Assembly (NCBI RefSeq): GCF_900104665.1 | Contig: NZ_LT629967.1 | Location: 38,455-102,454 of the forward strand | Length of the DNA stretch: 64,000 bases | DNA from: Traorella massiliensis | GTDB lineage: Bacteria > Bacillota_I > Bacilli_A > Erysipelotrichales > Erysipelotrichaceae | Reading direction: 5' to 3' | Part shown: in pieces, positions 1 to 64,000 of the stretch | Layout of the letters: each line of letters opens with the position of its first letter | How positions within the stretch are numbered: position 1 is the stretch's first letter | Made by a program: the position numbers and the translations under genes | The notes under the pieces: model-generated | The model's database searches: none | The model's input: only the letters and a program-made list of their open reading frames with translations | Told to the model about the DNA's origin: nothing

Positions 1-93
1 GAGGAAATCCTCATTATGAAAGGAAGAAACAGACTCAATGGAATCAATTTCTTCCTCTTTTAAATTTAAAGCATTAATGATAGAATGATTCAT
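1..93 (-). CDS. Unidentified protein, N-terminal 31 residues only
   Basis: An ATG at 91-93 on the minus strand follows a strong ribosome binding site (AAAGGAGG, five bases before the start) and opens a frame that runs without a stop to the window edge. The 31 visible residues begin MNHSIINALNLKEEEID and are acidic and soluble. I do not recognise the family. The repeated AT-rich units just upstream (129-222) resemble the multi-repeat ends of some insertion sequences, so this may be the start of a transposase, but the visible part carries no diagnostic motif. Confidence 0.5.
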   Translation of the reverse strand, partial: MNHSIINALNLKEEEIDSIESVSSFHNEDFL

Positions 94-128
94 AGCTACC
101 TCCTTTGATAAGAATGAAATAGACCAGT

Positions 129-222
129 AAAATTCTATCAAAGCGAGGTAGTTTTTTTAACCCCATCTAAAATTTAAAGCGAGGAAAGTCTTATCCCACT
201 CAAAATTTAAAGCAGGGGTCAT
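129..222. repeat. Short repeated units, probable insertion-sequence end
   Basis: Three related direct units are visible: one at 129-147 (AAAATT, six bases, AAAGCGAGG), one at 169-185 (TAAAATTTAAAGCGAGG) and one at 201-218 (CAAAATTTAAAGCAGGGG). The last two are also preceded by similar CCC-containing sequence. Repeated subterminal units next to a gene start are typical of the ends of IS21-like and related elements. The outer boundary may lie near 222 (GGGGTCA), but no target duplication can be tested because the other end lies outside the window. Confidence 0.4.
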
Positions 223-1476
223 TTCCCACGATAATTTAATATACCGTTTTTTGATTAAAAATATTCCAATCAAAACAAAAACAATTCTCTTTACTTCAAA
301 GTTTAAAACATTTATTATTTTACTGGAGGTTTTTATGAAGAGTATCAGAGGAATATTATTTGATGTAGATGATACATTATATTCACATAAACAGCACAGA
401 ATACCTGAGCTTACAAAGTATACTATTAAAAAACTGAAAGAAAATGGATATATTTTAGGAATGTGTACATCACGTTTTCCAAGAGAATTCTGCTCTTTAC
501 CTGAAAATATTTTTGATGACTTTGACTTAATAATAGCAGGAACAGGTTCTATTTATATTAGAGATGGGAAAATACTGCATATAGAAAAAATAAATGAGAG
601 TGATACACAAAAGTATATAAATTACCTTGATCAACAAGATAGTTTATATTATTTGTGGACACCTGTGGAAGGACAGCCTCATTTCTCCAGCGAGCCTAGC
701 GAAAATATAAAAAAACATCATTTAGAATGGGCAAAAGACTGCCCGACTGTTCAAAAATGGAATAAAGAGGCATTATGTAATATTGTCTATTATGGAGCAA
801 ACGAAAAGCAGACACAGGAAATTATTGACCTCGTGGGTGAAAAAGGTTTAGAAATTTGGGGAAACAACGGTCATATTAATCCTAACAATATTGATAAAGC
901 ATATGGAATCAAGTATTTTAGTAAATTATATAATTTAGACTTAAAGGAAATTCTATGTTTTGGTGATGGCATCAATGATATCAGTATGATCAAAGCTGCA
1001 GGAATGGGCGTAGCTGTAGGAAATGGTAAAGATGAATTAAAAAAACAGGCTGATTATATTTGTGATCCAATTGAAAATGCTGGTATTTACACTTTTTGTG
1101 TAGATCATCACTTAATTGATCCAATTGATCCAACGATATTCTTTTTTGATATTGATGGCACTACCTTTAGAAACGATATTCAAGCATCACCTGAATCTAC
1201 AATCTCAACAATTCATGCATTAAGAAAAAAAGGAAAAAAATGTTGTATCTGTACTAGTAGAAGCAGTGATGAAATGATTCATTTACCTAAATCTTTTCTG
1301 AATATGTTTAATGCGATCATTCGTTTGGCTGGCGGACATATTACTATAGATGGTAAAGATTTTTATCATGAAGTAAATCATGATGAAGTTTGCCAAGCTA
1401 TAAAATATTTAGATCAAAATAAGATTCCCTATCGTTATGTAACGGCCGATGAAAAAAGTTACCTTTATAATTCCAC

Positions 1477-1480
1477 TGAT
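1477..1480. other. Left attachment junction (attL core TGAT)
   Basis: TGAT at 1477-1480 is the last sequence shared between the left host flank and the right junction at 12518-12521. Large serine recombinases of the TndX/TnpX group exchange strands at a GA dinucleotide; the only GA inside this shared core is at 1478-1479. The HAD reading frame stops being host-like immediately after it. Confidence 0.8.
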
Positions 1481-1490
1481 GTAGGACGGA

Positions 1491-1501
1491 TTTTGCGGAC
1501 A
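1491..1501 (+). repeat. Left subterminal inverted repeat of the element
   Basis: TTTTGCGGACA lies 10 bases inside the left end and is the exact reverse complement of TGTCCGCAAAA at 12459-12469, near the right end. It may be part of the recombinase binding region. Confidence 0.6.
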
Positions 1502-1535
1502 TTCAAAATAAAAAAGAATGTGGAGGTAACAGACA

Positions 1536-1910
1536 ATGGCAAAATCATTATTTGAGGAACTGGGCGGCAAATACGAAAGGCAAGGGGATTATTTGATACC
1601 GTGCTTAACTGTACCCGCCGAAGAAGAACAGGCAATAGGCATCTGGGGGCAACGGCATTTAGATTATCTAAAACAGTACCGTAAAGTTACATACACCAAT
1701 CTTCTTACAAGCGGCAGGCTAAACGCCTACCTTGCCGACATCAACAGACAGGCACAGGAACGCTTTGAAAGGCTCATAGAGGGTATGAAACAGGCACAGG
1801 GCATAACGGAACAGCTAAAGGCAGAAAACGCCTTAGAATGGACAGGATGCCTCAATAACATAAGGGCTTGTGCGAGGGAGATTGTGGAAAAGGAAATTAT
1901 TTTTGCATAA
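1536..1910 (+). CDS. tnpV: TnpV family transposon-encoded protein
   Basis: This 124-residue protein begins MAKSLFEELGGKYERQGDYLIPCL, the typical opening of TnpV proteins, and continues with the conserved TYTNLLTSGRLNAYLADINRQAQ segment. TnpV is a small protein of unproven function found at the end of Tn4451-type and related mobilizable elements. The ATG at 1536 follows GTGGAGGTAACAGAC, a good ribosome binding site. It is the first gene inside the element's left end and overlaps the out-of-phase tail of the interrupted HAD frame by 20 bases. It has no membrane segment. The family assignment is firm; the role in transposition is not known. Confidence 0.85.
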   Translation: MAKSLFEELGGKYERQGDYLIPCLTVPAEEEQAIGIWGQRHLDYLKQYRKVTYTNLLTSGRLNAYLADINRQAQERFERLIEGMKQAQGITEQLKAENALEWTGCLNNIRACAREIVEKEIIFA

Positions 1911-1967
1911 ACAGATGATTAGTGGCAGGGGGAAATCCTGCCGCTTTTTCTGCTTTAGTTTGTCAGC

Positions 1968-1996
1968 TTGACAAATAAAGGGTTAAGGAATATAAT
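1968..1996 (+). promoter_or_regulatory. Promoter of tet(O)
   Basis: A consensus -35 TTGACA (1968-1973) and -10 TATAAT (1991-1996) are separated by 17 bases. This is a near-perfect housekeeping promoter, placed upstream of the leader peptide and attenuator of the tet gene. Confidence 0.85.
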
Positions 1997-2028
1997 TAGA
2001 TTCAGTATTATACAAGGAGTTAATAAAT

Positions 2029-2052
2029 ATGCGGCAAGGTATTCTTAAATAA
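2029..2052 (+). CDS. Seven-residue tet leader peptide (MRQGILK)
   Basis: ATG 2029 follows CAAGGAGT and encodes MRQGILK then TAA. The coding bases GGTATTCTTAAATAAACTG overlap the 5' arm of a pairing with CAGTTTAAGAATACT at 2128-2142. Short leader peptides with this arrangement precede tet(M)/tet(O)-class genes; translation of the leader is thought to decide which hairpins form, coupling ribosome speed under tetracycline to read-through. Confidence 0.65.
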   Translation: MRQGILK

Positions 2053-2203
2053 ACTGTCAATTTGATAGTGGGAACAAAAAGTAGCAGTCCCGTTTCACTT
2101 TTAATATGGGGCTTAGTTTTTTGTACCCAGTTTAAGAATACTTTTATCATGTAATTTTATATGCCCGAAAACATATAAGTGTTTTGGGGCTATTGGAGTT
2201 ATT

Positions 2204-2240
2204 TACCCAGTGATAGGAGTATTTATCACTGGGTATTTTT
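2204..2240 (+). terminator. Attenuator terminator in the tet(O) leader
   Basis: A perfect 12-bp stem, TACCCAGTGATA (2204-2215) with TATCACTGGGTA (2224-2235), is followed by TTTTTATG. It lies between the promoter and tet(O) and has the form of a rho-independent terminator. With the leader peptide it is a standard attenuator for ribosomal-protection tetracycline genes. The 1911-2276 gap holds only these regulatory parts. Confidence 0.8.
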
Positions 2241-2276
2241 ATGCCCTTTTTTGGGTGTTGATAGGAGGAAAATCAC

Positions 2277-4196
2277 ATGAAAATAATTAACTTAGGCATT
2301 CTGGCTCACGTTGACGCAGGAAAGACAACATTAACGGAAAGTTTATTGTATACCAGTGGTGCAATTGCAGAACTAGGGAGCGTAGATGAAGGCACAACAA
2401 GGACAGATACAATGAATTTGGAGCGTCAAAGGGGAATCACTATCCAGACAGCAGTGACATCTTTTCAGTGGGAGGATGTAAAAGTCAACATTATAGATAC
2501 GCCAGGCCATATGGATTTTTTGGCGGAAGTATACCGTTCTTTATCCGTATTAGACGGAGCAGTATTATTAGTTTCTGCAAAGGATGGCATACAGGCACAG
2601 ACCCGTATACTGTTTCATGCACTACAGATAATGAAGATTCCGACAATTTTTTTCATCAATAAAATTGACCAAGAGGGGATTGATTTGCCAATGGTATATC
2701 GGGAAATGAAAGCAAAGCTTTCTTCGGAAATTATAGTGAAGCAAAAGGTTGGGCAGCATCCCCATATAAATGTAACGGACAATGACGATATGGAACAGTG
2801 GGATGCGGTAATTATGGGAAACGATGAACTATTAGAGAAATATATGTCAGGGAAACCGTTTAAAATGTCAGAACTGGAACAGGAAGAAAACAGGAGATTC
2901 CAAAACGGAACGTTATTTCCCGTTTATCACGGAAGCGCTAAAAACAATCTGGGGATTCGGCAGCTTATAGAAGTAATTGCCAGTAAATTTTATTCATCAA
3001 CGCCTGAAGGTCAATCTGAACTATGCGGGCAGGTTTTTAAGATTGAATATTCAGAGAAAAGGCGGCGTTTTGTTTATGTGCGTATATATAGCGGAACATT
3101 GCATTTGAGGGATGTTATTAGAATATCTGAAAAAGAGAAAATAAAAATCACAGAGATGTGTGTTCCGACAAACGGTGAATTATATTCATCCGATACAGCC
3201 TGCTCTGGTGATATTGTAATTTTACCAAATGATGTTTTGCAGCTAAACAGTATTTTGGGGAACGAAATACTGTTGCCGCAGAGAAAATTTATTGAAAATC
3301 CTCTCCCTATGCTCCAAACAACGATTGCAGTAAAGAAATCTGAACAGCGGGAAATATTGCTTGGGGCACTTACAGAAATTTCAGATGGCGACCCTCTTTT
3401 AAAATATTATGTGGATACTACAACGCATGAGATTATACTTTCTTTTTTGGGGAATGTGCAGATGGAAGTCATTTGTGCCATCCTTGAGGAAAAATATCAT
3501 GTGGAGGCAGAAATAAAAGAGCCTACTGTTATATATATGGAAAGACCGCTTAGAAAAGCAGAATATACCATCCACATAGAAGTCCCGCCAAATCCTTTCT
3601 GGGCTTCTGTCGGGTTGTCCATAGAGCCGCTCCCTATTGGAAGCGGAGTGCAGTATGAAAGCAGAGTTTCACTTGGATATTTAAATCAATCGTTCCAAAA
3701 TGCGGTTATGGAGGGGGTTCTTTATGGCTGCGAGCAGGGGCTGTATGGATGGAAAGTGACAGACTGTAAAATCTGTTTTGAATATGGATTGTATTATAGT
3801 CCTGTAAGTACCCCCGCAGACTTTCGGCTGCTTTCCCCTATCGTATTGGAGCAGGCTTTAAAAAAAGCAGGGACAGAACTATTAGAGCCATATCTCCACT
3901 TTGAAATTTATGCACCGCAGGAATATCTCTCACGGGCGTATCATGATGCTCCAAGGTATTGTGCAGATATTGTAAGTACTCAGATAAAGAATGACGAGGT
4001 CATTCTGAAAGGAGAAATCCCTGCTAGATGTATTCAAGAATACAGGAACGATTTAACTTATTTCACAAATGGGCAGGGAGTCTGCTTGACAGAGTTAAAA
4101 GGATACCAGCCAGCTATTGGTAAATTTATTTGCCAACCCCGCCGCCCGAATAGCCGTATAGATAAGGTTCGGCATATGTTCCACAAGTTAGCTTAA
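2277..4196 (+). CDS. tet(O): Tet(O) ribosomal protection protein (tetracycline resistance)
   Basis: A 639-residue, EF-G-like GTPase that binds tetracycline-stalled ribosomes and releases the drug. The G-domain motifs are AHVDAGKTT (10-18), DTPGH and NKID, followed by the usual translation-factor domains and a C-terminal segment ending [13 protein letters not shown]. The length matches the family. The N-terminal region, the [16 protein letters not shown] segment and the C-terminus all read as Tet(O), not Tet(M) or Tet(W), from memory of these proteins. Mosaic O/32/O forms cannot be excluded without alignment. Expression is governed by the promoter, leader peptide and attenuator upstream. The segment is less GC-rich than the transposon backbone, so it was probably acquired separately. 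Confidence 0.93.
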
Positions 4197-4247
4197 CAGC
4201 TTGCAAAAGTCATATAAAATGAGATTTGAAAGGATTAGAGACTAATT

Positions 4248-4421
4248 ATGATGAAATGCGAATGGATATTGTGTCCTGTTTGTGGGAGCAAAACCCGTAA
4301 TAAAATTAGGAAGGACACTGTTTTGGAGAATTATCCCCTTTATTGTCCAAAATGCAGACAAGAAAGATTGATTAAAGTTGACAACTTGAAGATAACTGTC
4401 ATCAAAGAGCCAGACGCTTAA
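4248..4421 (+). CDS. Cysteine-rich KTR family protein
   Basis: A 57-residue protein beginning MMKCEWILCPVCGSKTRNKI. Two pairs of cysteines, CPVC and CPKC, form a likely zinc ribbon, with the KTR motif just after the first pair. These small proteins are regularly found next to tetracycline-resistance or transposon genes in Firmicutes; their function is not known. The gene starts 52 bases after tet(O) and is followed by a strong terminator, so it is probably on the same transcript. Confidence 0.75.
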   Translation: MMKCEWILCPVCGSKTRNKIRKDTVLENYPLYCPKCRQERLIKVDNLKITVIKEPDA

Positions 4422-4427
4422 GACGCA

Positions 4428-4474
4428 GAGCCGATGAAATTGTGGAACAATTCACGAATCATCGGCTCTTTTTG
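4428..4474 (+). terminator. Rho-independent terminator after the tet(O)/KTR unit
   Basis: GAGCCGATGA (4428-4437) pairs with TCATCGGCTC (4459-4468), followed by TTTTTG. It closes the resistance transcript. The rest of the gap to 4908 contains an AT-rich imperfect hairpin at 4551-4590, then a promoter and an attenuator for the next gene. Confidence 0.85.
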
Positions 4475-4714
4475 TTTCGTATTTGAAAGAACAAACTCAC
4501 CAAATAAAAAAAACGATATTCGGGTGGGTTATTTTGTTATACCCTAAATTACCCTCTGAATTTGTTTTTAAATTTGGAGGGATTTTTTTATGTCCTTTTT
4601 TCGGGCAGTTATCTATCTGCTCATACGAAGCAAAATTTATCAATACATAGCATATCAGAGAACGGCAGGAAACCAGTTAAAAAAATTTCTGCCAGTGCAA
4701 CGGTACTTCTCACC

Positions 4715-4744
4715 TTGAAAGTAGAAGTACAATCTCCATACAAT
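4715..4744 (+). promoter_or_regulatory. Promoter upstream of the sigma-like gene cluster
   Basis: TTGAAA (4715-4720) and TACAAT (4739-4744) are separated by 18 bases. The predicted start lies near 4751, just before the terminator hairpin at 4763-4797. Confidence 0.5.
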
Positions 4745-4762
4745 AGAATTACTATTTCCTAT

Positions 4763-4797
4763 AACCGTAAAGGTCACAGAGCCTTTGCGGTTTTTCT
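4763..4797 (+). terminator. Leader terminator (attenuator candidate) before the sigma-like genes
   Basis: AACCGTAAAGG (4763-4773) pairs with CCTTTGCGGTT (4782-4792), one mismatch, followed by TTTTTCTTTT-type sequence. It lies between the promoter at 4715-4744 and the gene starting at 4909, so a transcript from that promoter must pass it. This suggests control by anti-termination, which is an inference. Confidence 0.7.
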
Positions 4798-4908
4798 TTT
4801 GTCGATTTTTGTTGGAAAGTGCCGTAGGGCTGTTTCTGATATGCGGTGTCGTTCTCCGCCTCTCCATCTGGATTTTTTACATTTCAAAAATTCAGATGGG
4901 AGGTATTT

Positions 4909-5421
4909 ATGGTGAAATATGCACCAAGAAAGGTATATATCAGAGAAAGTGGCGGCTATGTGGAATTATCCTACACGGAGTTCTGCCGTTGCAGGGAATC
5001 CGACCAGACCTATATGGACAAGCTGTTTATCCCCATTCAAGGCTGTCTGCTTGAAGTCGTGAGGGAGCAATACACAGACTTCTACCGTGACAAGGAACGG
5101 TGGCGTTATCTGCAAAAATTAGATACAAAGAATAGACTGCTATCTCTCGACGGATTTACGGACAGCGAGGGGAATCCTCTGGACTTTATCACTGATGAAG
5201 CGGTGGACATTGCAGAAACCGTTGTCAATGCGGTCATGGTGGACAGGCTGAAAGCCGCCCTGCCTTTGCTGTCGGATAGTGAACAGGAGCTGATACAGGC
5301 AATCTTTTTTGACGGACTTTCCGAGCGTGAAGTCGGGGCGAGGTTGGGCATAACCCAGAGCGTTGTAAACAAACGCAAAGCCAGAATCCTAATAAAACTA
5401 AGAAAGATAATAGAAAATTAA
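4909..5421 (+). CDS. Sigma-70 region 4-like HTH protein of the transposon
   Basis: A 170-residue protein starting MVKYAPRKVYIRE at ATG 4909 behind GGGAGG. The C-terminal third, LPLLSDSEQELIQAIFFDGLSEREVGARLGITQ and onward, reads as a sigma-70 region 4 type helix-turn-helix. The N-terminal part has no recognised domain. Proteins of this type sit in Tn916-like and Tn4451-like elements and are thought to regulate element genes. It is followed by a hairpin with a T-run and then by a second, similar HTH gene. Confidence 0.75.
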   Translation: MVKYAPRKVYIRESGGYVELSYTEFCRCRESDQTYMDKLFIPIQGCLLEVVREQYTDFYRDKERWRYLQKLDTKNRLLSLDGFTDSEGNPLDFITDEAVDIAETVVNAVMVDRLKAALPLLSDSEQELIQAIFFDGLSEREVGARLGITQSVVNKRKARILIKLRKIIEN

Positions 5422-5435
5422 AATTTAAGGCGTTC

Positions 5436-5478
5436 AGCCCCCTTGTTTTTTCCTTTGGGAAGATGAGGGGGCTTTTCT
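5436..5478 (+). terminator. Hairpin between first and second sigma-like genes
   Basis: AGCCCCCT (5436-5443) pairs with AGGGGGCT (5466-5473) and is followed by TTTCTC. It can act as a terminator or attenuator ahead of the gene at 5516. Confidence 0.6.
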
Positions 5479-5515
5479 CTGCCCTCTCAATCAATTCTGA
5501 TTGGAGGAAGTAAGA

Positions 5516-5941
5516 ATGGCATACAACCACGGACGGGAGGACAGGAAATGGCGTATCTGGAAAGAAGCGGAGGAAAAGCTGCTGCGTGAGTGCGGCGTTG
5601 ATGAAGCGACCATTGAGCAGATACGCATGGCGGACAGGGCAGACTTCAATTCCAACAGGCGGTTTTACCGATGGACGAATGACGTTGCGGAATATCTTGA
5701 GGACATGGCAGGCAGGGAGCGGCAGGCGGAAGTGGGTACGGTTGCGGAGTTACTGGAAGAGATTGAGAGCGAAAATCTCTATCAAGTATTAGTCACGGTG
5801 GACGGGCGTACCTTGAAAATCGTCCTGCTGAAAATGCAGGGGTATTCCACAAAGGAGATTGCCCCGCTTGTGCATTTGACGACTGGTGCCATCTATGCGA
5901 GGTTAGACCATCTGCGGAAGAAGCTGCGGAAAATTTTATAG
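5516..5941 (+). CDS. Second sigma-70-like HTH protein
   Basis: A 141-residue protein that starts MAYNHGREDRKWRIWKEAEE at ATG 5516, behind GGAGGAAG. The C-terminal part, LLKMQGYSTKEIAPLVHLTTGAIYARLDHLRKKLRKI, is a sigma region 4 type helix-turn-helix. The N-terminal half is charged and unassigned. It lies in a run of three related small regulators and is followed by another hairpin. A role in controlling mobilization or recombination genes is likely from context only. Confidence 0.75.
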   Translation: MAYNHGREDRKWRIWKEAEEKLLRECGVDEATIEQIRMADRADFNSNRRFYRWTNDVAEYLEDMAGRERQAEVGTVAELLEEIESENLYQVLVTVDGRTLKIVLLKMQGYSTKEIAPLVHLTTGAIYARLDHLRKKLRKIL

Positions 5942-5976
5942 CTTCTAAAACAGCCTGCCATCCTGCGGGCTACTGG

Positions 5977-6008
5977 GTGAGGGATGGAAATCCCCTCACT
6001 CATTTTTT
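5977..6008 (+). terminator. Hairpin between second and third sigma-like genes
   Basis: GTGAGGG (5977-5983) pairs with CCCTCAC (5993-5999), followed by TCATTTTTT. It is a terminator-like hairpin just before the ribosome binding site of the gene at 6025. Confidence 0.65.
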
Positions 6009-6024
6009 GCAGGAGGACAACAGG

Positions 6025-6195
6025 ATGGCATACAGGGTTAAGGCATACACGCTTCGGGAGGAATCCACGGAAAGCGGCACAAGGTATTTTATCAGCTTTA
6101 AGGACGGGCAGGGCAAATCCCACGAGTTGGAAGTGTCGGAACAGTTCTTTATGGAGTTTCGGCAGATGGAGCGCAGGAACAGGAATCTTTTCTAA
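6025..6195 (+). pseudogene. Third sigma-like gene, 5' part ended by a premature TAA
   Basis: ATG 6025, behind GGAGGACAACAGG, opens a 56-residue frame MAYRVKAYTLREESTESGTRYFISF ending at TAA 6193-6195. The same frame stays open immediately afterwards (WDERHREFNEVWDETLYRRAL) and leads into an HTH-containing C-terminus. A CAA to TAA change would explain the break. Either the gene is inactive, or a short 56-residue product and a separately started C-terminal piece are made. Confidence 0.7.
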
Positions 6196-6777
6196 TGGGA
6201 CGAGCGGCACAGGGAGTTTAACGAGGTATGGGACGAAACCCTTTACAGACGGGCGTTGCGTGTGCCTAAGAGCCTTGATGAACGCATGGTTGAGGAAGAA
6301 CGGAATGAAACGCTCTATAAGGCGGTTGGGAGCCTTCCAGAGATACAAAGGCGGCGTTTCCTGCTCTACTACGAGTATGAGTTCAATTTTTACCAAATCG
6401 CCGCTATGGAGCATTGCACCGCTTCGGCAATACAGAAATCTGTTGCGATTGCAAAGGAGAAAGTAAAGGCGGAAATTGAAGAAATATCTCCAACCGTGAC
6501 CGACACCGCCCGAAAAAGAAATCTGTTTTTTATTTGTGTGGGATTGGCGGCATTACATACTCTCACTTTTTTCCGTGGGAGTAAATCTATTTTTAAGGAG
6601 GTCAACGCCTATGTGCAACGAAAACAAAGACACCGCCCGAAAGGAGGAAAGCCATGCAGAAGTTACAGACAGTCAACGCCGAAACGCTCCTTTATGAACC
6701 GCTTGAGAAACCATCCTTTGTGGTGGACAGCCTTATCCCGACAGGCTTATCGCTGTTCTGCGGCTCACAGAAGATAG
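6196..6777 (+). pseudogene. Third sigma-like gene, 3' part after the premature stop
   Basis: The frame in phase with 6025-6195 continues WDERHREFNEVWDE, then RVPKSLDERMVEEERNETLY and an HTH segment LPEIQRRRFLLYYEYEFNFYQIAAMEHCTASAIQKSVAIAKEKV, clearly sigma region 4-like. After about base 6480 the reading looks unlike the family and runs into the next gene, so the natural C-terminus probably lay near 6490-6500 and a second small frameshift is possible. An internal TTG at 6256 could start translation, but no good ribosome binding site is obvious. Confidence 0.6.
6611..6697 (+). CDS. Possible 28-residue peptide overlapping the RepA-like start
   Basis: ATG 6611 has an excellent ribosome binding site (AAGGAGG at 6596-6602) and encodes a 28-residue charged peptide beginning MCNENKDTARKEESHAEV, ending at TGA 6695-6697. 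It overlaps the first 44 bases of the ATPase gene in another frame. It may serve to couple translation into the ATPase gene. It resembles no family I know. Confidence 0.4.
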   Translation: MCNENKDTARKEESHAEVTDSQRRNAPL

Positions 6778-7679
6778 GCAAAAGCTGGCTCATGCTGAAG
6801 CTATGCTTATGCGTGTCGCAGGGAATCCCTTTATGGGATATGCCGACAATGGAGGGCGATGTGCTTTACCTCTGCCTTGAGGACACGTTCTGCCGCATAC
6901 AGGACAGGTTATTTCGTTTGACGGACGAAGCAAGCGGGCGGCTCCACTTTGCCGTGGCAAGCTGCAAGCTGTCAGACGGTCTTATCGTGCAGCTTGAAGA
7001 TTATCTGAAAGATTACCCAGACAGCAGGCTCATTGTCATTGATACCTTGCAGAAAGTCCGTACAGCTTCAAAAGACAATGCCTATGCAAGCGACTATGGG
7101 GACATCTCCCTCATCAAAGACTTTGCCGACAGGCACTCTCTGGCGGTCATTGTCGTACACCACATCCGAAAGCAGAATGACAGCGACGTGTTCAACAAGG
7201 TGTCTGGGACGACAGGATTAACGGGGAGTGCGGACGCTACCTTTGTTCTGGAAAAGGAGAAACGTGCGTCTGACACCGCCAAGCTGTATGTGACGGGCAG
7301 GGACACGCCTTATCAGGAATACACGCTGCGTTTCCGTGATTGCCGTTGGGAGCTTGTGGAGCGGAAAACGCAGGAGCAGCTTGCGAAAGAAACGATACCA
7401 GATGTCCTTTTTCGGTTGGTGGATTTTATGAGGGATAAGGAAGAATGGATAGGCACGGCAACGGAACTGTTAGCCGCTATGGGGGAAACGGAAACCATAC
7501 CCACGGTGATTACGAAATGGCTGAATGAATACCGCACCACATTTTTAAGCGAGAACCGTATCTGCTACCAGTACAGCCGCAGGAAAGACGGCAGGCGGAT
7601 TGCCCTTGCAAGGAGGGCGGGTGACAGCGGTGATGGTGGTGACAGCGATATTAGGATACCCCCCTGTTACTGTCATTGA
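6654..7679 (+). CDS. RepA-like RecA-fold ATPase (AAA_25 type)
   Basis: A 341-residue protein with Walker A GSQKIGKS (37-44), a Walker B-like LIVIDTL near residue 127, and a VVHHIRK segment, the layout of plasmid RepA-type hexameric helicases. In mobilizable elements this gene is likely to unwind or replicate the excised circle. ATG 6654 is preceded by AAAGGAGG. The last residues GDSGDGGDSDIRIPP are encoded by the first copy of the origin-like repeat module (7621-7677), so the 3' end doubles as a cis-acting site. Confidence 0.75.
   Translation: MQKLQTVNAETLLYEPLEKPSFVVDSLIPTGLSLFCGSQKIGKSWLMLKLCLCVSQGIPLWDMPTMEGDVLYLCLEDTFCRIQDRLFRLTDEASGRLHFAVASCKLSDGLIVQLEDYLKDYPDSRLIVIDTLQKVRTASKDNAYASDYGDISLIKDFADRHSLAVIVVHHIRKQNDSDVFNKVSGTTGLTGSADATFVLEKEKRASDTAKLYVTGRDTPYQEYTLRFRDCRWELVERKTQEQLAKETIPDVLFRLVDFMRDKEEWIGTATELLAAMGETETIPTVITKWLNEYRTTFLSENRICYQYSRRKDGRRIALARRAGDSGDGGDSDIRIPPCYCH
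7621..7677 (+). repeat. Origin-like module, copy A
   Basis: GTGACAGCGGTGATGGTGG, then TGACAGCGATATTAGGATACC and a C-run, ending near TGTCAT. It overlaps the last 19 codons of the ATPase gene. Confidence 0.7.
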
Positions 7680-7718
7680 CGCTTAAAGCCATGTAAAGCT
7701 GGCGGCTCTGCCCTGCGG

Positions 7719-7771
7719 GTGACAGCAGTGACGGTGGTGACAGTGATTTTAGGATACCCTGCCGCTGTCAT
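7719..7771 (+). repeat. Origin-like module, copy B
   Basis: Same orientation as copy A: GTGACAGCAGTGACGGTGG, TGACAG, TTTTAGGATACCCTGCC and a closing GCTGTCAT. Confidence 0.7.
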
Positions 7772-8016
7772 CCCTACGGGAGAACACCCCGTAAACGCAA
7801 AATGCAGGCGTGAGATTTACTCGCCCTTTTCGGTCGTGTAAAACCACCCCTGCGGTCAGAAAAATCATTCCGATTTTTCCGACTGCGTTTACAGGGTGTA
7901 ACACACTACACTTTGCCCTGCAAAGTCGTGTGCCAGACGTTCCCTCTGGACTCCCTTAAGGCAGGGCTGTGCCCTGCTATCCTACGCCTTACGGCTTCGG
8001 ATAAAAGAATGGCGGC

Positions 8017-8082
8017 ATGACGGTGACGGCTCTTGCGAGGGGGGTATCCCAAAAACACCGTCATCATCGACATGACCGTCAT
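8017..8082 (-). repeat. Origin-like module, copy C (inverted, most diverged)
   Basis: Read on the minus strand: ATGACGGTCATG, GATGATGACGGTG, TTTTTGGGATACCCCCC, then CGTCACCGTCAT. It keeps the GGGATACCC core but differs from the others in the flanking GTGACAG parts. Confidence 0.65.
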
Positions 8083-8095
8083 GCAGGGGGTGAGG

Positions 8096-8160
8096 GTGAC
8101 AGTTGCGGCAGTCGGCAGGGGGTATCCCAAAACTGCTGTCACCACCGTCACCGCTGTCAC
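8096..8160 (-). repeat. Origin-like module, copy D (inverted)
   Basis: Read on the minus strand: GTGACAGCGGTGACGGTGG, TGACAGCAG, TTTTGGGATACCCCC, ending AACTGTCAC. It is nearly identical to copies A and B over the first 25 bases. Confidence 0.7.
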
Positions 8161-8203
8161 CCCAAAGGACGGTCACCCGCCGAAAGAAAGGAGGAATCCG
8201 CCT

Positions 8204-9169
8204 ATGCCTTATGCAATCCTGCGTTTCCAGAAACGAAAAGCGGGCGGCGTTGCGGCTTGTGAACGCCACAACGAGCGGAAGAAAGAAGCCTACAAAAGCA
8301 ACCCAGATATAGATATGGAACGCTCTAAAAACAATTACCATCTCATAGCACCACCAAAGTACACCTACAAGAAAGAGATTAACCGCATGGTAGCCGAAGC
8401 GGGGTGCAGGACAAGGAAAGACAGCGTGATGATGGTGGAAACGCTCATCACAGCTTCACCAGAATTTATGAACCAGTTACCGCCCGAAGAACAAAAAGCG
8501 TATTTCCAGACGGCTCTTGACTTCATTTCGGAGCGTGTTGGAAAGCAGAATATCCTCTCCGCTGTCGTCCATATGGACGAGAGAACGCCCCATATGCACC
8601 TCTGCTTTGTGCCGATTACGCCAGACAATAAGCTGTCAGCGAAAGCTATCTTAGGCAACCAGAAATCATTATCCGAGTGGCAGACCGCCTACCATGAGCG
8701 GATGTCCTCACGGTGGAATCAGCTTGAACGGGGGCAGTCCTCAATGGAAACCAAGCGGAAACACGTCCCCACATGGCTCTATAAATTAGGCGGCAGGCTT
8801 GATAAACAGTATGAAGAAATCGTGTCTGCCCTATCCGACATCAACGCCTTTAACGCAGGGAAGAAAAGGGATAAAGCGTTAGATTTACTCTCTGCATGGC
8901 TGCCAGACGTGGAGAAATTCTCTAAGGAAATCGGGAAACAGCAGGCGTATATCGACAGTTTGAAAGAGAGAATTGGGCAGGAATCAGACTATGCGGGGCG
9001 TATGCGTGATGAAAAGTACGAGCAGGAACTAAAGGTGCAGAAAGCGAATCAGAAGATATTTGAATTGCAGAGAACCAACGAGCAGATGGGGCGGCTGCTG
9101 TCAAAAATACCGCCCGAAGTGTTGGAAGAATTGCAGAAAAATCATAGAAGCAGAGCGAAAGAAAGGTAG
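8204..9169 (+). CDS. MobV-family relaxase (Mob/Pre)
   Basis: A 321-residue protein starting MPYAILRFQKRKAGGVAACERHN at ATG 8204, behind GAAAGGAGG. The upstream open frame is repeat DNA and not part of the protein. The N-terminal RHN motif (21-23) and the H-x-D-E-R-T-P-H-x-H stretch (H123, H130, H132) are the metal-binding relaxase signature of Mob_Pre enzymes. The C-terminal third is rich in charged residues and likely coiled coil. The enzyme should nick the element's transfer origin, probably in the adjacent repeat block, letting a co-resident conjugative system move the circle. Confidence 0.85.
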   Translation: MPYAILRFQKRKAGGVAACERHNERKKEAYKSNPDIDMERSKNNYHLIAPPKYTYKKEINRMVAEAGCRTRKDSVMMVETLITASPEFMNQLPPEEQKAYFQTALDFISERVGKQNILSAVVHMDERTPHMHLCFVPITPDNKLSAKAILGNQKSLSEWQTAYHERMSSRWNQLERGQSSMETKRKHVPTWLYKLGGRLDKQYEEIVSALSDINAFNAGKKRDKALDLLSAWLPDVEKFSKEIGKQQAYIDSLKERIGQESDYAGRMRDEKYEQELKVQKANQKIFELQRTNEQMGRLLSKIPPEVLEELQKNHRSRAKER

Positions 9170-9177
9170 ATATGTGA

Positions 9178-10032
9178 ATGAAGAAACAGGATTTTAAGGT
9201 GTTAAAGACCAAAGACTTGTACCCGTTCCCCGACAATCCGTTTCATGTGGCAGAAGATGAAACACTGTCAGAGTTAGCGGAAAGCATCAAGGAATTTGGC
9301 ATTGTCACGCCGATAATCACACGCCCGAAAGAGGACGGGGACGGTTATGAAGTGATTGCAGGACAGCGGCGTGTCCGTGCTTCTGAACTTGCAGGGATAA
9401 ATACCGTGCCTGCGTTTGTCCTGCCCTTAGACCGTGACCGAGCCATCATCACCCTTGTAGACAGCAATTTGCAGCGTGAGAATATCCTGCCATCGGAGCG
9501 GGCGTTTGCTTACAAGATGAAATCCGAAGCCATGAAGCGGCAGGGTTTCCGCACAGACTTAACCTCGTCACAAGTTGTGACGAAGTTGCGGACGGACGAC
9601 AAGGTGGCACAGGGCTTCGGCGTGGGCAGGATGACCGTGCAGCGTTTTATCCGCCTGACGGAACTGATACCGCCGATTTTGCAGATGGTGGACGAGGGGA
9701 AAATCGCCCTCACGCCTGCGGTGGAACTGTCCTTCTTGAAGAAAGACGAGCAGGAAAACCTCTTTGCCACGATGGAGAGCGAAGAAGCAACGCCCTCACT
9801 CTCACAGGCACAGCGGATGAAACAGTTAAGCCAGAGCGGGCGGCTTGACATGGATACGATATTTGCGATTATGACGGAGGAAAAGGGCAACCAGAAAGAA
9901 ACCTTGAAAATCAACACAAGCAAGCTGAAAAAATACTTTCCGAAGAACACAACGCCGAAGCAGATGGAGGAAACCATCATCAAACTTTTGGAGCGTGAGT
10001 TGCAGAGGAAACGCAACCGTGACAGCCGCTAA
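9178..10032 (+). CDS. ParB/RepB/Spo0J-type partition protein
   Basis: A 284-residue protein with the ParB N-terminal nuclease-like fold: LYPFPDNPFHVAEDETLSELAESIKEFG, then VTPIITRP and EVIAGQRRVRASE, followed by a central HTH (QGFGVGRMTVQRFIRLTELI). It starts at ATG 9178, eight bases after the relaxase stop, so it is in the same operon. No ParA partner is present, as in many mobilizable elements, where these proteins may act in maintenance or regulation of the excised form. Confidence 0.85.
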   Translation: MKKQDFKVLKTKDLYPFPDNPFHVAEDETLSELAESIKEFGIVTPIITRPKEDGDGYEVIAGQRRVRASELAGINTVPAFVLPLDRDRAIITLVDSNLQRENILPSERAFAYKMKSEAMKRQGFRTDLTSSQVVTKLRTDDKVAQGFGVGRMTVQRFIRLTELIPPILQMVDEGKIALTPAVELSFLKKDEQENLFATMESEEATPSLSQAQRMKQLSQSGRLDMDTIFAIMTEEKGNQKETLKINTSKLKKYFPKNTTPKQMEETIIKLLERELQRKRNRDSR

Positions 10033-10077
10033 TCTTCTTTTTTCGGGAAGTAAATACAGAGAGTTGAGGTATGGAGA

Positions 10078-10308
10078 ATGAGAGAAATCCAGTATGAAAT
10101 CGTAAAGGAAATCGCAGTATTGTCTACGGGCGACAGTGGCTACACAAAGGAAATCAATCTCATTTCATGGAATGGGAAAGAGCCGAAGTATGACATCCGC
10201 AGCTTTTCCCCGAACCGTGAAAAGTGCGGCAAGGGAATCACGCTGAACGCTGATGAAGCGGCGGCACTCCTTAAAGCATTACAGAAAGAATTAAACAGCG
10301 AGGATTAA
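10078..10308 (+). CDS. PC4/YdbC-like ssDNA-binding protein
   Basis: A 76-residue protein, MREIQYEIVKEIAVLSTGDSGYTKEINLISWNG, then KYDIRSFSPNREKCGKGITL and a helix with AAALLKALQKEL. The strand-rich part followed by one helix fits the YdbC/PC4 family, which binds single-stranded nucleic acid as a dimer. Placement between parB and the recombinase gene suggests a role with the element's single-stranded DNA. The stop overlaps the next start (TAATG). Confidence 0.7.
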   Translation: MREIQYEIVKEIAVLSTGDSGYTKEINLISWNGKEPKYDIRSFSPNREKCGKGITLNADEAAALLKALQKELNSED

Positions 10309-10571
10309 TGGTATCTGATTGGCAGGGCGGGGACATTTCCAAACTCTTCCCTGCCCTGTCTGGAAAGGAAGATTTAAGTATGGGCGAGGATAAGAAAGCA
10401 GATAAAAAGAGAAAGCGTATCGTGCCAAAAGCACCAGTGCAGATGATAATCAGCCGTGAATATGTCGGCACACAGACCGTTACAGAAGCGTTTGTCCCGA
10501 TTATCTCCGAGGATATTCGGAAGAAGATTGCCGAGGGCGACACCTTCGACAATGAGGGGCTGTCCGCTTAG
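10308..10571 (+). CDS. Small conserved transposon protein, function unknown
   Basis: The frame gives 87 residues from ATG 10308, which overlaps the previous stop, or 63 residues from ATG 10380, which has a better ribosome binding site (GGAAAGGAAG). The protein is basic in the middle (KKADKKRKRIVPKAP) and ends with ISEDIRKKIAEGDTFDNEGLSA. I do not recognise a domain. It sits directly before the recombinase gene, so it could be a recombination accessory protein, but nothing in the sequence proves this. Confidence 0.6.
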   Translation: MVSDWQGGDISKLFPALSGKEDLSMGEDKKADKKRKRIVPKAPVQMIISREYVGTQTVTEAFVPIISEDIRKKIAEGDTFDNEGLSA

Positions 10572-10625
10572 AATGTACGCAATGGGACATGAAAACAGAT
10601 AGGACAGATACGGAGGTTTTACAGT

Positions 10626-12482
10626 ATGGCAGGAATCAAAGAAGAAAAGAAAATCTATTTAGTCGGCATTTATTGCCGCTTATCTAAAGACGATGGTACG
10701 GATAACGAGAGTGCGAGCATTGCGACACAGAAATCCATCCTCACGGATTATGTGAAAAAGCAGGGATGGCACATAGCAAAAACGTATGTGGACGATGGTT
10801 ATTCTGGTACAAATTTCCAAAGACCAAGTTTCCAGAATATGATAAAAGACATTGAAAGCGGTCTGATAAACTGCGTGATTACGAAAGATTTATCCCGTCT
10901 GGGGAGAAACTATCTTGATTGTGGGTTATATCTGGAAGTTTTCTTCCCAGAGCATAACGTGAGGTATATAGCGGTCAATGACGGCGTAGATACCTTGAAT
11001 AAATCTGCTATGGACATCACGCCTTTCCGCAACATTTTAAACGAAATGTATGCCGCTGACATATCTGTTAAGATAAAATCGGCATATCGGGCGAGGTTTC
11101 AACAGGGGAAATTCATGGGAACTACCGCCCCTTATGGCTATATCAAAGACCCTGCCGACCACAACCATCTGCTGATAGATGATAAAGTGGCACATGTTGT
11201 AAAAGAGATATTCGACCTTGCATTAAAAGGGAATGGAGTTGCCAAAATTTGCAGACATCTTAATAAACAGCATATCCTACGCCCTGCCGCTTATGCGGCG
11301 GAGCGTGGCGAAACAGGCTTTGAACGTCATTTTGAGGGGAACGAGGACAAACGCTATATTTGGAGTGGGAACAGCGTGAGGAGCATTTTAAGAAGCCCGA
11401 TATATGCGGGAAATCTTGTAGGCTACAAACGGATTGCCGCCAATATGAAAAGCAAGAAACGCCCCTCTAAGCTGCCCGAAGAATGGGAAGTGATACCCAA
11501 TACCCATGAGGGAATAGTCACGCAGGAGGAATTTGATATTGTCCAACAGCTTATTACAAGTCGTAGGCTTCCACAGAACAAGGGAGGATTTGTAAATATT
11601 TTTGCAGGCGTTATCAAGTGTGTGGACTGCGGATGTGCTCTGCGGGCAATGAACGTACACAGGAGGAAACGCCCAGAGATTATCGACTGTGTACAGTATT
11701 CATGTAATAATTATGCAAGAAACGGAAGAAGCGAGTGTAGTGCCCACAATATAGAAGCAAGGGATTTATTCAATGCCGTTCTTGCCGACATCAACTGTTT
11801 TGCGGATATGGCAGTGAATGATGAAAAGGCGGTCAGGGCCATAGAAAAGCGGCTCACGGAAACAGACCAGAGCAGGGCGAAAGCATTAGAGAAAGAACGT
11901 AAGAAGCTGAACAAACGCCTTGCGGAACTGGACAGGCTGTTTTCCTCTCTCTACGAGGATAAGGTCATGGAGCGTATTACCGAGCGGAATTTTGAGATGA
12001 TGTCGGGGAAATACCAGAAAGAGCAGCTTGAAATTGAAGCAAGGCTGAAAGAGGTGACGGAAACTCTTAATGAAAGCTACGAGAAATCACGGGGAATCCG
12101 TGACTTCCTCGCCCTTATCCGAAATTATCAAGGCTTAAAAGAACTGGATGCAACAGTTATAAACGCACTCATAGACAAGATACTTGTTTCGGAGCGTGAG
12201 AAGATGGCAGACGGAACAGTGAAGCAGGAAATCAAGATTTACTATAAATTCATCGGCTTTGTCGATGAATTACATATCATACCTACAAAACGGTGGGCAG
12301 CAATGCCCGCTAAAAATTGTACGGTGTGCGGCGTTGAATATGTCCCGGGCTCTGGTGCATCAAGGTATTGTCCTGCTTGTGCCAAGAAGATACGGAGGGA
12401 GAAATCAAACGAGAGCAAACGCAGGAGCAGAGAACAGAAAAGGATAGCATGTATGAACTGTCCGCAAAAAATGACCGACTGA
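10626..12482 (+). CDS. Large serine recombinase (TndX/TnpX type)
   Basis: A 618-residue site-specific recombinase. The N-terminal resolvase domain has the catalytic serine at residue 20 (YCRLSKDDG) and the TKDLSRLGRN motif. The recombinase domain follows, then a zinc-ribbon region (CVDCGCALRA), a long coiled coil (roughly 410-500) and a C-terminal second cysteine cluster (CTVCGVEY, CPACAKK). It should cut at a GA dinucleotide and integrate or excise the element as a circle. The stop at 12480-12482 lies 39 bases from the right junction, the usual position. The right subterminal inverted repeat is inside its 3' end. Confidence 0.92.
   Translation: MAGIKEEKKIYLVGIYCRLSKDDGTDNESASIATQKSILTDYVKKQGWHIAKTYVDDGYSGTNFQRPSFQNMIKDIESGLINCVITKDLSRLGRNYLDCGLYLEVFFPEHNVRYIAVNDGVDTLNKSAMDITPFRNILNEMYAADISVKIKSAYRARFQQGKFMGTTAPYGYIKDPADHNHLLIDDKVAHVVKEIFDLALKGNGVAKICRHLNKQHILRPAAYAAERGETGFERHFEGNEDKRYIWSGNSVRSILRSPIYAGNLVGYKRIAANMKSKKRPSKLPEEWEVIPNTHEGIVTQEEFDIVQQLITSRRLPQNKGGFVNIFAGVIKCVDCGCALRAMNVHRRKRPEIIDCVQYSCNNYARNGRSECSAHNIEARDLFNAVLADINCFADMAVNDEKAVRAIEKRLTETDQSRAKALEKERKKLNKRLAELDRLFSSLYEDKVMERITERNFEMMSGKYQKEQLEIEARLKEVTETLNESYEKSRGIRDFLALIRNYQGLKELDATVINALIDKILVSEREKMADGTVKQEIKIYYKFIGFVDELHIIPTKRWAAMPAKNCTVCGVEYVPGSGASRYCPACAKKIRREKSNESKRRSREQKRIACMNCPQKMTD
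12459..12469 (-). repeat. Right subterminal inverted repeat of the element
   Basis: TGTCCGCAAAA is the exact reverse complement of 1491-1501. It lies inside the last codons of the serine recombinase gene, 52 bases from the right junction, so the spacing to the two ends is not symmetric. Confidence 0.55.
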
Positions 12483-12517
12483 ATTTGTACGTGGATTATT
12501 TAAGTATCAGTATGGCA

Positions 12518-12521
12518 TGAT
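12518..12521. other. Right attachment junction (attR core TGAT)
   Basis: TGAT at 12518-12521 matches the left junction. From 12522 the frame reads TTRKKYENEK and continues into the HAD C-terminus, in phase with the left flank, so a crossover here would rebuild the uninterrupted gene. Confidence 0.8.
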
Positions 12522-12905
12522 ACCACCAGAAAAAAATATGAAAATGAAAAAGTGATACATCTTCAATATTATCCTTATAAAGAATCACAAAACAATGATT
12601 TAGATAAGATATTTATGAAATCTAAAGTTACTCATTTAAATATTTCTCATGAAATCACACAAGAAAATACCGATAAAGGCAGTGCTATTTTAAAAGTTGC
12701 GGAATACTATGGCTATAATCGTGAGAACACCGTAGCTTTTGGAGATGGTGAAAATGATATAACAATGTTGAAAAATGCTCAAATCGGTATTGCGATGGGA
12801 AATGCATGTCAACAATGTCTGGATGTTGCTGATTATGTAACAGAGAGAATTGAAGATGATGGATTATATAATGCCTGTAAGCATTTTAAGTGGATCGAAT
12901 CTTAA
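12522..12905 (+). pseudogene. 3' part of the interrupted tandem HAD gene
   Basis: The frame reads TTRKKYENEKVIHLQYYPYK and on to motif IV VAFGDGENDITML with GIAMGNACQQ, ending at TAA 12903-12905. It is the C-terminal 127 residues of the second HAD unit begun at 335. No good ribosome binding site precedes it; a GTG at 12552 could start a 117-residue fragment, but it would lack the nucleophile motif. Confidence 0.85.
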
Positions 12906-12928
12906 ATCAAACCTATTATTTTTGTCAA

Positions 12929-12956
12929 AAAAAGGTGATCATAAAATCACCTTTTT
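12929..12956. terminator. Bidirectional terminator between HAD remnant and MazG-like gene
   Basis: AAAAAGGTGAT (12929-12939) pairs with ATCACCTTTTT (12946-12956), with A and T runs on both sides, between convergent genes. Confidence 0.85.
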
Positions 12957-12992
12957 AATATAATCAAAAGTTTTTCAGACCTGTAAAGTAAT

Positions 12993-13340
12993 TTACTTCA
13001 CATAGTCAGTTTCATCATTTCTATTCATTGATTTTTCTTTTTCAAAGCCATCAGGATACCTTTGCGCAAGCTTATCCAGATTCATTTGAAAAATACTTTC
13101 TAAATCATAATCAAGCGCATAAGCCGTTTCTGCGAGATACCACGCTACATCTCCAAGTTCTTTCGCTAACTTTTCACGATTCAGTTCATGACCCTGTGCC
13201 AAATGTTTTTTCACAAGATCAATCACTTCTCCAGACTCTCCGCAAAGCCCCATAACGCCATTAATCAACACTTCAGATTTTGAGAGTGACGGATTCAGCG
13301 TACGCAACGCCTGTTTTTGATAATCATTTGCTTTCATCAT
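12993..13340 (-). CDS. MazG-like nucleotide pyrophosphohydrolase
   Basis: A roughly 115-residue protein starting MMKANDYQKQALRTLNPSL; the start at 13340 overlaps the end of trxB by 17 bases, and the frame farther upstream is trxB shadow. The motif GLCGESGEVIDLVKK followed by ELGDVAWYLAE is the MazG-type EExxE and D metal site. Such enzymes hydrolyse non-canonical or excess nucleoside triphosphates. It is the last gene of the uvrA-hprK-lgt-trxB run and is translationally coupled to trxB. Confidence 0.85.
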   Translation of the reverse strand: MMKANDYQKQALRTLNPSLSKSEVLINGVMGLCGESGEVIDLVKKHLAQGHELNREKLAKELGDVAWYLAETAYALDYDLESIFQMNLDKLAQRYPDGFEKEKSMNRNDETDYVK

Positions 13341-14244
13341 GCTTTTTAATGTAATGGAAGGCGCTCTGAGCTGCAATTGCCCCATCGCCTGCTGCTGTTA
13401 CCACCTGGCGAATCGTTTTCTTTCGAACATCCCCTGCCGCAAAAATTCCTTCAACAGCCGTCGCCATTTCTTCATCAGTTACAATATAACCATGTTCATC
13501 ACAAATACCCAGATCTTTCGCATAAGATGTAATTGGATCTGAACCTACATATGGGAATACTGCACTTGTTTCCATAACATACTCTTCATTTGTCACAACA
13601 TTTTTTACTCTGATCCCATTCACTCTTTTGCCATCATCCAATATTTCCAAAGGAACGATTTTTTTCATGATTTCAATCTTATCATTCGCATAGGCTTCAT
13701 CCTGAATATTTTTATCCGCACGCAGCTCATTTCTTACCAAAACATTAACTTTGCTTGCAAACTGCGTTAAATAAGAAGCTTCTTCTAAAGCACTGTTTCC
13801 TCCACCGATAACGGTAATCACTTTATTTTTGAAAAATGCACCATCACAAATCGCACAATAGGAAACCCCACGACCTACATTCTTTTCTTCGCCTGGAATA
13901 TTTAACTTACGTTCTAATGTCCCCGTCGCAAGAATCAGTGCCTTACCCGTAATTTTACTATCATCAGTACAGATAACCGTTTTCCCTTCTATCTTGCTGA
14001 CTTCACCAACAATATATTCAGCACCTAAATGAGTCGCATGATTCAATAGATTCATGGCTAGCGTTGTCCCTTCCATTGATTCAATACCTGGATAATTCTC
14101 AATATGTGCTGTCTTCACAAGCTTTCCACCTGGCGCATATGATTCTAACACCGCTACAGACAGACCGCTTCTTGCACCATAAATGGCAGCACTTAGTCCT
14201 GCTGGACCACCACCTACCACAACAAGGTCGAATTGTCGCTCCAT
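13324..14244 (-). CDS. trxB: Thioredoxin reductase
   Basis: A 306-residue flavoprotein with an N-terminal FAD fold GGGPAG (11-16), the redox pair C130-A-I-C133, a second nucleotide-binding GGGNSA and a C-terminal FAD motif FAAGDVR. It uses NADPH to reduce thioredoxin in the cytoplasm. The length is typical. The start follows GAAGGAGGAAAGAG and overlaps the end of the lgt-ppaX fusion by 31 bases, so the two are translationally coupled. Confidence 0.95.
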   Translation of the reverse strand: MERQFDLVVVGGGPAGLSAAIYGARSGLSVAVLESYAPGGKLVKTAHIENYPGIESMEGTTLAMNLLNHATHLGAEYIVGEVSKIEGKTVICTDDSKITGKALILATGTLERKLNIPGEEKNVGRGVSYCAICDGAFFKNKVITVIGGGNSALEEASYLTQFASKVNVLVRNELRADKNIQDEAYANDKIEIMKKIVPLEILDDGKRVNGIRVKNVVTNEEYVMETSAVFPYVGSDPITSYAKDLGICDEHGYIVTDEEMATAVEGIFAAGDVRKKTIRQVVTAAGDGAIAAQSAFHYIKKHDESK

Positions 14245-15701
14245 TCTCTTTCCTCCTTCAACAGTTCACAAAACTGTTTCCATTCTGTAATAATTGCGCA
14301 AGGATGAGTTTTTTCAATAGCGTTTTTTCTTTCTTCGTCAAAAACAACACCTACTGAAAAAGCAGCCATATTTTTAGCGGCCATTACATCACTTGGCGAA
14401 TCACCACAATAAATTAAATCATCATGCCCTTTGTTTAAAAGAGCACATCCTTTTAATAAACCATCTGGATCAGGTTTTGCCTTCTCCATCTGTTCTTTAC
14501 ATACCACAACATCAAAGTAACTATCAATGCCACAGAAAGCTAATCCATGTTTCACTGTTGATTCCACTTTATTAGAAACAGCACCTATCGCATAACCGTT
14601 TTCTTTACAGTAATCCAGCATCTCTACGACACCCGGCAATACCTTGACCATTTCATCGTGATGAGCAAGATTATATTCCCGATATTCCCGTGCATATTGA
14701 TCAATCGTCGCTCCATCAGCTTCTGGATATAATTCTTTTAATGTTACTTCAAGAGGCGGTCCCGATAAATTCTTATACTCAGCAGGACTTAATTCCTTTT
14801 GTAAAGCATGACGTTCAATCACATGCTTATAACTAGCCGTTATCAGAGGTATCGTATCAATCAGGGTACCATCCACATCAAATAGAATAACTGGTTTTTC
14901 TTTCTTAAACGGATAATAATTCTTAAAGACACGGTCGTATACACCTAAAAGACCTAACAGACCGATCAGAATCAATGCCACAGAAACAAGCTGAGCTGTT
15001 TTCAGCGGACCAATCATCAATGAGTCTGTTCTAAAACCTTCAATAAAGAAACGAATCATTCCTTCCCACATAAAGTAAGCATACATGAGGTCTCCACGTT
15101 TCTTTCGCCCATAACGATTAAATATAAAACGAATCAGAATAAATCCGATCAGGTTTCCTATACCTTCATAAAGAAAGGTTGGCATATGATAAGCACCATC
15201 AATATACATTCCATCTTTAATGAAATCCGGCAGCCAATTTAAGCTTTCAGAACTTACAACAGGTCCAAAAGCCTCCTGATTGACAAAATTCCCCCATCTG
15301 CCAATCATCTGTCCAATTAATACATTTGGAAATATCGCATCTCCAAAGCGTAAAAGATGGATCTTATTTTTCCGGCAGTAATATATTGAAAATATAACTG
15401 CCGCAAATACACCGCCATGAAATGCAAGTCCGCCTTCCCAGATATATAATATAGAGATCGGATCTTTTACATAACGCTGCCACTCAAACGCACAGTACCA
15501 AAGACGTGCCCCAACATAAGCAACTGGCAATAAATAGAAAAGAAAATCCTCGATCTTTTCTTTATCAACTTTCATCTTTAATAAAGTATGCCGTGACAAA
15601 TAATATGCAACGATAAAACCTAAAATGCTTAACACTGCATACCACGTAATTGACAAGGGACCAATTTCAAGAAAAATCTGTCTTGTTGGAAAAAAACTCA
15701 T
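14214..15701 (-). CDS. lgt: Fused prolipoprotein diacylglyceryl transferase and PpaX-like HAD phosphatase
   Basis: A 495-residue protein made of two enzymes. Residues 1 to about 260 are Lgt, a polytopic membrane enzyme that adds diacylglycerol to the lipobox cysteine; the signature GRWGNFVNQEAFG is at 134-146. Residues from about 270 are a HAD phosphatase opening with VILFDVDGTLID and ending with CGDSPSDVMAAKN. In Bacillus, hprK, lgt and the pyrophosphatase gene ppaX are separate neighbours, so this looks like an lgt-ppaX gene fusion in the same order. It would hold the HAD domain at the inner membrane face. The start overlaps the hprK stop by four bases. Confidence 0.93.
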   Translation of the reverse strand: MSFFPTRQIFLEIGPLSITWYAVLSILGFIVAYYLSRHTLLKMKVDKEKIEDFLFYLLPVAYVGARLWYCAFEWQRYVKDPISILYIWEGGLAFHGGVFAAVIFSIYYCRKNKIHLLRFGDAIFPNVLIGQMIGRWGNFVNQEAFGPVVSSESLNWLPDFIKDGMYIDGAYHMPTFLYEGIGNLIGFILIRFIFNRYGRKKRGDLMYAYFMWEGMIRFFIEGFRTDSLMIGPLKTAQLVSVALILIGLLGLLGVYDRVFKNYYPFKKEKPVILFDVDGTLIDTIPLITASYKHVIERHALQKELSPAEYKNLSGPPLEVTLKELYPEADGATIDQYAREYREYNLAHHDEMVKVLPGVVEMLDYCKENGYAIGAVSNKVESTVKHGLAFCGIDSYFDVVVCKEQMEKAKPDPDGLLKGCALLNKGHDDLIYCGDSPSDVMAAKNMAAFSVGVVFDEERKNAIEKTHPCAIITEWKQFCELLKEEREWSDNSTLLW

Positions 15702-16648
15702 GATTCATTTCCTCCGTTCTTGTTGAACTCAATATAGCGAAGAATCCTTTCCTCGAACTCTTTAGCGCTATCCTGCCCCATGCTGCTAAGCAGATAATTC
15801 GTCACCGCTGACTCAATGATTGCTGCCATAGAACGCCCTTCTTTGACTGGAAGTTCGAGCTTTGGAATAGAAACACCTAAAATATCCTTATATTTCTTTT
15901 TTTCTATACCTACACGATCATAATCTTTTTCGACTTGCCATGGTTCTAAATGAATATTTAAATCTATCTTCGTTTTATCTAATACACTGCTGACACCAAA
16001 CATCTTCGATACATTAATAATTCCAACACCACGTATTTCTAACATTTCTTTTAATACAGGCGGTGACTGACCGATAATTTCCTGATGCATCAAAAAACAA
16101 TCAACACGGTCATCGGCTATCAAAAGATGACCCTTTTTAATTAGTTCCAGGGCGATTTCGCTTTTACCCATACCACTCTCTCCTGTGAGCAGTACGCCTT
16201 TCCCATAGATCTGTACCAAAACTCCATGCAATGAAGTCATAGGTGCCATCTTTTCATCTAAAAAAGTAACAGTATCAATGATGACACGATAGGTTTCTTC
16301 ATGTGTACATAACACTGGAAATTTTTTTCGCTGTGCAATTTCACGAAGAAGATCCGGACACTGAGCTCCATGAGTAATGATGATACAAGGCGTTTCATCC
16401 TGTGTCAGGTATTCAAAGCTCGTGAATTGAGCCTCATGACTCATGCCCTGAATATACCCCATTTCTTTATTACCCAAAATAACGATCCTCTCACGTTGCG
16501 AATGAAGATAATAACCTGTCAATTCCAATCCGGGACGATTAGTATCCGCTACGAGAATCTCCCTTTCTAAAGAGAGTTCATCACCAGTCACTTGAACATA
16601 ATTTAAATGCTCTTTCAAATCTTTTACAGTAACTTTTCTTTCTCCCAT
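15698..16648 (-). CDS. hprK: HPr kinase/phosphorylase
   Basis: A 316-residue enzyme that phosphorylates HPr on serine 46 and reverses the reaction, controlling carbon catabolite repression. It shows the P-loop GESGMGKS (156-163), the preceding H141 and the C-terminal family signature LEIRGVGIINVSKMFGV. It begins one base after uvrA ends and overlaps lgt by four bases. The phosphorylase reaction releases pyrophosphate, which fits the PpaX-like domain encoded next. Confidence 0.96.
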   Translation of the reverse strand: MGERKVTVKDLKEHLNYVQVTGDELSLEREILVADTNRPGLELTGYYLHSQRERIVILGNKEMGYIQGMSHEAQFTSFEYLTQDETPCIIITHGAQCPDLLREIAQRKKFPVLCTHEETYRVIIDTVTFLDEKMAPMTSLHGVLVQIYGKGVLLTGESGMGKSEIALELIKKGHLLIADDRVDCFLMHQEIIGQSPPVLKEMLEIRGVGIINVSKMFGVSSVLDKTKIDLNIHLEPWQVEKDYDRVGIEKKKYKDILGVSIPKLELPVKEGRSMAAIIESAVTNYLLSSMGQDSAKEFEERILRYIEFNKNGGNES

Positions 16649-16649
16649 C

Positions 16650-19469
16650 TTATCCCTCCATGACTTTCTTCAGATACTGTCCAGTATAGCTCTTTTCACA
16701 GGCAATCACTTCATCAACACTTCCGCTAACGATTAGCTGACCACCCTCATCGCCGCCTTCTGGTCCTAAATCAATAATGTAATCTGCACATTTAATAACG
16801 TCAAGATTATGTTCAATAACAATGACCGTATCACCATTATCCACAATACGCATCAACACTTCCATTAATTTCTTCACATCATGTGTATGCAACCCTGTCG
16901 TTGGTTCATCAAGAACAAAAAGTGTCTTACCAGTTGCCTTTCGCTGAAGTTCACTCGCCAGTTTGACACGCTGTGCCTCGCCTCCTGAAAGCGTTGTTGC
17001 ACTTTGTCCAAGCTTTACATAACCTAAACCAACATCCTGCAATGTTTTTAAACGATGAGCAATCTTTGGAACATTCTTGAAAAATTCCACACTTTCCTCA
17101 ACGCTCATCTCCAATACATCATAAATATTCTTTCCTTTATATGTAACAGCTAAAGTTTCCTCATTATATCGTTTACCTTCACAAACATCACATGGTACAT
17201 AAACATCAGGAAGGAAATGCATTGATATTTTTAAGATACCATCTCCCTGACAAGCTTCACAACGCCCGCCTTTGACATTAAATGAAAATCTTCCTTTATC
17301 ATAACCACGCATCTTGGCATCATTTGTCTGAGCAAAAAGTTCACGAATATCATCAAAAACACCTGTATAAGTAGCAGGATTTGAACGTGGTGTACGCCCA
17401 ATCGGATCCTGTGAAATATCAATGATCTTATCAATATTTTTTAGTCCTTTGATCTTCTTACATGCCCCCGGTTCAACACGTGTCCTTCCTAATGCCGCCT
17501 GAATTCCCTTTGTCAAAACTTCATTTACTAATGAACTCTTACCGCTGCCGCTCACTCCGGTAACAACGCAAAGAGTTCCCAAAGGTATTTTCACATCAAT
17601 ATTTTTTAAATTATTTTGTGTAGCACCTACGATCTCTAAATATTTACCATTTCCTTTACGACGTTTTTCAGGAATTGGGATCGACCATCTCTTAGAAAGA
17701 TAATTTCCGGTAATTGAATTTTCATTCTTCATGATTTCCTGCGGGGTACCACAAGCAACCAGTTCACCGCCATGAATTCCCGCATACGGACCAATATCGA
17801 TGATATAATCACTTTCCATCATCGTTTCTTCATCATGTTCCACGACAATCAGCGAATTCCCTAGATCACGCATCGCTTTCAGCGACTCAATCAAACGTGC
17901 ATTATCACGCTGATGCAAACCAATGCTCGGCTCATCTAAAACATAAAGAACTCCGGAAAGATGGCTGCCAATCTGAGTAGCCAATCGGATACGCTGCGCT
18001 TCTCCACCACTCAGCGTTCCAGCCAATCGATCAAGTGTCAGATAATTCAACCCGACATTATTCAAAAACTGGCAACGTTCCCTGATTTCTTTTAAAATCA
18101 ATTTGCTGATTTCCTGCTGTTTTGGTGTTAGTTCCAAATGATCCATAAATTCTAATGCCTGTTTGATCGACATCTGTGTCCACTCATAAATATTCTTACC
18201 ACCGACTCTTACACTTAAAGCCTGGCGATTCAAACGTTTACCTCCACAAGTCGGACAAGTAGACTCACTTAAAAAACTGCCATACCATTCCCTAGAAAAT
18301 GAAGATGTCGTCTCTGCATATCTTCTTTCGATCAGCTTACAGACACCCTCGATATATTCTGTTTTATTATAACTATTGCCATTTTTCGAAGTAATCGTAT
18401 AAGAAATCGGCTCATCTGCACCTTCACAGATAATCCTCATTTCTTTCTTTGTCATTTGATTCAACGGCTTATCAATATCAATATGATAATGATCCAATAA
18501 TGCCTTAAATCGTAACCATTCGATATTCTCTTTTACAATAATATTCTTATAGTAAGCAATACCACCCTGACGTATCGTTTTTGTCTTATCTGGCATCAGA
18601 TAATTCAAATTCACCTTCTGGGTAACACCTAACCCTTTACATGTTTCACAAGCTCCTAAAGGTGCGTTAAATGAGAAAAGACGGGGTTCTAGCGTAGGTA
18701 CGCTAAATCCGCATATCTTACAGCTAAAATTCTCAGAGAAAAGAATTTCTTCATTGTTATAGCAGACAAGTGCCATTCCTTTTCCTAATTTCAAAGCACT
18801 CTCCAATGAGTCATTCAAACGTGAACGATCGTTTGATTTCACAATACGATCCACAACGACATCAATAGTATGTTTAATATTCTTATCTAATAATTTAACA
18901 TCCTCAATATATTTAATTTCACCATCAACACGAACACGCACATAACCTTCAGAGCGCAATGACTCTAAAAGATCTTTGTGTGTTCCCTTCTTATTAACAA
19001 CCACCGGAGCACAAATCATGATTCGTGTTTTATCTTCAATCTCCATGATGCGATCTACCATCTGTTTGATCGTCTGCCCTTCAATCGGCTCATTATGATC
19101 CGGACAGTAAGGCACGCCGATACGTGCATACAAAAGACGTAAATAATCATAAATCTCAGTTACCGTTCCTACAGTACTTCGTGGATTATTGTGCGTTGTT
19201 TTCTGATCGATCGAAATCGCCGGTGACAACCCTTCTATACTATCAACATCAGGCTTTTCACTATTACCCAGAAACTGTCGAGCATAGGCACTTAAACTTT
19301 CCATATATCTGCGTTGACCTTCAGCATAAATCGTATCAAAAGCCAGTGAAGTCTTACCACTCCCGCTGACACCAGTCATGATCACAAATTTATTACGTGG
19401 AATCTCAACATCTATATTTTTCAGATTATTCTCTCTGGCACCTTTTATAACTATCTTATCATTCGACAT
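16650..19469 (-). CDS. uvrA: Excinuclease ABC subunit A
   Basis: A 939-residue damage-recognition ATPase of nucleotide excision repair. It has two ABC modules with Walker A GVSGSGKTS near residue 30 and GVSGSGKSS near 640, two LSGGEAQR signatures and the zinc clusters CKICG/CETC, CPTCGG and CEACQ/CDVC. The start is ATG 19469, five bases after GGAGG; a TTG four codons earlier overlaps the ribosome binding site. A promoter with TATAAT at 19492-19497 lies upstream. It heads the operon uvrA-hprK-lgt/ppaX-trxB-mazG-like. Confidence 0.96.
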   Translation of the reverse strand: MSNDKIVIKGARENNLKNIDVEIPRNKFVIMTGVSGSGKTSLAFDTIYAEGQRRYMESLSAYARQFLGNSEKPDVDSIEGLSPAISIDQKTTHNNPRSTVGTVTEIYDYLRLLYARIGVPYCPDHNEPIEGQTIKQMVDRIMEIEDKTRIMICAPVVVNKKGTHKDLLESLRSEGYVRVRVDGEIKYIEDVKLLDKNIKHTIDVVVDRIVKSNDRSRLNDSLESALKLGKGMALVCYNNEEILFSENFSCKICGFSVPTLEPRLFSFNAPLGACETCKGLGVTQKVNLNYLMPDKTKTIRQGGIAYYKNIIVKENIEWLRFKALLDHYHIDIDKPLNQMTKKEMRIICEGADEPISYTITSKNGNSYNKTEYIEGVCKLIERRYAETTSSFSREWYGSFLSESTCPTCGGKRLNRQALSVRVGGKNIYEWTQMSIKQALEFMDHLELTPKQQEISKLILKEIRERCQFLNNVGLNYLTLDRLAGTLSGGEAQRIRLATQIGSHLSGVLYVLDEPSIGLHQRDNARLIESLKAMRDLGNSLIVVEHDEETMMESDYIIDIGPYAGIHGGELVACGTPQEIMKNENSITGNYLSKRWSIPIPEKRRKGNGKYLEIVGATQNNLKNIDVKIPLGTLCVVTGVSGSGKSSLVNEVLTKGIQAALGRTRVEPGACKKIKGLKNIDKIIDISQDPIGRTPRSNPATYTGVFDDIRELFAQTNDAKMRGYDKGRFSFNVKGGRCEACQGDGILKISMHFLPDVYVPCDVCEGKRYNEETLAVTYKGKNIYDVLEMSVEESVEFFKNVPKIAHRLKTLQDVGLGYVKLGQSATTLSGGEAQRVKLASELQRKATGKTLFVLDEPTTGLHTHDVKKLMEVLMRIVDNGDTVIVIEHNLDVIKCADYIIDLGPEGGDEGGQLIVSGSVDEVIACEKSYTGQYLKKVMEG

Positions 19470-19491
19470 AGCATCCTCCAAATTCCTTCTT

Positions 19492-19520
19492 ATTATACCC
19501 CAGTTTATCCGTCATTGAAA
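19492..19520 (-). promoter_or_regulatory. Promoter of the uvrA operon
   Basis: On the minus strand, TTTCAA and TATAAT are separated by 17 bases, with the start of uvrA about 22 bases farther on. The -10 is consensus, the -35 weak. I saw no clear LexA/DinR box. The rest of the 19482-19766 gap is AT-rich and otherwise featureless. Confidence 0.5.
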
Positions 19521-19766
19521 TATATTTGACTCTTTTAACAAAACCTCAAAAATCAGACAAATAACACCAAAGATATCATAAAACATCATTATTATATCAT
19601 ATTTTATATCATAAAATAAATAAAATAGAATAAAATATCATTTTTAATAATTATTCGATATTTTTAAACATATTTTCAATCTAAAACAATCTTCCCCATT
19701 AACAATTCTCTAACAATGATCTGATACAATTCAAATCAAACAAAGATCATCAAGAAAGGAAAGAAT

Positions 19767-20667
19767 ATGAAAATGAAATTTAATATCCGTATAAAAACAA
19801 AAACATATCATAATATTTTCCCTGCCCTACTCTTCCCGCCTCTAACTATTACCTTCCTGCTAACCTTCATATCCGCTTTACTTTTAACACTTATCTTTCT
19901 TTACGATTTAAGCGATACAGCATTTGCTTATTCAACTTATATTCTTTCTTTTTATTCACTGATCATTTTATGTATCGCAATCTATAAAAATATTCAGAAG
20001 TTCTATCATATCCTTCAAATGCATCCATGGGGCAATAAACTGATCCATGATCATGAATTCAAAGTACAGCTCTCTCTCTACTTCCTTATTTTTAAATCTG
20101 ATCTATGCGCTATTTAAAGGCTTAAGCGGTTATTATTTTCAATCCAGCTGGCTCATTAGTATTGCCTTCTATTATATGATACTCAGCATCATGCGTTTTC
20201 TGCTTTTAAGAAAAGATCGCAAAATTAAAAAGCAGCTTCATCGTAAGATCATCGAAGAACTTAAAACTTACCGCTTTTGTGGTTATCTCATGTTTCTTTT
20301 AAATATCGCCGTGACTGCTATTGTCCTTCAAATGATTCACAACGCTAAATACTATGAATATCCCGGAACTCTCATATATGCATTTGCTGCATATACCTTC
20401 TATTCCTTAATCAGTGCCACGATCAATTTGATCCGTTATCGTTCAATCAACCGCCCCATCCTTTCTGCCGCTAAAATTCTGAGTCTTGCAAATGCTCTTA
20501 TTTCTATCTTAGCACTTCAAACCGCCATGTTTGTGCAATTTGGCAATGGTGAATCATCTATTTTGATTTTAAATGGCATTACTGGCAGTACTGTATGCCT
20601 AAGCATCTTTATCATGGCGATCCTAATGATCGTTCATTCCACAAAAAAATTCAAAAAATTACAATAA
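19767..20667 (+). pseudogene. Polytopic membrane protein gene, frameshifted at a (CT)5 tract
   Basis: The frame from ATG 19767, behind AAGAAAGGAAAG, encodes an N-terminal cytoplasmic segment and two or three membrane segments, then leaves frame near 20080 and ends at TAA 20115-20117. A second frame, open from 20047 to 20667, carries the remaining membrane segments (LIYALFKGLSGYYFQ and onward). The two overlap at a CT repeat, (CT)5 at 20070-20079; one more CT would fuse them into a 300-residue protein reading QLSLSTSLFLNLIYALF. I do not recognise the family. It may be a pseudogene, a phase-variable gene or an assembly error. Confidence 0.65.
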
Positions 20668-21444
20668 ATGAAAAATCGGCTTCATTTTTTCAAATGTCAC
20701 AAATTCTTTAAAACCCATGTCTTTAACGATCTCTTTTACTTCTTCAATCTTATAACCAACATGTTCTTTTTGATGGGTATCGCTCCCAAAGGTCAGAATT
20801 TTACCGCCCAAATCATAATACATCTTTAAAATCTTTCTAGATGGAGTCAGATCCGAAAGATGATATCTGAAATTCGAAGTATTGACCTCGATTCCTTTGC
20901 CATCTGAAATAGCTTTTTTCAATATTTCCATCAAAATATCTTCTACCTGATCATCTTCATATTCACCATAAGGATCATCACGCTTGATTGCATCCAAATG
21001 ACCTAATACACTATAATCTTTATATAACTGCATACACTGATAAATTTCCTGATAATACGCTTCATTAATTTCTTTCTGACTCTTTCCTTTCTGAAACTGT
21101 TGATTCCAGAATTCCAGATCCTGTATCTGATGACATGAAAGGATGATAAAATCAAAATCATACATATCAAAATCTTTTTGAAAAAGAGGAACCGTATGCG
21201 TCTGAACACCAAATTCTGCACCCCATTTTAAAACGATCTGATTTTGATATTTTTCTTTACATGCTTCATATCTCATTCGATATTCTTTTAAAGGACAGTC
21301 CTGATTCACCAGTATATTATGATCAACATGATCAGTAAAACAAATTTCCTGGATTTTCTTTTCAATGGCACAACGAATTTCATCTTCCATATCAAACTGT
21401 GAATCCGGACTAAAGGAAGTATGCATATGATAATCTGTTAACAT
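20659..21444 (-). CDS. PHP-domain phosphatase, histidinol-phosphatase (HisJ) type
   Basis: A 261-residue metal-dependent phosphatase of the PHP family. It opens with DYHMHTSFSPDS, then CFTDHVDHN, HCHQIQ-like CHQ, GHLDAI and the C-terminal TFGSDTHQ, the ordered histidine/aspartate ligands of the trinuclear site. HisJ enzymes remove phosphate from L-histidinol phosphate, but no other histidine genes are nearby, so the substrate is uncertain. The start follows GGAGGGATAAC. Its 3' end overlaps the convergent membrane-protein gene by nine bases. Confidence 0.85.
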   Translation of the reverse strand: MLTDYHMHTSFSPDSQFDMEDEIRCAIEKKIQEICFTDHVDHNILVNQDCPLKEYRMRYEACKEKYQNQIVLKWGAEFGVQTHTVPLFQKDFDMYDFDFIILSCHQIQDLEFWNQQFQKGKSQKEINEAYYQEIYQCMQLYKDYSVLGHLDAIKRDDPYGEYEDDQVEDILMEILKKAISDGKGIEVNTSNFRYHLSDLTPSRKILKMYYDLGGKILTFGSDTHQKEHVGYKIEEVKEIVKDMGFKEFVTFEKMKPIFHLL

Positions 21445-21580
21445 GTTATCCCTCCTGCTTTTTCATTTTATAATGAAAATATGAGCTTTTCAATTCAATC
21501 CATCTGATTTTGCATATCTTTTACATCCTTCTTGTTTATAAATATCATAAGGAGTGGTATGATACTGCAGTGGAGGAAAT

Positions 21581-22129
21581 ATGCGTAGAAAAGATGTTTT
21601 ATTCAAATTATTTTATTCAACTTTCTATTTAAGTACTTTTACATTTGGGGGTGGCTATGTGATCGTCACCCTTATGAAACAAAAATTTGTAGATGAACTG
21701 CATTGGATCGAAGAAGATGAAATGCTTGATCTAGTGGCAATTGCCCAAAGTGCTCCAGGTCCTATTGCTATCAACGGTGCTATCTCCGTCGGTTACAAGA
21801 TAGCAGGTATCCCAGGTGCCGGGATTGCGGTATTAGGCTGTGCACTGCCGCCATTGATCATTTTATCCATCATTTCTTTTTTCTATCAGATGTTTATCGA
21901 AAACCTGCTGATCCAGCTGCTGCTCTCTGGCATGCAGGCCGGAGTAGGCGCTTTGATTGCCAGCGTTGTTATTGATATGGTCATCGGCATGGATAAAAGT
22001 CTGCTTTCCTATGCGATCCTAATCGGTGCTTTTATTGCTAATTACTTTTTTGATATCAATGTAGCTTATATTATCTTATTCTGTATCCTGCTAGGCATCA
22101 TCCTTAGCAAAAGGAGGAAAAAAACATGA
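21581..22129 (+). CDS. Chromate-transport (CHR) family protein, first half
   Basis: A 182-residue membrane protein with the CHR family motif TFGGGYVIVTLM near residue 22 and AQSAPGPIAINGAISVGYK in the middle. Full-length ChrA has two such domains; here, as in many Firmicutes, they are encoded by two genes, this one and the next. The pair probably forms a heterodimeric anion exporter in the cytoplasmic membrane; chromate itself is only one possible substrate. The start follows GGAGGAAAT. The stop overlaps the partner's start by four bases. Confidence 0.88.
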   Translation: MRRKDVLFKLFYSTFYLSTFTFGGGYVIVTLMKQKFVDELHWIEEDEMLDLVAIAQSAPGPIAINGAISVGYKIAGIPGAGIAVLGCALPPLIILSIISFFYQMFIENLLIQLLLSGMQAGVGALIASVVIDMVIGMDKSLLSYAILIGAFIANYFFDINVAYIILFCILLGIILSKRRKKT

Positions 22130-22671
22130 TTTATTTACAATTAATTCTTAGTTTCCTTCAAGTAGGCTTATTTTCTTTTGGCGGTGGCTATGCCTCTATC
22201 GCCTTGATCGAAGAACAGGTGGTTTCCACACACCATTGGCTAAGTCTTCAGGAATTTAATGATCTTGTCACCATTTCACAGATGACACCGGGACCGGTTG
22301 CTTTAAATTCCGCTACCTTTGTAGGTACTAAAATAGCAGGACTTTCCGGAGCCATCACCGCAACTCTTGCCTGCATTCTGCCTAGCTGTATCATCGTAGG
22401 TCTTATTTCATATTTTTATTTCAAATATAAAAATCTAAGTATCATCCAAACGATTCTAAAAGCTCTGCGTCCTGCTGTCATTGCTTTAATTGCTTGTGCA
22501 GGACTGCTCATCATCAGTTCCAGCTTTTTCCCTGATGGTTCAACATTTAAACTCACATCACTTATCAATTTTTGTTTAGCTTTATTTCTATTACGCAAAT
22601 ATAAATGGAATCCGATTCTGGTCATGGTCATAAGCGGGCTATGTGAAGTGGGATTTTACTATATTCTCTAG
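22126..22671 (+). CDS. Chromate-transport (CHR) family protein, second half
   Basis: A 181-residue membrane protein with FSFGGGYASIALIEEQ near residue 17 and SQMTPGPVALNSATFVGTK, the matching motifs of the second CHR domain. It is coupled to the preceding gene by an ATGA overlap, has its own AAAGGAGG site and is followed by a strong terminator, so the two form a complete two-gene operon. Confidence 0.88.
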   Translation: MIYLQLILSFLQVGLFSFGGGYASIALIEEQVVSTHHWLSLQEFNDLVTISQMTPGPVALNSATFVGTKIAGLSGAITATLACILPSCIIVGLISYFYFKYKNLSIIQTILKALRPAVIALIACAGLLIISSSFFPDGSTFKLTSLINFCLALFLLRKYKWNPILVMVISGLCEVGFYYIL

Positions 22672-22672
22672 C

Positions 22673-22698
22673 ATAAAAGCCTCTTTCGAGGCTTTTAT
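22673..22698. terminator. Bidirectional terminator after the CHR operon
   Basis: ATAAAAGCCTC (22673-22683) pairs with GAGGCTTTTAT (22688-22698). It serves the plus-strand CHR operon and the convergent lipoprotein gene. Confidence 0.9.
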
Positions 22699-24425
22699 TT
22701 ATTATTTTCGATATATTCATCAATTTCCTGTTCAATGATCTCAAAATGAACTGTACCTGCATCTAACAATGCCTGATTAAATGAAAGTGCATCAAAGTTA
22801 TCACCTAAGGCATCTTCGGCTTCTTCTCTTAATGAAAGTACTTCATATGTTCCTAAAGAATAAGGAGCATACATTGCCGGACGTAAAACAGCATCTTCAT
22901 AAAGTGCTTGCGCAATATCTGAAACAAGACCCATCTCATCTAAATAATTCGCAATATCTTCACTTTGCCAGCCATTATAATTCACCTGTAAACCAATATA
23001 TTCATTTAACATTCTATTTAGATAGCTATATAAACGCATATATTCCTGAAAATCCTCAGACCCTATATTACCAATCCGGTAAGCATCCATGCCCACATAT
23101 TCTGCCCAGCCTTCACTACTTCCCAAATTATCTAAAAGATAATAAATATCCGGCTGATCATTCTGTACAGCATAGTTGTTCTGATAAAGGTGTCCAGGGA
23201 ATCCTTCATGAGCAAGTGTCGAAAATAAGTCTACTAAATCCGTATTAGACGGATTTACCTTGATTACGTTTAAATCAGGCGCATCGATCGGCGGTATCAC
23301 ATAATAGGCTGAAACCAGATCATTCGCCACAGTAGCATCTAAATAATCAACACGATATGTCACCTGGTCAATGGCTGGAAATTCTTCATCCAGACAACCT
23401 TCCAAATAATGTACTAAATCTTCTGCATTATCTGCCGGAAGCTCAATATTTTCCAGTTCTGCATCAATATCTGAGCTAAACATGACATTGATCCAGCTAT
23501 AAATGGTATCATCAACTTCTTCCTCAACGATCTTGATCCACTCATCAACGCTACGCTCTTTTCCTACCTGTGTTTTCAAAAGATATTCAAAATATTCTTT
23601 ACCGTTTTCTCTTTCGGCCAAAGAACCTTGATTATCAGCCACCGGCAGTTCTTCATATAAAGCAATGATTTTTTCATAAGCTGGTTTTACATTATTTGCG
23701 ACAGCTTCAGTTACCTGATTTTCATAATCACTACGCTCTGCATCACTCAATTCTTCTAACTGCATGACTTCATTATGAAAATACTTTTCGATTTCTTCGC
23801 TCTCTAAAAAATTCCTGCACTGTTCTAGAATCGCTTCTTTTTCACTTTCTTTCTGGATATTGCCATTATCTGCCATTTCTCTGGTAGCTTCGATGCCCTC
23901 ACTGATATAACGATCTACATCATTCAATAAAGTAATAAAATCTTCAACATCTTCCTTATTCGAAATACGATATTCCGTCAAATTCGTAATCAGATTATCA
24001 TTTACTTTATTTTCACCAAAGCAAAAACCATAATCCATATAATAATTTTCATATTCGATATTATATTCCAGTTGAATTTCTAATAATCGATAAATTTTTT
24101 GCTGATCCCCAGTAAGCTCTTCTTTTTCAAATTCATGAAGCTGATCCAATTCTTCTTTTGAATCTTCAATAGCCTGTTTAGTAGATTCCAAAGTCAGACT
24201 TCCCCAGTTTACCGCTGGTTTCTCATAGCCTTTTTCTTCAGGATTGGCCAGCGTATAATGAAAAGTCAAAAAATCAGCTCCTACTTCTTCTTCAAACAAT
24301 TCATCTAAGTAAGTTTCAAACTGTGCCTGTGTTTCAGGATTTTCTCTGCTTTCATCCGTCTGATTACAAGCAAAAAGAGAGAAACTTGTACATAAAACTA
24401 AAAATATTTGTAATAATTTTTTCAT
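22695..24425 (-). CDS. DUF885-family lipoprotein, probable metallopeptidase
   Basis: A 576-residue protein with a lipoprotein signal peptide ending SLFAC (cysteine about residue 20), then an acidic linker. The DUF885 hallmarks are AHEGFPGHLYQ near residue 410 and SEGWAEYVGMDAYR near residue 440, giving an HExxxH-like zinc site and a downstream glutamate. Relatives are thought to be carboxypeptidase-like. The protein should be anchored on the outer face of the membrane. The gene stands alone, with a RBS AGAGGTGACTT and a terminator shared with the CHR operon. Confidence 0.85.
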   Translation of the reverse strand: MKKLLQIFLVLCTSFSLFACNQTDESRENPETQAQFETYLDELFEEEVGADFLTFHYTLANPEEKGYEKPAVNWGSLTLESTKQAIEDSKEELDQLHEFEKEELTGDQQKIYRLLEIQLEYNIEYENYYMDYGFCFGENKVNDNLITNLTEYRISNKEDVEDFITLLNDVDRYISEGIEATREMADNGNIQKESEKEAILEQCRNFLESEEIEKYFHNEVMQLEELSDAERSDYENQVTEAVANNVKPAYEKIIALYEELPVADNQGSLAERENGKEYFEYLLKTQVGKERSVDEWIKIVEEEVDDTIYSWINVMFSSDIDAELENIELPADNAEDLVHYLEGCLDEEFPAIDQVTYRVDYLDATVANDLVSAYYVIPPIDAPDLNVIKVNPSNTDLVDLFSTLAHEGFPGHLYQNNYAVQNDQPDIYYLLDNLGSSEGWAEYVGMDAYRIGNIGSEDFQEYMRLYSYLNRMLNEYIGLQVNYNGWQSEDIANYLDEMGLVSDIAQALYEDAVLRPAMYAPYSLGTYEVLSLREEAEDALGDNFDALSFNQALLDAGTVHFEIIEQEIDEYIENNK

Positions 24426-24483
24426 AAGTCACCTCTATCTTCTATTATACATAATAGCTAACAAAAAAGTAAGATAGTATTAT

Positions 24484-26070
24484 TTAAAAAGCATTCTGGC
24501 ACTCTATTAATTTACCTTTTTCAAGTATCATTTTTCTTTTTGTTAACCTTTTGATCAAATAGCGATCATGAGAAACGATCAGTAATGTTCCTTTAAATTC
24601 CTCAAGAATCGATTCAACGATCTCAATACTTGAAAAATCCAAATGATTTGTAGGTTCATCAAAAATAATAAAATTAATATGATTGACGAATATCATGGCT
24701 AGTTTTAAACGTACTCTTTCACCTCCACTGAGATGTTCCAGCCTTTTGGCCATATCATCACCATCAAAACCAAACTTACGCAAATAGAGTCTAGCTTTTT
24801 CTTCACTCATAGCCGCTTCATAACAAAAGCTGTTCAAAAGGCGCTGTTTTTCATCATTAAATATGATTATCTGAGGCAAATACCCAATATCAACATGATT
24901 GCCTTTTTTCACACTTCCCTCATCCGCCTGTAGCTGATTCATCAAAATGCGGATCAAAGTGCTTTTACCGCTTCCGTTATCCCCACACAAAGCTATTCTA
25001 TCCTGCCAATATATCGTAAGATCAATATGATCCAAAAGATTTTTATCACCATACCTCTTACATAGCTCCTTGATTGACAGAACTTCTTTACTGCTTCTTT
25101 CACATACCGGTAAAGCAATAGTCATTTTTCGATTCGCATACTCTGGATTTTTAAGTCTTTCGATTTGCGATAATTTTTTCTCTAGTTGTTTTGCTTTCCT
25201 ATAGAAGCTTTCGTTATCACCTTCATACGCCCATTGACGATAACGTCGAATCGTGTTTTTCAATTTCAGTATCTGTTTCTGTTGCTCTTCAAAATCATGT
25301 TTTAAGCGTTCGAAACGCAACGCTTTTTCTTTTTTATAGTCATCATAATTACCTGGATACATCACAATTTCACCATTCTCAATTTCATAGATTTTAGAAA
25401 CGGTATGATTCAAGAAAAAACGGTCATGGGAAACAATGATCATTGTTTTTCGTAAAGAACTCATATACTTTTCAAGCCATTGTATTCCTGCACGATCCAA
25501 ATGATTCGTCGGCTCATCCAGCAATAGCACATCTAAATCTTGAATGAGCAAGTAAGCCAAATTAACACGCATCTTTTCTCCACCACTCAGAGTATCATAA
25601 TCATGATCAATAAGATAAGCGATCCTTAACCCCTGTGTCATCTGATCTACTTTACAAAGCAAATCATAACCGCCCGCCATTTCAAACCTTTCACATAAAT
25701 TGCCATATCTTTTCAATAAGTCATCTAAGCACTCTAAATGATCAGGATCGGAAATTTCTATTTCCATACAATGCATCTGATTCTGCATTTTCAAAATGTC
25801 ATTACGACTGCTCATTAAATAATCATGAACGCTTCCTTTAAACTCTCTAAAATTCTGTTCCAAATAACCAATTTTTGTATTTTTCGTTGTAATGATCTGT
25901 CCTTGCTGACATTTTTCTTTTCCAGCCAGTATCTTAAGAAATGTACTTTTTCCACATCCATTTTCTCCTACAATTCCTATATGCTCGCCATCATTTATTT
26001 TTAAAGTAATATCATCCAGTATAATTTCGTCACTATATCTTTTAGTTATATTATTTATATGTATCGTCAT
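24484..26070 (-). CDS. ABC-F ATPase, candidate antibiotic-resistance ribosomal protector
   Basis: A 528-residue soluble protein with two ABC domains: Walker A GENGCGKS (35-42) and GDNGSGKS, two LSGGE signatures and DEPTNHLD in both. There are no membrane segments. The roughly 80-residue linker between the domains is charged (KKEKALRFERLKHDFEEQQKQ), as in ABC-F factors that reach into the ribosome. A 40-codon leader peptide and a terminator hairpin precede it, an arrangement known from vga, lsa and msr resistance genes and inducible by ribosome-targeting drugs. Drug spectrum cannot be told from sequence; a housekeeping ABC-F is the alternative. Confidence 0.85.
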   Translation of the reverse strand: MTIHINNITKRYSDEIILDDITLKINDGEHIGIVGENGCGKSTFLKILAGKEKCQQGQIITTKNTKIGYLEQNFREFKGSVHDYLMSSRNDILKMQNQMHCMEIEISDPDHLECLDDLLKRYGNLCERFEMAGGYDLLCKVDQMTQGLRIAYLIDHDYDTLSGGEKMRVNLAYLLIQDLDVLLLDEPTNHLDRAGIQWLEKYMSSLRKTMIIVSHDRFFLNHTVSKIYEIENGEIVMYPGNYDDYKKEKALRFERLKHDFEEQQKQILKLKNTIRRYRQWAYEGDNESFYRKAKQLEKKLSQIERLKNPEYANRKMTIALPVCERSSKEVLSIKELCKRYGDKNLLDHIDLTIYWQDRIALCGDNGSGKSTLIRILMNQLQADEGSVKKGNHVDIGYLPQIIIFNDEKQRLLNSFCYEAAMSEEKARLYLRKFGFDGDDMAKRLEHLSGGERVRLKLAMIFVNHINFIIFDEPTNHLDFSSIEIVESILEEFKGTLLIVSHDRYLIKRLTKRKMILEKGKLIECQNAF

Positions 26071-26091
26071 TTTCTTTCTCCTCTCTCATGT

Positions 26092-26125
26092 AAACGGGAA
26101 AAAGAAAAGTCCAGCAGAGCTGGAC
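26092..26125 (-). terminator. Attenuator terminator before the ABC-F gene
   Basis: On the minus strand GTCCAGC-TCT-GCTGGAC (26125-26109) is a perfect 7-bp stem with a 3-base loop, followed by TTTTCTTTTTCCCG. The TTTTTCCCGT part can instead pair with ACGGGAAAA near the end of the leader peptide frame, giving a possible anti-terminator. Confidence 0.8.
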
Positions 26126-26161
26126 AACTATCATCAATACTGACAAAAGTACAATTCTGCT

Positions 26162-26284
26162 TTATCTGTTTTCCCGTATTTTGGACGCACTCGTCCCATT
26201 AGAAAGGAAAACAGTGAAAACAATGGTACGACAAAAAGCATCTTGCATTTTGATACGATCATAAATCTTTGTCATACCTAACAT
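26162..26284 (-). CDS. 40-residue leader peptide of the ABC-F gene
   Basis: ATG 26284 follows AAAGGAGG and encodes a 40-residue peptide, MLGMTKIYDRIKMQDAFC and onward to KIRENR, ending at TAA 26162-26164. The last codons overlap the sequence ACGGGAAAA that can pair with the T-run side of the terminator at 26092-26125. The strong start and the position suggest that stalling on this peptide allows transcription into the ABC-F gene. Confidence 0.7.
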   Translation of the reverse strand: MLGMTKIYDRIKMQDAFCRTIVFTVFLSNGTSASKIRENR

Positions 26285-26301
26285 TGTCCTTCGCCTCCTT
26301 T

Positions 26302-26324
26302 ATATGTTATTAGCAATAACATAT
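26302..26324. promoter_or_regulatory. Perfect palindrome upstream of the leader peptide
   Basis: ATATGTTATT-AGC-AATAACATAT is a perfect 10-3-10 palindrome directly before the AAAGGAGG of the leader peptide and just after the predicted transcription start. It may be an operator or an RNA hairpin that masks the ribosome binding site. Confidence 0.6.
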
Positions 26325-26339
26325 GCTTTATCCTTACTA

Positions 26340-26368
26340 TTTATACCACACCTTTGATCGATATGCAA
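26340..26368 (-). promoter_or_regulatory. Promoter of the ABC-F leader transcript
   Basis: On the minus strand TTGCAT (26368-26363) and TATAAA (26345-26340) are 17 bases apart. The predicted start is near 26333, just before the palindrome at 26302-26324. Confidence 0.6.
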
Positions 26369-26573
26369 GATTCACCATAATCTATAATTGTTCACTTTAA
26401 TGATTAAATATCCAACTGCCAAATTTATCTGTTGATAATAAATGTGAATATTTTCTGATTTTCATTAATAACTATTTTATTTTTAGAAGTTTTTACGGAT
26501 TATAAGTAAAAACTATTTGATATATAAGATTTTTTTGGTTATACTATTCATATAAGATAAGGAGGCAATCAAT

Positions 26574-27773
26574 ATGATCATCCGACCACATTATTTAAAC
26601 TTATTAAAAATCTACCGTGATGTTTCGCTTGTTAAGATATTGGCTGGGATTCGAAGATGTGGCAAATCTACGATCTTGGAAATGCTAAGAGAAGATTTGT
26701 TGAAAAGCGGGATTCCTGAAGACCATATTATCAGTATGCGTTATACATCAGAGGATTTTGATGACGGAATGACTGACAAAGAAATGTATAATGGAATTAA
26801 AGAATACATAACCAGTGAGGGACGTTACTATCTGCTATTAGATGAAGTTCAAGAGGTTTATGGATGGGAAAAAGCAGTTAATAGCTTGCTTGAAAATGCC
26901 AATACAGATATTTATGTAACTGGCTCCAATTCGAAACTGATGTCAAGCGAAATTTCTACCTACTTGTCAGGTCGATATGTCTCTATTCCGGTGTATACTC
27001 TGTCATTTTCCGAATATTTGGAGTTCAAAAAAAATGATTCTCAATCTTTAAAGGAATTATTAAACGAATACCTTCGATTTGGAGGATTCCCAATAGTAGC
27101 GCTAGGCAATTTTGATGAACGCTCCGCTTATCAGATTGTAGAAGGAATCTATAACTCTGTTATTACAAATGATATTACAAAACGACATAATATTATGAAT
27201 TTTGATTTATTTAATCGTGTTGTAAAGTTTATCATCGAAAATGTCGGCAAGACCTTTTCAGCCAATGCTATTGCAAAGTTTCTGAAAAGTGAGGGACGCT
27301 CCCTATCAGTCGAAGCAGTTTACAACTATCTCAACTGGTTAGAAAAAGCATTTATCATCTATCGCTGTCAGCGATATGATTTGCAGGGAAAATCCGTATT
27401 AAAAACACAAGAAAAATTTTATCTAGCAGACACTTCTCTGAAATATTGTATTATGGGGTTTAATCCAAAATCAATTGCCGCTATGCTGGAAAACATTGTC
27501 TACTTTGAACTACGACGAAGAGGATATAACGTTTATATTGGAAAAAATGAAACGAAAGAGATTGATTTTGTAGCAGTACAACGCGATGAGCGTATTTATG
27601 TACAGGTATGCCGTAATCTACCAGAAGAATCAGATCGAGAAATTACCAATCTCCTTGAAATCAAAGACCACTACCCAAAATATATAGTAACGTTGGATGA
27701 ATTAGCTACGGGAAATATCAACGGTGTAAAAATCGTGCATTTAGCAGATTTCCTTCTGAGTAACAGTTATTGA
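26574..27773 (+). CDS. DUF4143/AAA_14 ATP-binding protein
   Basis: A 399-residue protein with Walker A AGIRRCGKST (25-34), Walker B YLLLDEVQEV near residue 88, and the C-terminal DUF4143 region with LENIVYFELRRRGYNVYIG and EIDFVAVQ, a nuclease-like fold signature. These ATPases are common and mostly uncharacterised; some lie near toxin-antitoxin or mobile genes. It starts at ATG 26574, behind AAGGAGG. It stands alone, diverging from the ABC-F unit. A second, distantly related member is at 41821-43092. Confidence 0.8.
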   Translation: MIIRPHYLNLLKIYRDVSLVKILAGIRRCGKSTILEMLREDLLKSGIPEDHIISMRYTSEDFDDGMTDKEMYNGIKEYITSEGRYYLLLDEVQEVYGWEKAVNSLLENANTDIYVTGSNSKLMSSEISTYLSGRYVSIPVYTLSFSEYLEFKKNDSQSLKELLNEYLRFGGFPIVALGNFDERSAYQIVEGIYNSVITNDITKRHNIMNFDLFNRVVKFIIENVGKTFSANAIAKFLKSEGRSLSVEAVYNYLNWLEKAFIIYRCQRYDLQGKSVLKTQEKFYLADTSLKYCIMGFNPKSIAAMLENIVYFELRRRGYNVYIGKNETKEIDFVAVQRDERIYVQVCRNLPEESDREITNLLEIKDHYPKYIVTLDELATGNINGVKIVHLADFLLSNSY

Positions 27774-27857
27774 ATATAATTCAATAGTGAATTTAAAGGC
27801 ACAAAAAAACTTATTTTAAAATTCACACCAAAATTCCGCCATAAACAAAATATAATA

Positions 27858-27888
27858 AAAAACTGCCTTATTTTAGGGCAGTATTTTA
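27858..27888. terminator. Terminator next to tRNA-Thr
   Basis: ACTGCC and GGCAGT flank a 9-base loop with an A-run on one side and a TATTTTA run on the other. It can end the minus-strand tRNA transcript and the plus-strand ATPase transcript. Confidence 0.7.
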
Positions 27889-27892
27889 CATA

Positions 27893-27968
27893 TGGTGCCG
27901 ACGAAGGGACTTGAACCCCCGACCTACGCGTTACGAGTGCGTTGCACTACCAACTGTGCTACGTCGGC
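27893..27968 (-). tRNA. tRNA-Thr (anticodon CGU)
   Basis: The minus strand folds as a complete tRNA: acceptor GCCGACG with CGTCGGC, D arm GCAC/GTGC, anticodon loop CTCGTAA, T arm with GGTTCAAGTCC, and an encoded CCA (27893-27895). The anticodon CGT reads ACG. The last anticodon-stem pair (31-39) reads A opposite C. There are no other tRNAs nearby. Confidence 0.95.
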
Positions 27969-27998
27969 ATAGCACTAGTATTCTATCACTTTTTTTTA

Positions 27999-28709
27999 TT
28001 ATCTGCAATGCTTAACTTTCTCATGAAGCGGAATTTCTTTATTTTTCAATTCAAACAATTCGCTCACACTTACAACTTCAAACCCTTCACGACTCATACG
28101 TTTTAAAATTTCTTCTGTTGCTTCAATAGTAGAAGTATATCCATCATGCATAATAATAATATCCCCATCTTCTATATGAGAAAAAACATTATCTTGTATA
28201 CTTGCAGCATTTTTAACTTCCCAATCTCTTGAATCAACGCTCCACATAATAAAGGGTAAATCAAAGTCCTTTAAGATAGCTTCATCAATGTCGCCATAAG
28301 GCGGACGTACAAGCATATCTCCCTGCTGTCCGCTTAAAAACTGCAATAGACTTTCATTACCATAAATCTGTCTTTCTCGTTCTTCCTGGCTTGCTTTTGT
28401 CAGCCAGACATGATCTAAAGTATGATTGCCAATCTCATTACCATTTTCATAAATATGCTTCACCAATTCCTTATTTTCATTTGCATGATTTCCATTAATA
28501 AAAAAAGTAGCAGAAGCATCATATTTATTCAAAAGTTCAACTAATGCTTGTGTTGTTAACCGGCTAGGCCCATCATCATATGTCAAAGCCACATATTTCT
28601 TTTCTATAAAAACAGATTCAGATGCAGGCTCACGATATAAAAGCATGCCCACAAAAATAAAAACACAAGCCATGCCTAAATTAAATATTTTTTGTTGTAG
28701 TTTTTTCAT
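27999..28709 (-). CDS. Polysaccharide deacetylase (NodB domain), membrane-anchored
   Basis: A 236-residue protein with one N-terminal membrane segment (about 10-25) and a NodB catalytic domain: TYDDGPS (43-49), the metal-binding GNHTLDH, RPPYGD, and the C-terminal IIIMHDG. It should remove acetyl groups from peptidoglycan or another polymer on the outer surface. The start follows CAGGTGAGAA. Before the insertion sequence entered, the gene directly followed ispD on the same strand. Confidence 0.88.
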   Translation of the reverse strand: MKKLQQKIFNLGMACVFIFVGMLLYREPASESVFIEKKYVALTYDDGPSRLTTQALVELLNKYDASATFFINGNHANENKELVKHIYENGNEIGNHTLDHVWLTKASQEERERQIYGNESLLQFLSGQQGDMLVRPPYGDIDEAILKDFDLPFIMWSVDSRDWEVKNAASIQDNVFSHIEDGDIIIMHDGYTSTIEATEEILKRMSREGFEVVSVSELFELKNKEIPLHEKVKHCR

Positions 28710-28738
28710 TTCTCACCTGTTACAGTATATGAAAAAAG

Positions 28739-28753
28739 AGGATTACAAGTCCT
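28739..28753. repeat. Left 15-bp target duplication of the insertion sequence
   Basis: AGGATTACAAGTCCT is repeated exactly at 30748-30762. It is the core of a hairpin that in the uninterrupted host reads AAAAGAGGA-TTACAAG-TCCTCTTTT. Confidence 0.85.
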
Positions 28754-28843
28754 CCAATGGCATGAACTTAAGATATAATTTTAAGTTCATGCTTTTTTAT
28801 TATATATCCTTTTTTTTGGATAGAATTTCATATTTTTTCAGAT

Positions 28844-28911
28844 TGTAGTATAGGATAAATTTAATATCACTTTATTATATAAATGTTTAATTGTATAATT
28901 GTAGTATAGGA
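28844..28911 (+). repeat. Two copies of TGTAGTATAGGA upstream of the transposase
   Basis: The 12-mer occurs at 28844-28855 and 28900-28911, 56 bases apart, before the transposase start at 28922; a third copy lies after the gene at 30546-30557. They may bind transposase or regulate it. Confidence 0.55.
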
Positions 28912-28921
28912 CGGTGATGTT

Positions 28922-30535
28922 ATGTTTGTAAAAGTTGTAAAAAACAATAGAGGACGCCCACATACCTCTTTTATCTCAATTGTTCAATCTTATCGTGAAG
29001 ATGGAAAGGTAAAGCATCGTACAGTCAGAAATCTTGGACTTTTTGATGATGATCAGGTTCCCTATATTAAAGCTGCCTTCGCAAAAAAGAAGCCTCGTCT
29101 TGTCTATGACGACTGATCTGTAGTAAAGACTATGCTGGCTCAACAGGCTATCTCTGTATTGTCGGGCATCATTCATGATAAGTCACTTGTTGGAAATGCG
29201 CAGATCCTTCATGGCTCCTTTACCAGAAAACGTAAAATTTCTCTTGATAATCTGCTGGGTTACCTTATCTTCAGAAATCATAATGTGCTTTCGGAAGATC
29301 TTGTTTCCTACTTTGGGGCATTGGGTAATTTCGATATTCCCACCAGACAGGCCATGATCAAGAGAATCTCAATCCTTAACTATGATGTATGGGACTCTAT
29401 CATGGACAGATTCCGAAATGAAATATATAATGAGCTGCCGCTTCTCAATATCAAAGATTATATAATCGTTGCCGTTGACGGTTCATTTCTTGATCTTCCG
29501 CCACATATCGTTCTGAACCATTGCTTTGGCGGTCATCAGACTTCAAAAATGAAGATAGAGGATATCAAAAAGCCGCAGGCAAAAGTTTCAATGATCTATG
29601 ATGTGCTTAACAGGGTCATTCTGGATTTTTCTATTTCTCATTACAGGACATCCGAGATTCCGCTTCTTTTTGAACACCTGAAAAAGCTGCAGGAATTTTT
29701 CAGGCATAAAAAAATAATTCTGCTGGCAGACAGATACTATGGTTCAGCAGAATTGTTCAGATACTGTGAAAAGCATCATATCAAATACATCGTTCGGGCA
29801 AAGAAAAATTTCTTCAAGCATTATATTGAAAAGCATAAAGAAGAAAAGGATTTCCATATTCATATTAAATTTGACAAAGCATGGATAAGAAGAATCAAAG
29901 ATGATGAAATCAGAACATCCATTATTGAAAATCCGGAAATGGACATACGTGTTATAAAAGGAACATATTCATACATTGAAAAAAATAAAAAGAAGGAACG
30001 GGAAATCACTGTCGAAACTCAATATTTCACAAATCTTGATGATAAATTCGATCTGTCGAATATTGTTGATTTATATCATCATGAAAGATGGAATGTGGAA
30101 GGTGCATATGACGTTCTAAAAAACAATCTGGATATTGAACAGTACAACACGCATCATCCAATTGGCATCATTAATGAAACAATGGGGAAAGTCATCTTCT
30201 ATAACATGGAACAGATAATTTTTACAGAATCAAGGAAAAGAATCAGGCAGAATGACAAATGCAAATATGAATATATTCCAAACAACAGGCATATTATCAA
30301 TTTACTTCATCATAATAATTTCATGACAAGCTTTAAAAAACAGTCCGCAGATGAAATTTTAGATAAAATCATAGCAGCAGGATCAAAAGAAAAAATTCCT
30401 GTCAGGAAGGGGCGGCATTACAAGAGATGGAACAAATTTTTAAAAAGCATACCAAGGACAAAGCATAGAATAGACGGGCGCAGGAATCCGCCGGTAGCAA
30501 AAGGAAAAACCGGATTTGTGACCACCAATCATTAA
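28922..30535 (+). pseudogene. IS transposase with an in-frame UGA at codon 65
   Basis: ATG 28922 opens MFVKVVKNNRGRPHTSFISIVQSYREDGKVKHRTVRNLG, typical of the IS1634 N-terminus, and stops at TGA 29114-29116. The frame then continues unbroken from TCT 29117 to TAA 30533-30535. The rest has a DDE fold: AVDGSFLDL (first aspartate), LLADRYYG (second) and YHHERWNVEGAYDVLKNNL (glutamate, YREK-like). A GGA to TGA change would explain the stop. The downstream part could restart at ATG 29132 and give 467 residues with the whole catalytic domain but no N-terminal DNA-binding part. Confidence 0.8.
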
Positions 30536-30747
30536 TCCGGCTTCCTGTAGTATAGGAAAATTTCTTTTCCATCATCAGTTTAATGATAAAACAACATGAG
30601 ATAAAAAACAACTGAAAATTTTTAAAATTCATAAATTTCGATAGGGGTTTTTTTACGCTTTTTTTTCGTGTTTGTTTTTGATTAGATCATAATAATAAAA
30701 AAGCACAAACTTAAGAAACTAAATTATTCTTAAGTTCATGCCATTGG

Positions 30748-30762
30748 AGGATTACAAGTCCT
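30748..30762. repeat. Right 15-bp target duplication of the insertion sequence
   Basis: AGGATTACAAGTCCT, identical to 28739-28753. It contains the stop codon of ispD (30752-30754), so the IspD protein was left intact. Confidence 0.85.
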
Positions 30763-31384
30763 CTTTTGTCGTAATTTTTATATTGGTATATTCACCCATC
30801 ACCACATGTACTTTCGTATTGCTCAACCTTTCTACGACACTGGCATCATCACTAAATACATCCTGACTATTGATAGCCTTTTTCAAACATTCACATATCA
30901 GATCTTTTTTGAAACATTGTGGTGTTAAAGCTGCCATCAATGTTGATCGTTCAGGTGTATGATCGACAACATCCTGCTTCACCACTTTAATCGTATCCTT
31001 GACAGGAACCATCAGAAGAGCCGCATCATAGCTTTCCATAGCTTTCTTACAGCGATTCAGTTCATCCTGTGAAACATAAGGCCGTGCACCATCATGAATC
31101 ATGACAATGTCTTCATGAGCAGCATTGACTCCATGATAGGAACTTTCCTGTCGGGTAGCGCCACCAAAAACAAATTGTACACGATTTCCAAAAAGACTTC
31201 TCATATCTTTCTCATCATTTTTAGATATCACTAAAATGATTTCACTACAGGAAGCATCTTGTTCAAAGACCTTGACTGTTTTTTCAATAATTGTTTCTTC
31301 ATCTATTTTATATAACAGTTTATTATAGCCAAGACCCACTCTCGTTCCTGACCCTGCTGCCAGTATCACTGCACTGTATCTCAT
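30752..31384 (-). CDS. ispD: 2-C-methyl-D-erythritol 4-phosphate cytidylyltransferase
   Basis: A 210-residue nucleotidyltransferase of the MEP isoprenoid pathway. The nucleotide-binding start VILAAGSGTRVGLGYNK, the HDGARPYVS motif and the LTPQCF segment are conserved in IspD. The chosen start is ATG 31384, behind GGGTGA; the frame extends three codons farther without a better site. The insertion sequence lies at the stop codon and splits the terminator hairpin that followed the gene. Length is near the family norm of about 230. Confidence 0.92.
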   Translation of the reverse strand: MRYSAVILAAGSGTRVGLGYNKLLYKIDEETIIEKTVKVFEQDASCSEIILVISKNDEKDMRSLFGNRVQFVFGGATRQESSYHGVNAAHEDIVMIHDGARPYVSQDELNRCKKAMESYDAALLMVPVKDTIKVVKQDVVDHTPERSTLMAALTPQCFKKDLICECLKKAINSQDVFSDDASVVERLSNTKVHVVMGEYTNIKITTKEDL

Positions 31385-31418
31385 GAATATCACCCATATT
31401 CATTCTACCATATTTCAT

Positions 31419-32867
31419 TTATTTATCTACTTTTAATTCACTAACAAGACATTCACTATGATGCAGACCTACGCTTGACGGTCCTTTGATAATATCACCC
31501 TGTAGTGAAAACCTTGATCCATGGCATGGACAATCCCAGCATTTATCATGATCATTAAATTTCAAAGTACAACCTAGATGGGGACACAACGTATCGACGA
31601 TATACAATTTATCATCCTGACGATAGATTCCATAAGGATGACGATCCAGCTGAAAGCTGATGGCCTGATGATTCTCAGGTATCATAAGTTTTGAATCATG
31701 TATTTTAGATTCAATCAGGCTTTTAAGCACCTGATAGTTTTCACTAATAAAGTTCTTACTAAAAACAAGACTTTTTCTTTTTAATGAAAAAAGTTCTCTT
31801 CTTTCTGTTACTTTCTCTTCTAAAATATCTTTTACGGTCAAAGAAGCGACATAAGCATTCGTATTTCCCCATTTATTAAAACCTGTAATAACGATAAAAT
31901 CATCACATCGATCAATGATTGGCAGATAATCGGTAACCTGATAATCTTGTGAGCTCCATGTACTTAATAAACGATAATTTGGATATTCAAGCACTAAATC
32001 ACGTTTAAAGCTCTGCCATTTAAAATTCGAATCATCGCTTAATGCATGATCATAACCGCCAACTAACATAAAGTTTTTCATATTATTTTTTGTTTTTGTA
32101 ATTTCGTCTTCACTTAATATCATTAAACTATTTTTATCTGCAGGTTTTAATGCTGCTAGAAAGGTTTGTTTCGGAGCAGTTAATGTATAAAAAAACTTAA
32201 ACTGAAAAGGCATGTCCTGTGTAGCCAGAATACAATGCTTAAATCGAATTGCATGATCCTTTGTCTTTACCACATGATCATGAATATGCATCATCGGAGT
32301 TCTTTCATAGATTTCACAATTCAAATGTGAAGCTAACTGAATACAAAACTGATAAGGATCAAAGCTTGCCTGTTTCAAAAACTTAGCCCCATAACGTATT
32401 CCTTCGACTTCATCTTCTCTGATAACTTCATATGGAATGTCACATGTATCATAAGCCTTCATTTCATCGGCAACACGTTTTGTCATATAAACAGACTTAC
32501 ATCCAATCACAGCATCTTTTTCTGAATATTCACAATCAATATCATATTGCTCACAGATTCTTTTTAACTCATGAATCGCTCTTTCATTTTCATGATAATA
32601 AAGACGTGTTTTTTCTTTTCCATGAATCTTGAGTATTTCCTGATAATTAAACCCGTGCTGACTAGTAAGCTTACCAGTATTTCTGCCACTGGCACCACTG
32701 GCAATTTCATCACTTTCAATGATAACGATATGTTCAAATATATCCTGGAGCTGATAAGCACATAAAAGCCCGCTCATTCCTGCACCAACAATTAGCACAT
32801 CACACTCCAGATCCTGATTTAATTTTTTAATTCCTGTTTCTCTGTTTTTGATCCATTCACTTTTCAT
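31419..32867 (-). CDS. FAD-dependent oxidoreductase with C-terminal Rieske [2Fe-2S] domain
   Basis: A 482-residue protein. The N-terminal half is a DadA/glycine-oxidase-like flavoprotein with VLIVGAGMSGLLCAYQL, IESDEIASGASGRNTGKL and a C-terminal GFNKWGNTNA substitute for the usual GGWGNGI. The last 80 residues are a Rieske domain: CPHLGC and CPCHGSRF supply two Cys and two His to the cluster. Such fusions occur in Firmicutes; the substrate is unknown. The start at 32867 follows GAGGTGTCCT; nine more codons upstream lack a site. A single gene between ispD and a Nudix gene. Confidence 0.85.
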   Translation of the reverse strand: MKSEWIKNRETGIKKLNQDLECDVLIVGAGMSGLLCAYQLQDIFEHIVIIESDEIASGASGRNTGKLTSQHGFNYQEILKIHGKEKTRLYYHENERAIHELKRICEQYDIDCEYSEKDAVIGCKSVYMTKRVADEMKAYDTCDIPYEVIREDEVEGIRYGAKFLKQASFDPYQFCIQLASHLNCEIYERTPMMHIHDHVVKTKDHAIRFKHCILATQDMPFQFKFFYTLTAPKQTFLAALKPADKNSLMILSEDEITKTKNNMKNFMLVGGYDHALSDDSNFKWQSFKRDLVLEYPNYRLLSTWSSQDYQVTDYLPIIDRCDDFIVITGFNKWGNTNAYVASLTVKDILEEKVTERRELFSLKRKSLVFSKNFISENYQVLKSLIESKIHDSKLMIPENHQAISFQLDRHPYGIYRQDDKLYIVDTLCPHLGCTLKFNDHDKCWDCPCHGSRFSLQGDIIKGPSSVGLHHSECLVSELKVDK

Positions 32868-32912
32868 AGGACACCTCATTGATAGAGTGCCCATTTTTTT
32901 ATAAAAATATCA

Positions 32913-33362
32913 TTATTTTAAGACAACCTGCCATTCATCACCATCTACTATATACTGAAACTCATGAAGCTTTTCATCTTCCATTACTTTTAAAAGCTCT
33001 TCAAAATCATCCACTAATTGAATTTCTGATAATCGATCACGATTGACCCATTCCATTTCACCTTCATCAGAAGAAACAAGTTCTCCTTTAAATTGATTAG
33101 ATTTAAAAAGAAATACGATATATCGGCCATCTTCAATAGGAAACTGTTTAACTCCACATAAAACAGGTTCTAGGACATCAAGACCTGTTTCCTCCTTCAT
33201 TTCACGAATCACTGCATCCGTAAACGCTTCACCCTTTTCCACATGCCCACCAGGTAACGCATATCCCTGCCAATCCTTTTTTATACGATTCTGAAGCAAA
33301 ATTTTATTTTTTCTATATAAAAGACATAATACGGTAAGTTCTACTCTTTCTGTTTTGTCCAT
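32913..33362 (-). CDS. Nudix hydrolase (MutT-like)
   Basis: A 149-residue protein with a complete Nudix box, GHVEKGEAFTDAVIREMKEE followed by TG, near residue 38. It resembles 8-oxo-dGTP or nucleotide pyrophosphohydrolases (the family is broad and the substrate cannot be told). ATG 33362 follows AAGGAGGATTT. It ends 45 bases before the start of the downstream flavoprotein gene and may be co-transcribed with it. Confidence 0.85.
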   Translation of the reverse strand: MDKTERVELTVLCLLYRKNKILLQNRIKKDWQGYALPGGHVEKGEAFTDAVIREMKEETGLDVLEPVLCGVKQFPIEDGRYIVFLFKSNQFKGELVSSDEGEMEWVNRDRLSEIQLVDDFEELLKVMEDEKLHEFQYIVDGDEWQVVLK

Positions 33363-33479
33363 AAATCCTCCTTGTCTAAAATTATAGTTAAGTTTTCTTA
33401 GCTATGCAATTGAATCAAGGATTATTTCTCGTTTGCTCTTCATATAATAAAATGGCGAATGCCTATAAAGGAGAATACA

Positions 33480-33641
33480 ATGAAATATGTATGTGACGTC
33501 TGTGGATATATTTATGATGAAGCTTTAGGAGATTTTGAAAATAATATTGCGCCTAATACTAAGTGGGAAGCTTTAGGTGAGGACTGGGTATGCCCTATAT
33601 GCATGGTAGATAAAGAACAGTTTTCTGTTTATACTGAATAA
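33480..33641 (+). CDS. Rubredoxin
   Basis: A 53-residue one-iron electron carrier with C5-x-x-C8-G-Y and C38-P-I-C41. The full length and the motif spacing are standard. ATG 33480 follows AAAGGAGAATAC; the frame extends seven codons upstream without a site. Rubredoxins pass electrons to oxygen- or peroxide-reducing enzymes in anaerobes, which fits an anaerobic gut organism. Confidence 0.93.
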   Translation: MKYVCDVCGYIYDEALGDFENNIAPNTKWEALGEDWVCPICMVDKEQFSVYTE

Positions 33642-33696
33642 GGCTGTTTTATTTTATTGATTATGGTAAAATATTGCCGTAATTAATGGAGGCTAT

Positions 33697-34506
33697 ATGG
33701 CAGAAGAAGTTTATATAAAAAAAATAGAAGATATTATCGGCATCGTGCTGGATCAAAAATATGATGTTAGAATCGACCGTCATCGTTCATCATTTCTTTA
33801 TCGAGGTCTTCCTAATGATGCATTTACTCTGACAACAAGTATTGAAAGAAACTGCAAGGATAAATGGAGCGAATTAGAAAAATCAATTCTTAGGAATTTC
33901 GCAAAATATGCAGCTTTGCATATGCCTGATTTAAAAGATTCTGTATGGAAGCAGCTTATTATTGGACAGCATCATGGTCTTCCTACCCGTTTATTAGACT
34001 GGACCTATTCACCTTTGATTGCTATGCACTTTGCGACGAGTGGTGAGCATTTACATGAGATGGATGAGCATAATGGGATCATCTGGAAAATTGATATTGA
34101 AGAATTAAATTCACTTTTACCTCAGAAATATCAAGATGCTTTAAATCGTGAAAAAGCATATCTATTTACAACGGATATGATGAGTTCGATCGTTCATGAT
34201 TTAGAAAGCTATGATGAAGATATGTCAAATCAATCAATGGTATTTATTGAGCCACCTTCTTTTGATGAACGTATCATCAATCAGTATTCTTACTTTTCAG
34301 TGGTTCCTAAAAATATAGGCTGTATTGAAGATTTTTTAGATAAATATACACATAAGAGCATGAAGTATATCATTGACAAAGATTTAAGATGGGAGATTCG
34401 TGATATGTTAGATCGATTAAATATCAATGAACGTATTATTTTCCCTGATCTTGATGGATTATCAAACTGGTTAAAACGTCATTATTTTGTAAAGGAATCA
34501 CGCTAA
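33697..34506 (+). CDS. FRG-domain protein
   Basis: A 269-residue soluble protein with the FRG signature: FLYRGLP near residue 32, then the LITG-like QLIIGQHHGLPTRLLDWTYSPLIAMHFA segment near residue 90, characteristic of the FRG domain. FRG proteins are common in bacteria, phage and mobile islands, and their activity is unproven. ATG 33697 follows TGGAGGCTAT. It is a single gene with a terminator after it. Confidence 0.8.
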   Translation: MAEEVYIKKIEDIIGIVLDQKYDVRIDRHRSSFLYRGLPNDAFTLTTSIERNCKDKWSELEKSILRNFAKYAALHMPDLKDSVWKQLIIGQHHGLPTRLLDWTYSPLIAMHFATSGEHLHEMDEHNGIIWKIDIEELNSLLPQKYQDALNREKAYLFTTDMMSSIVHDLESYDEDMSNQSMVFIEPPSFDERIINQYSYFSVVPKNIGCIEDFLDKYTHKSMKYIIDKDLRWEIRDMLDRLNINERIIFPDLDGLSNWLKRHYFVKESR

Positions 34507-34523
34507 TTCATACTTGTATAAGG

Positions 34524-34560
34524 GAGGCACTTCATAAGGGAGCTGCCTTCTTTTGATTTT
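34524..34560 (+). terminator. Terminator after the FRG-domain gene
   Basis: GAGGCA (34524-34529) pairs with TGCCTT (34544-34549) around a purine-rich loop, followed by CTTTTGATTTTA. Confidence 0.6.
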
Positions 34561-34668
34561 ATGTTTCATGTTAAAAGACATGCTAATTCTTACAGAAGCG
34601 AACAATTAAAATCAGGAATTTAAATGAACTTCACTCTATAATGTACTTGCACAGAAAGGAGGGATATT

Positions 34669-35538
34669 ATGGATTGGCTAAGCGGAATACAAAATGCGCT
34701 TAATTATATTGAAGAACATCTGATTGAAGAAATTGACTATGATAAAGTTGCGAAAGAAGCAGCTTGTTCAAGCTTCTACTTTCAAAGAATTTTCAGTATT
34801 CTATGCGGAATGACTCTTGGAGATTATATTCGCAATAGACGGCTCACTCTTGCCGGCAATGAGCTGAAATTAGCGAATAGTAAAGTTATTGATATTGCTT
34901 TAAAATACGGTTATGAAAGTCCTGAAAGCTTCACAAGAGCTTTTTCAAGATTTCACGGAATTACTCCATCTGAAGCGAAAAAAGAGGGTTCTAAGCTAAG
35001 ATCTTTTTCCCGACTTTTTGTGAAGATCACATTAAGCGGAGGTAATATGATGGATTACAAGATTATTGAAAAAGATGCCTTTGATATTATTGAAAAGGTA
35101 GAGAAACACACTGTAGAGAACTCAGAAAATGTAAAGAGCATTCCTGATTTTTGGCGAAGATCACACAATGATGGTACAGTAAAAAAATTATTAGATATTA
35201 CTGCTGATAGGACCTATATCTTTGGTATATGTTACGGAAATGACCAGGAAACAGCCAAGACATTTGATTATTCGATTGCTGCCATATGTGATAAAGATAC
35301 AGCGGTACCAGAAGGATTTAGAAAAACTACTATTCCTGCAAGATCTTGGGCAGTATTTGAATGTAAGGGTATGATGCCTAAAGCGATTCAAGATATGTGG
35401 CACAAGATCGTTACTGAATTCTTTCCCACATCAGGTTATCAGCCAACAATGGAAATGGATATAGAAGCTTATCCTAAAGGTGATATGGATAGTCTTGATT
35501 ATCACAGTGAGATTTGGGTTCCAATCATAAAAAAATAA
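34669..35538 (+). CDS. AraC-family regulator with GyrI-like effector domain
   Basis: A 289-residue protein: two HTH motifs in the first 110 residues (DYDKVAKEAACSSFYFQRIF and IDIALKYGYESPESFTRAFS) with the AraC signature, then a GyrI-like ligand-binding domain from about 120 (GNMMDYKIIEKDAFDIIEK to SEIWVPIIKK). Such regulators bind small hydrophobic or cationic compounds and often control efflux genes. ATG 34669 follows GAAAGGAGGGAT. The gene is monocistronic; its target is not evident. Confidence 0.88.
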   Translation: MDWLSGIQNALNYIEEHLIEEIDYDKVAKEAACSSFYFQRIFSILCGMTLGDYIRNRRLTLAGNELKLANSKVIDIALKYGYESPESFTRAFSRFHGITPSEAKKEGSKLRSFSRLFVKITLSGGNMMDYKIIEKDAFDIIEKVEKHTVENSENVKSIPDFWRRSHNDGTVKKLLDITADRTYIFGICYGNDQETAKTFDYSIAAICDKDTAVPEGFRKTTIPARSWAVFECKGMMPKAIQDMWHKIVTEFFPTSGYQPTMEMDIEAYPKGDMDSLDYHSEIWVPIIKK

Positions 35539-35555
35539 ATCTTTTACATAAAAAC

Positions 35556-35596
35556 ATCAGGCACTTTCCTTATGAAGGGTGCCTGATTGTATTTTT
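35556..35596. terminator. Terminator between the AraC gene and the lipoprotein gene
   Basis: ATCAGGCAC (35556-35564) pairs with GTGCCTGAT (35579-35587), followed by TGTATTTTTATTT on the plus strand. Confidence 0.8.
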
Positions 35597-36434
35597 ATTT
35601 CCAATTCAATGTCGTTATTTTTGGATTGCATACGATATCATCATAAGCATAATATGTTGTCATAGCTTCACTGTCACGATCAATGATCTGACGATTAGAA
35701 ATGAGTTGACCATCAAAATCTCTACTCTGTGTTTCAATGATCATATACGCTGTTTCTAATGGCACATTGATTTCATCATCTATATTTTCTGGTTCATAAT
35801 TACTGCTTTCTATTACCTGATTGTCATTATTCATATAGTAGATAAAATGCTTTTCAGGTTGATACATCGTATTAAAATGAACAGTAATATCTATTTTTTC
35901 TACCTTCCCACTGATATTTACATCATAAGTTAAACTTTGACTTGCCTGATATCCTACATGATCTCGTGCAAAACCTATACCAGGTGTTTCTGTGGATGAA
36001 TATATTTCACCCTGATTAAAATAAATAGGCATTATATTGAATAAAATATCTGTTTCTCTATTTTCCGCAATGATATTTAATGTTCTTTCTGTAGATATCG
36101 TATCTGTTTCATTTACATTAAGATTTGTTTTACCGATAAGAGCACTCATATTCTCATCTTTAAATCTATAACTATATCCTTCATCATCAATTGGATATGT
36201 AAATATTGTCAGATAACCATCTAAACCATCAAAAGAACATAAATAATCCCCATTTGTATCCCTATCACAGCTTGCATCATATCTAGCAGCCCCATTCATC
36301 TGATCTTGTGATACTACCATAAATCCAATGATTTCATTCATCTGATCCGGAGCATTTTGCTTTGTTTCTTCTGCCAGCTGACAACCCATCAGCATGAGAC
36401 TTAATATAGCTGCAATCCATTTAAACTTCTTCAT
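35595..36434 (-). CDS. Lipoprotein of unknown function
   Basis: A 279-residue protein starting MKKFKWIAAILSLMLMGCQ, with a clear lipobox LMGC (cysteine at residue 18). The rest is acidic and rich in short strands; I recognise no domain. The chosen start is ATG 36434, behind GGAGGAAGAAG; the upstream frame is a shadow of the HTH gene. It overlaps that gene by 14 bases, so lipoprotein, HTH regulator and DUF2975 protein form one operon. Confidence 0.75.
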   Translation of the reverse strand: MKKFKWIAAILSLMLMGCQLAEETKQNAPDQMNEIIGFMVVSQDQMNGAARYDASCDRDTNGDYLCSFDGLDGYLTIFTYPIDDEGYSYRFKDENMSALIGKTNLNVNETDTISTERTLNIIAENRETDILFNIMPIYFNQGEIYSSTETPGIGFARDHVGYQASQSLTYDVNISGKVEKIDITVHFNTMYQPEKHFIYYMNNDNQVIESSNYEPENIDDEINVPLETAYMIIETQSRDFDGQLISNRQIIDRDSEAMTTYYAYDDIVCNPKITTLNWK

Positions 36435-36651
36435 CTTCTTCCTCCAAATTCCCATCAAATTCTAAAATATCTTCTACATTGCATTCCAGGTAGTAACATA
36501 TTTTATTGAGCGTATTGAAACGCACCCCTCTTGCTTTACCGCTTCTCAATATTGAAAGATTTGCTTCCGTGATTCCAATATATCCACATAACTCCTTTGA
36601 AGTCATTTTCTTTTTCTTTAATGCTTCCTCTAAATGTATTTTGATTGCCAT
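36421..36651 (-). CDS. YozG/Cro-type HTH regulator
   Basis: A 76-residue protein beginning MAIKIHLEEALKKKKMTSKELCGYIGITEANLSIL, with an XRE HTH followed by KICYYLECNVEDILEF, the family end. It belongs to the small YozG-like regulators, which are paired with DUF2975 membrane proteins in many Firmicutes. It starts one base after the DUF2975 gene stops. The twin palindromes upstream of the DUF2975 gene are likely its own operators. Confidence 0.87.
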   Translation of the reverse strand: MAIKIHLEEALKKKKMTSKELCGYIGITEANLSILRSGKARGVRFNTLNKICYYLECNVEDILEFDGNLEEEDEEV

Positions 36652-36652
36652 A

Positions 36653-37597
36653 TTAAATAAACAACTCGTTATCTTTCTTTAATTGGATATTTTCATAAAT
36701 GATCTTACTCATCAATAAGACAGCCAGTACAAATAACAGAGGAGTTAGCGGAATAAAGAATTGGACATTGTTGATAGTAATATAATTTCCTGCAATCACA
36801 CAGATACCTTGTATGATCACCTGTAATATGACCATTAAGGCAATTGACTGACATGATAAATGAGTGATATGTTGTAAAAGAGAAACAATATCGGAAGCAT
36901 AAGGATTTTTTTGAAAGAAGCTTAATAATATTATCAGCTGATTTGTGATGACTGCTCCTAAAAAATAAGGTAAAGCTTGTATCATATATTGGATAATGAT
37001 GATTGCTTTTGTCATGTCTAGGCTGCTCGCTATAGTATTCATATCATTTTGGATATTGCCTATGCTTTTTATACTGCAATAAATCAATAAGTAGGCTGAT
37101 GTGAATAGAAAACTTACTACGATGAGAAATAAAAGATAGGAACAATATTTAGCCAGCTTTCTTTTATGAGCCTGATTTGCCATTTTTAAGAATTTCAAAG
37201 CTACATACGCAATGATAAGCATCATGATAAAAGGAGAAAGGCTCCAATAAGTCATCAGTGAAAGTTTATGAGGATTGATCATATAATAAATACTGATAAA
37301 TAATATGATACTTAGAATAAGAAGAAGGATATCTTCATGATGAAAAGTATGATATTTATGATAAAAGATGCCTAATAAAAATATAGGTAATAAGGAAATC
37401 AATAAATATATCACCCATGCAAGTAGATTACCAAAAGTTCCACTCAGTGATAAATTTCTAAGTCCTTCACCCAATATAGCCATAGGTTTCACTATTATAT
37501 TCATGAGCACTGTAAACTCCTGATTTGATAATAAAGATAACACTAATACAACAAACATAATCAATATAGAAATAATTATAAATGTCTTCCTTTTCAT
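36653..37597 (-). CDS. DUF2975-like polytopic membrane protein
   Basis: A 314-residue protein starting MKRKTFIIISILIMF at ATG 37597, behind GGAGG (the frame's earlier TTG overlaps that site). It has about eight membrane segments. The C-terminus, FFIPLTPLLFVLAVLLMSKIIYENIQLKKDNELFI, resembles the end of DUF2975 proteins, but the protein is about twice their usual length. Function is unknown; its pairing with a YozG-type regulator is the usual family context. Confidence 0.7.
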   Translation of the reverse strand: MKRKTFIIISILIMFVVLVLSLLSNQEFTVLMNIIVKPMAILGEGLRNLSLSGTFGNLLAWVIYLLISLLPIFLLGIFYHKYHTFHHEDILLLILSIILFISIYYMINPHKLSLMTYWSLSPFIMMLIIAYVALKFLKMANQAHKRKLAKYCSYLLFLIVVSFLFTSAYLLIYCSIKSIGNIQNDMNTIASSLDMTKAIIIIQYMIQALPYFLGAVITNQLIILLSFFQKNPYASDIVSLLQHITHLSCQSIALMVILQVIIQGICVIAGNYITINNVQFFIPLTPLLFVLAVLLMSKIIYENIQLKKDNELFI

Positions 37598-37610
37598 AAT
37601 TTCCTCCAAT

Positions 37611-37629
37611 ATTATTGTTTAACAATAAT
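37611..37629. promoter_or_regulatory. Palindromic operator 1 of the DUF2975/HTH operon
   Basis: ATTATTGTT-T-AACAATAAT is a perfect palindrome 14 bases before the DUF2975 start. Its half-site is shared with operator 2. Confidence 0.65.
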
Positions 37630-37652
37630 TCATACTCATACTATATCATATA

Positions 37653-37673
37653 AATTATTGTTTTACAATAATT
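37653..37673. promoter_or_regulatory. Palindromic operator 2 of the DUF2975/HTH operon
   Basis: AATTATTGT-TTT-ACAATAATT is a perfect palindrome. The centres of operators 1 and 2 lie about 43 bases apart (roughly four helical turns), with AT-rich promoter-like sequence in between. Confidence 0.65.
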
Positions 37674-37709
37674 TTATAAAAAAAGCGCCTTTTGCGCTTT
37701 TAAATATAA

Positions 37710-39050
37710 TTATACTTCTTCCGGATAAAGCATCATTCTTTTATAAATGATATATGAAATAGCAGCTGCGATAAATTCAGTGATCCAGAATGCATGCCAT
37801 ACCCCTTCGGCTCCAATGATCTTACTTAAAACAAAAGCCACTGGAATAATGATGAAGACATAACGCAGAGAAGATATGACTAGCGATGGCAAGCCTTGTC
37901 CTAAACCTTCTAATGCACCACTAATGATGACTGATACGGTTGAGATAATAAAGCCAATACTGATATAGCGTAAAGCAATACTACCGGAAACAATCGTTGA
38001 AGTATTAGATGAGAACAGACCGATCAGTTTATCCGGAACCAGCCAGCATAACAGAGTACCCGCAGTCATAATAATAACGCTTAATGTGAGTGAAACAAAA
38101 ATGATTTTCTTGACTCTGGTGTATTCTTTGGCACCAAAATTGTAACCAACGATTGGACGCATTCCCTGTACGATACCATTCGTTGTGAGATATAGGAAGG
38201 TTTGCAGCTTATAATAAACACCTAAGACAAGAACATATGTATCTGAGAAACTTGCAAGGATGCTATTTAAAGCCGAGATCAGCAGTGAAGGCAGTGCCAG
38301 ATTAAAAACAGCCGGAATTCCTACACTATACATTTTTATCGTAATTTCCTTATCAAAAGTATCTTTATTCAGACCAAGACGCACTTGAAAGTGTCCAACA
38401 CGATAACAGATGAAATAAATAACCAAACCAAGACTTTGGCCTATACCTGTTGCCCAGGCAGCTCCTTCAATTCCCATGGCAGGAATAAACTTCCAGCCGA
38501 AAATAAAGAGTGGATCAAGAATAATATTCGCAATACAGCCGGAAAGCATACAAACCATTGTTATCATCATCTTACCTTCTGCCTGATACACTTTTTCAAG
38601 TGACATGGAAATTGCAATGACGATTGCGAAACTGAAAGCAATACGTGAATAACGGATACCCATATCAATGATCTGGGCATCTGAAGTAAAAAGATTTAAA
38701 AAGAATGGCATGACCAAGATACAGCCAATTGTCAATAGAACACCATGAAGACCATTGTAAATTACACTTTGTGTTGCAGCAGCATTTGCTTTTTGATAAT
38801 TTTGGGCTCCTAAATGATAGGCAATTACAGCATTTGCTCCAATAGAAAAGCCGATCGTTACTGCATTAATGAGATTTTGAATTGGAAATACAAGTGAAAG
38901 AGCGGTCATTGCATCTTCACTAATTTGTGCAACATAATAACTGTCAACAATATTATAAAGAGACGATACTAACATTGATATGATCATTGGAAATGACATG
39001 GATAGCACTAAAGAAAGCACTGGTTTTGTTTTCATAAATGTTTTCTGCAT
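37710..39050 (-). CDS. MATE-family multidrug/cation exporter
   Basis: A 446-residue protein with twelve membrane segments and MATE family features: the opening KPVLSLVLSMSFPMIISMLVSSLYNIVDSYYVA, and a mirrored second half beginning VFNLALPSLLISALNSILASF. It should export drugs or organic cations with sodium or proton exchange. It resembles the MepA group. ATG 39050 follows CAGGAGGTAAAAC. A promoter and a leader hairpin with a T-run precede it, so it is probably controlled by termination in the leader. Confidence 0.9.
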   Translation of the reverse strand: MQKTFMKTKPVLSLVLSMSFPMIISMLVSSLYNIVDSYYVAQISEDAMTALSLVFPIQNLINAVTIGFSIGANAVIAYHLGAQNYQKANAAATQSVIYNGLHGVLLTIGCILVMPFFLNLFTSDAQIIDMGIRYSRIAFSFAIVIAISMSLEKVYQAEGKMMITMVCMLSGCIANIILDPLFIFGWKFIPAMGIEGAAWATGIGQSLGLVIYFICYRVGHFQVRLGLNKDTFDKEITIKMYSVGIPAVFNLALPSLLISALNSILASFSDTYVLVLGVYYKLQTFLYLTTNGIVQGMRPIVGYNFGAKEYTRVKKIIFVSLTLSVIIMTAGTLLCWLVPDKLIGLFSSNTSTIVSGSIALRYISIGFIISTVSVIISGALEGLGQGLPSLVISSLRYVFIIIPVAFVLSKIIGAEGVWHAFWITEFIAAAISYIIYKRMMLYPEEV

Positions 39051-39064
39051 GTTTTACCTCCTGA

Positions 39065-39124
39065 CAAAAAAAATAAAGCTATATCTGCCTTGTTTATCTC
39101 ATCCACAAGGAAATCTATAGCTTT
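39065..39124 (-). promoter_or_regulatory. Leader hairpin with T-run before the MATE gene (riboswitch candidate)
   Basis: On the minus strand AAAGCTATA (39124-39116) pairs with TATAGCTTT... (39083-39075), enclosing an inner stem CCTTGT/ACAAGG with asymmetric internal loops, then ATTTTTTTT. It lies right at the 5' end of the transcript from the promoter at 39135-39163 and ends 15 bases before the MATE start. The form and the gene fit a terminating riboswitch; the mepA (guanidine-IV) class is one possibility, unproven. Confidence 0.6.
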
Positions 39125-39134
39125 CGCACGCTAG

Positions 39135-39163
39135 ATTCTAGCATGTAACAAATTGCTTGTCAA
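39135..39163 (-). promoter_or_regulatory. Promoter of the MATE gene
   Basis: On the minus strand TTGACA (39163-39158) and TAGAAT (39140-39135) are 17 bases apart. The -10 lies in a small palindrome, GCTAG-ATT-CTAGC. Confidence 0.75.
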
Positions 39164-39172
39164 TGAATTTAA

Positions 39173-39203
39173 TATTAAAAATGCTTTGCAGAAACACTGC
39201 AAA
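39173..39203 (-). terminator. Terminator after the C45-type hydrolase gene
   Basis: TTTGCAG (39203-39197 on the minus strand) pairs with CTGCAAA (39191-39185) and is followed by GCATTTTTAATA. Confidence 0.7.
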
Positions 39204-39214
39204 ACACTTTTATC

Positions 39215-40483
39215 TCATTCATTAAAACTAAATTCAAATACTGCATTTGGGTCATCATAGTTTTCATTAGATACCCATAAAACCGATTTATTAGTCAGAT
39301 TGTAAACAACACTATGAACGGTACAGCCATTTTCATCATCATTATCCCATGTTCTTCTACCTACCATCGCCAAAATATCCATGGCACCATTTTCATCAGC
39401 TACGATTCCATCAGTCTTATTTAGTTCCTCATAAATCTTCTCATAACGATCAGCTCCCTTTTTATCTTCTGTCAGGGAGTTATCATAATAGCCTGGCTGA
39501 ATGATAAAATTTGTAACGACCTGATAGTCTGTACTTCCTTCTATTTCACCAATATGTGCATCATCATCGTTATAAGTGACAACAAGCTCACGTGCTGAAC
39601 CATCATTATCACTGGCATCATCATTACCTACCCATTCTAAAATAGCACTACGGCCACTCGAATCAGCTACCATATAATGATAAGACGTATTTGCTGAATC
39701 ATGCAGATCATATGACTGGGCAATCTCTATAGCTTCATCAAGATCATCCGCATAGTCTAAAATTAAGCGAATAAGTGTTGTAGAAGTAAAATCCGGTTTC
39801 TCTGTATTTTGATTTGTAGGCACTGCTTTTTCACCTTCACCCTGATATGTCATATAAATCCCTACGCTTACTCCTGCATCATTCATACCATCAAGAGGTG
39901 CATAGGGTGCCGCTAAAGTAGTTACCTTATCCATGAAACCTTCTATATTTTGTTCTACATCAATTCCTAAAAACTGTAAATCAACAGTTGAAATCGTTGC
40001 ATGACGTCCTTCACTAGCTTCTGTGAAAACAATCATTGTATTTGTTTTAGAAAAGTCATAATTTCTCGCAAATAAAGCATCACCATCACTGCTTGTTGCC
40101 GTAAACGATGCACAACCAATATCAGATTCACTGATATTCATTTGAATAAGACCTTTTGTAATCTTATTTGTCACAAAATCAATTAATTCACGATCATTGC
40201 TTACACCACCTTGTGCAACAAATTCATCAAGATAGAAACCACCCTTTACATACATGGCATAAACCGCTCCATCGTTATGCTCATCATTACGATCACGTAA
40301 AAGTTCAATGCTCATAAAGGTACTGATTTCATTATGCCATACAGCATATACCCCTATACCAGCACCAGCTACTACAACTAAAACCACGATCAGAAAACCT
40401 ACAAGTAATTTTTTAATATTAAATTTTACCATCATAAAAATCAGATCATATGATTGCTTTGATCTAAAATTCAAAGTAATCAT
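39215..40483 (-). CDS. C45/choloylglycine-hydrolase-like Ntn hydrolase, membrane-anchored
   Basis: A 422-residue protein with one N-terminal membrane segment (about 25-48), followed by an extracytoplasmic domain. The likely nucleophile is the Cys of IGCASFTATSSDGDALFARNYDF, with the conserved RNYDF and later SYHYMVADSSGRSAILEW, typical of acyl-CoA:6-APA acyltransferase (peptidase C45) and bile-salt hydrolase relatives. Because the Cys is internal and not at the mature N-terminus, cleavage before it would be needed. Substrate unknown. The start follows AAAGGAGCATAGGATCATT. Two similar palindromes flank its promoter. Confidence 0.75.
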   Translation of the reverse strand: MITLNFRSKQSYDLIFMMVKFNIKKLLVGFLIVVLVVVAGAGIGVYAVWHNEISTFMSIELLRDRNDEHNDGAVYAMYVKGGFYLDEFVAQGGVSNDRELIDFVTNKITKGLIQMNISESDIGCASFTATSSDGDALFARNYDFSKTNTMIVFTEASEGRHATISTVDLQFLGIDVEQNIEGFMDKVTTLAAPYAPLDGMNDAGVSVGIYMTYQGEGEKAVPTNQNTEKPDFTSTTLIRLILDYADDLDEAIEIAQSYDLHDSANTSYHYMVADSSGRSAILEWVGNDDASDNDGSARELVVTYNDDDAHIGEIEGSTDYQVVTNFIIQPGYYDNSLTEDKKGADRYEKIYEELNKTDGIVADENGAMDILAMVGRRTWDNDDENGCTVHSVVYNLTNKSVLWVSNENYDDPNAVFEFSFNE

Positions 40484-40510
40484 AATGATCCTATGCTCCT
40501 TTCAGTTGAG

Positions 40511-40528
40511 ATGTTGAAAACTCAACTT
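40511..40528. promoter_or_regulatory. Operator-like palindrome, copy 1, before the C45-type gene
   Basis: ATGTTGAAAACTCAACTT is an imperfect copy of the palindrome at 40547-40564 and lies just downstream of the -10 element on the minus strand. Confidence 0.6.
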
Positions 40529-40531
40529 CTG

Positions 40532-40560
40532 TATTATATACAAAAGATGTTGAAAGTTCA
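40532..40560 (-). promoter_or_regulatory. Promoter of the C45-type gene
   Basis: On the minus strand TTGAAC and TATAAT (40537-40532) are 17 bases apart. The -35 element lies inside the palindrome at 40547-40564. Confidence 0.65.
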
Positions 40561-40564
40561 ACAT
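40547..40564. promoter_or_regulatory. Operator-like palindrome, copy 2, before the C45-type gene
   Basis: ATGTTGAA-AG-TTCAACAT is a perfect 8-2-8 palindrome covering the -35 element. It lies 36 bases from copy 1. Confidence 0.7.
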
Positions 40565-40643
40565 TTTTTTTACTTACATATTATGAATAAATTTGCCATT
40601 CTATGTGTTACAATAAATTTATCATCAAAAGAGGTTACAAAAT

Positions 40644-41399
40644 ATGAATAAATCAGAAATTAACAAGTGTCCTTATTGTGGTAGTTCAAATATCGGTATT
40701 GGCTATCATTTAGGAAATGGTCAGCTATTTGTTGATCCTTATGCATATCACAGCAAATCCCAATCTTCTGAAATTGAAACATATCTATGTAAAGATTGTG
40801 GATGTATTATCATGCAAAAAGTTAAACGACCTGAAATATTTGATAATATCAATAACGTAAGAAATTTAGAACTTTTTGATTATTTTGAAGAAAATGGTTT
40901 TCTTTTAATGAATGAGCATCCAACCCTTCCTTCTATAGAAAGTCTTGGATATAATATGCAGAATCTTGTATATTTAATTGAAAATCATCAGATATTTTAC
41001 ACTAAAGCTTTTGGGAAAAGACCCATTTATCTATCTATAAAATGTTATCAGTTATTAAAACAAATAAAAAATATCAAACCGTTAAGTGAAGACAATAAAT
41101 TAGTCTATAATGAATTATCTAAATTTGAATATGCAGATAAATCGGATATAAGGAAAAGACTTGAAATGGATACAAAAACATTTAATAAAGCCTTTGAATT
41201 CCTTTTAGAAAACTTATATATTACAGCTTGTGCAGGTAAAAAATTAAATGCAAACTGGTATTCTTATCTTTATTGTACAATAGATACCTTTAACAAGAAT
41301 ATAAATGGCTTGCATTTCAATGGAGACTGTAAAGCGGCTCTTTGGAATATTGTCAAAAAGACAATGGATAAAGAGTCTTTTGAAATCCTTTGTAAATAG
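40644..41399 (+). CDS. Hypothetical protein with N-terminal zinc ribbon
   Basis: A 251-residue soluble protein that begins with a four-cysteine zinc ribbon, CPYCGSSNIG and CKDCGCIIM, within the first 60 residues. The central and C-terminal parts are helical and include a segment similar to a winged helix (NELSKFEYADKSDIRKRLEMDTKTFNKAFEFLLEN), so DNA binding is possible. I do not recognise a family. The start follows AGAGGTTACAAAAT. It diverges from the C45-type gene and shares its operator region. Confidence 0.65.
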   Translation: MNKSEINKCPYCGSSNIGIGYHLGNGQLFVDPYAYHSKSQSSEIETYLCKDCGCIIMQKVKRPEIFDNINNVRNLELFDYFEENGFLLMNEHPTLPSIESLGYNMQNLVYLIENHQIFYTKAFGKRPIYLSIKCYQLLKQIKNIKPLSEDNKLVYNELSKFEYADKSDIRKRLEMDTKTFNKAFEFLLENLYITACAGKKLNANWYSYLYCTIDTFNKNINGLHFNGDCKAALWNIVKKTMDKESFEILCK

Positions 41400-41408
41400 A
41401 ATTTTATA

Positions 41409-41765
41409 TTATTGATTCATCTCTTTTTCTATCCATGCCATAAGCAAATTTACAATTTGAGCTTGCTGTCTTTTAGTAAGCTCTTTTCCTTTAGGTACCC
41501 GATACCATTTTTCTAGACAGCCTCGACAACAGCAGGCACAAGCATGTTGGGCAATGAATACAGGATGGCCACGCATTGGTGTCTGTTTTCCATCGTTTTT
41601 AGGATTTGACGGTGCAAGCCTTTCTTTTATAAAATCTTCACAGTGAGAACGAATAACATTCATTCCTTTTTCATGAACATATTCTTTATCTTTTAAAGAT
41701 AAATGAAATTTTGATCTAAATGTAGATTGATTTAGCCTGACAAAGGTTTCTTCGATCGTCGTCAT
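41409..41765 (-). CDS. DUF4186 family protein
   Basis: A 118-residue protein starting MTTIEETFVRLNQSTFRSKFHLS at ATG 41765, behind AAAAAGGTGAATTC; the frame extends 16 codons farther without a site. The cysteine cluster CACCCRGCLEKW and the ending KELTKRQQAQIVNLLMAWIEKEM are family features of DUF4186, whose function is not known. It lies convergent to the zinc-ribbon protein and next to a DUF4143 ATPase. Confidence 0.8.
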   Translation of the reverse strand: MTTIEETFVRLNQSTFRSKFHLSLKDKEYVHEKGMNVIRSHCEDFIKERLAPSNPKNDGKQTPMRGHPVFIAQHACACCCRGCLEKWYRVPKGKELTKRQQAQIVNLLMAWIEKEMNQ

Positions 41766-41820
41766 AGAATTCACCTTTTTATTTTTTCTTGATTTCAATA
41801 TATGACATATCAAACAATAT

Positions 41821-43092
41821 TTAGTCTTTTAAACATCCTATAGGAACGACATATACGCTATCTTTTCTTCGGTAAGCAAAGGGAGCTATTCCGCATAATA
41901 CCATTAAAAATGCAGGCTTTTTCATTTTTTTCGTATCGATTTTATTTGAAAGAGCTAATAGTGATCTAGCACCTTCTTCAATCAAACTATCTCCCCCTAA
42001 TTTAATTTCTATCAATCCATATTCTCCATTTCTTAGATGAACAACAGCATCACATTCTAATCCCGTCTTATCTCGATAATGATATATTTGACCATCTAGA
42101 CTATCGGCATATACTCTTAAATCTCGAATGCATAAGTTTTCAAAAATCAATCCCATTGTATTAAGATCATTGATCAAGTCTTGAGGTCCTAATCCTAAAG
42201 ATACTGATGCAATAGAAGGATCAACAAAATATCTTGTGTCTGTTGTTCTTATGGCTGTTTTTGATCTTAAATTAGGATTCCAAGCTGGAGAATCCTCAAT
42301 TACAAATATTTTTTTTAGAGAATCCAAATATGAATATAGTGTATTTTGTCCAAAGGATTCTATATCATTTGCAAGAATATCTTCCCGAATTAATTCTAAT
42401 GATACTTGTTGAGAAATATTACGAGCATATGATCTTAATAATTTCTTCATTCTTTCACTATCTTTTTTTATTCCATCGACTCTATCAACATCATTGTATA
42501 CAATCGCATCATAATAATCAATAGCTTGTCTTAAAGCAACTTTTTCAGAAGCATCAATTGCTTTTGGCCATCCTCCACGACAAATTAAATATGCAATTGA
42601 TTCAAGATTATGTGTATCCGTTCCATTAATTATCTCCCCTTTGAATAGAGCCGATAATGAAACCTCACCATTTGAATCCTTAGATTCATACAAACTCATA
42701 GGTCTCATTTTCATTCTGCCGATTCGTCCAGTTCCTGTATGCATTGATGAATCCAAAGTTATTGGAACTGAGGAACCTGTCAAAATAAATTGCCCAAATT
42801 CATCTCTTTGATCAACCTCATATCTTACCGCATTCCATAAATTAGGTGCTATCTGCCACTCATCAATCATATGTGGCACTTCACCCGCCAATAAAGCTGA
42901 AGGATTTAATTCAGCCATCTGTTGATATTGTTTAGTTAAATCAGGTCGATCCATTTCAATAACACTCTTTGCAAGATGTTTCCCTGTAGTAGTTTTACCA
43001 CACCATTTAGGTCCTTCGATTAAAATTGCACCTTTAGCCTCTAAACGGTCTATAATTATTTTGTCAGCGATTCTTGTCATGTATTTTCCCAT
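41821..43092 (-). CDS. DUF4143/AAA_14 ATP-binding protein
   Basis: A 423-residue protein with Walker A EGPKWCGKTT near residue 26, HMIDEWQ as the Walker B region near 75, LTGSS sensor and a DUF4143 C-terminus with FENLCIRDLRVYA, KTGLECDAVVHL and LIEIKLGGD, a restriction-endonuclease-like fold. It is the second of this family in the window and only distantly like 26574-27773. ATG 43092 follows AAGGAGGACAATTGTT. A triple 23-bp repeat lies upstream. Confidence 0.85.
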   Translation of the reverse strand: MGKYMTRIADKIIIDRLEAKGAILIEGPKWCGKTTTGKHLAKSVIEMDRPDLTKQYQQMAELNPSALLAGEVPHMIDEWQIAPNLWNAVRYEVDQRDEFGQFILTGSSVPITLDSSMHTGTGRIGRMKMRPMSLYESKDSNGEVSLSALFKGEIINGTDTHNLESIAYLICRGGWPKAIDASEKVALRQAIDYYDAIVYNDVDRVDGIKKDSERMKKLLRSYARNISQQVSLELIREDILANDIESFGQNTLYSYLDSLKKIFVIEDSPAWNPNLRSKTAIRTTDTRYFVDPSIASVSLGLGPQDLINDLNTMGLIFENLCIRDLRVYADSLDGQIYHYRDKTGLECDAVVHLRNGEYGLIEIKLGGDSLIEEGARSLLALSNKIDTKKMKKPAFLMVLCGIAPFAYRRKDSVYVVPIGCLKD

Positions 43093-43150
43093 AACAATTG
43101 TCCTCCTTAGTTATAGTTTACCAATATTTTTTTGTTTTATCAATATGAAT

Positions 43151-43210
43151 AAATGTATTTGGACATATATTATAAATGTATTTGGACTTATTTTATAGAT
43201 GTATTTGGCT
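43151..43210. repeat. Three tandem 23-bp units upstream of the DUF4143 gene
   Basis: AAATGTATTTGGAC at 43151-43164 and 43174-43187, and AGATGTATTTGGCT at 43197-43210, are spaced exactly 23 bases apart. On the minus strand a TATAAT lies between units. The spacing (about two helical turns) suggests repeated protein sites before the ATPase gene. Confidence 0.75.
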
Positions 43211-43225
43211 ATAGAATTCATATAA

Positions 43226-43257
43226 AAAGCTCATAATAGTCAAACACTATCATGAGC
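43226..43257 (-). terminator. Terminator after lysS
   Basis: AGCTCAT...ATGAGCT with an inner ATAGT/ACTAT-type pair, followed on the minus strand by TTTTTATA, closes the dusB-lysS transcript. Confidence 0.75.
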
Positions 43258-43264
43258 TGATTTT

Positions 43265-45205
<1,941 letters not shown>

Positions 45206-46201
45206 CTACCTTTCCAGCCACTTCCAGTCATCATTTTCCAAGGAGCTTTTATAATTTATCAAAATATCTTGAAACTCACTCAACGTAGACATCATCGAAA
45301 TTTTTTCTTTCACTCGGTGTGAATACTTTAATGATTTCATGTACCACGCCGCATGCCCCCGCATTTCCTTCATGCCGACTCTTTCACCCTTTAATTCACA
45401 TAGGCTTACAGCATGATTATAAGCTAAATCAAACTTTTCTTCAACACCTGTATCCTGAATAATTTCACCCGTATTCAAATAATGAACACAGCGTTGAATC
45501 AGCCATGGGTCTCCTAAGACTCCTCGTCCGATCATGACCATATCACAACCCGTTTCATCCATCATGGCAATCATATCTTCAACACTGCGTACATCTCCAT
45601 TGCCAATGACAGGTATTTGAACAGCTTCTTTTACTTTTTTAATATAAGACCAATCTGCCTTACCTTCATACATCTGTGTCTTCGTACGTCCATGAACTGC
45701 AATTGCACTGACACCAGCTTTTTCTAATTTCTTCGCTAAAGAAACACAGTTTTTAGATTCACTATCCCAGCCAATACGCATTTTAACCGTTACCGGTTTT
45801 TTGACATTCATAATGATTTCATGCATCAGTTCAGCAGCATAGTCTTCATCTCTCATCAAAGCACTGCCAGCATTTGATTTCACGATCTTATTCACCGGAC
45901 ATCCCATATTCACATCAATGATATCACAGCTTGTTTGCGTATCCAGAAATTTAGCCGCTTGTACCATGCTATCAATATCATGACCAAAGATCTGCATCGT
46001 CAAAGGATGTTCATCCTCTAATACTTCTGTCATTCCTAAAGTTTTTTTATTTTCAAAACAAATCGCTTTATCAGAAACCATCTCTGTATAAACAAGCCCT
46101 GCTTTAAAACGTCTGCATATCTGACGAAAGGCAGGATTGGTAATTCCTGCCATTGGCGCAACCACAATAGGATTTTCTATTTCTACATGACCTATTTTCA
46201 T
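45206..46201 (-). CDS. dusB: tRNA-dihydrouridine synthase B
   Basis: A 331-residue flavoenzyme that reduces uridine in tRNA D-loops. It shows VAPMAGITNPAFRQ at the N-terminus, the catalytic-cysteine segment NMGCPVNKIVKSNAGSAL and the FMN-binding VIGNGDV and IGRGVLGDPW. It overlaps hslO by four bases and precedes lysS, as in Bacillus. Confidence 0.95.
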   Translation of the reverse strand: MKIGHVEIENPIVVAPMAGITNPAFRQICRRFKAGLVYTEMVSDKAICFENKKTLGMTEVLEDEHPLTMQIFGHDIDSMVQAAKFLDTQTSCDIIDVNMGCPVNKIVKSNAGSALMRDEDYAAELMHEIIMNVKKPVTVKMRIGWDSESKNCVSLAKKLEKAGVSAIAVHGRTKTQMYEGKADWSYIKKVKEAVQIPVIGNGDVRSVEDMIAMMDETGCDMVMIGRGVLGDPWLIQRCVHYLNTGEIIQDTGVEEKFDLAYNHAVSLCELKGERVGMKEMRGHAAWYMKSLKYSHRVKEKISMMSTLSEFQDILINYKSSLENDDWKWLER

Positions 46202-47064
46202 TTTTCTAATTCTCTTAACTCTTCCTCTGTAAACTGATAACGAGTATTACACCAGTGGCAGATAATTTCACAGCCATGATCTTCTTCAATCATCGCCTGT
46301 CTTTCTTCATGACTCAATGTCAATAAAGCTTCTTTCATATGTTCTTTTGAACAATGACATTCAAACTTGATATCCTGATGACTTAAAATAAGTGCATCAT
46401 CAAATGTTTCCGTAATAATTTCTTCACAACTCTTTCCTTCATGAATCAGTTGTGACATTGGTTTGATCTGTTTTAAAATTCCTTCTACCTTATCAATATC
46501 TTCTTCTGTCGCATTTGGCAGCATCTGAATCAACATACCACCTGCAGCACTGACTGAATTATCAGGTTCTACTAATACACCCAAAGAAACAGCACTTGGA
46601 ATTTGTTCACTGGCCGTAAAATAATAAGCAAAATCATCTCCGATTTCTCCTGTTTGAAGCTGCACGGTACCTGCAAAATCATCCTTTAATCCCAAATCTT
46701 TGATCACCTTTAATGTTCCCTGATTTCCAACTGCAACACCAACAGCCAGCTTACCCGTATCATTATATGTATAAAATTGATGTGGATCACCAACAAAGCC
46801 ACGAACATTACCATTGGCAAAACAATCTACCATGATCGTTCCGATCGGACCACCGCCATTAATTTGAATCGTTACTTTTTCATGTTCGTTTTTCTGCATG
46901 CTGCCCATGATAGAACCAATGCTCAGTACACGTCCAAGCGCCGCAGCCGCTGTTGGCCAGCAGTCATGTCTTCTTCTTGCTTCTTCGCATAAATTAGTTG
47001 TGGAATTGACGATCACACGGACTCTTTCTCCACAAACTAACGCTTTTACTAATTCATCTTTCAT
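46198..47064 (-). CDS. hslO: Hsp33 redox-regulated chaperone
   Basis: A 288-residue chaperone activated by oxidation. The C-terminal zinc site is seen as CHC (in KFECHCSKEHM) and CHWC (in CEIICHWCNTRY), the CxC and CxxC pairs of the family. The N-terminal domain includes TAAAALGRVL and GTIMVDCFANGNVRGFV. ATG 47064 follows AAGGAGCAAGT. It lies downstream of ftsH, as in Bacillus. Confidence 0.95.
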   Translation of the reverse strand: MKDELVKALVCGERVRVIVNSTTNLCEEARRRHDCWPTAAAALGRVLSIGSIMGSMQKNEHEKVTIQINGGGPIGTIMVDCFANGNVRGFVGDPHQFYTYNDTGKLAVGVAVGNQGTLKVIKDLGLKDDFAGTVQLQTGEIGDDFAYYFTASEQIPSAVSLGVLVEPDNSVSAAGGMLIQMLPNATEEDIDKVEGILKQIKPMSQLIHEGKSCEEIITETFDDALILSHQDIKFECHCSKEHMKEALLTLSHEERQAMIEEDHGCEIICHWCNTRYQFTEEELRELEK

Positions 47065-47082
47065 ACTTGCTCCTTGACCTAG

Positions 47083-47109
47083 AAAAGGTGCATCACTGCT
47101 GCACCTTTT
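47083..47109. terminator. Hairpin between ftsH and hslO
   Basis: AAAAGGTGCA (47083-47092) pairs with TGCACCTTTT (47100-47109). It may reduce read-through from ftsH into hslO-dusB-lysS. Confidence 0.75.
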
Positions 47110-47111
47110 AT

Positions 47112-49142
47112 TTATTCTTTTGGCGTGACAGGATCTTTATCTTCCCCGTCATCAGCCACAACATTTCCTTCAATCTCAGTTGTAGGTGTCGTTACCATTC
47201 CTTCCTCATCGATTTCAATCGTTTCAGAATTTGGAACATGGTCCATGCTATCTACCACTTCAACACCATCGCTGACTTCTGTCGAAGGCATTTCTTCAAT
47301 ATTTTCTTCAGGTTTTGTCAGTGTACCATATTGAACAAGATTTCTGATTTGTTCACTTGTCAGCGTTTCTTCTTCAATCAGCTTGCCAGCAATCAAATCA
47401 ATCAAATCACGATTTTCCATGATGATACGTTTACAGTTTTCGTAACATTCATTAATGATACGACGTACTTCTTTATCAATTTCAAAAGCAATTTCACTTG
47501 AATAATTTGCGCCATTGCTTGAATAATCACGACCTAAGAAAACATTGCCAGAATCATCAGAATACTGAATGGGTCCCAGCTTGCTCATACCATAAGAGCG
47601 AACCATTGCTTTCGCAATCTTTGTAGCTTCCTGAATATCATTGCTTGCACCAGCACTGATTTCATTAAATACAACTTCTTCACAGACACGTCCACCCAAA
47701 TAACCGGTAATTTGATCCATGAAATCTTTTCTAGTTGGGAACATCTTTTCTTCCTCTGGAAGCATTAGATTATATCCGCCAGCATGACCTCTTGGAATGA
47801 TCGTTACTTTTTCTACGATATTCGCTCCTTCAAGTTTTAAACCAATAATTGCATGTCCCGTTTCATGATAAGCAACCAAACGTTTCTCACTCTCAGAATA
47901 TTTTTTGCTCTTCTTAGCCGGTCCCATCATAACACGGTCGATAGCTTCACCAAGATCTGCCATCGTAATTTCCTTACGATTTTCACGCACTGCTAAGATA
48001 GCACCTTCATTCAATACATTTTCAAGATCAGCACCTGAGAATCCCGGACATCTTTTCGCAAGATTTTCTAACGATACATCACTTGCCAATCTCTTATTTC
48101 TAGCATGTACTTTCAGAATTTCTGTACGTCCACGCTTATCTGGAAGGCTGACTGTTACCTGACGATCAAATCGTCCTGAACGCAATAATGCAGGGTCCAG
48201 CACATCCGGACGGTTTGTAGCCGCAATAATCACGATTCCATTATTTTGCGTCATACCATCCATTTCCACAAGCAGCTGATTCAGTGTCTGTTCACGTTCA
48301 TCATTGCCGCCACCCATACCAGCGCCTCTCTGGCGTCCTACAGCATCGATTTCATCAATAAAAACGATACATGGAGCTGCCTTTTTAGCGCTCTTAAACA
48401 TATCACGTACACGGCTAGCACCAGTACCTACAAACATTTCCACAAAGTCTGAACCTGAAATGGAGAAGAAAGGAACATCAGCTTCTCCGGCTACAGCCTT
48501 TGCCAGCAATGTTTTACCTGTTCCCGGAGGTCCCACCATCAGGATTCCTTTAGGAATACGTGCTCCCATATCTGAGAATCTCTTAGGATCTTTCAAGTAA
48601 TCAATAATTTCTTTAACTTCTTCTTTTTCTTCTTCACATCCCGCTACATCATCAAAACGAACCTTTACATCCGATTCAACACGATGTCTGGACTTTGTAA
48701 ATTCAAAGGCCTGCTTATTGCCTCCTCCTTGCTGCATTACTTTAGAAAAAAGATAAAAAGTTACACCACCCAGAAGCACTATTGAACCAATTGGCATCAG
48801 CATTTCAATCCATCTTGAAGTATTTGAAGGATCTGAAATCGTTACTGTATTTTCTCCCTCATTAAGAACTTCCTGCAGCCATTGGATATTGGCATCTGTA
48901 TTTGGAACGCTCGTTGAGAAAGATACATCCTGTCCATTTTTTTCATAGACACCTGTTACACTAACAATCACGCTTCCAACTGAAATATTGACATCTTTAA
49001 ACGTCATGTCTTCTGCCTGATTAATAAAGGTATTTGTAGCCAAATACTCCGTATTGTTAAATCTCGAAACACTCGTCAAACTTAAAAATACAAACAGAGC
49101 TAAGATATAAGGAATTACATTAATAAATCTTTTCCTGTTCAT
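47112..49142 (-). CDS. ftsH: FtsH ATP-dependent membrane zinc protease
   Basis: A 676-residue protein with two membrane segments (about 8-25 and 115-133) and a small extracytoplasmic domain, then the AAA module with Walker A GPPGTGKT (204-211), Walker B FIDEID and the second region of homology, and the zinc site HETGH (426-430). It degrades misassembled membrane proteins and short-lived regulators. The C-terminal 60 residues are acidic and look disordered. It lies between hpt and hslO in the conserved order. Confidence 0.96.
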
Positions 49143-49162
49143 TTAGCTTTCCTCACTTTCAT

Positions 49163-49702
49163 CTACTGATAACATTCGTCTTTTAATACTCCTACATAAG
49201 GCAGGTTGCGATATTTCTGATTGTAATCCAGGCCAAAACCGATTACAAATTCATTTGGAACTTTAAAGCCAACATAATCGGCCTCAATATCTACAACACG
49301 GCGATCCGGTTTGTCCAGAAGTGAAACAACTCGCACTTCACTTGCGCCCTTATGTTTCAAAAGACGCTTTACTTCCTGAACAGTTCTTCCGGTATCTATA
49401 ATATCTTCCACTAACAGAACAGGTACTCCTTTTACCGAAGAGCGAAGATCCAGATTTACCTTCACATCACCAATCGATTCCGTTCCCTCATAACTGGATA
49501 CATCCATAAATTCATAACAGATATCCATATCCAGATGTTTGACAAGCTCTGCCAAAAATGGAACGCTTCCTTTTAAAAGTCCCACTACTAATGGAAGTTC
49601 ATTTTTCTTTTCATAATCCTTTTTTATTTCTTCACCAAGTTCTTTGCAGCGTTGAATAATTTCTTCTTCACTAACTAAAATCTTCTTTACATCCTTATGC
49701 AT
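49163..49702 (-). CDS. hpt: Hypoxanthine phosphoribosyltransferase
   Basis: A 179-residue enzyme that makes IMP or GMP from hypoxanthine or guanine and PRPP. The PRPP-binding motif VLLVEDIIDTGRTVQEV and the GLLKGSVPFLAELVKHL segment are diagnostic. ATG 49702 follows GGAGGATGTGCG. It sits 24 bases after tilS and 20 before ftsH, the typical Firmicute arrangement. Confidence 0.95.
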   Translation of the reverse strand: MHKDVKKILVSEEEIIQRCKELGEEIKKDYEKKNELPLVVGLLKGSVPFLAELVKHLDMDICYEFMDVSSYEGTESIGDVKVNLDLRSSVKGVPVLLVEDIIDTGRTVQEVKRLLKHKGASEVRVVSLLDKPDRRVVDIEADYVGFKVPNEFVIGFGLDYNQKYRNLPYVGVLKDECYQ

Positions 49703-49726
49703 CGCACATCCTCCAAAACGATATAG

Positions 49727-50917
49727 CTATTTTATCACAAAACAGTTTGGTTTGACAGTATAATGTTTCACATCACACCCTATTTTAGGCACTAAAACAA
49801 TATTTCCCACAGAATTCACAACAACCGGATAGGTTTTACGTTCTTTGTGTGATATTTTTCTGTCTATAAAGAAACGATTTAGCTTCTTTTTCCCAAATCT
49901 CAGTTGAATCTGATCACCTTCTTTGGGCGAACGAATCGTAATTGGAAAATCTTCAGGTGTTAAAGTTACCGCTTCAACACTGCTGCCACTTTTACGAATC
50001 TTGAAATATTCACAATCAAATTCTTCAATTTTATCAAACGTATATGAATATTCAATATCTTTAACTAACTGTAACACATCATAACTTTTCACAAGCCTAT
50101 ATGAATCAATTTCAAACTCATAACGACTCTCATCCTTTAGGATGGTTTCACAGATGCGTCTTATTCTTCTTTCGCTCAATGAAAAACCCACGCCCTGATG
50201 ATTCAGCCAGGCACGCAATACATCTTTCGGATGTTCCAATTTTTTGAACTTTGCAATCAGAATATCCTCGCCAAGATCTTCCGCAATTTTTTTAATTTCA
50301 TTCTGATACCTTTGCATCTCATCATTGCGCCTATTGATTTCAGCCAATACTTCTTTCCGTTTTTCTTCATTCCAAGTATCAACAACCTCTCTTCTTAAAC
50401 GGTTGCGCAGATAATTGTTACTGAAGTTCGATTCATCTTCACCAAAAAAAACCTCATGATCATAACAATAATTATAACAATCCTTTTTGCTCATATTTAA
50501 AAGAGGTCTTTCAATCATGACACCATGATGTTTGACCTTCGCTGCCAGCCCATAAATCAAAGGCACGCTTTTACGCTGACACTGCATCAGATAAGTTTCA
50601 AAAAGATCATCCTGCTGATGAGCTACCAGCACGCTGACACAGCCTTCCTGTTCACAAAGTTCCTTAAAGAATTCATATCGGAAGCGGCGTGCATAAGCCT
50701 GAAAATTCCCTTTATAATGAGGATCACAATAGCGTACAAAAAAAGGAATCTGGTGTTTTTCGCAATAATCACGCACAAGATTTTCATCTCTTTTCGCAGA
50801 TTCTCTTTTCTGATAGTTGACATGAGCTACGATAATATTCATTTTTTTGTGGACACACTGATCTAACAGTGTCATCGAATCACATCCGCCGGATACGGCT
50901 ACACAGTATTTATTCAT
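49727..50917 (-). CDS. tilS: tRNA(Ile)-lysidine synthase
   Basis: A 396-residue N-type ATP pyrophosphatase that converts cytidine 34 of the minor tRNA-Ile to lysidine. The PP-loop SGGCDSMTLLD (9-19) is near the N-terminus, with VAHQQDDLFET for tRNA and lysine binding, and a C-terminal TilS domain ending with KIGCDVKHYTVKPN. It is slightly shorter than the Bacillus enzyme. It lies between the spoIIE-like gene and hpt. Confidence 0.93.
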   Translation of the reverse strand: MNKYCVAVSGGCDSMTLLDQCVHKKMNIIVAHVNYQKRESAKRDENLVRDYCEKHQIPFFVRYCDPHYKGNFQAYARRFRYEFFKELCEQEGCVSVLVAHQQDDLFETYLMQCQRKSVPLIYGLAAKVKHHGVMIERPLLNMSKKDCYNYCYDHEVFFGEDESNFSNNYLRNRLRREVVDTWNEEKRKEVLAEINRRNDEMQRYQNEIKKIAEDLGEDILIAKFKKLEHPKDVLRAWLNHQGVGFSLSERRIRRICETILKDESRYEFEIDSYRLVKSYDVLQLVKDIEYSYTFDKIEEFDCEYFKIRKSGSSVEAVTLTPEDFPITIRSPKEGDQIQLRFGKKKLNRFFIDRKISHKERKTYPVVVNSVGNIVLVPKIGCDVKHYTVKPNCFVIK

Positions 50918-50940
50918 AGTATATAGATTATACCACAGTT

Positions 50941-52761
50941 TTACTGTACTTTCGCAAGTAAAATGGTAGAATCGTCACTTCGTTTGTTTTCTTTCATGAT
51001 TTCCACAAAACTTTCCACTTCCTTACGAGCACTTTGATCTTCACTATTTTTCATCCATCTTAATATCTCTTCCACATGGACTCCATCACTGCTCATCACA
51101 AACCAGTCCCCTTTTTCCACTTCCACATGAATATGGTCTACATCGATATGAGCTACGATCCCAATTGGTAATGAATTACCCCATATCGCAAATAATTCCT
51201 TATTTCGAATAAGGTAAGTTGGATTGGCTGCTGATTTACATATGACCACACTTTTTTTATAACGGTCAAACGACAATACATCACAGGTAGCATAAGCATC
51301 ACTCAGCAAGAGCTTATTAATACAGTTCATCGCTTCAATCTCATCAATATTTGAAAAAATCATTCTTTGAAAGAGATTGACGATACACTTAGAAATCTTA
51401 CTGGCTTCTTTCCCGCTTCCCATACCGTCACTGATCAGACAATAAACATTACGTGAATGATGGAAAATAGAAAAGGAATCTCCACAACAAGTAGTAGGTG
51501 CATGATCAGCATAAGCATCGATCTGGATAGGCGGTGTTGATATAAACTCTACATGCAGAACACCCGGATGAAGAAATGATTGCCGGATCGAGGAACATTC
51601 TATCGGTGTTGGCAGAATATGATTTAAAAGCGGCAGCAGGACTTCTTTTACTTCACTGCTGCCAAAATGGGTCAATAAACACTCAATTTGAATATGTCCA
51701 CTTTCATTCACCGCTACATTAATTTCTTCATAACCAATATCATATCCTTCTAAAATAGAAAGTACCTGATTTCGAATATAATCCGCTGAGCGATCATCTT
51801 GAATACATTTTTTAGATGTATAATGCAATGCTCTTGACATACTTTTTAAAAAGTTAGATTCGATATTAGACACACTCTCGTAATACGTTCCCAGATGATC
51901 AAAGATCAATGAGAAATTCATCAGCTGTTTATGTAAGAATACATTTGAATTTGACGAATGAATCTCATTAAGTACCGGTATCCCTTCTTTACTTAAAAGA
52001 AGCAGAAATACTAAATAAAGGCCTAAAATCAAAAGCTGTTCAATCTGTTGTACCTGACTCATAAATAATCCAAAATAAACAAGGATCATCAATCCCAGCT
52101 GTTCCTTTAAAAGAGACAATAAAAATATATAGACAAACATCTCAAAACTAATGGCTGGCATGATCAGATTTAATAAAAAGAAACTTGTAATGCTAATTAA
52201 TGGAGAACAGCCAAAACAAATAAAAATTAAACCTAAAGTCATGAATACTTCCACATAGCCAGTCATATACTGAATTATCATACAAACAATACCAATTGCG
52301 ATCAACGAATAAATGGGTGATGGCATATGCGTATCTTTTTTCATCCATTCAAACGATTTCATGGTCTCATGATAATAGATCATTTGAATCACGAAAAAGC
52401 AAAGAGCAATTCTTAAGTCATTTGTATTAAAATAAGCAATACTAAAAGAACACAAAGCAACATAAAATCTAGAAGCATTAATCATGTTTCCCCTACATAG
52501 GCGAACAAAGTAAACAAACAAATGATAACCAATCACAAAGATCCAAAATTGAATCAACGACAGCGGTGATACCAGATAAAGTAAGAACGTCGGTATCAGA
52601 AAAGCCAATTTTTCTTTATTGGATCGCATAAATACATATGGAAACATTGCAATCAGCAGTTGTAAGGAAAATGAAAAAGTCATAATCAGACCTAATATCA
52701 AAAAGAAAAATGGCTTCCAATCAGTCTTGACATTATCATGCTGTACACTCAGTGTTCTCAT
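50941..52761 (-). CDS. SpoIIE-like membrane PP2C phosphatase
   Basis: A 606-residue protein with an N-terminal part of about ten membrane segments (20-265), a middle region, and a C-terminal PP2C/SpoIIE phosphatase domain (LISDGMGSGKEASKISKC, then VMSSDGVHVEE and SDDSTILLAKVQ). SpoIIE dephosphorylates SpoIIAA to activate sigma-F in the forespore. It is shorter than the Bacillus protein (about 820), mainly in the middle region, but its place before tilS and hpt is the same. ATG 52761 follows AAGGGGGCTTGT. Confidence 0.88.
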   Translation of the reverse strand: MRTLSVQHDNVKTDWKPFFFLILGLIMTFSFSLQLLIAMFPYVFMRSNKEKLAFLIPTFLLYLVSPLSLIQFWIFVIGYHLFVYFVRLCRGNMINASRFYVALCSFSIAYFNTNDLRIALCFFVIQMIYYHETMKSFEWMKKDTHMPSPIYSLIAIGIVCMIIQYMTGYVEVFMTLGLIFICFGCSPLISITSFFLLNLIMPAISFEMFVYIFLLSLLKEQLGLMILVYFGLFMSQVQQIEQLLILGLYLVFLLLLSKEGIPVLNEIHSSNSNVFLHKQLMNFSLIFDHLGTYYESVSNIESNFLKSMSRALHYTSKKCIQDDRSADYIRNQVLSILEGYDIGYEEINVAVNESGHIQIECLLTHFGSSEVKEVLLPLLNHILPTPIECSSIRQSFLHPGVLHVEFISTPPIQIDAYADHAPTTCCGDSFSIFHHSRNVYCLISDGMGSGKEASKISKCIVNLFQRMIFSNIDEIEAMNCINKLLLSDAYATCDVLSFDRYKKSVVICKSAANPTYLIRNKELFAIWGNSLPIGIVAHIDVDHIHVEVEKGDWFVMSSDGVHVEEILRWMKNSEDQSARKEVESFVEIMKENKRSDDSTILLAKVQ

Positions 52762-52815
52762 ACAAGCCCCCTTTTGTGCTACTATAAATGATTTACAAAG
52801 GATACCTTGTCGAAA

Positions 52816-53376
52816 TTACTCCAAAATCAAACTTTTGAATCTGTTTTTAATGTCCATAAAAAGTTTCGAGTTCGTTGGCACATGTGCCTTCACATCAATG
52901 ATTCGAGCTGTATTGATAAATTTGGCATCATTTAGAAATAAAACTGATTCCTTATATAATCCATTGATCGTGCCTAGCGGAAATAAATATGTACCTTCAC
53001 TCGTTAGTGACTTCTTATATGTGCGCTCATTGCTCGTCATCGGAATAATTAAAGCTTTAAAATGCACGATTGCAATCACCAGCCCAAAATGCTGATAGCC
53101 TGCTTCATATAAATAAGCCTGACCAAAATCTGTATAACATATATCTCCAGGTTCAATCGTGAATCCTAAAGCCTTTGATGAAGGAATGTTACGGCGTGTA
53201 TTATAATTTTTTTCGCTAACTAACCGCTGAACCCCTTCTTTATAAGTTATCTTGGCATATTCATCCTTCTTTTCCTCAATGAACCAATTCCAAAGCTTTT
53301 CCCATTCCTGTTGGATCACATTTTCCTTTTGACTAATACATACATCATAAAACGCTTCAATATCTTTTACTTGCAT
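52816..53376 (-). CDS. PemK/MazF-like protein with an N-terminal extension
   Basis: A 186-residue protein. The C-terminal two thirds read as a PemK/MazF fold: GDICYTDFGQAYLYEAGYQHFGLVIAI, then LIIPMTSNERTYKK and LFLNDAKFINTARIIDV. MazF toxins are about 110 residues; the first 70 residues here are extra and charged. No small antitoxin gene precedes or follows it. ATG 53376 follows AGGAGGTATTTAAT. It may be a nuclease regulator rather than a toxin. Confidence 0.65.
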   Translation of the reverse strand: MQVKDIEAFYDVCISQKENVIQQEWEKLWNWFIEEKKDEYAKITYKEGVQRLVSEKNYNTRRNIPSSKALGFTIEPGDICYTDFGQAYLYEAGYQHFGLVIAIVHFKALIIPMTSNERTYKKSLTSEGTYLFPLGTINGLYKESVLFLNDAKFINTARIIDVKAHVPTNSKLFMDIKNRFKSLILE

Positions 53377-53459
53377 ATTAAATACCTCCTACTATTTAAT
53401 ATGCACACAAATTCAGTTTTTCCCAAAATTTCATAAAACTTTTTTATTTTTTTATAAAA

Positions 53460-53485
53460 ATGATCGCATGAATGCATACGATCAT
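53460..53485 (-). terminator. Terminator after the small membrane-protein gene
   Basis: ATGATCG and CGATCAT (53485-53479 and 53466-53460 on the minus strand) form the stem, followed by TTTTTATAAAAAAAT. Confidence 0.75.
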
Positions 53486-53701
53486 CTATTCATTTCTAAT
53501 TTTTTTAAATATCGATAAAAGAATTAAAACGATTCCAACGAATAGTACTCCTACACCAAGTCCCATTAAGATACCTGTAACAAAATCCTGAAAATGGGAA
53601 CCTGAATTATTTCTTGAAATAAAAATTAAGATAAGTCCTAATAGAAATAAAACGAATCCGTATATTATCTGTTTATTTTCTTCAAATAATTTTTTATTCA
53701 T
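53486..53701 (-). CDS. Small two-segment membrane protein
   Basis: A 71-residue protein with two membrane segments (about 11-29 and 42-62) and a charged C-terminus. ATG 53701 follows GAGGAGGATATC. It starts ten bases after the gene at 53712 and is probably co-transcribed with it. I do not recognise the family. Confidence 0.6.
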   Translation of the reverse strand: MNKKLFEENKQIIYGFVLFLLGLILIFISRNNSGSHFQDFVTGILMGLGVGVLFVGIVLILLSIFKKIRNE

Positions 53702-53711
53702 GATATCCTCC

Positions 53712-54287
53712 TCACATTTCTTCGATCCACATACGAATATCCGTAACCATTTCTGAATATGGTAAATACTCGATATCAGCTATGATATTATAACTGCCAT
53801 TCATCTCCTGTAATTCTTCATATAATTGTTTCCCTTGCTCATAAGTCTCATAAGATATTTCAAAATTCATTTCTTCACCCGATTGATCATATCCATAAAG
53901 CTGAATCGTTGGTGAATCAGCAAGATTACTGTAATAAAACTGAAGATGATCTAAACGAATCACTTGTGGATCATTTACATGTGAAAGATCCAGAAGCGGA
54001 CAAACGATTTCCCTATATCCTATAAATCCTCCTGATGCAAGTATAAGTATCGCCAAAAGGGATGTTGATGATATCACTGCACGATTATGAGCAATCATAA
54101 ATAAATATAGAGCTATAAAAATTAACAATAAACAAATGGATATCCAAAAAGGAATGGATAAATATCGAATCAGTATTTCTTCTTGAATAGAATCATTAGA
54201 AACAAAATGAGAAATAATCATAAGAATGAGACATCCTAATGATAAAATCCCTGTAATACGAATAAGAGACTGCCAATGTTTTATCAT
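53712..54287 (-). CDS. Membrane protein of unknown function
   Basis: A 191-residue protein with three membrane segments in the first 100 residues and an extracytoplasmic C-terminal half, rich in YY and acidic residues, ending SEMVTDIRMWIEEM. The start follows GAGGTGGTGAAAAT. It precedes the small membrane protein by ten bases. No known domain is visible. Confidence 0.6.
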   Translation of the reverse strand: MIKHWQSLIRITGILSLGCLILMIISHFVSNDSIQEEILIRYLSIPFWISICLLLIFIALYLFMIAHNRAVISSTSLLAILILASGGFIGYREIVCPLLDLSHVNDPQVIRLDHLQFYYSNLADSPTIQLYGYDQSGEEMNFEISYETYEQGKQLYEELQEMNGSYNIIADIEYLPYSEMVTDIRMWIEEM

Positions 54288-54513
54288 ATTTTCACCACCT
54301 CAAATCTGCTCTCAATATATATCTTCTTTATATGATGATTATAAATCTGATCAGTAAAACACAATTGCATAATTATGTTAAGTACAGGTAAAAATTAGAT
54401 ATAAAAAATGATATTTTGATCAATTACACAAACTTTACAGACTCTTCACTAAGCGATGATAATTTTTTAACTCAATCATCATATAATTAAAGCATTAATG
54501 AGGAAGTGATATA

Positions 54514-55041
54514 ATGAAAAGAATGATTCTTTATGGAAGTAAGTATGGGAGCAGCCGAAACTATGCAGAAAAACTTTCTGAGCAGACAAATATTCCCGCT
54601 TTTTCTTTTGAACAGGCACCTTCTTTTAAAAATATAGATACGTTTATATATATAGGAAGTTTATATGCAGGTGGTGTTTTAGGATTATCTAAGTTCATAC
54701 GTAAAATCAAAGATGACCAACATCTCATTCTTGTTACCGTAGGACTTGCCGATCCCACAATCGAAGAAAACTGTACAAATATAAAAAATAATTTAAGACA
54801 ATTGTTAGGTAATCAGCTTTTTGAACATTCTAAGATCTTTCACCTGAGAGGCGCCATCGACTATCAGCAGCTTTCATTCAAAGATCACACATTGATGAAA
54901 TTATTATACAAATCATTATCAAAAAAACCATTTGATACGCTGACTTCAGAAGATAAAGCTTTAGTTGAAACTTATAATAAAAGAGTAAATTTTATGGATT
55001 ATGATGCTTTGAAAGTGATCATTGAGGAACTACAGGCATGA
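54514..55041 (+). CDS. Flavodoxin-domain protein (HemG-like)
   Basis: A 175-residue protein that opens MILYGSKYGSSRNYAEKL, the FMN-phosphate loop of flavodoxins (T/S-x-x-G-x-x-x), then FIYIGSLYAGGVLGLSKFI and LVTVGLADP. The overall layout is like the protoporphyrinogen-oxidase HemG group and related menaquinone-linked flavodoxins. The start follows GAGGAAGTGATATA. It overlaps the next membrane gene by four bases. Confidence 0.8.
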   Translation: MKRMILYGSKYGSSRNYAEKLSEQTNIPAFSFEQAPSFKNIDTFIYIGSLYAGGVLGLSKFIRKIKDDQHLILVTVGLADPTIEENCTNIKNNLRQLLGNQLFEHSKIFHLRGAIDYQQLSFKDHTLMKLLYKSLSKKPFDTLTSEDKALVETYNKRVNFMDYDALKVIIEELQA

Positions 55042-55841
55042 AAACAAAGATTTTAAAAATTATTTTTATCTCGCTTGTTACAAATATCTTCCGTATCATT
55101 GCTCAACTATTCATTCCTACAGGAAAACAAATGATTCTATTACCTAGCCAATTTGTTCAAAACGGTTCCATACTTTTTATTTTCACAATTTACAGTTTAT
55201 TTGCTTATGCACTTATTGCTTCCATGTTTTTATTTATTTCTAAAAAAATGAATGGTAATAAGCTACTTCAAGGATTTCAATATGGATTATCTTGTTCTTT
55301 GATATGGATCGTTTATCTTTTAGAGCCTTTACCTCATGCAGCTTTTCTTGACTGCATTTACTATCTGATCGTGGATTCGCTTACCCTTATAATCATGGGG
55401 CTGCTATGCGGTTATTTATTAGGTGAAAATAAACCATTACCGGTACACCATTCCCATCATTCACTTATATCAATACTAACGATAACCAGCTGCTTTGTTT
55501 TAGCCCGTTATGTCTTATATTTATTCTTTGGCATTTATTCTTCTTTTGATACATATCCGCTGAGTACTTTGTGGTGGTGCATCATCAGTGGTTGTGTCGT
55601 AAGCTGTGTTATCATGGGATTCAATGATTACCTTGATGAAAGAAATATAGTTAAGCGTTCTATTTTATTAGGCTGTTTCTTATTTGGAATGAATTTAACA
55701 CTTTTTAACTTTTTTATGCCTTTGGTATATCTGACCAATCTTGCTGATCTGGCGCTAAGGACCATTAGTGATATTTTCGCTGTAACCATTGGCTGTTTCT
55801 TTTCTCAAAAAGTAACATTATTAGCCATTCAGAAAGGATAG
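55038..55841 (+). CDS. Polytopic membrane protein of unknown function
   Basis: A 267-residue protein with about seven membrane segments. It starts within the flavodoxin stop codon (ATGA overlap) and ends four bases before the next gene, so the three form an operon. No recognisable domain; the pairing with a flavodoxin suggests a membrane partner in electron transfer, which is only inferred. Confidence 0.7.
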   Translation: MKTKILKIIFISLVTNIFRIIAQLFIPTGKQMILLPSQFVQNGSILFIFTIYSLFAYALIASMFLFISKKMNGNKLLQGFQYGLSCSLIWIVYLLEPLPHAAFLDCIYYLIVDSLTLIIMGLLCGYLLGENKPLPVHHSHHSLISILTITSCFVLARYVLYLFFGIYSSFDTYPLSTLWWCIISGCVVSCVIMGFNDYLDERNIVKRSILLGCFLFGMNLTLFNFFMPLVYLTNLADLALRTISDIFAVTIGCFFSQKVTLLAIQKG

Positions 55842-55845
55842 AAGG

Positions 55846-56991
55846 ATGAATCGTTTTAAAAACTGGTTGATCAAAGTAATCATATACTACATAGTTTTCA
55901 TTGTTATCGGTTATTTCATGTCTTTATTGCCCCAATCATCACAACCGATCTACTATAATCTGCGTATGTTTTTTATGGTGCTTGGTCCCCTCTATTTAAT
56001 GCTTATCATTCAAATCATCAAAACCTTTCGAAAGCAGGATGAACATACTGTCGAAAAAGGTAGTCATCTTCTTTTAACGGCCATCTCATTTTTATTCATG
56101 GGCCGTCTTTTAGATTTTCAAAAACCTTATGACCTTGTTGAAGCGAACTTAGTAAACAAAGGTTTGCGTCATATGAGTCATAGTGAAGTACGTTCTTTAA
56201 AAATCAGACATTTTTTGAATATCTTTATGCCTGTTTGTTTCTATTTTCTGATTTTAGAAATACTAACACTTTTTAGCTGTATCGTAACATTTGCCCCTCT
56301 TTCTGATTCTATCAGCAATGGCTTCATTTTTGCGATTACATTGACACTGCTCATGCTGATCATCCTTCCTTTGATCCTTTTATTTATTTCCAAATATCAT
56401 ACAGATCAAAGCCTTCATAAAAAGAAACTGGTTCAAGATAAAGAAATGGCTATTGATTCAGATTATTTAGTTATTGAAAGTGATCCTGTCTGTCGTCAAC
56501 AATTTTTACGTTTACCTAAAGTCTTATTTTTGTTTGTATGTCCGGCAATACTCCTTTTTTCATTCATTGTATTATTTTTGACAAAAAATCATTTGTATTC
56601 AGGAATAATCGTAGTTCTTCGGACGATCTTCTTAGCTCTTGCACTTTTTAGCTTATTAGCTTTTTTACCATTGCTGATTTACTGGTTGAATTGCAGTGGC
56701 ACTTCAAAGGTACAGCGGATTTATATTCATGAGAATCAATTTATCTATGCCGGCTATAGTGGCAGCATGGAAGAGCGCAGTGAATTTTCCTTTATATTAA
56801 CTCATCTTGATTCACTGATCATAAAAAGACGAGCCTTATGGATCAAAGGTACTTTTATAAAAAAAACTTGTGATGCTTATGGTACTCATCAAAAAAAGAT
56901 CGCTCATAAAAGATTATGGATTCCTCGGACTTTTTCTTTAAAACAGGAGAAAACGCTCATCTCTTTTCTTAAAAAAATGCAAGATGAATAA
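55846..56991 (+). CDS. Polytopic membrane protein of unknown function
   Basis: A 381-residue protein with six or so membrane segments and a soluble C-terminal part (RIYIHENQFIYAGYSGSMEERSEF) after the last segment. It follows the previous membrane gene with a four-base gap and AAAGGATAGAAGG as ribosome binding site. I do not recognise the family. Confidence 0.7.
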   Translation: MNRFKNWLIKVIIYYIVFIVIGYFMSLLPQSSQPIYYNLRMFFMVLGPLYLMLIIQIIKTFRKQDEHTVEKGSHLLLTAISFLFMGRLLDFQKPYDLVEANLVNKGLRHMSHSEVRSLKIRHFLNIFMPVCFYFLILEILTLFSCIVTFAPLSDSISNGFIFAITLTLLMLIILPLILLFISKYHTDQSLHKKKLVQDKEMAIDSDYLVIESDPVCRQQFLRLPKVLFLFVCPAILLFSFIVLFLTKNHLYSGIIVVLRTIFLALALFSLLAFLPLLIYWLNCSGTSKVQRIYIHENQFIYAGYSGSMEERSEFSFILTHLDSLIIKRRALWIKGTFIKKTCDAYGTHQKKIAHKRLWIPRTFSLKQEKTLISFLKKMQDE

Positions 56992-57010
56992 CATCCTGCA
57001 TAATTTTTTT
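56971..57010. terminator. Bidirectional terminator
   Basis: ATGCAAGATG (56977-56986) pairs with CATCCTGCAT (56992-57001), one G-T or mismatch pair, with an A-run before and a T-run after, between convergent genes. Confidence 0.75.
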
Positions 57011-57013
57011 AGA

Positions 57014-57775
57014 TTATCTTGCTAAATATCCGCCATCAACCGGAAAAATAGCTCCTCCTATATAATCGCTGGCATGAGATGCTAAAAAGATTGCTGTTCC
57101 TTTCATATCATTGCCATTTCCCCAACGTTTAGCTGGTATTCTTTCTGTAATAGTCGCATAGCGAGGATTTGCCGGATCAAGAAGTGCTTTATTCATTTCC
57201 GTTTCCATATATCCCGGTGCAATCGCATTAACGTTAATACCTTTGGCCATCCAGTCATTGGTAAGTTCTTTGGTCAATTGAGCAATACCGCCCTTTGATG
57301 CTGCATAAGCGGGTATCGTTTGTCCCCCAAAAAAGGAATTCATAGAAGCAATCAGAATGATTTTGCCATAACCTTTTGGAAGCATCACTTTAGCGGCTAA
57401 CTGACAGAGAATAAATACTGATGTGAGATTAACAGAAAGAACATCATCCCATTCTTCTATAGGAAATTCTTCAGCACTGTGTCGTCTTTGAATTCCATGT
57501 GAAGTTAATAGAATATCCAAGTCACCACCTAATTTATCTAGACATTCCTGGAAGACACGGTAAATTTCTTCCCTTTTTCCTAAATCGCCTTTTACACCGT
57601 GACATTTATATCCACGATTACAAAAATCCTGTGCAACTTCATATACCTTATCACTGGTACCGACGATGGCTACTTCACAGCCTGCTTCCAGATAACCTTC
57701 TGCCATACCATAACCAAGTCCTCTGGTTCCTCCTGTCACAATTGCTTTTTTTCCTTTAATATCAAATAAATTCAT
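57014..57775 (-). CDS. KduD-like short-chain dehydrogenase
   Basis: A 253-residue NAD(P)-dependent dehydrogenase starting MNLFDIKGKKAIVTGGTRGLGYG at ATG 57775, behind AGGGGTGAAAAA. It has the cofactor loop TGGTRGLGYG, catalytic ASMNSF serine and YAASKGG (Tyr, Lys). The C-terminus AKRWGNGNDMKGTAIFLAS... VDGGYL resembles 2-dehydro-3-deoxy-D-gluconate 5-dehydrogenase and gluconate 5-dehydrogenase. It is two genes downstream of a GntR regulator and directly after the dehydratase, so it probably acts in sugar-acid breakdown. Confidence 0.85.
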   Translation of the reverse strand: MNLFDIKGKKAIVTGGTRGLGYGMAEGYLEAGCEVAIVGTSDKVYEVAQDFCNRGYKCHGVKGDLGKREEIYRVFQECLDKLGGDLDILLTSHGIQRRHSAEEFPIEEWDDVLSVNLTSVFILCQLAAKVMLPKGYGKIILIASMNSFFGGQTIPAYAASKGGIAQLTKELTNDWMAKGINVNAIAPGYMETEMNKALLDPANPRYATITERIPAKRWGNGNDMKGTAIFLASHASDYIGGAIFPVDGGYLAR

Positions 57776-57786
57776 TTTTTTCACCC

Positions 57787-59508
57787 CTATTTCATATAAC
57801 CGCCCTTCATCGGAGAGACAGCTCTTTCGGAAAATAATTTCAACACGCCACTTTCATATTTTGATGGTCGTGGTACGTAGTTTTTTCTTCTTTTTTCTAA
57901 TTCAGCTTCCACTTCTTCCATAGGAAGTCTTTTTCCATGAATACCCACGATTTGCAGAAGTCTTTTTGGAATATTGATTTCAATCAGATCACCTTCTTCA
58001 ACTAAAGCAATGGGTCCGCCTTGAGCCGCTTCTGGTGATACATGTCCAATTGCCGGACCTTTAGAAGCACCTGAAAAACGTCCATCTGTAATTAGGGCGA
58101 TGGAAGCACCTAATTCAGGATCGCTCGCAATAGCTTCTGTTGTATAAAACATTTCAGGCATACCGCTTCCCTTCGGTCCTTCATAACGAATCAATACCGC
58201 ATCTTTTGGCTTGATCTGATGTGTCAGCACAGCATGGATTGCATCCTCTTCACAGTCAAAAGGGCGAGCCGTCAATACTGCCTCAAACATCTCTTTAGGT
58301 ACGACCGTATGTTTGACAACCGCTCCTTCCGGCGCTAAATTCCCCTTTAAAATGGCAATGCTGCCATCACTGCCAAAAGCATGATCAAAGCTGCGAATTA
58401 CATCTTCACGAGTAAGATTTACCTTTTTCAAATATTCATCACACTTGTCATAGAACCCGTTCTTTTTCAAATCTTCAAGATTTTCACCTAACGTCTTACC
58501 CGTAACGGTCATGACATCTAGATGAAGCATGCTTTTGATTTCTTCCATAATTCGTGGAACTCCACCTGCATAATAAAAATACTGTGCCGGCCAGCGGCCC
58601 GCAGGACGAATATCTAAGAGATAATGGGCGCCACGATGAAGTCTGTCAAATGTATCACTATCAATATGGATGCCAAATTCCTTCGCAATTGCCGGTAAAT
58701 GAAGCAATGAATTGGTAGAACCAGAAATAGCTGCATGAACCATGATGGCATTTTCAAAAGATTCAAGAGTAACAATATCTTTGGGCTTTAAATTATGTTC
58801 TGCAAGCCATACTGCCTGTTCTCCAGCCTTTTCAGCCATGTCACGCAGATCCTGACTTGTTGCGGGCATTAAAGCACTTCCCGGAAGCATCAATCCTAAT
58901 GCTTCTGCCATGATCTGCATCGTTGAGGCAGTTCCCATAAACGAACATGCGCCACAGGATGGGCAAGCATGATGTTTATAATAATCGAGTTTTTCCTTAG
59001 TGATTTCACCACGTTCATACATCGCACTATATTTACCTATCTGTTCCAATGTCAAAAGATCCGGTCCAGCATCCATAACACCCCCGGTAATCATAATTGA
59101 AGGTATGTTGACACGTGCCAATCCCATTAAGTGTGCTGGCATTCCCTTATCACAGCTGGCGATAAAAACACCGCCATCAAAAGGGGTTGCATTTGCATGG
59201 ATTTCAATCATATTGGCAATCATATCTCTAGATGCAAGTGAATAATTGATTCCATCATGCCCTTGTGATTCACCATCACAAATATCCGTAGTAAAATATC
59301 GAGCGCCATGTCCTCCTGCTTTTTTAATTCCTTCCCGAGCTTTTTCTACTAATTCTAATAGGTGGACACTTCCTGGATGACTATCTCCAAAAGTACTTTC
59401 TACGATAATTTGTACTTTGCTAAGATCTTCAAGCTGCCATCCGCTTCCTAATCGCAATGGATCCAGCTCTGGTGCTATTTCACGTAATTTCTGACTTTCT
59501 AGCTTCAT
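57787..59508 (-). CDS. IlvD/Edd-family dehydratase, probable sugar-acid dehydratase
   Basis: A 573-residue iron-sulfur dehydratase. The cluster ligands are in SCDKGMPAHLMGLARV and CPSCGACSFMGTASTMQ, with GRFSGASKGPAIGHVSPEAA near the C-terminus. The family includes dihydroxyacid dehydratase and the sugar-acid dehydratases; neighbours (GntR regulator, KduD-like SDR) favour a sugar acid rather than branched-chain amino acid synthesis. The start is ATG 59508, behind AAAAGGAGCAAATC; an upstream in-frame start lacks a site. Confidence 0.85.
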   Translation of the reverse strand: MKLESQKLREIAPELDPLRLGSGWQLEDLSKVQIIVESTFGDSHPGSVHLLELVEKAREGIKKAGGHGARYFTTDICDGESQGHDGINYSLASRDMIANMIEIHANATPFDGGVFIASCDKGMPAHLMGLARVNIPSIMITGGVMDAGPDLLTLEQIGKYSAMYERGEITKEKLDYYKHHACPSCGACSFMGTASTMQIMAEALGLMLPGSALMPATSQDLRDMAEKAGEQAVWLAEHNLKPKDIVTLESFENAIMVHAAISGSTNSLLHLPAIAKEFGIHIDSDTFDRLHRGAHYLLDIRPAGRWPAQYFYYAGGVPRIMEEIKSMLHLDVMTVTGKTLGENLEDLKKNGFYDKCDEYLKKVNLTREDVIRSFDHAFGSDGSIAILKGNLAPEGAVVKHTVVPKEMFEAVLTARPFDCEEDAIHAVLTHQIKPKDAVLIRYEGPKGSGMPEMFYTTEAIASDPELGASIALITDGRFSGASKGPAIGHVSPEAAQGGPIALVEEGDLIEINIPKRLLQIVGIHGKRLPMEEVEAELEKRRKNYVPRPSKYESGVLKLFSERAVSPMKGGYMK

Positions 59509-59580
59509 GATTTGCTCCTTTTCTTCATCATTATCTATGACATAAGACATCATACGTCTAATTCAATCATACGCCCCTTT

Positions 59581-60300
59581 TTATTTCCCGTCAACCTCCT
59601 TTTCATACAAATCAGCAATCTCATCCATCTTCTTTTTATTAAATTCAAGATGCTTTTCCATCGCCTTTTTTGCACCTTTAGAATCGTGACTAGCAATTGC
59701 ATTCACCAACAACTGATGCGTTTCGATCGTTTCTTTCATCAAACTTTTATTTGTGATATGAATAAATACCGAAATCCCCGATTGAAGTACTGGAATGATA
59801 TTTGAAACAACACTATTTTTGCTAAGCTGTGAAATCAATGTATGAAATTCAATGTCCTTTTCCAAATAATCCTCTTTTTTCTCAATTAAATCTTTAATTT
59901 CATCCGCAACCTTTTGTAATGAAACAATTTCATCCTCACTGGCTCTTTCAGCTGCTAAGGCAGCCATATTGGGTTCAATCATCATACGAAGTTCATAAAG
60001 ATCTTGTGCCAGTTTCTTTTTATCTGAAATAAAGGTAAATCCTAACGGATCTTCCATCTTCCCTGGATTGGTACATACATAAGTACCACAGCCTCTTCTA
60101 ATTTCTAGAATATGCCGGGAAACAAGTATTTTTACTGCTTCTCTGATCGTACCCCGTCCTACATGAAATTGTTTAGCCATTTCAAACTCATTAGGAAGCT
60201 GATCTCCTTCCCTCAATTCATTCTCCATAATAAGCTTGATAATTTGTTCAGCGGCCCTTTCTGGAAGCAACTTTTTTTCATTTTGTAATGACTCCAGCAT
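59581..60300 (-). CDS. GntR/FadR-family regulator (FCD domain)
   Basis: A 239-residue regulator with an N-terminal winged helix (LREGDQLPNEFEMAKQFHVGRGTIREAVKIL) and a C-terminal FCD ligand domain with the metal-binding histidines in FHTLI and ETHQLLVNAI. It is the first gene of the operon with the dehydratase and the SDR and probably senses a sugar acid. ATG 60300 follows AAGGAGGTGCATT. Confidence 0.9.
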   Translation of the reverse strand: MLESLQNEKKLLPERAAEQIIKLIMENELREGDQLPNEFEMAKQFHVGRGTIREAVKILVSRHILEIRRGCGTYVCTNPGKMEDPLGFTFISDKKKLAQDLYELRMMIEPNMAALAAERASEDEIVSLQKVADEIKDLIEKKEDYLEKDIEFHTLISQLSKNSVVSNIIPVLQSGISVFIHITNKSLMKETIETHQLLVNAIASHDSKGAKKAMEKHLEFNKKKMDEIADLYEKEVDGK

Positions 60301-60342
60301 AATGCACCTCCTTACACTATTATAAGCATATTTTATATGATA

Positions 60343-60376
60343 CGCAAAAAAAAGAACAAGTTACTTTTCCTTGTTC
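60343..60376 (-). terminator. Terminator overlapping the wecA/tagO stop
   Basis: On the minus strand AGAACAAG (60376-60369) pairs with CTTGTTCT (60359-60352) and is followed by TTTTTTTGCG. The stop codon lies in the loop. Confidence 0.8.
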
Positions 60377-61425
60377 TCCTTTTTCATTTTCAAAAAATTT
60401 ACGATGCTTGTCATTGGATGAAACCATGAAGCAATCATCTGTGTTTTTTCAAGAAATATCTCACAAATGATCAATTCAATAAATAATAATAACAATCCTA
60501 ACTCATTGTTTAAAATATAAATATAAGCCACAATTCCTGAGCATATCGTTACTGCATATAGAATCAGGACAGTATTTTTGTGACCAAATTTTCTCATCAA
60601 TACATGATGGAGATGATTCTTATCAGCTTCATCGATTTTCTTGCCACTCAGTTTTCGACGAATGATGGCACTTAATGTATCTACAATTGGTACCCCACAC
60701 ATTAAAATCGGCAATCCTAATGTAATAAACGTCGAAGACTTGAATCCAATTAGTGAGATCGTTGCAATCATAAATCCTAAAAAGAGTGCTCCGCAGTCTC
60801 CCAAAAATACTTTAGCCGGATAAAAATTGAAAATCAAGAAAGCCGCCAATGCTCCTACAAGAATCAATGATATATGCATGATATCCGGCCGGTTATCAAT
60901 AACGCTTAGCGATGCAACCACTACTAAAATAATCAAAGAAATCCCATCTGCTAAACCATCTAACCCATCAATTAAATTAACTGCATTCGTAATTCCTGTA
61001 AGCCAGAAAAATGTAATGATCGTTGATATAAACCCCATATCAATGACAATTCCAAGCGGAAGAAAAATCTTATCCAATGTGATATTTCCATAAAAGATAA
61101 CGATCAAAGAAGCCACGACCTGAAAAGCAAATTTCTTTTTTGGAGATAGATCCACCAGATCATCAATCAATCCGCCAAAAAACATGATACTAGCTCCAAG
61201 AAGCATTCCTCGTATCTGCGTATCTGATTTCATGAAACAAGTCATTGAAATCATAAAAGCTACATATATCGCAACTCCGCCAATTCTGGCAATATTCTTT
61301 TTAGTATGAATCGTTCTTTCATTAATTTTTGCATAAGCATCGATATACTTTGCAATCCACATGACAACAGGCGTCGCAACCAAAGTGATCACAAATGGTA
61401 AAAGCAGATATTTCAGCCATTCCAT
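60361..61425 (-). CDS. WecA/TagO-type undecaprenyl-phosphate sugar-1-phosphate transferase
   Basis: A 354-residue membrane enzyme with about eleven membrane segments. The cytoplasmic catalytic motifs are GGLIDDLVDL, NAVNLIDGLDGLADG, FNFYPAKVFLGDCGAL and HLHHVL. It links UDP-GlcNAc to undecaprenyl phosphate as the first step of teichoic acid or surface polysaccharide synthesis. The context next to mreB is common in Firmicutes. The 12-base gap to mreB suggests co-transcription. Confidence 0.9.
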   Translation of the reverse strand: MEWLKYLLLPFVITLVATPVVMWIAKYIDAYAKINERTIHTKKNIARIGGVAIYVAFMISMTCFMKSDTQIRGMLLGASIMFFGGLIDDLVDLSPKKKFAFQVVASLIVIFYGNITLDKIFLPLGIVIDMGFISTIITFFWLTGITNAVNLIDGLDGLADGISLIILVVVASLSVIDNRPDIMHISLILVGALAAFLIFNFYPAKVFLGDCGALFLGFMIATISLIGFKSSTFITLGLPILMCGVPIVDTLSAIIRRKLSGKKIDEADKNHLHHVLMRKFGHKNTVLILYAVTICSGIVAYIYILNNELGLLLLFIELIICEIFLEKTQMIASWFHPMTSIVNFLKMKKENKEK

Positions 61426-61437
61426 AATAATCTCTGA

Positions 61438-62430
61438 TTAACCGACGATATGTAAGTTTTCTAACAGAATGCCTGTTCCTTCAGCAACGCATTTTAAAGC
61501 ATTTTCAGCAACATAAACCGGGATATGCAATTCATTTCTTAAAAGTTCATCGATACCATTGAGCAATGCTCCACCACCTGTCAATACGATACCACGTGTA
61601 ACGATATCACTTGCTAATTCTGGCGGTGTCTTTTCAAGCACTGTACGACATGCGCTCACAACGCTCTGCAACGAATCTCTCATGGCTAATTCAAGTTCTT
61701 CAGAAGTCATCAAGATAGATGTTGGCAGACCTGTTACAAGGTCACGGCCACTCACTTCCATCGTTTCTGTCTTAAAGCCTTTCCATGCTGTTCCAATATT
61801 CTTCTTCAATTCTTCAGCTGTACGATCACCAATCAACAGTTTCTTTTCATCTTTAACATATTTGATGATATCACGATCCAGTGTGTCACCAGCAATCTTT
61901 AAAGATGTACTTGTGACAATTTCACCAAGAGAAAGGACTGCAACATCTGTCGTACCGCCACCGATATCAAGTACCATGTTACCGCTTGGCTTAGAAATAT
62001 CTAAACCTGCACCAACAGCTGCCACCTTTGGCTCCTCTTCAATATAAACTTTTTTTGCACCTGCACGATAAGCACAGTCACGAATCGCATTTCTTTCAAC
62101 ACTTGTAATATTGCTTGGACAGCAAATTAAAATTGTTGGGCGCTGGAACATACCTTTTAACTGTAACTTTTTCAAAAAGAAGTTCAACATGATTTCTGTT
62201 ACTTCAAAATCTGCAATAACACCATCTTTTAAAGGACGAATCGCTAAAACTCTGCCTGGTGTTCTGCCAAGCATGTCTTTTGCTTCCTGTCCAGCCGCTA
62301 AACATTTCTTTGTATCCGCATCAATTGCTACCACGCTTGGTTCATCAATAACAATTCCTTGTCCTTTGACATATATCAGCAGGTTAGCAGTACCTAAATC
62401 GATTCCAATTTCTTTTGTAAATAAACCCAT
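61438..62430 (-). CDS. mreB: Rod-shape-determining protein MreB/Mbl
   Basis: A 330-residue actin-like protein with phosphate-binding IGIDLGTANLLIYVKGQG (near residue 8), DIGGGTTDVAVLSLG (near 165) and LTGGGALLNGIDELL (near 288). It polymerises along the membrane to guide wall synthesis. Which paralogue (MreB, Mbl, MreBH) cannot be told, but position downstream of spoIID and spoIIQ matches mbl of Bacillus. ATG 62430 follows TAGGAGGATTCGT. Confidence 0.93.
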   Translation of the reverse strand: MGLFTKEIGIDLGTANLLIYVKGQGIVIDEPSVVAIDADTKKCLAAGQEAKDMLGRTPGRVLAIRPLKDGVIADFEVTEIMLNFFLKKLQLKGMFQRPTILICCPSNITSVERNAIRDCAYRAGAKKVYIEEEPKVAAVGAGLDISKPSGNMVLDIGGGTTDVAVLSLGEIVTSTSLKIAGDTLDRDIIKYVKDEKKLLIGDRTAEELKKNIGTAWKGFKTETMEVSGRDLVTGLPTSILMTSEELELAMRDSLQSVVSACRTVLEKTPPELASDIVTRGIVLTGGGALLNGIDELLRNELHIPVYVAENALKCVAEGTGILLENLHIVG

Positions 62431-62501
62431 ACGAATCCTCCTAAACTTACGCAGTTACATTATATCACATTTGAGTAAAAGGGAAAGGCAAATATTTTAA
62501 A

Positions 62502-62529
62502 AATAGTACCTCTTCAAAGAAGTACTATT
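62502..62529. terminator. Terminator between spoIIQ-like gene and mreB
   Basis: AATAGTAC (62502-62509) pairs with GTACTATT (62522-62529) around a partly paired loop, with a T-run on the minus strand. Confidence 0.75.
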
Positions 62530-63148
62530 CAAATTTAAATATCGTATTTGGATCAACACGAACATTATCTTTTTCTACAACCAAATGAAGATGATTCTTC
62601 AAAGAAGCCTGATAAATATTCGTACTTGCCACTCCGATCATATCACCTTGGACGACATTATCACCCTTTTTTAATGTTATTTTATCAAGCGACTGATAGG
62701 TAATGATCAAATGATCACTTTGAATACGTATCCCATTTCCTAAAAGCGGATCACTTGTCACTTCCAATACCGTCCCATTAGCTGCACTTAATACTTCAAA
62801 AGCCTCACCGGAATTCGAAATATCAACACCTTGACTTGGACGATAAACACCTTCAAATTCAACAATGCTTACGATATCACTGGATTCACCATCAAAGTAA
62901 TCAACAACCTTACTACCTTTTTTATAAGGAAGAATGATCGTATCTTTTACTTCAGCAGTTGGTTCTTCCTGTTGCTCTTCTTCTGTATCCGGAAGCTTTA
63001 GCACCGGAAAATCATTAAATACCGGAATTGTCTGATTCGGCATCAATGTTTGATAAGCTATAACCCCTGCTACTAATACTGCGAGAAATCCAAGACTTAA
63101 ATAAAACCTTCTTTTTGCTTTTTTATTTTTTCTTTCATAAGCTATCAT
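62525..63148 (-). CDS. spoIIQ: SpoIIQ-like LytM/M23 protein
   Basis: A 207-residue protein with one N-terminal membrane segment (about 17-33) and a LytM/M23 domain (95-200). The zinc motif normally reads H-x-x-x-D; here it is S105-Q-G-V-D109, so the first histidine is missing, while the C-terminal HLH of NHLHLVV is kept. A degenerate site is expected of a SpoIIQ that binds SpoIIIAH across the septum rather than cutting peptidoglycan. It follows spoIID directly, the standard order. The start follows GAGGTGAACTT. Confidence 0.85.
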   Translation of the reverse strand: MIAYERKNKKAKRRFYLSLGFLAVLVAGVIAYQTLMPNQTIPVFNDFPVLKLPDTEEEQQEEPTAEVKDTIILPYKKGSKVVDYFDGESSDIVSIVEFEGVYRPSQGVDISNSGEAFEVLSAANGTVLEVTSDPLLGNGIRIQSDHLIITYQSLDKITLKKGDNVVQGDMIGVASTNIYQASLKNHLHLVVEKDNVRVDPNTIFKFE

Positions 63149-63183
63149 AAGTTCACCTCACTTTGAGTATGCCCATCTAAGAA

Positions 63184-64000
63184 TCACTTATTCACAATTT
63201 CAGTTCCTTGATAATAATGCTTTAATATTTCGATATAGTTATGCCCCTCCAAAGCCATACCTTGAGCTCCATACTGACTCATACCAACACCATGACCGCT
63301 CCCTAATGTCGTAAACACGATCTCTTGATCATTCTTTTCAATTTGAAAACTAGAAGAAGATAAGATACACATTTCTCTTATTTCTCTTCCTGAATAAATT
63401 TTTTCATTTACACGTACTTCTTTTACATAGCCACTCTCATAATGCGATATTATTTCCATGGAAATAAATGTCTCACCAAATAATTGTGATAGTTCTTCAA
63501 ATGTAAAAGCTTTTGTACGTTTATTATCTAGTTTAATATCATCATAATGAGAATCTACACTAACTAAATATGGATAAGGTGTCGTCCAATAATCTTCAGA
63601 ATTATTTGTTTTACCATTACTGGATGAAAAGAAGTAAGCGTGGATAATTTGCTGGTCATAGACCAATACCTGACCTTTTGTAGACATAACTGCTTCTTGG
63701 ATCTTTGCGAGATTTACATCATATGCCTCCTGCCATTTTTCTTTTAAGACATCATATCCCTGATATACTTGTGAGCTTGTTGTATCATCAACAATAAGTT
63801 CTCGTGAATAGACATAGCTCCTTGAAGCCACAGCCTGTGCCTTCAATGCTTCAAGCTCAAAAGAAGCCGGCATCTCTGAAGCCAGTACTCCAATCAGATA
63901 GTTTTCCAGTTCAAGTTCAAGCTGTCCATTTACCGTTGATACTGAGACAATCACATCTTCGCTGATCTGATTTTCGATATTCAGCCGTGATGTCAAGGGC
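63184..64000 (-). CDS. spoIID: Stage II sporulation protein D (5' end outside the window)
   Basis: The frame is open from the stop at 63184 to the window edge; about 272 residues are visible and the N-terminal membrane anchor is missing. The text includes LENYLIGVLASEMPASFELEALKAQAVASRSYVYSRE (catalytic glutamate region), AYFFSSSNGKTNNSEDYWTT and the end GSGHGVGMSQYGAQGMALEGHNY, hallmarks of SpoIID, a lytic transglycosylase that remodels septal peptidoglycan for engulfment. It lies 35 bases before the spoIIQ-like gene. Confidence 0.92.
   Translation of the reverse strand, partial: PLTSRLNIENQISEDVIVSVSTVNGQLELELENYLIGVLASEMPASFELEALKAQAVASRSYVYSRELIVDDTTSSQVYQGYDVLKEKWQEAYDVNLAKIQEAVMSTKGQVLVYDQQIIHAYFFSSSNGKTNNSEDYWTTPYPYLVSVDSHYDDIKLDNKRTKAFTFEELSQLFGETFISMEIISHYESGYVKEVRVNEKIYSGREIREMCILSSSSFQIEKNDQEIVFTTLGSGHGVGMSQYGAQGMALEGHNYIEILKHYYQGTEIVNK

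Follow-up and report, generated by a model that had tools for sequence, protein, structure and literature searches.

A tet(O) mobilizable element inserted at a GA dinucleotide within a tandem HAD gene of Traorella massiliensis

Insertion of the tet(O) element and its true boundaries

A tet(O) integrative mobilizable element (IME) interrupts a gene for a two-unit HAD protein in the 2.6-Mb genome (nine contigs) of Traorella massiliensis. The insertion is real, but the empty gene as reconstructed in a first-pass annotation of the sequence is not. In the reading that we favour, at a probability of about 95%, a tet(O) IME, 11,003 bp long and of the snf2/MOBV/TnpV kind already described in print, would have arrived recently, and its TnpX-like large serine recombinase would have integrated it at a secondary, motif-like GA site. 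The site lies in unit 2 of a tandem HAD-IIB gene, a putative phosphatase gene with murQ and a MurP-like PTS gene upstream of it. In itself, this copy is ordinary; its value lies in the corrected boundary and in an insertion rule that can be tested.

Within the window, the whole 64,000-nt stretch of contig NZ_LT629967.1 that was analysed, the element occupies positions 1480-12482 and is delimited by a left GA core (attL, 1478-1479) and a right GA core (attR, 12481-12482). In megablast, the Enterococcus faecalis plasmids LR962153 and LR962508 match positions 1476-12482 at 100.0% and diverge beyond, and their own flanks begin directly past the GA at 12481-12482. The first-pass annotation had placed the left end and its GA correctly, whereas its right end, 12521, lies about 40 bases too far, the last 39 bases being part of the host gene. 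The string truly common to both junctions is ACTGA (1475-1479 and 12478-12482). An 11-bp terminal inverted repeat, TTTTGCGGACA, is present at both ends, on the plus strand at 1491-1501 and on the minus strand at 12459-12469, at equal distance from the cores. A tRNA gene as target was rejected, since none was found within positions 1-20000.

The ends were then compared across 84 sources, namely the window, three records, and the 80 best matches among 225 related loci obtained when genome contigs were scanned with the recombinase. Both ends were recognized by pattern in 45 sources, the right end only in 37, and no right end in two. The core pairs of the 45 two-ended copies are GA/GA (41), TG/TG (2), AA/GA (1) and TG/GA (1), and the right cores of the 37 right-only copies are GA (34), TG (2) and AA (1); thus, all 82 right ends fall at the equivalent of GA 12481-12482 or at its TG or AA variant. 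Exact copies of 1480-12482 occur in an E. faecalis plasmid (L009) and in nine of the 80 loci, the best of 225, so that an Enterococcus plasmid and nine other loci share one 11-kb element without a single difference. The 39 bases of 12483-12521, on the other hand, were not found exactly in any of the 83 other sources (three records and the best 80 of 225 loci), and at the equivalent position no more than 17 of 39 bases are identical in the 80 right flanks that reach far enough to be compared. As a control, the last 39 bases of the element are identical at a median of 39 of 39 positions (lowest, 27) in 44 two-ended copies. A right end at 12521 is therefore ruled out by the plasmid copies, these right flanks, and the empty site of a same-genus genome described below.

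The interrupted gene and its reading frame

The host product consists of two HAD-IIB (Cof-type) units, as the first-pass annotation had recognized; in profile matches, Hydrolase_3 covers the first unit fully and the second partly. The 5' part of the gene (335-1555, plus strand), identified by profiles and by an ortholog in the same-genus genome G003, contains the complete unit 1 and a unit 2 cut midway, and its frame runs for 24 codons into the element past GAT 1478-1480 before a stop. The 3' part (12483-12905, plus strand) matches the end of the Hydrolase_3 profile. That its first 39 bases, 12483-12521, belong to the host is supported by the relative, the protein alignment, the flank comparison and the substitution rates.

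G003 carries an uninterrupted tandem HAD gene of 522 aa, 85% identical across the 5' part. Its sequence around the insertion point is NSTE-FVRELFRYQYGMVPPE-KKYEN, straight through the GA, and not from NSTD directly to TTRKKYEN as had been predicted for element-free relatives. The first-pass annotation had itself given such a departure as the finding that would refute it. The first-pass annotation had set the element at 1477-12521 with TGAT as the att sequence, so that excision would rejoin a 509-aa phosphatase and act as a switch. It is true that the frames at 1478-1480 and 12522 agree in phase and that TGAT stands at both places; however, the TGAT at 12522 is a coincidence, and the 509-aa product is an artefact of the join, which drops 13 residues present in G003. 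When 18 full-length tandem HAD proteins were aligned, that of G003 included, all continued through the insertion place, so the join loses residues kept in the relative and in 17 others. Together with the 82 right ends, this makes the proposed structure almost certainly wrong. Two in-phase frames and a 4-bp match do not suffice to define an att site where relatives with and without the element can be compared.

Read from the true junction (1479 to 12483), the host frame continues for 24 codons and then stops, because it shifts relative to the G003 ortholog within a run of A at 12530-12536 (plus strand), about 50 bases past the junction. Clean excision would therefore not restore a full-length phosphatase. 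In addition, copies of the element family elsewhere sit most often in SNF2 genes, and there is no evidence for a regulatory switch. The dN/dS values against the relative are 0.087/0.94 and 0.069/1.07 for the two halves of the gene; such low dN against dS in both suggests that the loss of the gene is recent. The second phosphatase unit has probably been lost, and the recombinase, which presumably performed the insertion, may also be able to excise the element.

Two other explanations of the frame change were considered. Homopolymer runs are common sites of error, and the shift might be an assembly error in a gene that is intact but for the insertion. However, the 32 homopolymers within the element (at least six A/T or five G/C) are identical to those of the independent assembly LR962153, and sequencing error is therefore possible but not favoured; we regard it as unlikely. 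Homopolymer slippage is also a known phenomenon, and since both halves of the gene look conserved until recently, excision at the true GA cores combined with slippage in the A-run might yield a working protein in some cells. Such phase variation appears very improbable: this is a single case, identical elements lie at unrelated sites, and a truncated ISL3-like transposase gene (match under cut-off) stands between the PTS and HAD genes, as in decay.

Upstream, outside the window, lie murQ (TIGR00274, over cut-off), a gene for an EIIBC most like MurP (under the curated cut-off), and a MurR/RpiR-type regulator gene (under curated cut-offs). G003 has murQ, the EIIBC gene and the HAD gene in identical order and lacks the ISL3-like remnant between the latter two. 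Among four genomes of the genus, only one has the tandem HAD gene. When 244 genomes of the family were searched with the intact protein, at least 23 proved to carry a full-length, open two-unit HAD gene, of which 16 belong to a single genus; in a further genome, the gene contains a stop. The arrangement is thus less unusual than first supposed, although concentrated in one genus.

Gene content of the element

All genes of the element are on the plus strand. The first encodes TnpV (1536-1910; Pfam PF14198, E 3.4e-45) and is followed by that of the tet(O) ribosomal protection protein (2277-4196; NF033148, 1308 bits, over cut-off), whose counterpart in the identical E. faecalis copy is predicted as Tet(O). 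Then come a sigma-70 region 4 protein (4846-5421, start codon provisional; profile matches in the scanned stretch 4864-5418), a possible sigma-like protein (5501-5941; weak match, under cut-off), and an AAA_25 ATPase (6654-7679; profile match). A MobV relaxase (8033-9169; PF01076, E 1.8e-59; NF041497 over cut-off) and a ParB-like protein (9178-10032; TIGR00180 over cut-off) precede the TnpX-like large serine recombinase (10626-12482), which carries DUF4368 (PF14287) and whose TGA stop codon takes its last two letters from the right GA core. For its N-terminal domain, the closest solved structure is that of TnpX (2mhc, E 6.8e-34). The identification as a tet(O) mobilizable element made in the first-pass annotation is thus confirmed by the relaxase and tet(O) profiles, and that of a TnpX-type recombinase with a GA core is supported by 2mhc, DUF4368 and the 41 GA/GA pairs among 45 two-ended copies.

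Target choice

Insertion sites were assigned to SNF2 or to other genes by peptide pattern. Among the 45 two-ended copies, 24 are in SNF2 genes (22 recognized on both sides, two on one side), four in a parB-like gene, and 17 elsewhere, including the window; with 19 of the 37 right-only copies, SNF2 genes hold 43 of the 82 delimited copies. No right flank resembling the HAD flank of the window was found among the 80 compared.

A target profile was built from 15 of the 17 two-ended sites elsewhere, all GA/GA, with the window and L094 (unequal cores) excluded. These off-hotspot sites have G at -8 in 14/15, C at -5 in only 10/15, G at +6 in 13/15 and C at +9 in 14/15, the four positions having been picked from the same 15 sites in which they are counted. 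The 18 right-only loci outside SNF2 provided a held-out set, after removal of L050 (no flank) and of L036 and L054, whose right flanks are the same or nearly the same as that of the SNF2-side locus L024. In the 15 remaining right halves, G(+6) is present in 11 and C(+9) in 10 (11/17 and 12/17 with L036 and L054 retained). Exceptions are L044, L072 and L092, with neither right position, and L021, L029 and L081, each missing one of them; the cores of L043 and L090 are not GA.

The true site of the window has three of the four motif positions, G(-8) being missing, whereas the join at 12522 proposed earlier has one, a further point against that model. Their profile scores are 2.15 and -8.98, respectively, against a background median of -10.05. 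Among 6,632 background GA sites (window 13001-64000), 121 have three or four motif positions and 83 reach 2.15; the 15 profile sites themselves score from 0.06 to 9.37 when each is left out in turn. In the intact HAD gene of the relative, the site has a score of 0.84, which puts it in eighth place among 183 GA sites. Given this rank and the missing G(-8), the HAD site is not a strong target.

The same profile, which contains no SNF2 site, was applied to uninterrupted SNF2 genes in six records chosen by eye out of 1,283 with an SNF2 match. The hotspot ranked first of 792, 849, 650 and 846 GA sites in four of them and second of 1,025 in L122; the sixth, L123, contains nothing that fits the SNF2 peptide pattern. 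That the hotspot is ranked first or second in five of six genes offers a testable reason for its existence. In one of the uninterrupted genes, that of E. faecalis (L119), the sequence is the one given by the L009 flanks joined at GA. Across 20 distinct SNF2 sites, the four motif bases are present in 16 (G), 20 (C), 18 (G) and 20 (C), always at the first or second position of a codon.

Taken together, the recombinase probably reads a nearly palindromic G-N2-C-N4-GA-N4-G-N2-C, by which the element would home to SNF2 genes of conjugative elements through the codons of (R/K)-P-x-D-(I/L)-x-Q; when it misses this target, it would end up at a look-alike site, as in the HAD gene. Since the motif bases occupy non-wobble positions of a conserved helicase peptide, SNF2 genes could be recognized despite divergence of their DNA. 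If true, this would explain the preference for snf2, a point called unclear in the available part of PMC9815147, and would make it easier to foresee where resistance elements of this type turn up. The extended motif and the link to SNF2 codons are not named in the parts of the literature that were searched, and may already be in print.

Comparison with known systems

As far as could be seen, the HAD gene is a new target site, while the element is of a known kind. Insertion of tet(O) IMEs in the snf2 gene of Streptococcus suis ICEs is described in the available parts of PMC7168690 and PMC9815147. Like the IME_Class_6 snf2 tet(O) IMEs of these ICEs, as they appear in the portions of PMC9815147 at hand, the present element is about 11-13 kb in size class, with a serine integrase, tet(O), a PF01076/MOBV relaxase, TnpV, ParB, an ATPase and the same 11-bp inverted repeat TTTTGCGGACA. 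It differs in its location: instead of the snf2 or ppi gene of an ICE, it occupies a HAD gene on the chromosome of another bacterium. However, an E. faecalis plasmid carries the identical element at snf2, and an S. suis phage record holds a related one. Since the place of insertion characterizes a copy and not the element, we still file it with the snf2 tet(O) IMEs. The accessible text of PMC5357655 describes Ser_3 integrases located at snf2; for one of them, the recombination site adjoins the 3' end of the integrase gene. A tet(O) fragment of ICESp2905 is reported in that of PMC5704250.

With Tn4451/Tn4453 (TnpX) and Tn5397 (TndX), the element shares a TnpX-related recombinase domain and a 2-bp core; unlike them, it carries tet(O) and shows here a target preference beyond GA. 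The core of Tn4451 itself is GA. According to the sections seen of PMC5704250, Tn4451 has a 2-bp core and a MobV relaxase and shows little target specificity. A central GA without other consensus is given for Tn5397 in Bacillus subtilis, beside two preferred sites in Clostridioides difficile (PMC4430133, in part), and likewise for the transposon in general (PMC4735348, in part).

Multi-targeting large serine recombinases with DUF4368, presented with target logos in the available part of PMC10083194, are similar in that one recombinase serves many target genes, here more than three (SNF2, parB-like and HAD genes, and 16 other two-ended sites); unlike those shown there, the present recombinase has a clear SNF2 hotspot. 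IME_Rho_tet, as far as the portion of PMC12904643 at hand describes it, resembles our element as a group of gut IMEs that spread ribosomal-protection tet genes by a serine recombinase and have terminal inverted repeats, there of 21 bp. In contrast, its targets are most often of the MAFF2 type and its tet gene is mostly tet(W), and methyltransferase and mobC genes are among the differing gene content of the canonical element.

The TnpX-like large serine recombinase gene of the tet(O) element (window 10626-12482, plus strand) ends with a TGA stop codon at 12480-12482 that is completed by the GA core, and the stop is thus supplied by the core itself. Among the related elements, TG replaces GA as the core dinucleotide in L061 and L080, where both ends were seen, and in L078 and L090, where the right end was seen. 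The recombinases of these four elements are 87-88% identical to that of the tet(O) element in the window, and three of the four copies are inserted in SNF2. The cores of L037 are unequal (AA at the left, GA at the right), and L043 has AA as its right core; such unequal or AA cores perhaps arose from mismatch repair of the core following insertion.

A parB-like gene, named by eye (peptide TPATVR / EDGRYELISG), is a second repeated target, being occupied by four of the 45 two-ended copies (L019, L033, L037 and L039). Another copy, L049, has both ends and is 7.8 kb long, apparently owing to an internal deletion.

In the window, a 495-aa frame at 14214-15701 (minus strand) resembles, as judged by reading its translation, a fusion between prolipoprotein diacylglyceryl transferase and a HAD phosphatase.

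The genome holding the window contains 11 additional matches to the element's recombinase, with 24-46% identity, on contigs C7, C8 and C9; two of them have internal stops. The 11 matches are probably other elements or remnants of the same kind.

Follow-up and report, generated by a model that had tools for sequence, protein, structure and literature searches.

In translational attenuators of the ermC type, four RNA segments pair as 1:2 and 3:4 in the off state, and the 2:3 helix of the on state forms after stalling on the leader. The leader of vmlR in B. subtilis was studied experimentally and, in the available text of PMC9226507, consists of a uORF, a 5' stem-loop that acts as an anti-antiterminator, a terminator and a Shine-Dalgarno (SD) sequestering stem that is freed by an alternative helix. 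For cplR, uORF stalling, a terminator and SD sequestration were likewise demonstrated by experiment, resulting in both transcriptional and translational attenuation (PMC10201436), and according to a review that credits it with experimental support too, the leader of VgaL lmo0919/Rli53 combines uORF stalling with a terminator and an ORF of three amino acids (PMC8079631). The Listeria RNA rliI, which is located upstream of lmo2760, has mostly been discussed as a trans-acting sRNA, but Term-seq data are reported to identify it as a conditional terminator (PMC8079631).

The window analyzed here is a stretch of 64,000 nucleotides of Traorella massiliensis. An ABC-F ATPase of 528 aa with two ABC domains and a linker is encoded on its minus strand (24484..26070; recognized from its ORF, profile matches and a predicted model), and the whole leader upstream of the gene covers positions 26368-26071 of the same strand. 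An earlier note had described an ABC-F gene under a leader peptide and attenuator at this locus. All parts that it listed exist, and the pairing it pointed out exceeds chance. From sequence comparison, the element is judged to be genuine and conserved, a ribosome-mediated attenuator that represents a new leader family: the comparison revealed a leader ORF that is translated from an SD of its own and, for the arm acting on the SD, mutually exclusive helices. This upholds the reading of an attenuator with a translated leader in front of the ABC-F gene, and it is probable that it combines a terminator with an ermC-like translational switch and that stalling of ribosomes on the leader is what triggers it.

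The leader has a uORF, a terminator and an SD-hiding stem released by an alternative helix in common with vmlR, but the vmlR uORF is a tripeptide (MIN), whereas the present leaders have 38-43 codons and a conserved core peptide. For the frozen 1b/apex block introduced below, the available text of PMC9226507 describes nothing comparable. uORF stalling and a terminator are features of cplR and lmo0919/Rli53 that the proposed switch shares, as is, for cplR, SD sequestration; the uORF of cplR (C. difficile) has three codons (MRI), however, and its terminator stem itself holds the SD, unlike here. None of the eight Erysipelotrichales leaders that were translated has a three-codon uORF. In comparison with ermC, the 3:5 helix of the present leader resembles the 2:3 helix, but segments 2 and 3 of that scheme are here separated by an intrinsic terminator, and the regulated gene encodes an ABC-F protein or an MFS transporter.

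The promoter that had been claimed is present. By direct reading it consists of TTGCAT (26368-26363) and TATAAA (26345-26340), separated by 17 nt and with a TG preceding the -10 (26340..26368, minus strand), and hexamers and spacing are identical in the sister species (L016). A promoter scan had no match here because it requires a T at position 6. Directly before the leader SD, a 5' transcript hairpin was identified by reading and folding (26302..26324, minus strand). This is the 23-base palindrome of the earlier note; it is not perfect as such, since two perfect 10-base arms enclose a 3-base centre. At the same site the sister species has an altered hairpin that is still paired (AATGTTATG-GCTG-CATAACATT), and by eye no counterpart was seen in the other orthologs. 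The strong SD AAAGGAGG is followed by the predicted 40-codon leader ORF (26162..26284, minus strand), which encodes MLGMTKIYDRIKMQDAFCRTIVFTVFLSNGTSASKIRENR. The terminator was equally confirmed: a hairpin (26125-26109) followed by a U tract (together 26099..26125, minus strand) was the best candidate of the terminator scan. Every ortholog has a terminator in this position, with covariation between its arms (1/5040 permutations). On the opposite strand a divergent gene for an AAA_14/DUF4143 ATPase (26574-27773) is absent at the sister-species locus, where the same downstream gene (DUF885) is found and the upstream neighbourhood differs.

In all eight aligned leaders the start codon keeps a constant spacing to a strong SD and shares its frame with the DAFCRT core, with 14-18 codons between start and core. 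The codons for DAFCR are frozen at all positions (entropy 0.09 each), as would be expected if they double as RNA. They lie in segment 1b (GATGCTTTTTGTCGTAC, 26226..26242, minus strand), which is near-invariant in the alignment, codes for DAFCR(T) and has the apex as alternative partner (116/5000 shuffles). Beyond this block, the codons of TIxFT have mean entropies of 0.44, 0.26 and 1.18 at positions 1, 2 and 3; that they vary mainly at third positions indicates that the peptide DAFCRT[IV]xFT is translated and selected. Comparative sequence evidence supports translation of the leader ORF and shows translation-type selection on its product. The apex hairpin (GGGACGAGTGCGTCC, 26183..26197, minus strand) is, by contrast, read in three different frames across the orthologs and is therefore conserved as RNA. 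Together with the frozen third positions of 1b, this could be taken to mean that the block is conserved as a riboswitch or a protein-binding RNA in which the ORF is incidental. Such an RNA would hardly keep the SD, start and core in one frame in 8/8 leaders despite the variable length of the N-terminus, nor would it explain the third-position variability in TIxFT. Moreover, when 1751 ORFs were ranked with an HMM built from 11 leader peptides, the leaders of L063 and L062 (MFS loci, see below) and that of L035 came first, and a search against Rfam gave no family at threshold and no riboswitch match, which makes an RNA-only element improbable. A pairing of 1b with the apex was proposed by RNAalifold on the core; as it lacked covariation, it was set aside as a helix of the model and retained only as a possible alternative.

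The folded leader is more stable than all 200 shuffled sequences (z -6.3). Pairing was analyzed with a partner-swap test, in which a segment is combined with the partner of another species, so that in co-evolving helices the true partners bind better; shared ancestry makes swapped partners bind better and works against significance. Segment A (26283..26295), which covers the leader SD and start region, pairs in the fold with A' in the spacer (26142..26155), which has part of the terminator as its other possible partner. Segment 1a (leader codons 3-7, 26266..26278) pairs with 1b, and segment 2 (CTGTTTTCCT, 26205..26214) with segment 3 (ACGGGAAAA, 26169..26177) at the leader stop codon. Segment 3 can alternatively bind segment 5 (TTTTCCCGT, 26094..26102), and segment 5 and the U tract hide the SD region of the ABC-F gene (AGAGGAG.., 26071..26083; all on the minus strand). 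For these five pairs, which were chosen after inspecting the folds, the permutations of seven leaders that scored at least as well as the true partners numbered 2/5040 for A:A', 1/5040 for 2:3 and for 3:5, and 18/5040 for 1a:1b and for 5:SD. With twelve leaders, two of them from MFS loci, no permutation out of 20000 was as good for A:A', 2:3 or 3:5 and one was for 5:SD, whereas control segment combinations were equalled by 14231 and 17650 of the 20,000 permutations. The covariation supports A:A', 2:3, 3:5 and 5:main SD as mutually exclusive helices. Terminator and promoter patterns are common by themselves, and one might read the locus as a constitutive ABC-F gene next to a terminator that merely happens to end an upstream transcript there, with pairings that arose by chance; the permutation tests, the covariation and the order-wide conservation contradict this, and leave it hardly credible.

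The pairing of ACGGGAAAA with TTTTCCCGT had been proposed as an anti-terminator. It is exact and covaries, yet a role as classical anti-terminator was rejected, as segment 5 is transcribed only past the termination point and the terminator lies inside the helix. Since formation of 3:5 excludes the pairing by which the ABC-F SD is hidden, it is regarded as an SD-release helix instead. The spacer that separates the leader stop from the terminator, and that is otherwise paired with the leader SD, may be the better anti-terminator candidate, with a weaker signal of competition with the terminator (62/5040 permutations). To simulate stalling, the footprint of a ribosome was masked during folding. 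With the P-site two codons past CR in the window, 3:5 increased from 0.00 to 0.83 and 5:SD decreased from 0.82 to 0.12, with a small gain in accessibility of the ABC-F SD (0.25 to 0.32). The 3:5 switch was reproduced in the window, L016, L018, L019 and L020, at varying stall sites, and was not reproduced in L017 or L029. In equilibrium folding with the masked footprint the terminator of the window stayed intact (P 0.81-1.00), and the transcriptional arm is therefore weakly supported.

Based on these pairings, the following mechanism is proposed. The transcript would open with the translated leader ORF of ∼40 codons. In the off state, ribosomes would complete the leader and halt on segment 3. 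The apex hairpin and 2:3 would form, and the spacer A' would be bound to the leader SD, such that most transcripts end at the terminator and read-through mRNA has its ABC-F SD hidden by segment 5. In the on state, a ribosome or queue of ribosomes stalled on the leader would block pairing of segments A, 1 and/or 2, the spacer would be able to compete with the terminator, and 3:5 would form and open the ABC-F SD. The likeliest stall signal would be an antibiotic that acts on the large subunit of the ribosome; clearing or protecting ribosomes would then be the task of the ABC-F protein. The parts, their conservation, the competition between helices and the translation-type selection on the peptide are established by comparison of the orthologous sequences; the stall site, the inducer and a function in resistance are inferred.

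The block GATGCTTTTTGTCGTAC ... GGGACGAGTGCGTC is kept upstream of orthologs with only 42-54% protein identity. A gapped pattern was found in 6/315 genomes of the order and in all six stood before the same ABC-F gene, and the reversed control had no match in any listed genome. A covariance model (R1) was built from eight leaders and searched in 314 genomes of the order; it matched in 15: in 12 the gene behind the match encodes an ABC-F protein of a single clade, in three an MFS transporter, and there were no matches elsewhere. The broader model R2 recovered the same 15 genomes plus chance matches, among which the weak matches L082-L085 were counted. A class-wide search of 395 genomes with R1 gave no true match outside the order, one weak match (L065) being judged chance. 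Contig OR847261 (31 bits) and Enterococcus gilvus (22 bits, E 0.0074) have more distant leaders, likewise in front of ABC-F genes. Searches of plasmids, phages and viral contigs with the leader DNA found no leader, and tblastn of the leader peptide against plasmids gave no match. In two leader loci deviations were observed: in L061 the apex hairpin is shortened (GGGATAAGTGTC) while the 2:3 and 3:5 pairings are kept, and in L059 the downstream ABC-F gene appears split over two frames (305 + 215 aa), possibly a broken copy or an assembly error.

The transporters of the three MFS loci (L062-L064), from three genomes of a neighbouring family, have 388-396 aa, with gene starts near locus position 1430 or 1660. 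Their nearest models are H+ antiporters and drug efflux proteins, and they score below every NCBIfam cut-off. In the leaders of these loci, the apex is GGGACGAGTGCGCCC and the helix between leader SD and spacer is weak. The same leader thus serves an ABC-F protein and an MFS transporter, and the ABC-F gene itself is patchy, being present in 8/117 relatives at E<=1e-100 and in two of five Traorella genomes including the present one; for these reasons, drug sensing is the best reading of the switch. The suggested link to drugs is drawn from this exchange of ABC-F and MFS genes and from analogy to the known ABC-F leaders.

The protein has the features of the ABC-F class, namely Pfam ABC_tran in two stretches and ABC_tran_Xtn, the conserved motifs and no transmembrane part; in the predicted structure the linker helices span residues 242-284 and 287-302. 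Among named relatives, the closest (81% identity) comes from an uncultured Traorella MAG with the same downstream DUF885 gene. A fold search of the PDB matched EttA, PoxtA and VmlR2 and ranked EttA and PoxtA first, but phmmer against the PDB favoured VmlR2 (302.5 bits) over YbiT and EttA (about 257), so the protein alone gives no reading of resistance. In all NCBIfam Vga, Msr, Lsa, OptrA, Sal and CplR models it scores far under the cut-off. NF000355, the sole family passed, was discarded as proof of resistance because 8/14 control genomes and further ABC-Fs of the same genome pass as well. In the phylogenetic tree, the ABC-Fs carrying an R1/R2-type leader group together in a single clade (100/99), and the named resistance references of the tree, OptrA, PoxtA, MsrE/MsrI, VgaA and LsaE, all fall outside it. 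The inter-motif linker of 145 residues is of medium length, without the long resistance-determining loop, compared with 168-172 residues in MsrE/MsrI/VgaA/LsaE; OptrA (138) and PoxtA (147) likewise have no long linker loop. The position outside the named resistance families tested, a linker only 9 residues longer than that of EttA, and regulation of EttA-type factors via leader pausing, as published in the available text of PMC11282234, would all fit a translation factor with self-feedback, whose attenuator senses general translation trouble or amino-acid shortage (e.g., through the Cys/Arg core codons) and which has no role in resistance. Feedback on such a factor would make little sense for the leader in front of an MFS transporter in three genomes, and the patchy occurrence of the gene also speaks against it; this explanation is considered unlikely.

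Beyond the single locus, the leader may tentatively be regarded as a new modular class of antibiotic-sensing leaders, in which an arrest peptide of ∼40 aa (core D-A-F-C-R-T-[IV]-x-F-T) within a multi-state RNA serves unrelated resistance-type genes (ABC-F, MFS efflux) across the Erysipelotrichales, with relatives in Enterococcus and possibly rliI of Listeria, and which senses a drug context unmatched by known leaders. If the switch works by the proposed mechanism, the leader would flag resistance-type genes of gut Erysipelotrichales that are uncharacterised and possibly intrinsic, with no need for protein homology, and every gene behind it would become a candidate. The leader also provides a new candidate arrest peptide for trials with ribosome-targeting drugs.

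The earlier note had called the determinant possibly undescribed. This holds for the leader, which belongs to no Rfam family at threshold and for whose peptides a literature search found no publication, but the Listeria relative rliI is a known conditional terminator. In L070, rliI (positions 1188-1426, 282.6 bits to RF01487) is located directly upstream of an lmo2760-type ABC-F gene and beside guaB, and it holds an ORF of 36 codons that has an SD-like site, GAGGT. It shares with the present locus a downstream ABC-F gene with ribosomal-protection-like annotation, a leader ORF and a terminator. The window leader matches RF01487 with 18.9 bits (E 0.0081), under the gathering threshold of 45 bits; in the reverse search R2 placed its match inside rliI (E 0.48), and L037, a relative from the same class, also matches weakly (20.2 bits, E 0.44). 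The core peptide and apex of rliI differ, however, and the ABC-Fs fall in separate groups of the tree. The peptide HMM did not rank the leader ORF of rliI, so homology rests on the weak RNA matches and the shared gene neighbour, and the sequences point to a probable distant kinship, not membership. rliI can then be viewed, testably, as an ABC-F leader and not only as a trans-acting sRNA.

Two further types of leader ORF were observed. L021 and L022 carry a second, distinct conserved leader peptide (FCRRIAGTQLRTESVK / VCRRVEGTVLRTESVNQ) and a terminator-like element before another group of ABC-F genes; a literature search gave no paper on these peptides. The ABC-F genes on staphylococcal plasmids L067, L068 and L069 are preceded by a leader ORF of 40-48 codons (MFLIAYCCRYLQIIRNKFSILIPKL), and the encoded proteins are ∼37-39% identical to the window protein and, where annotated, named only ribosomal protection-like.
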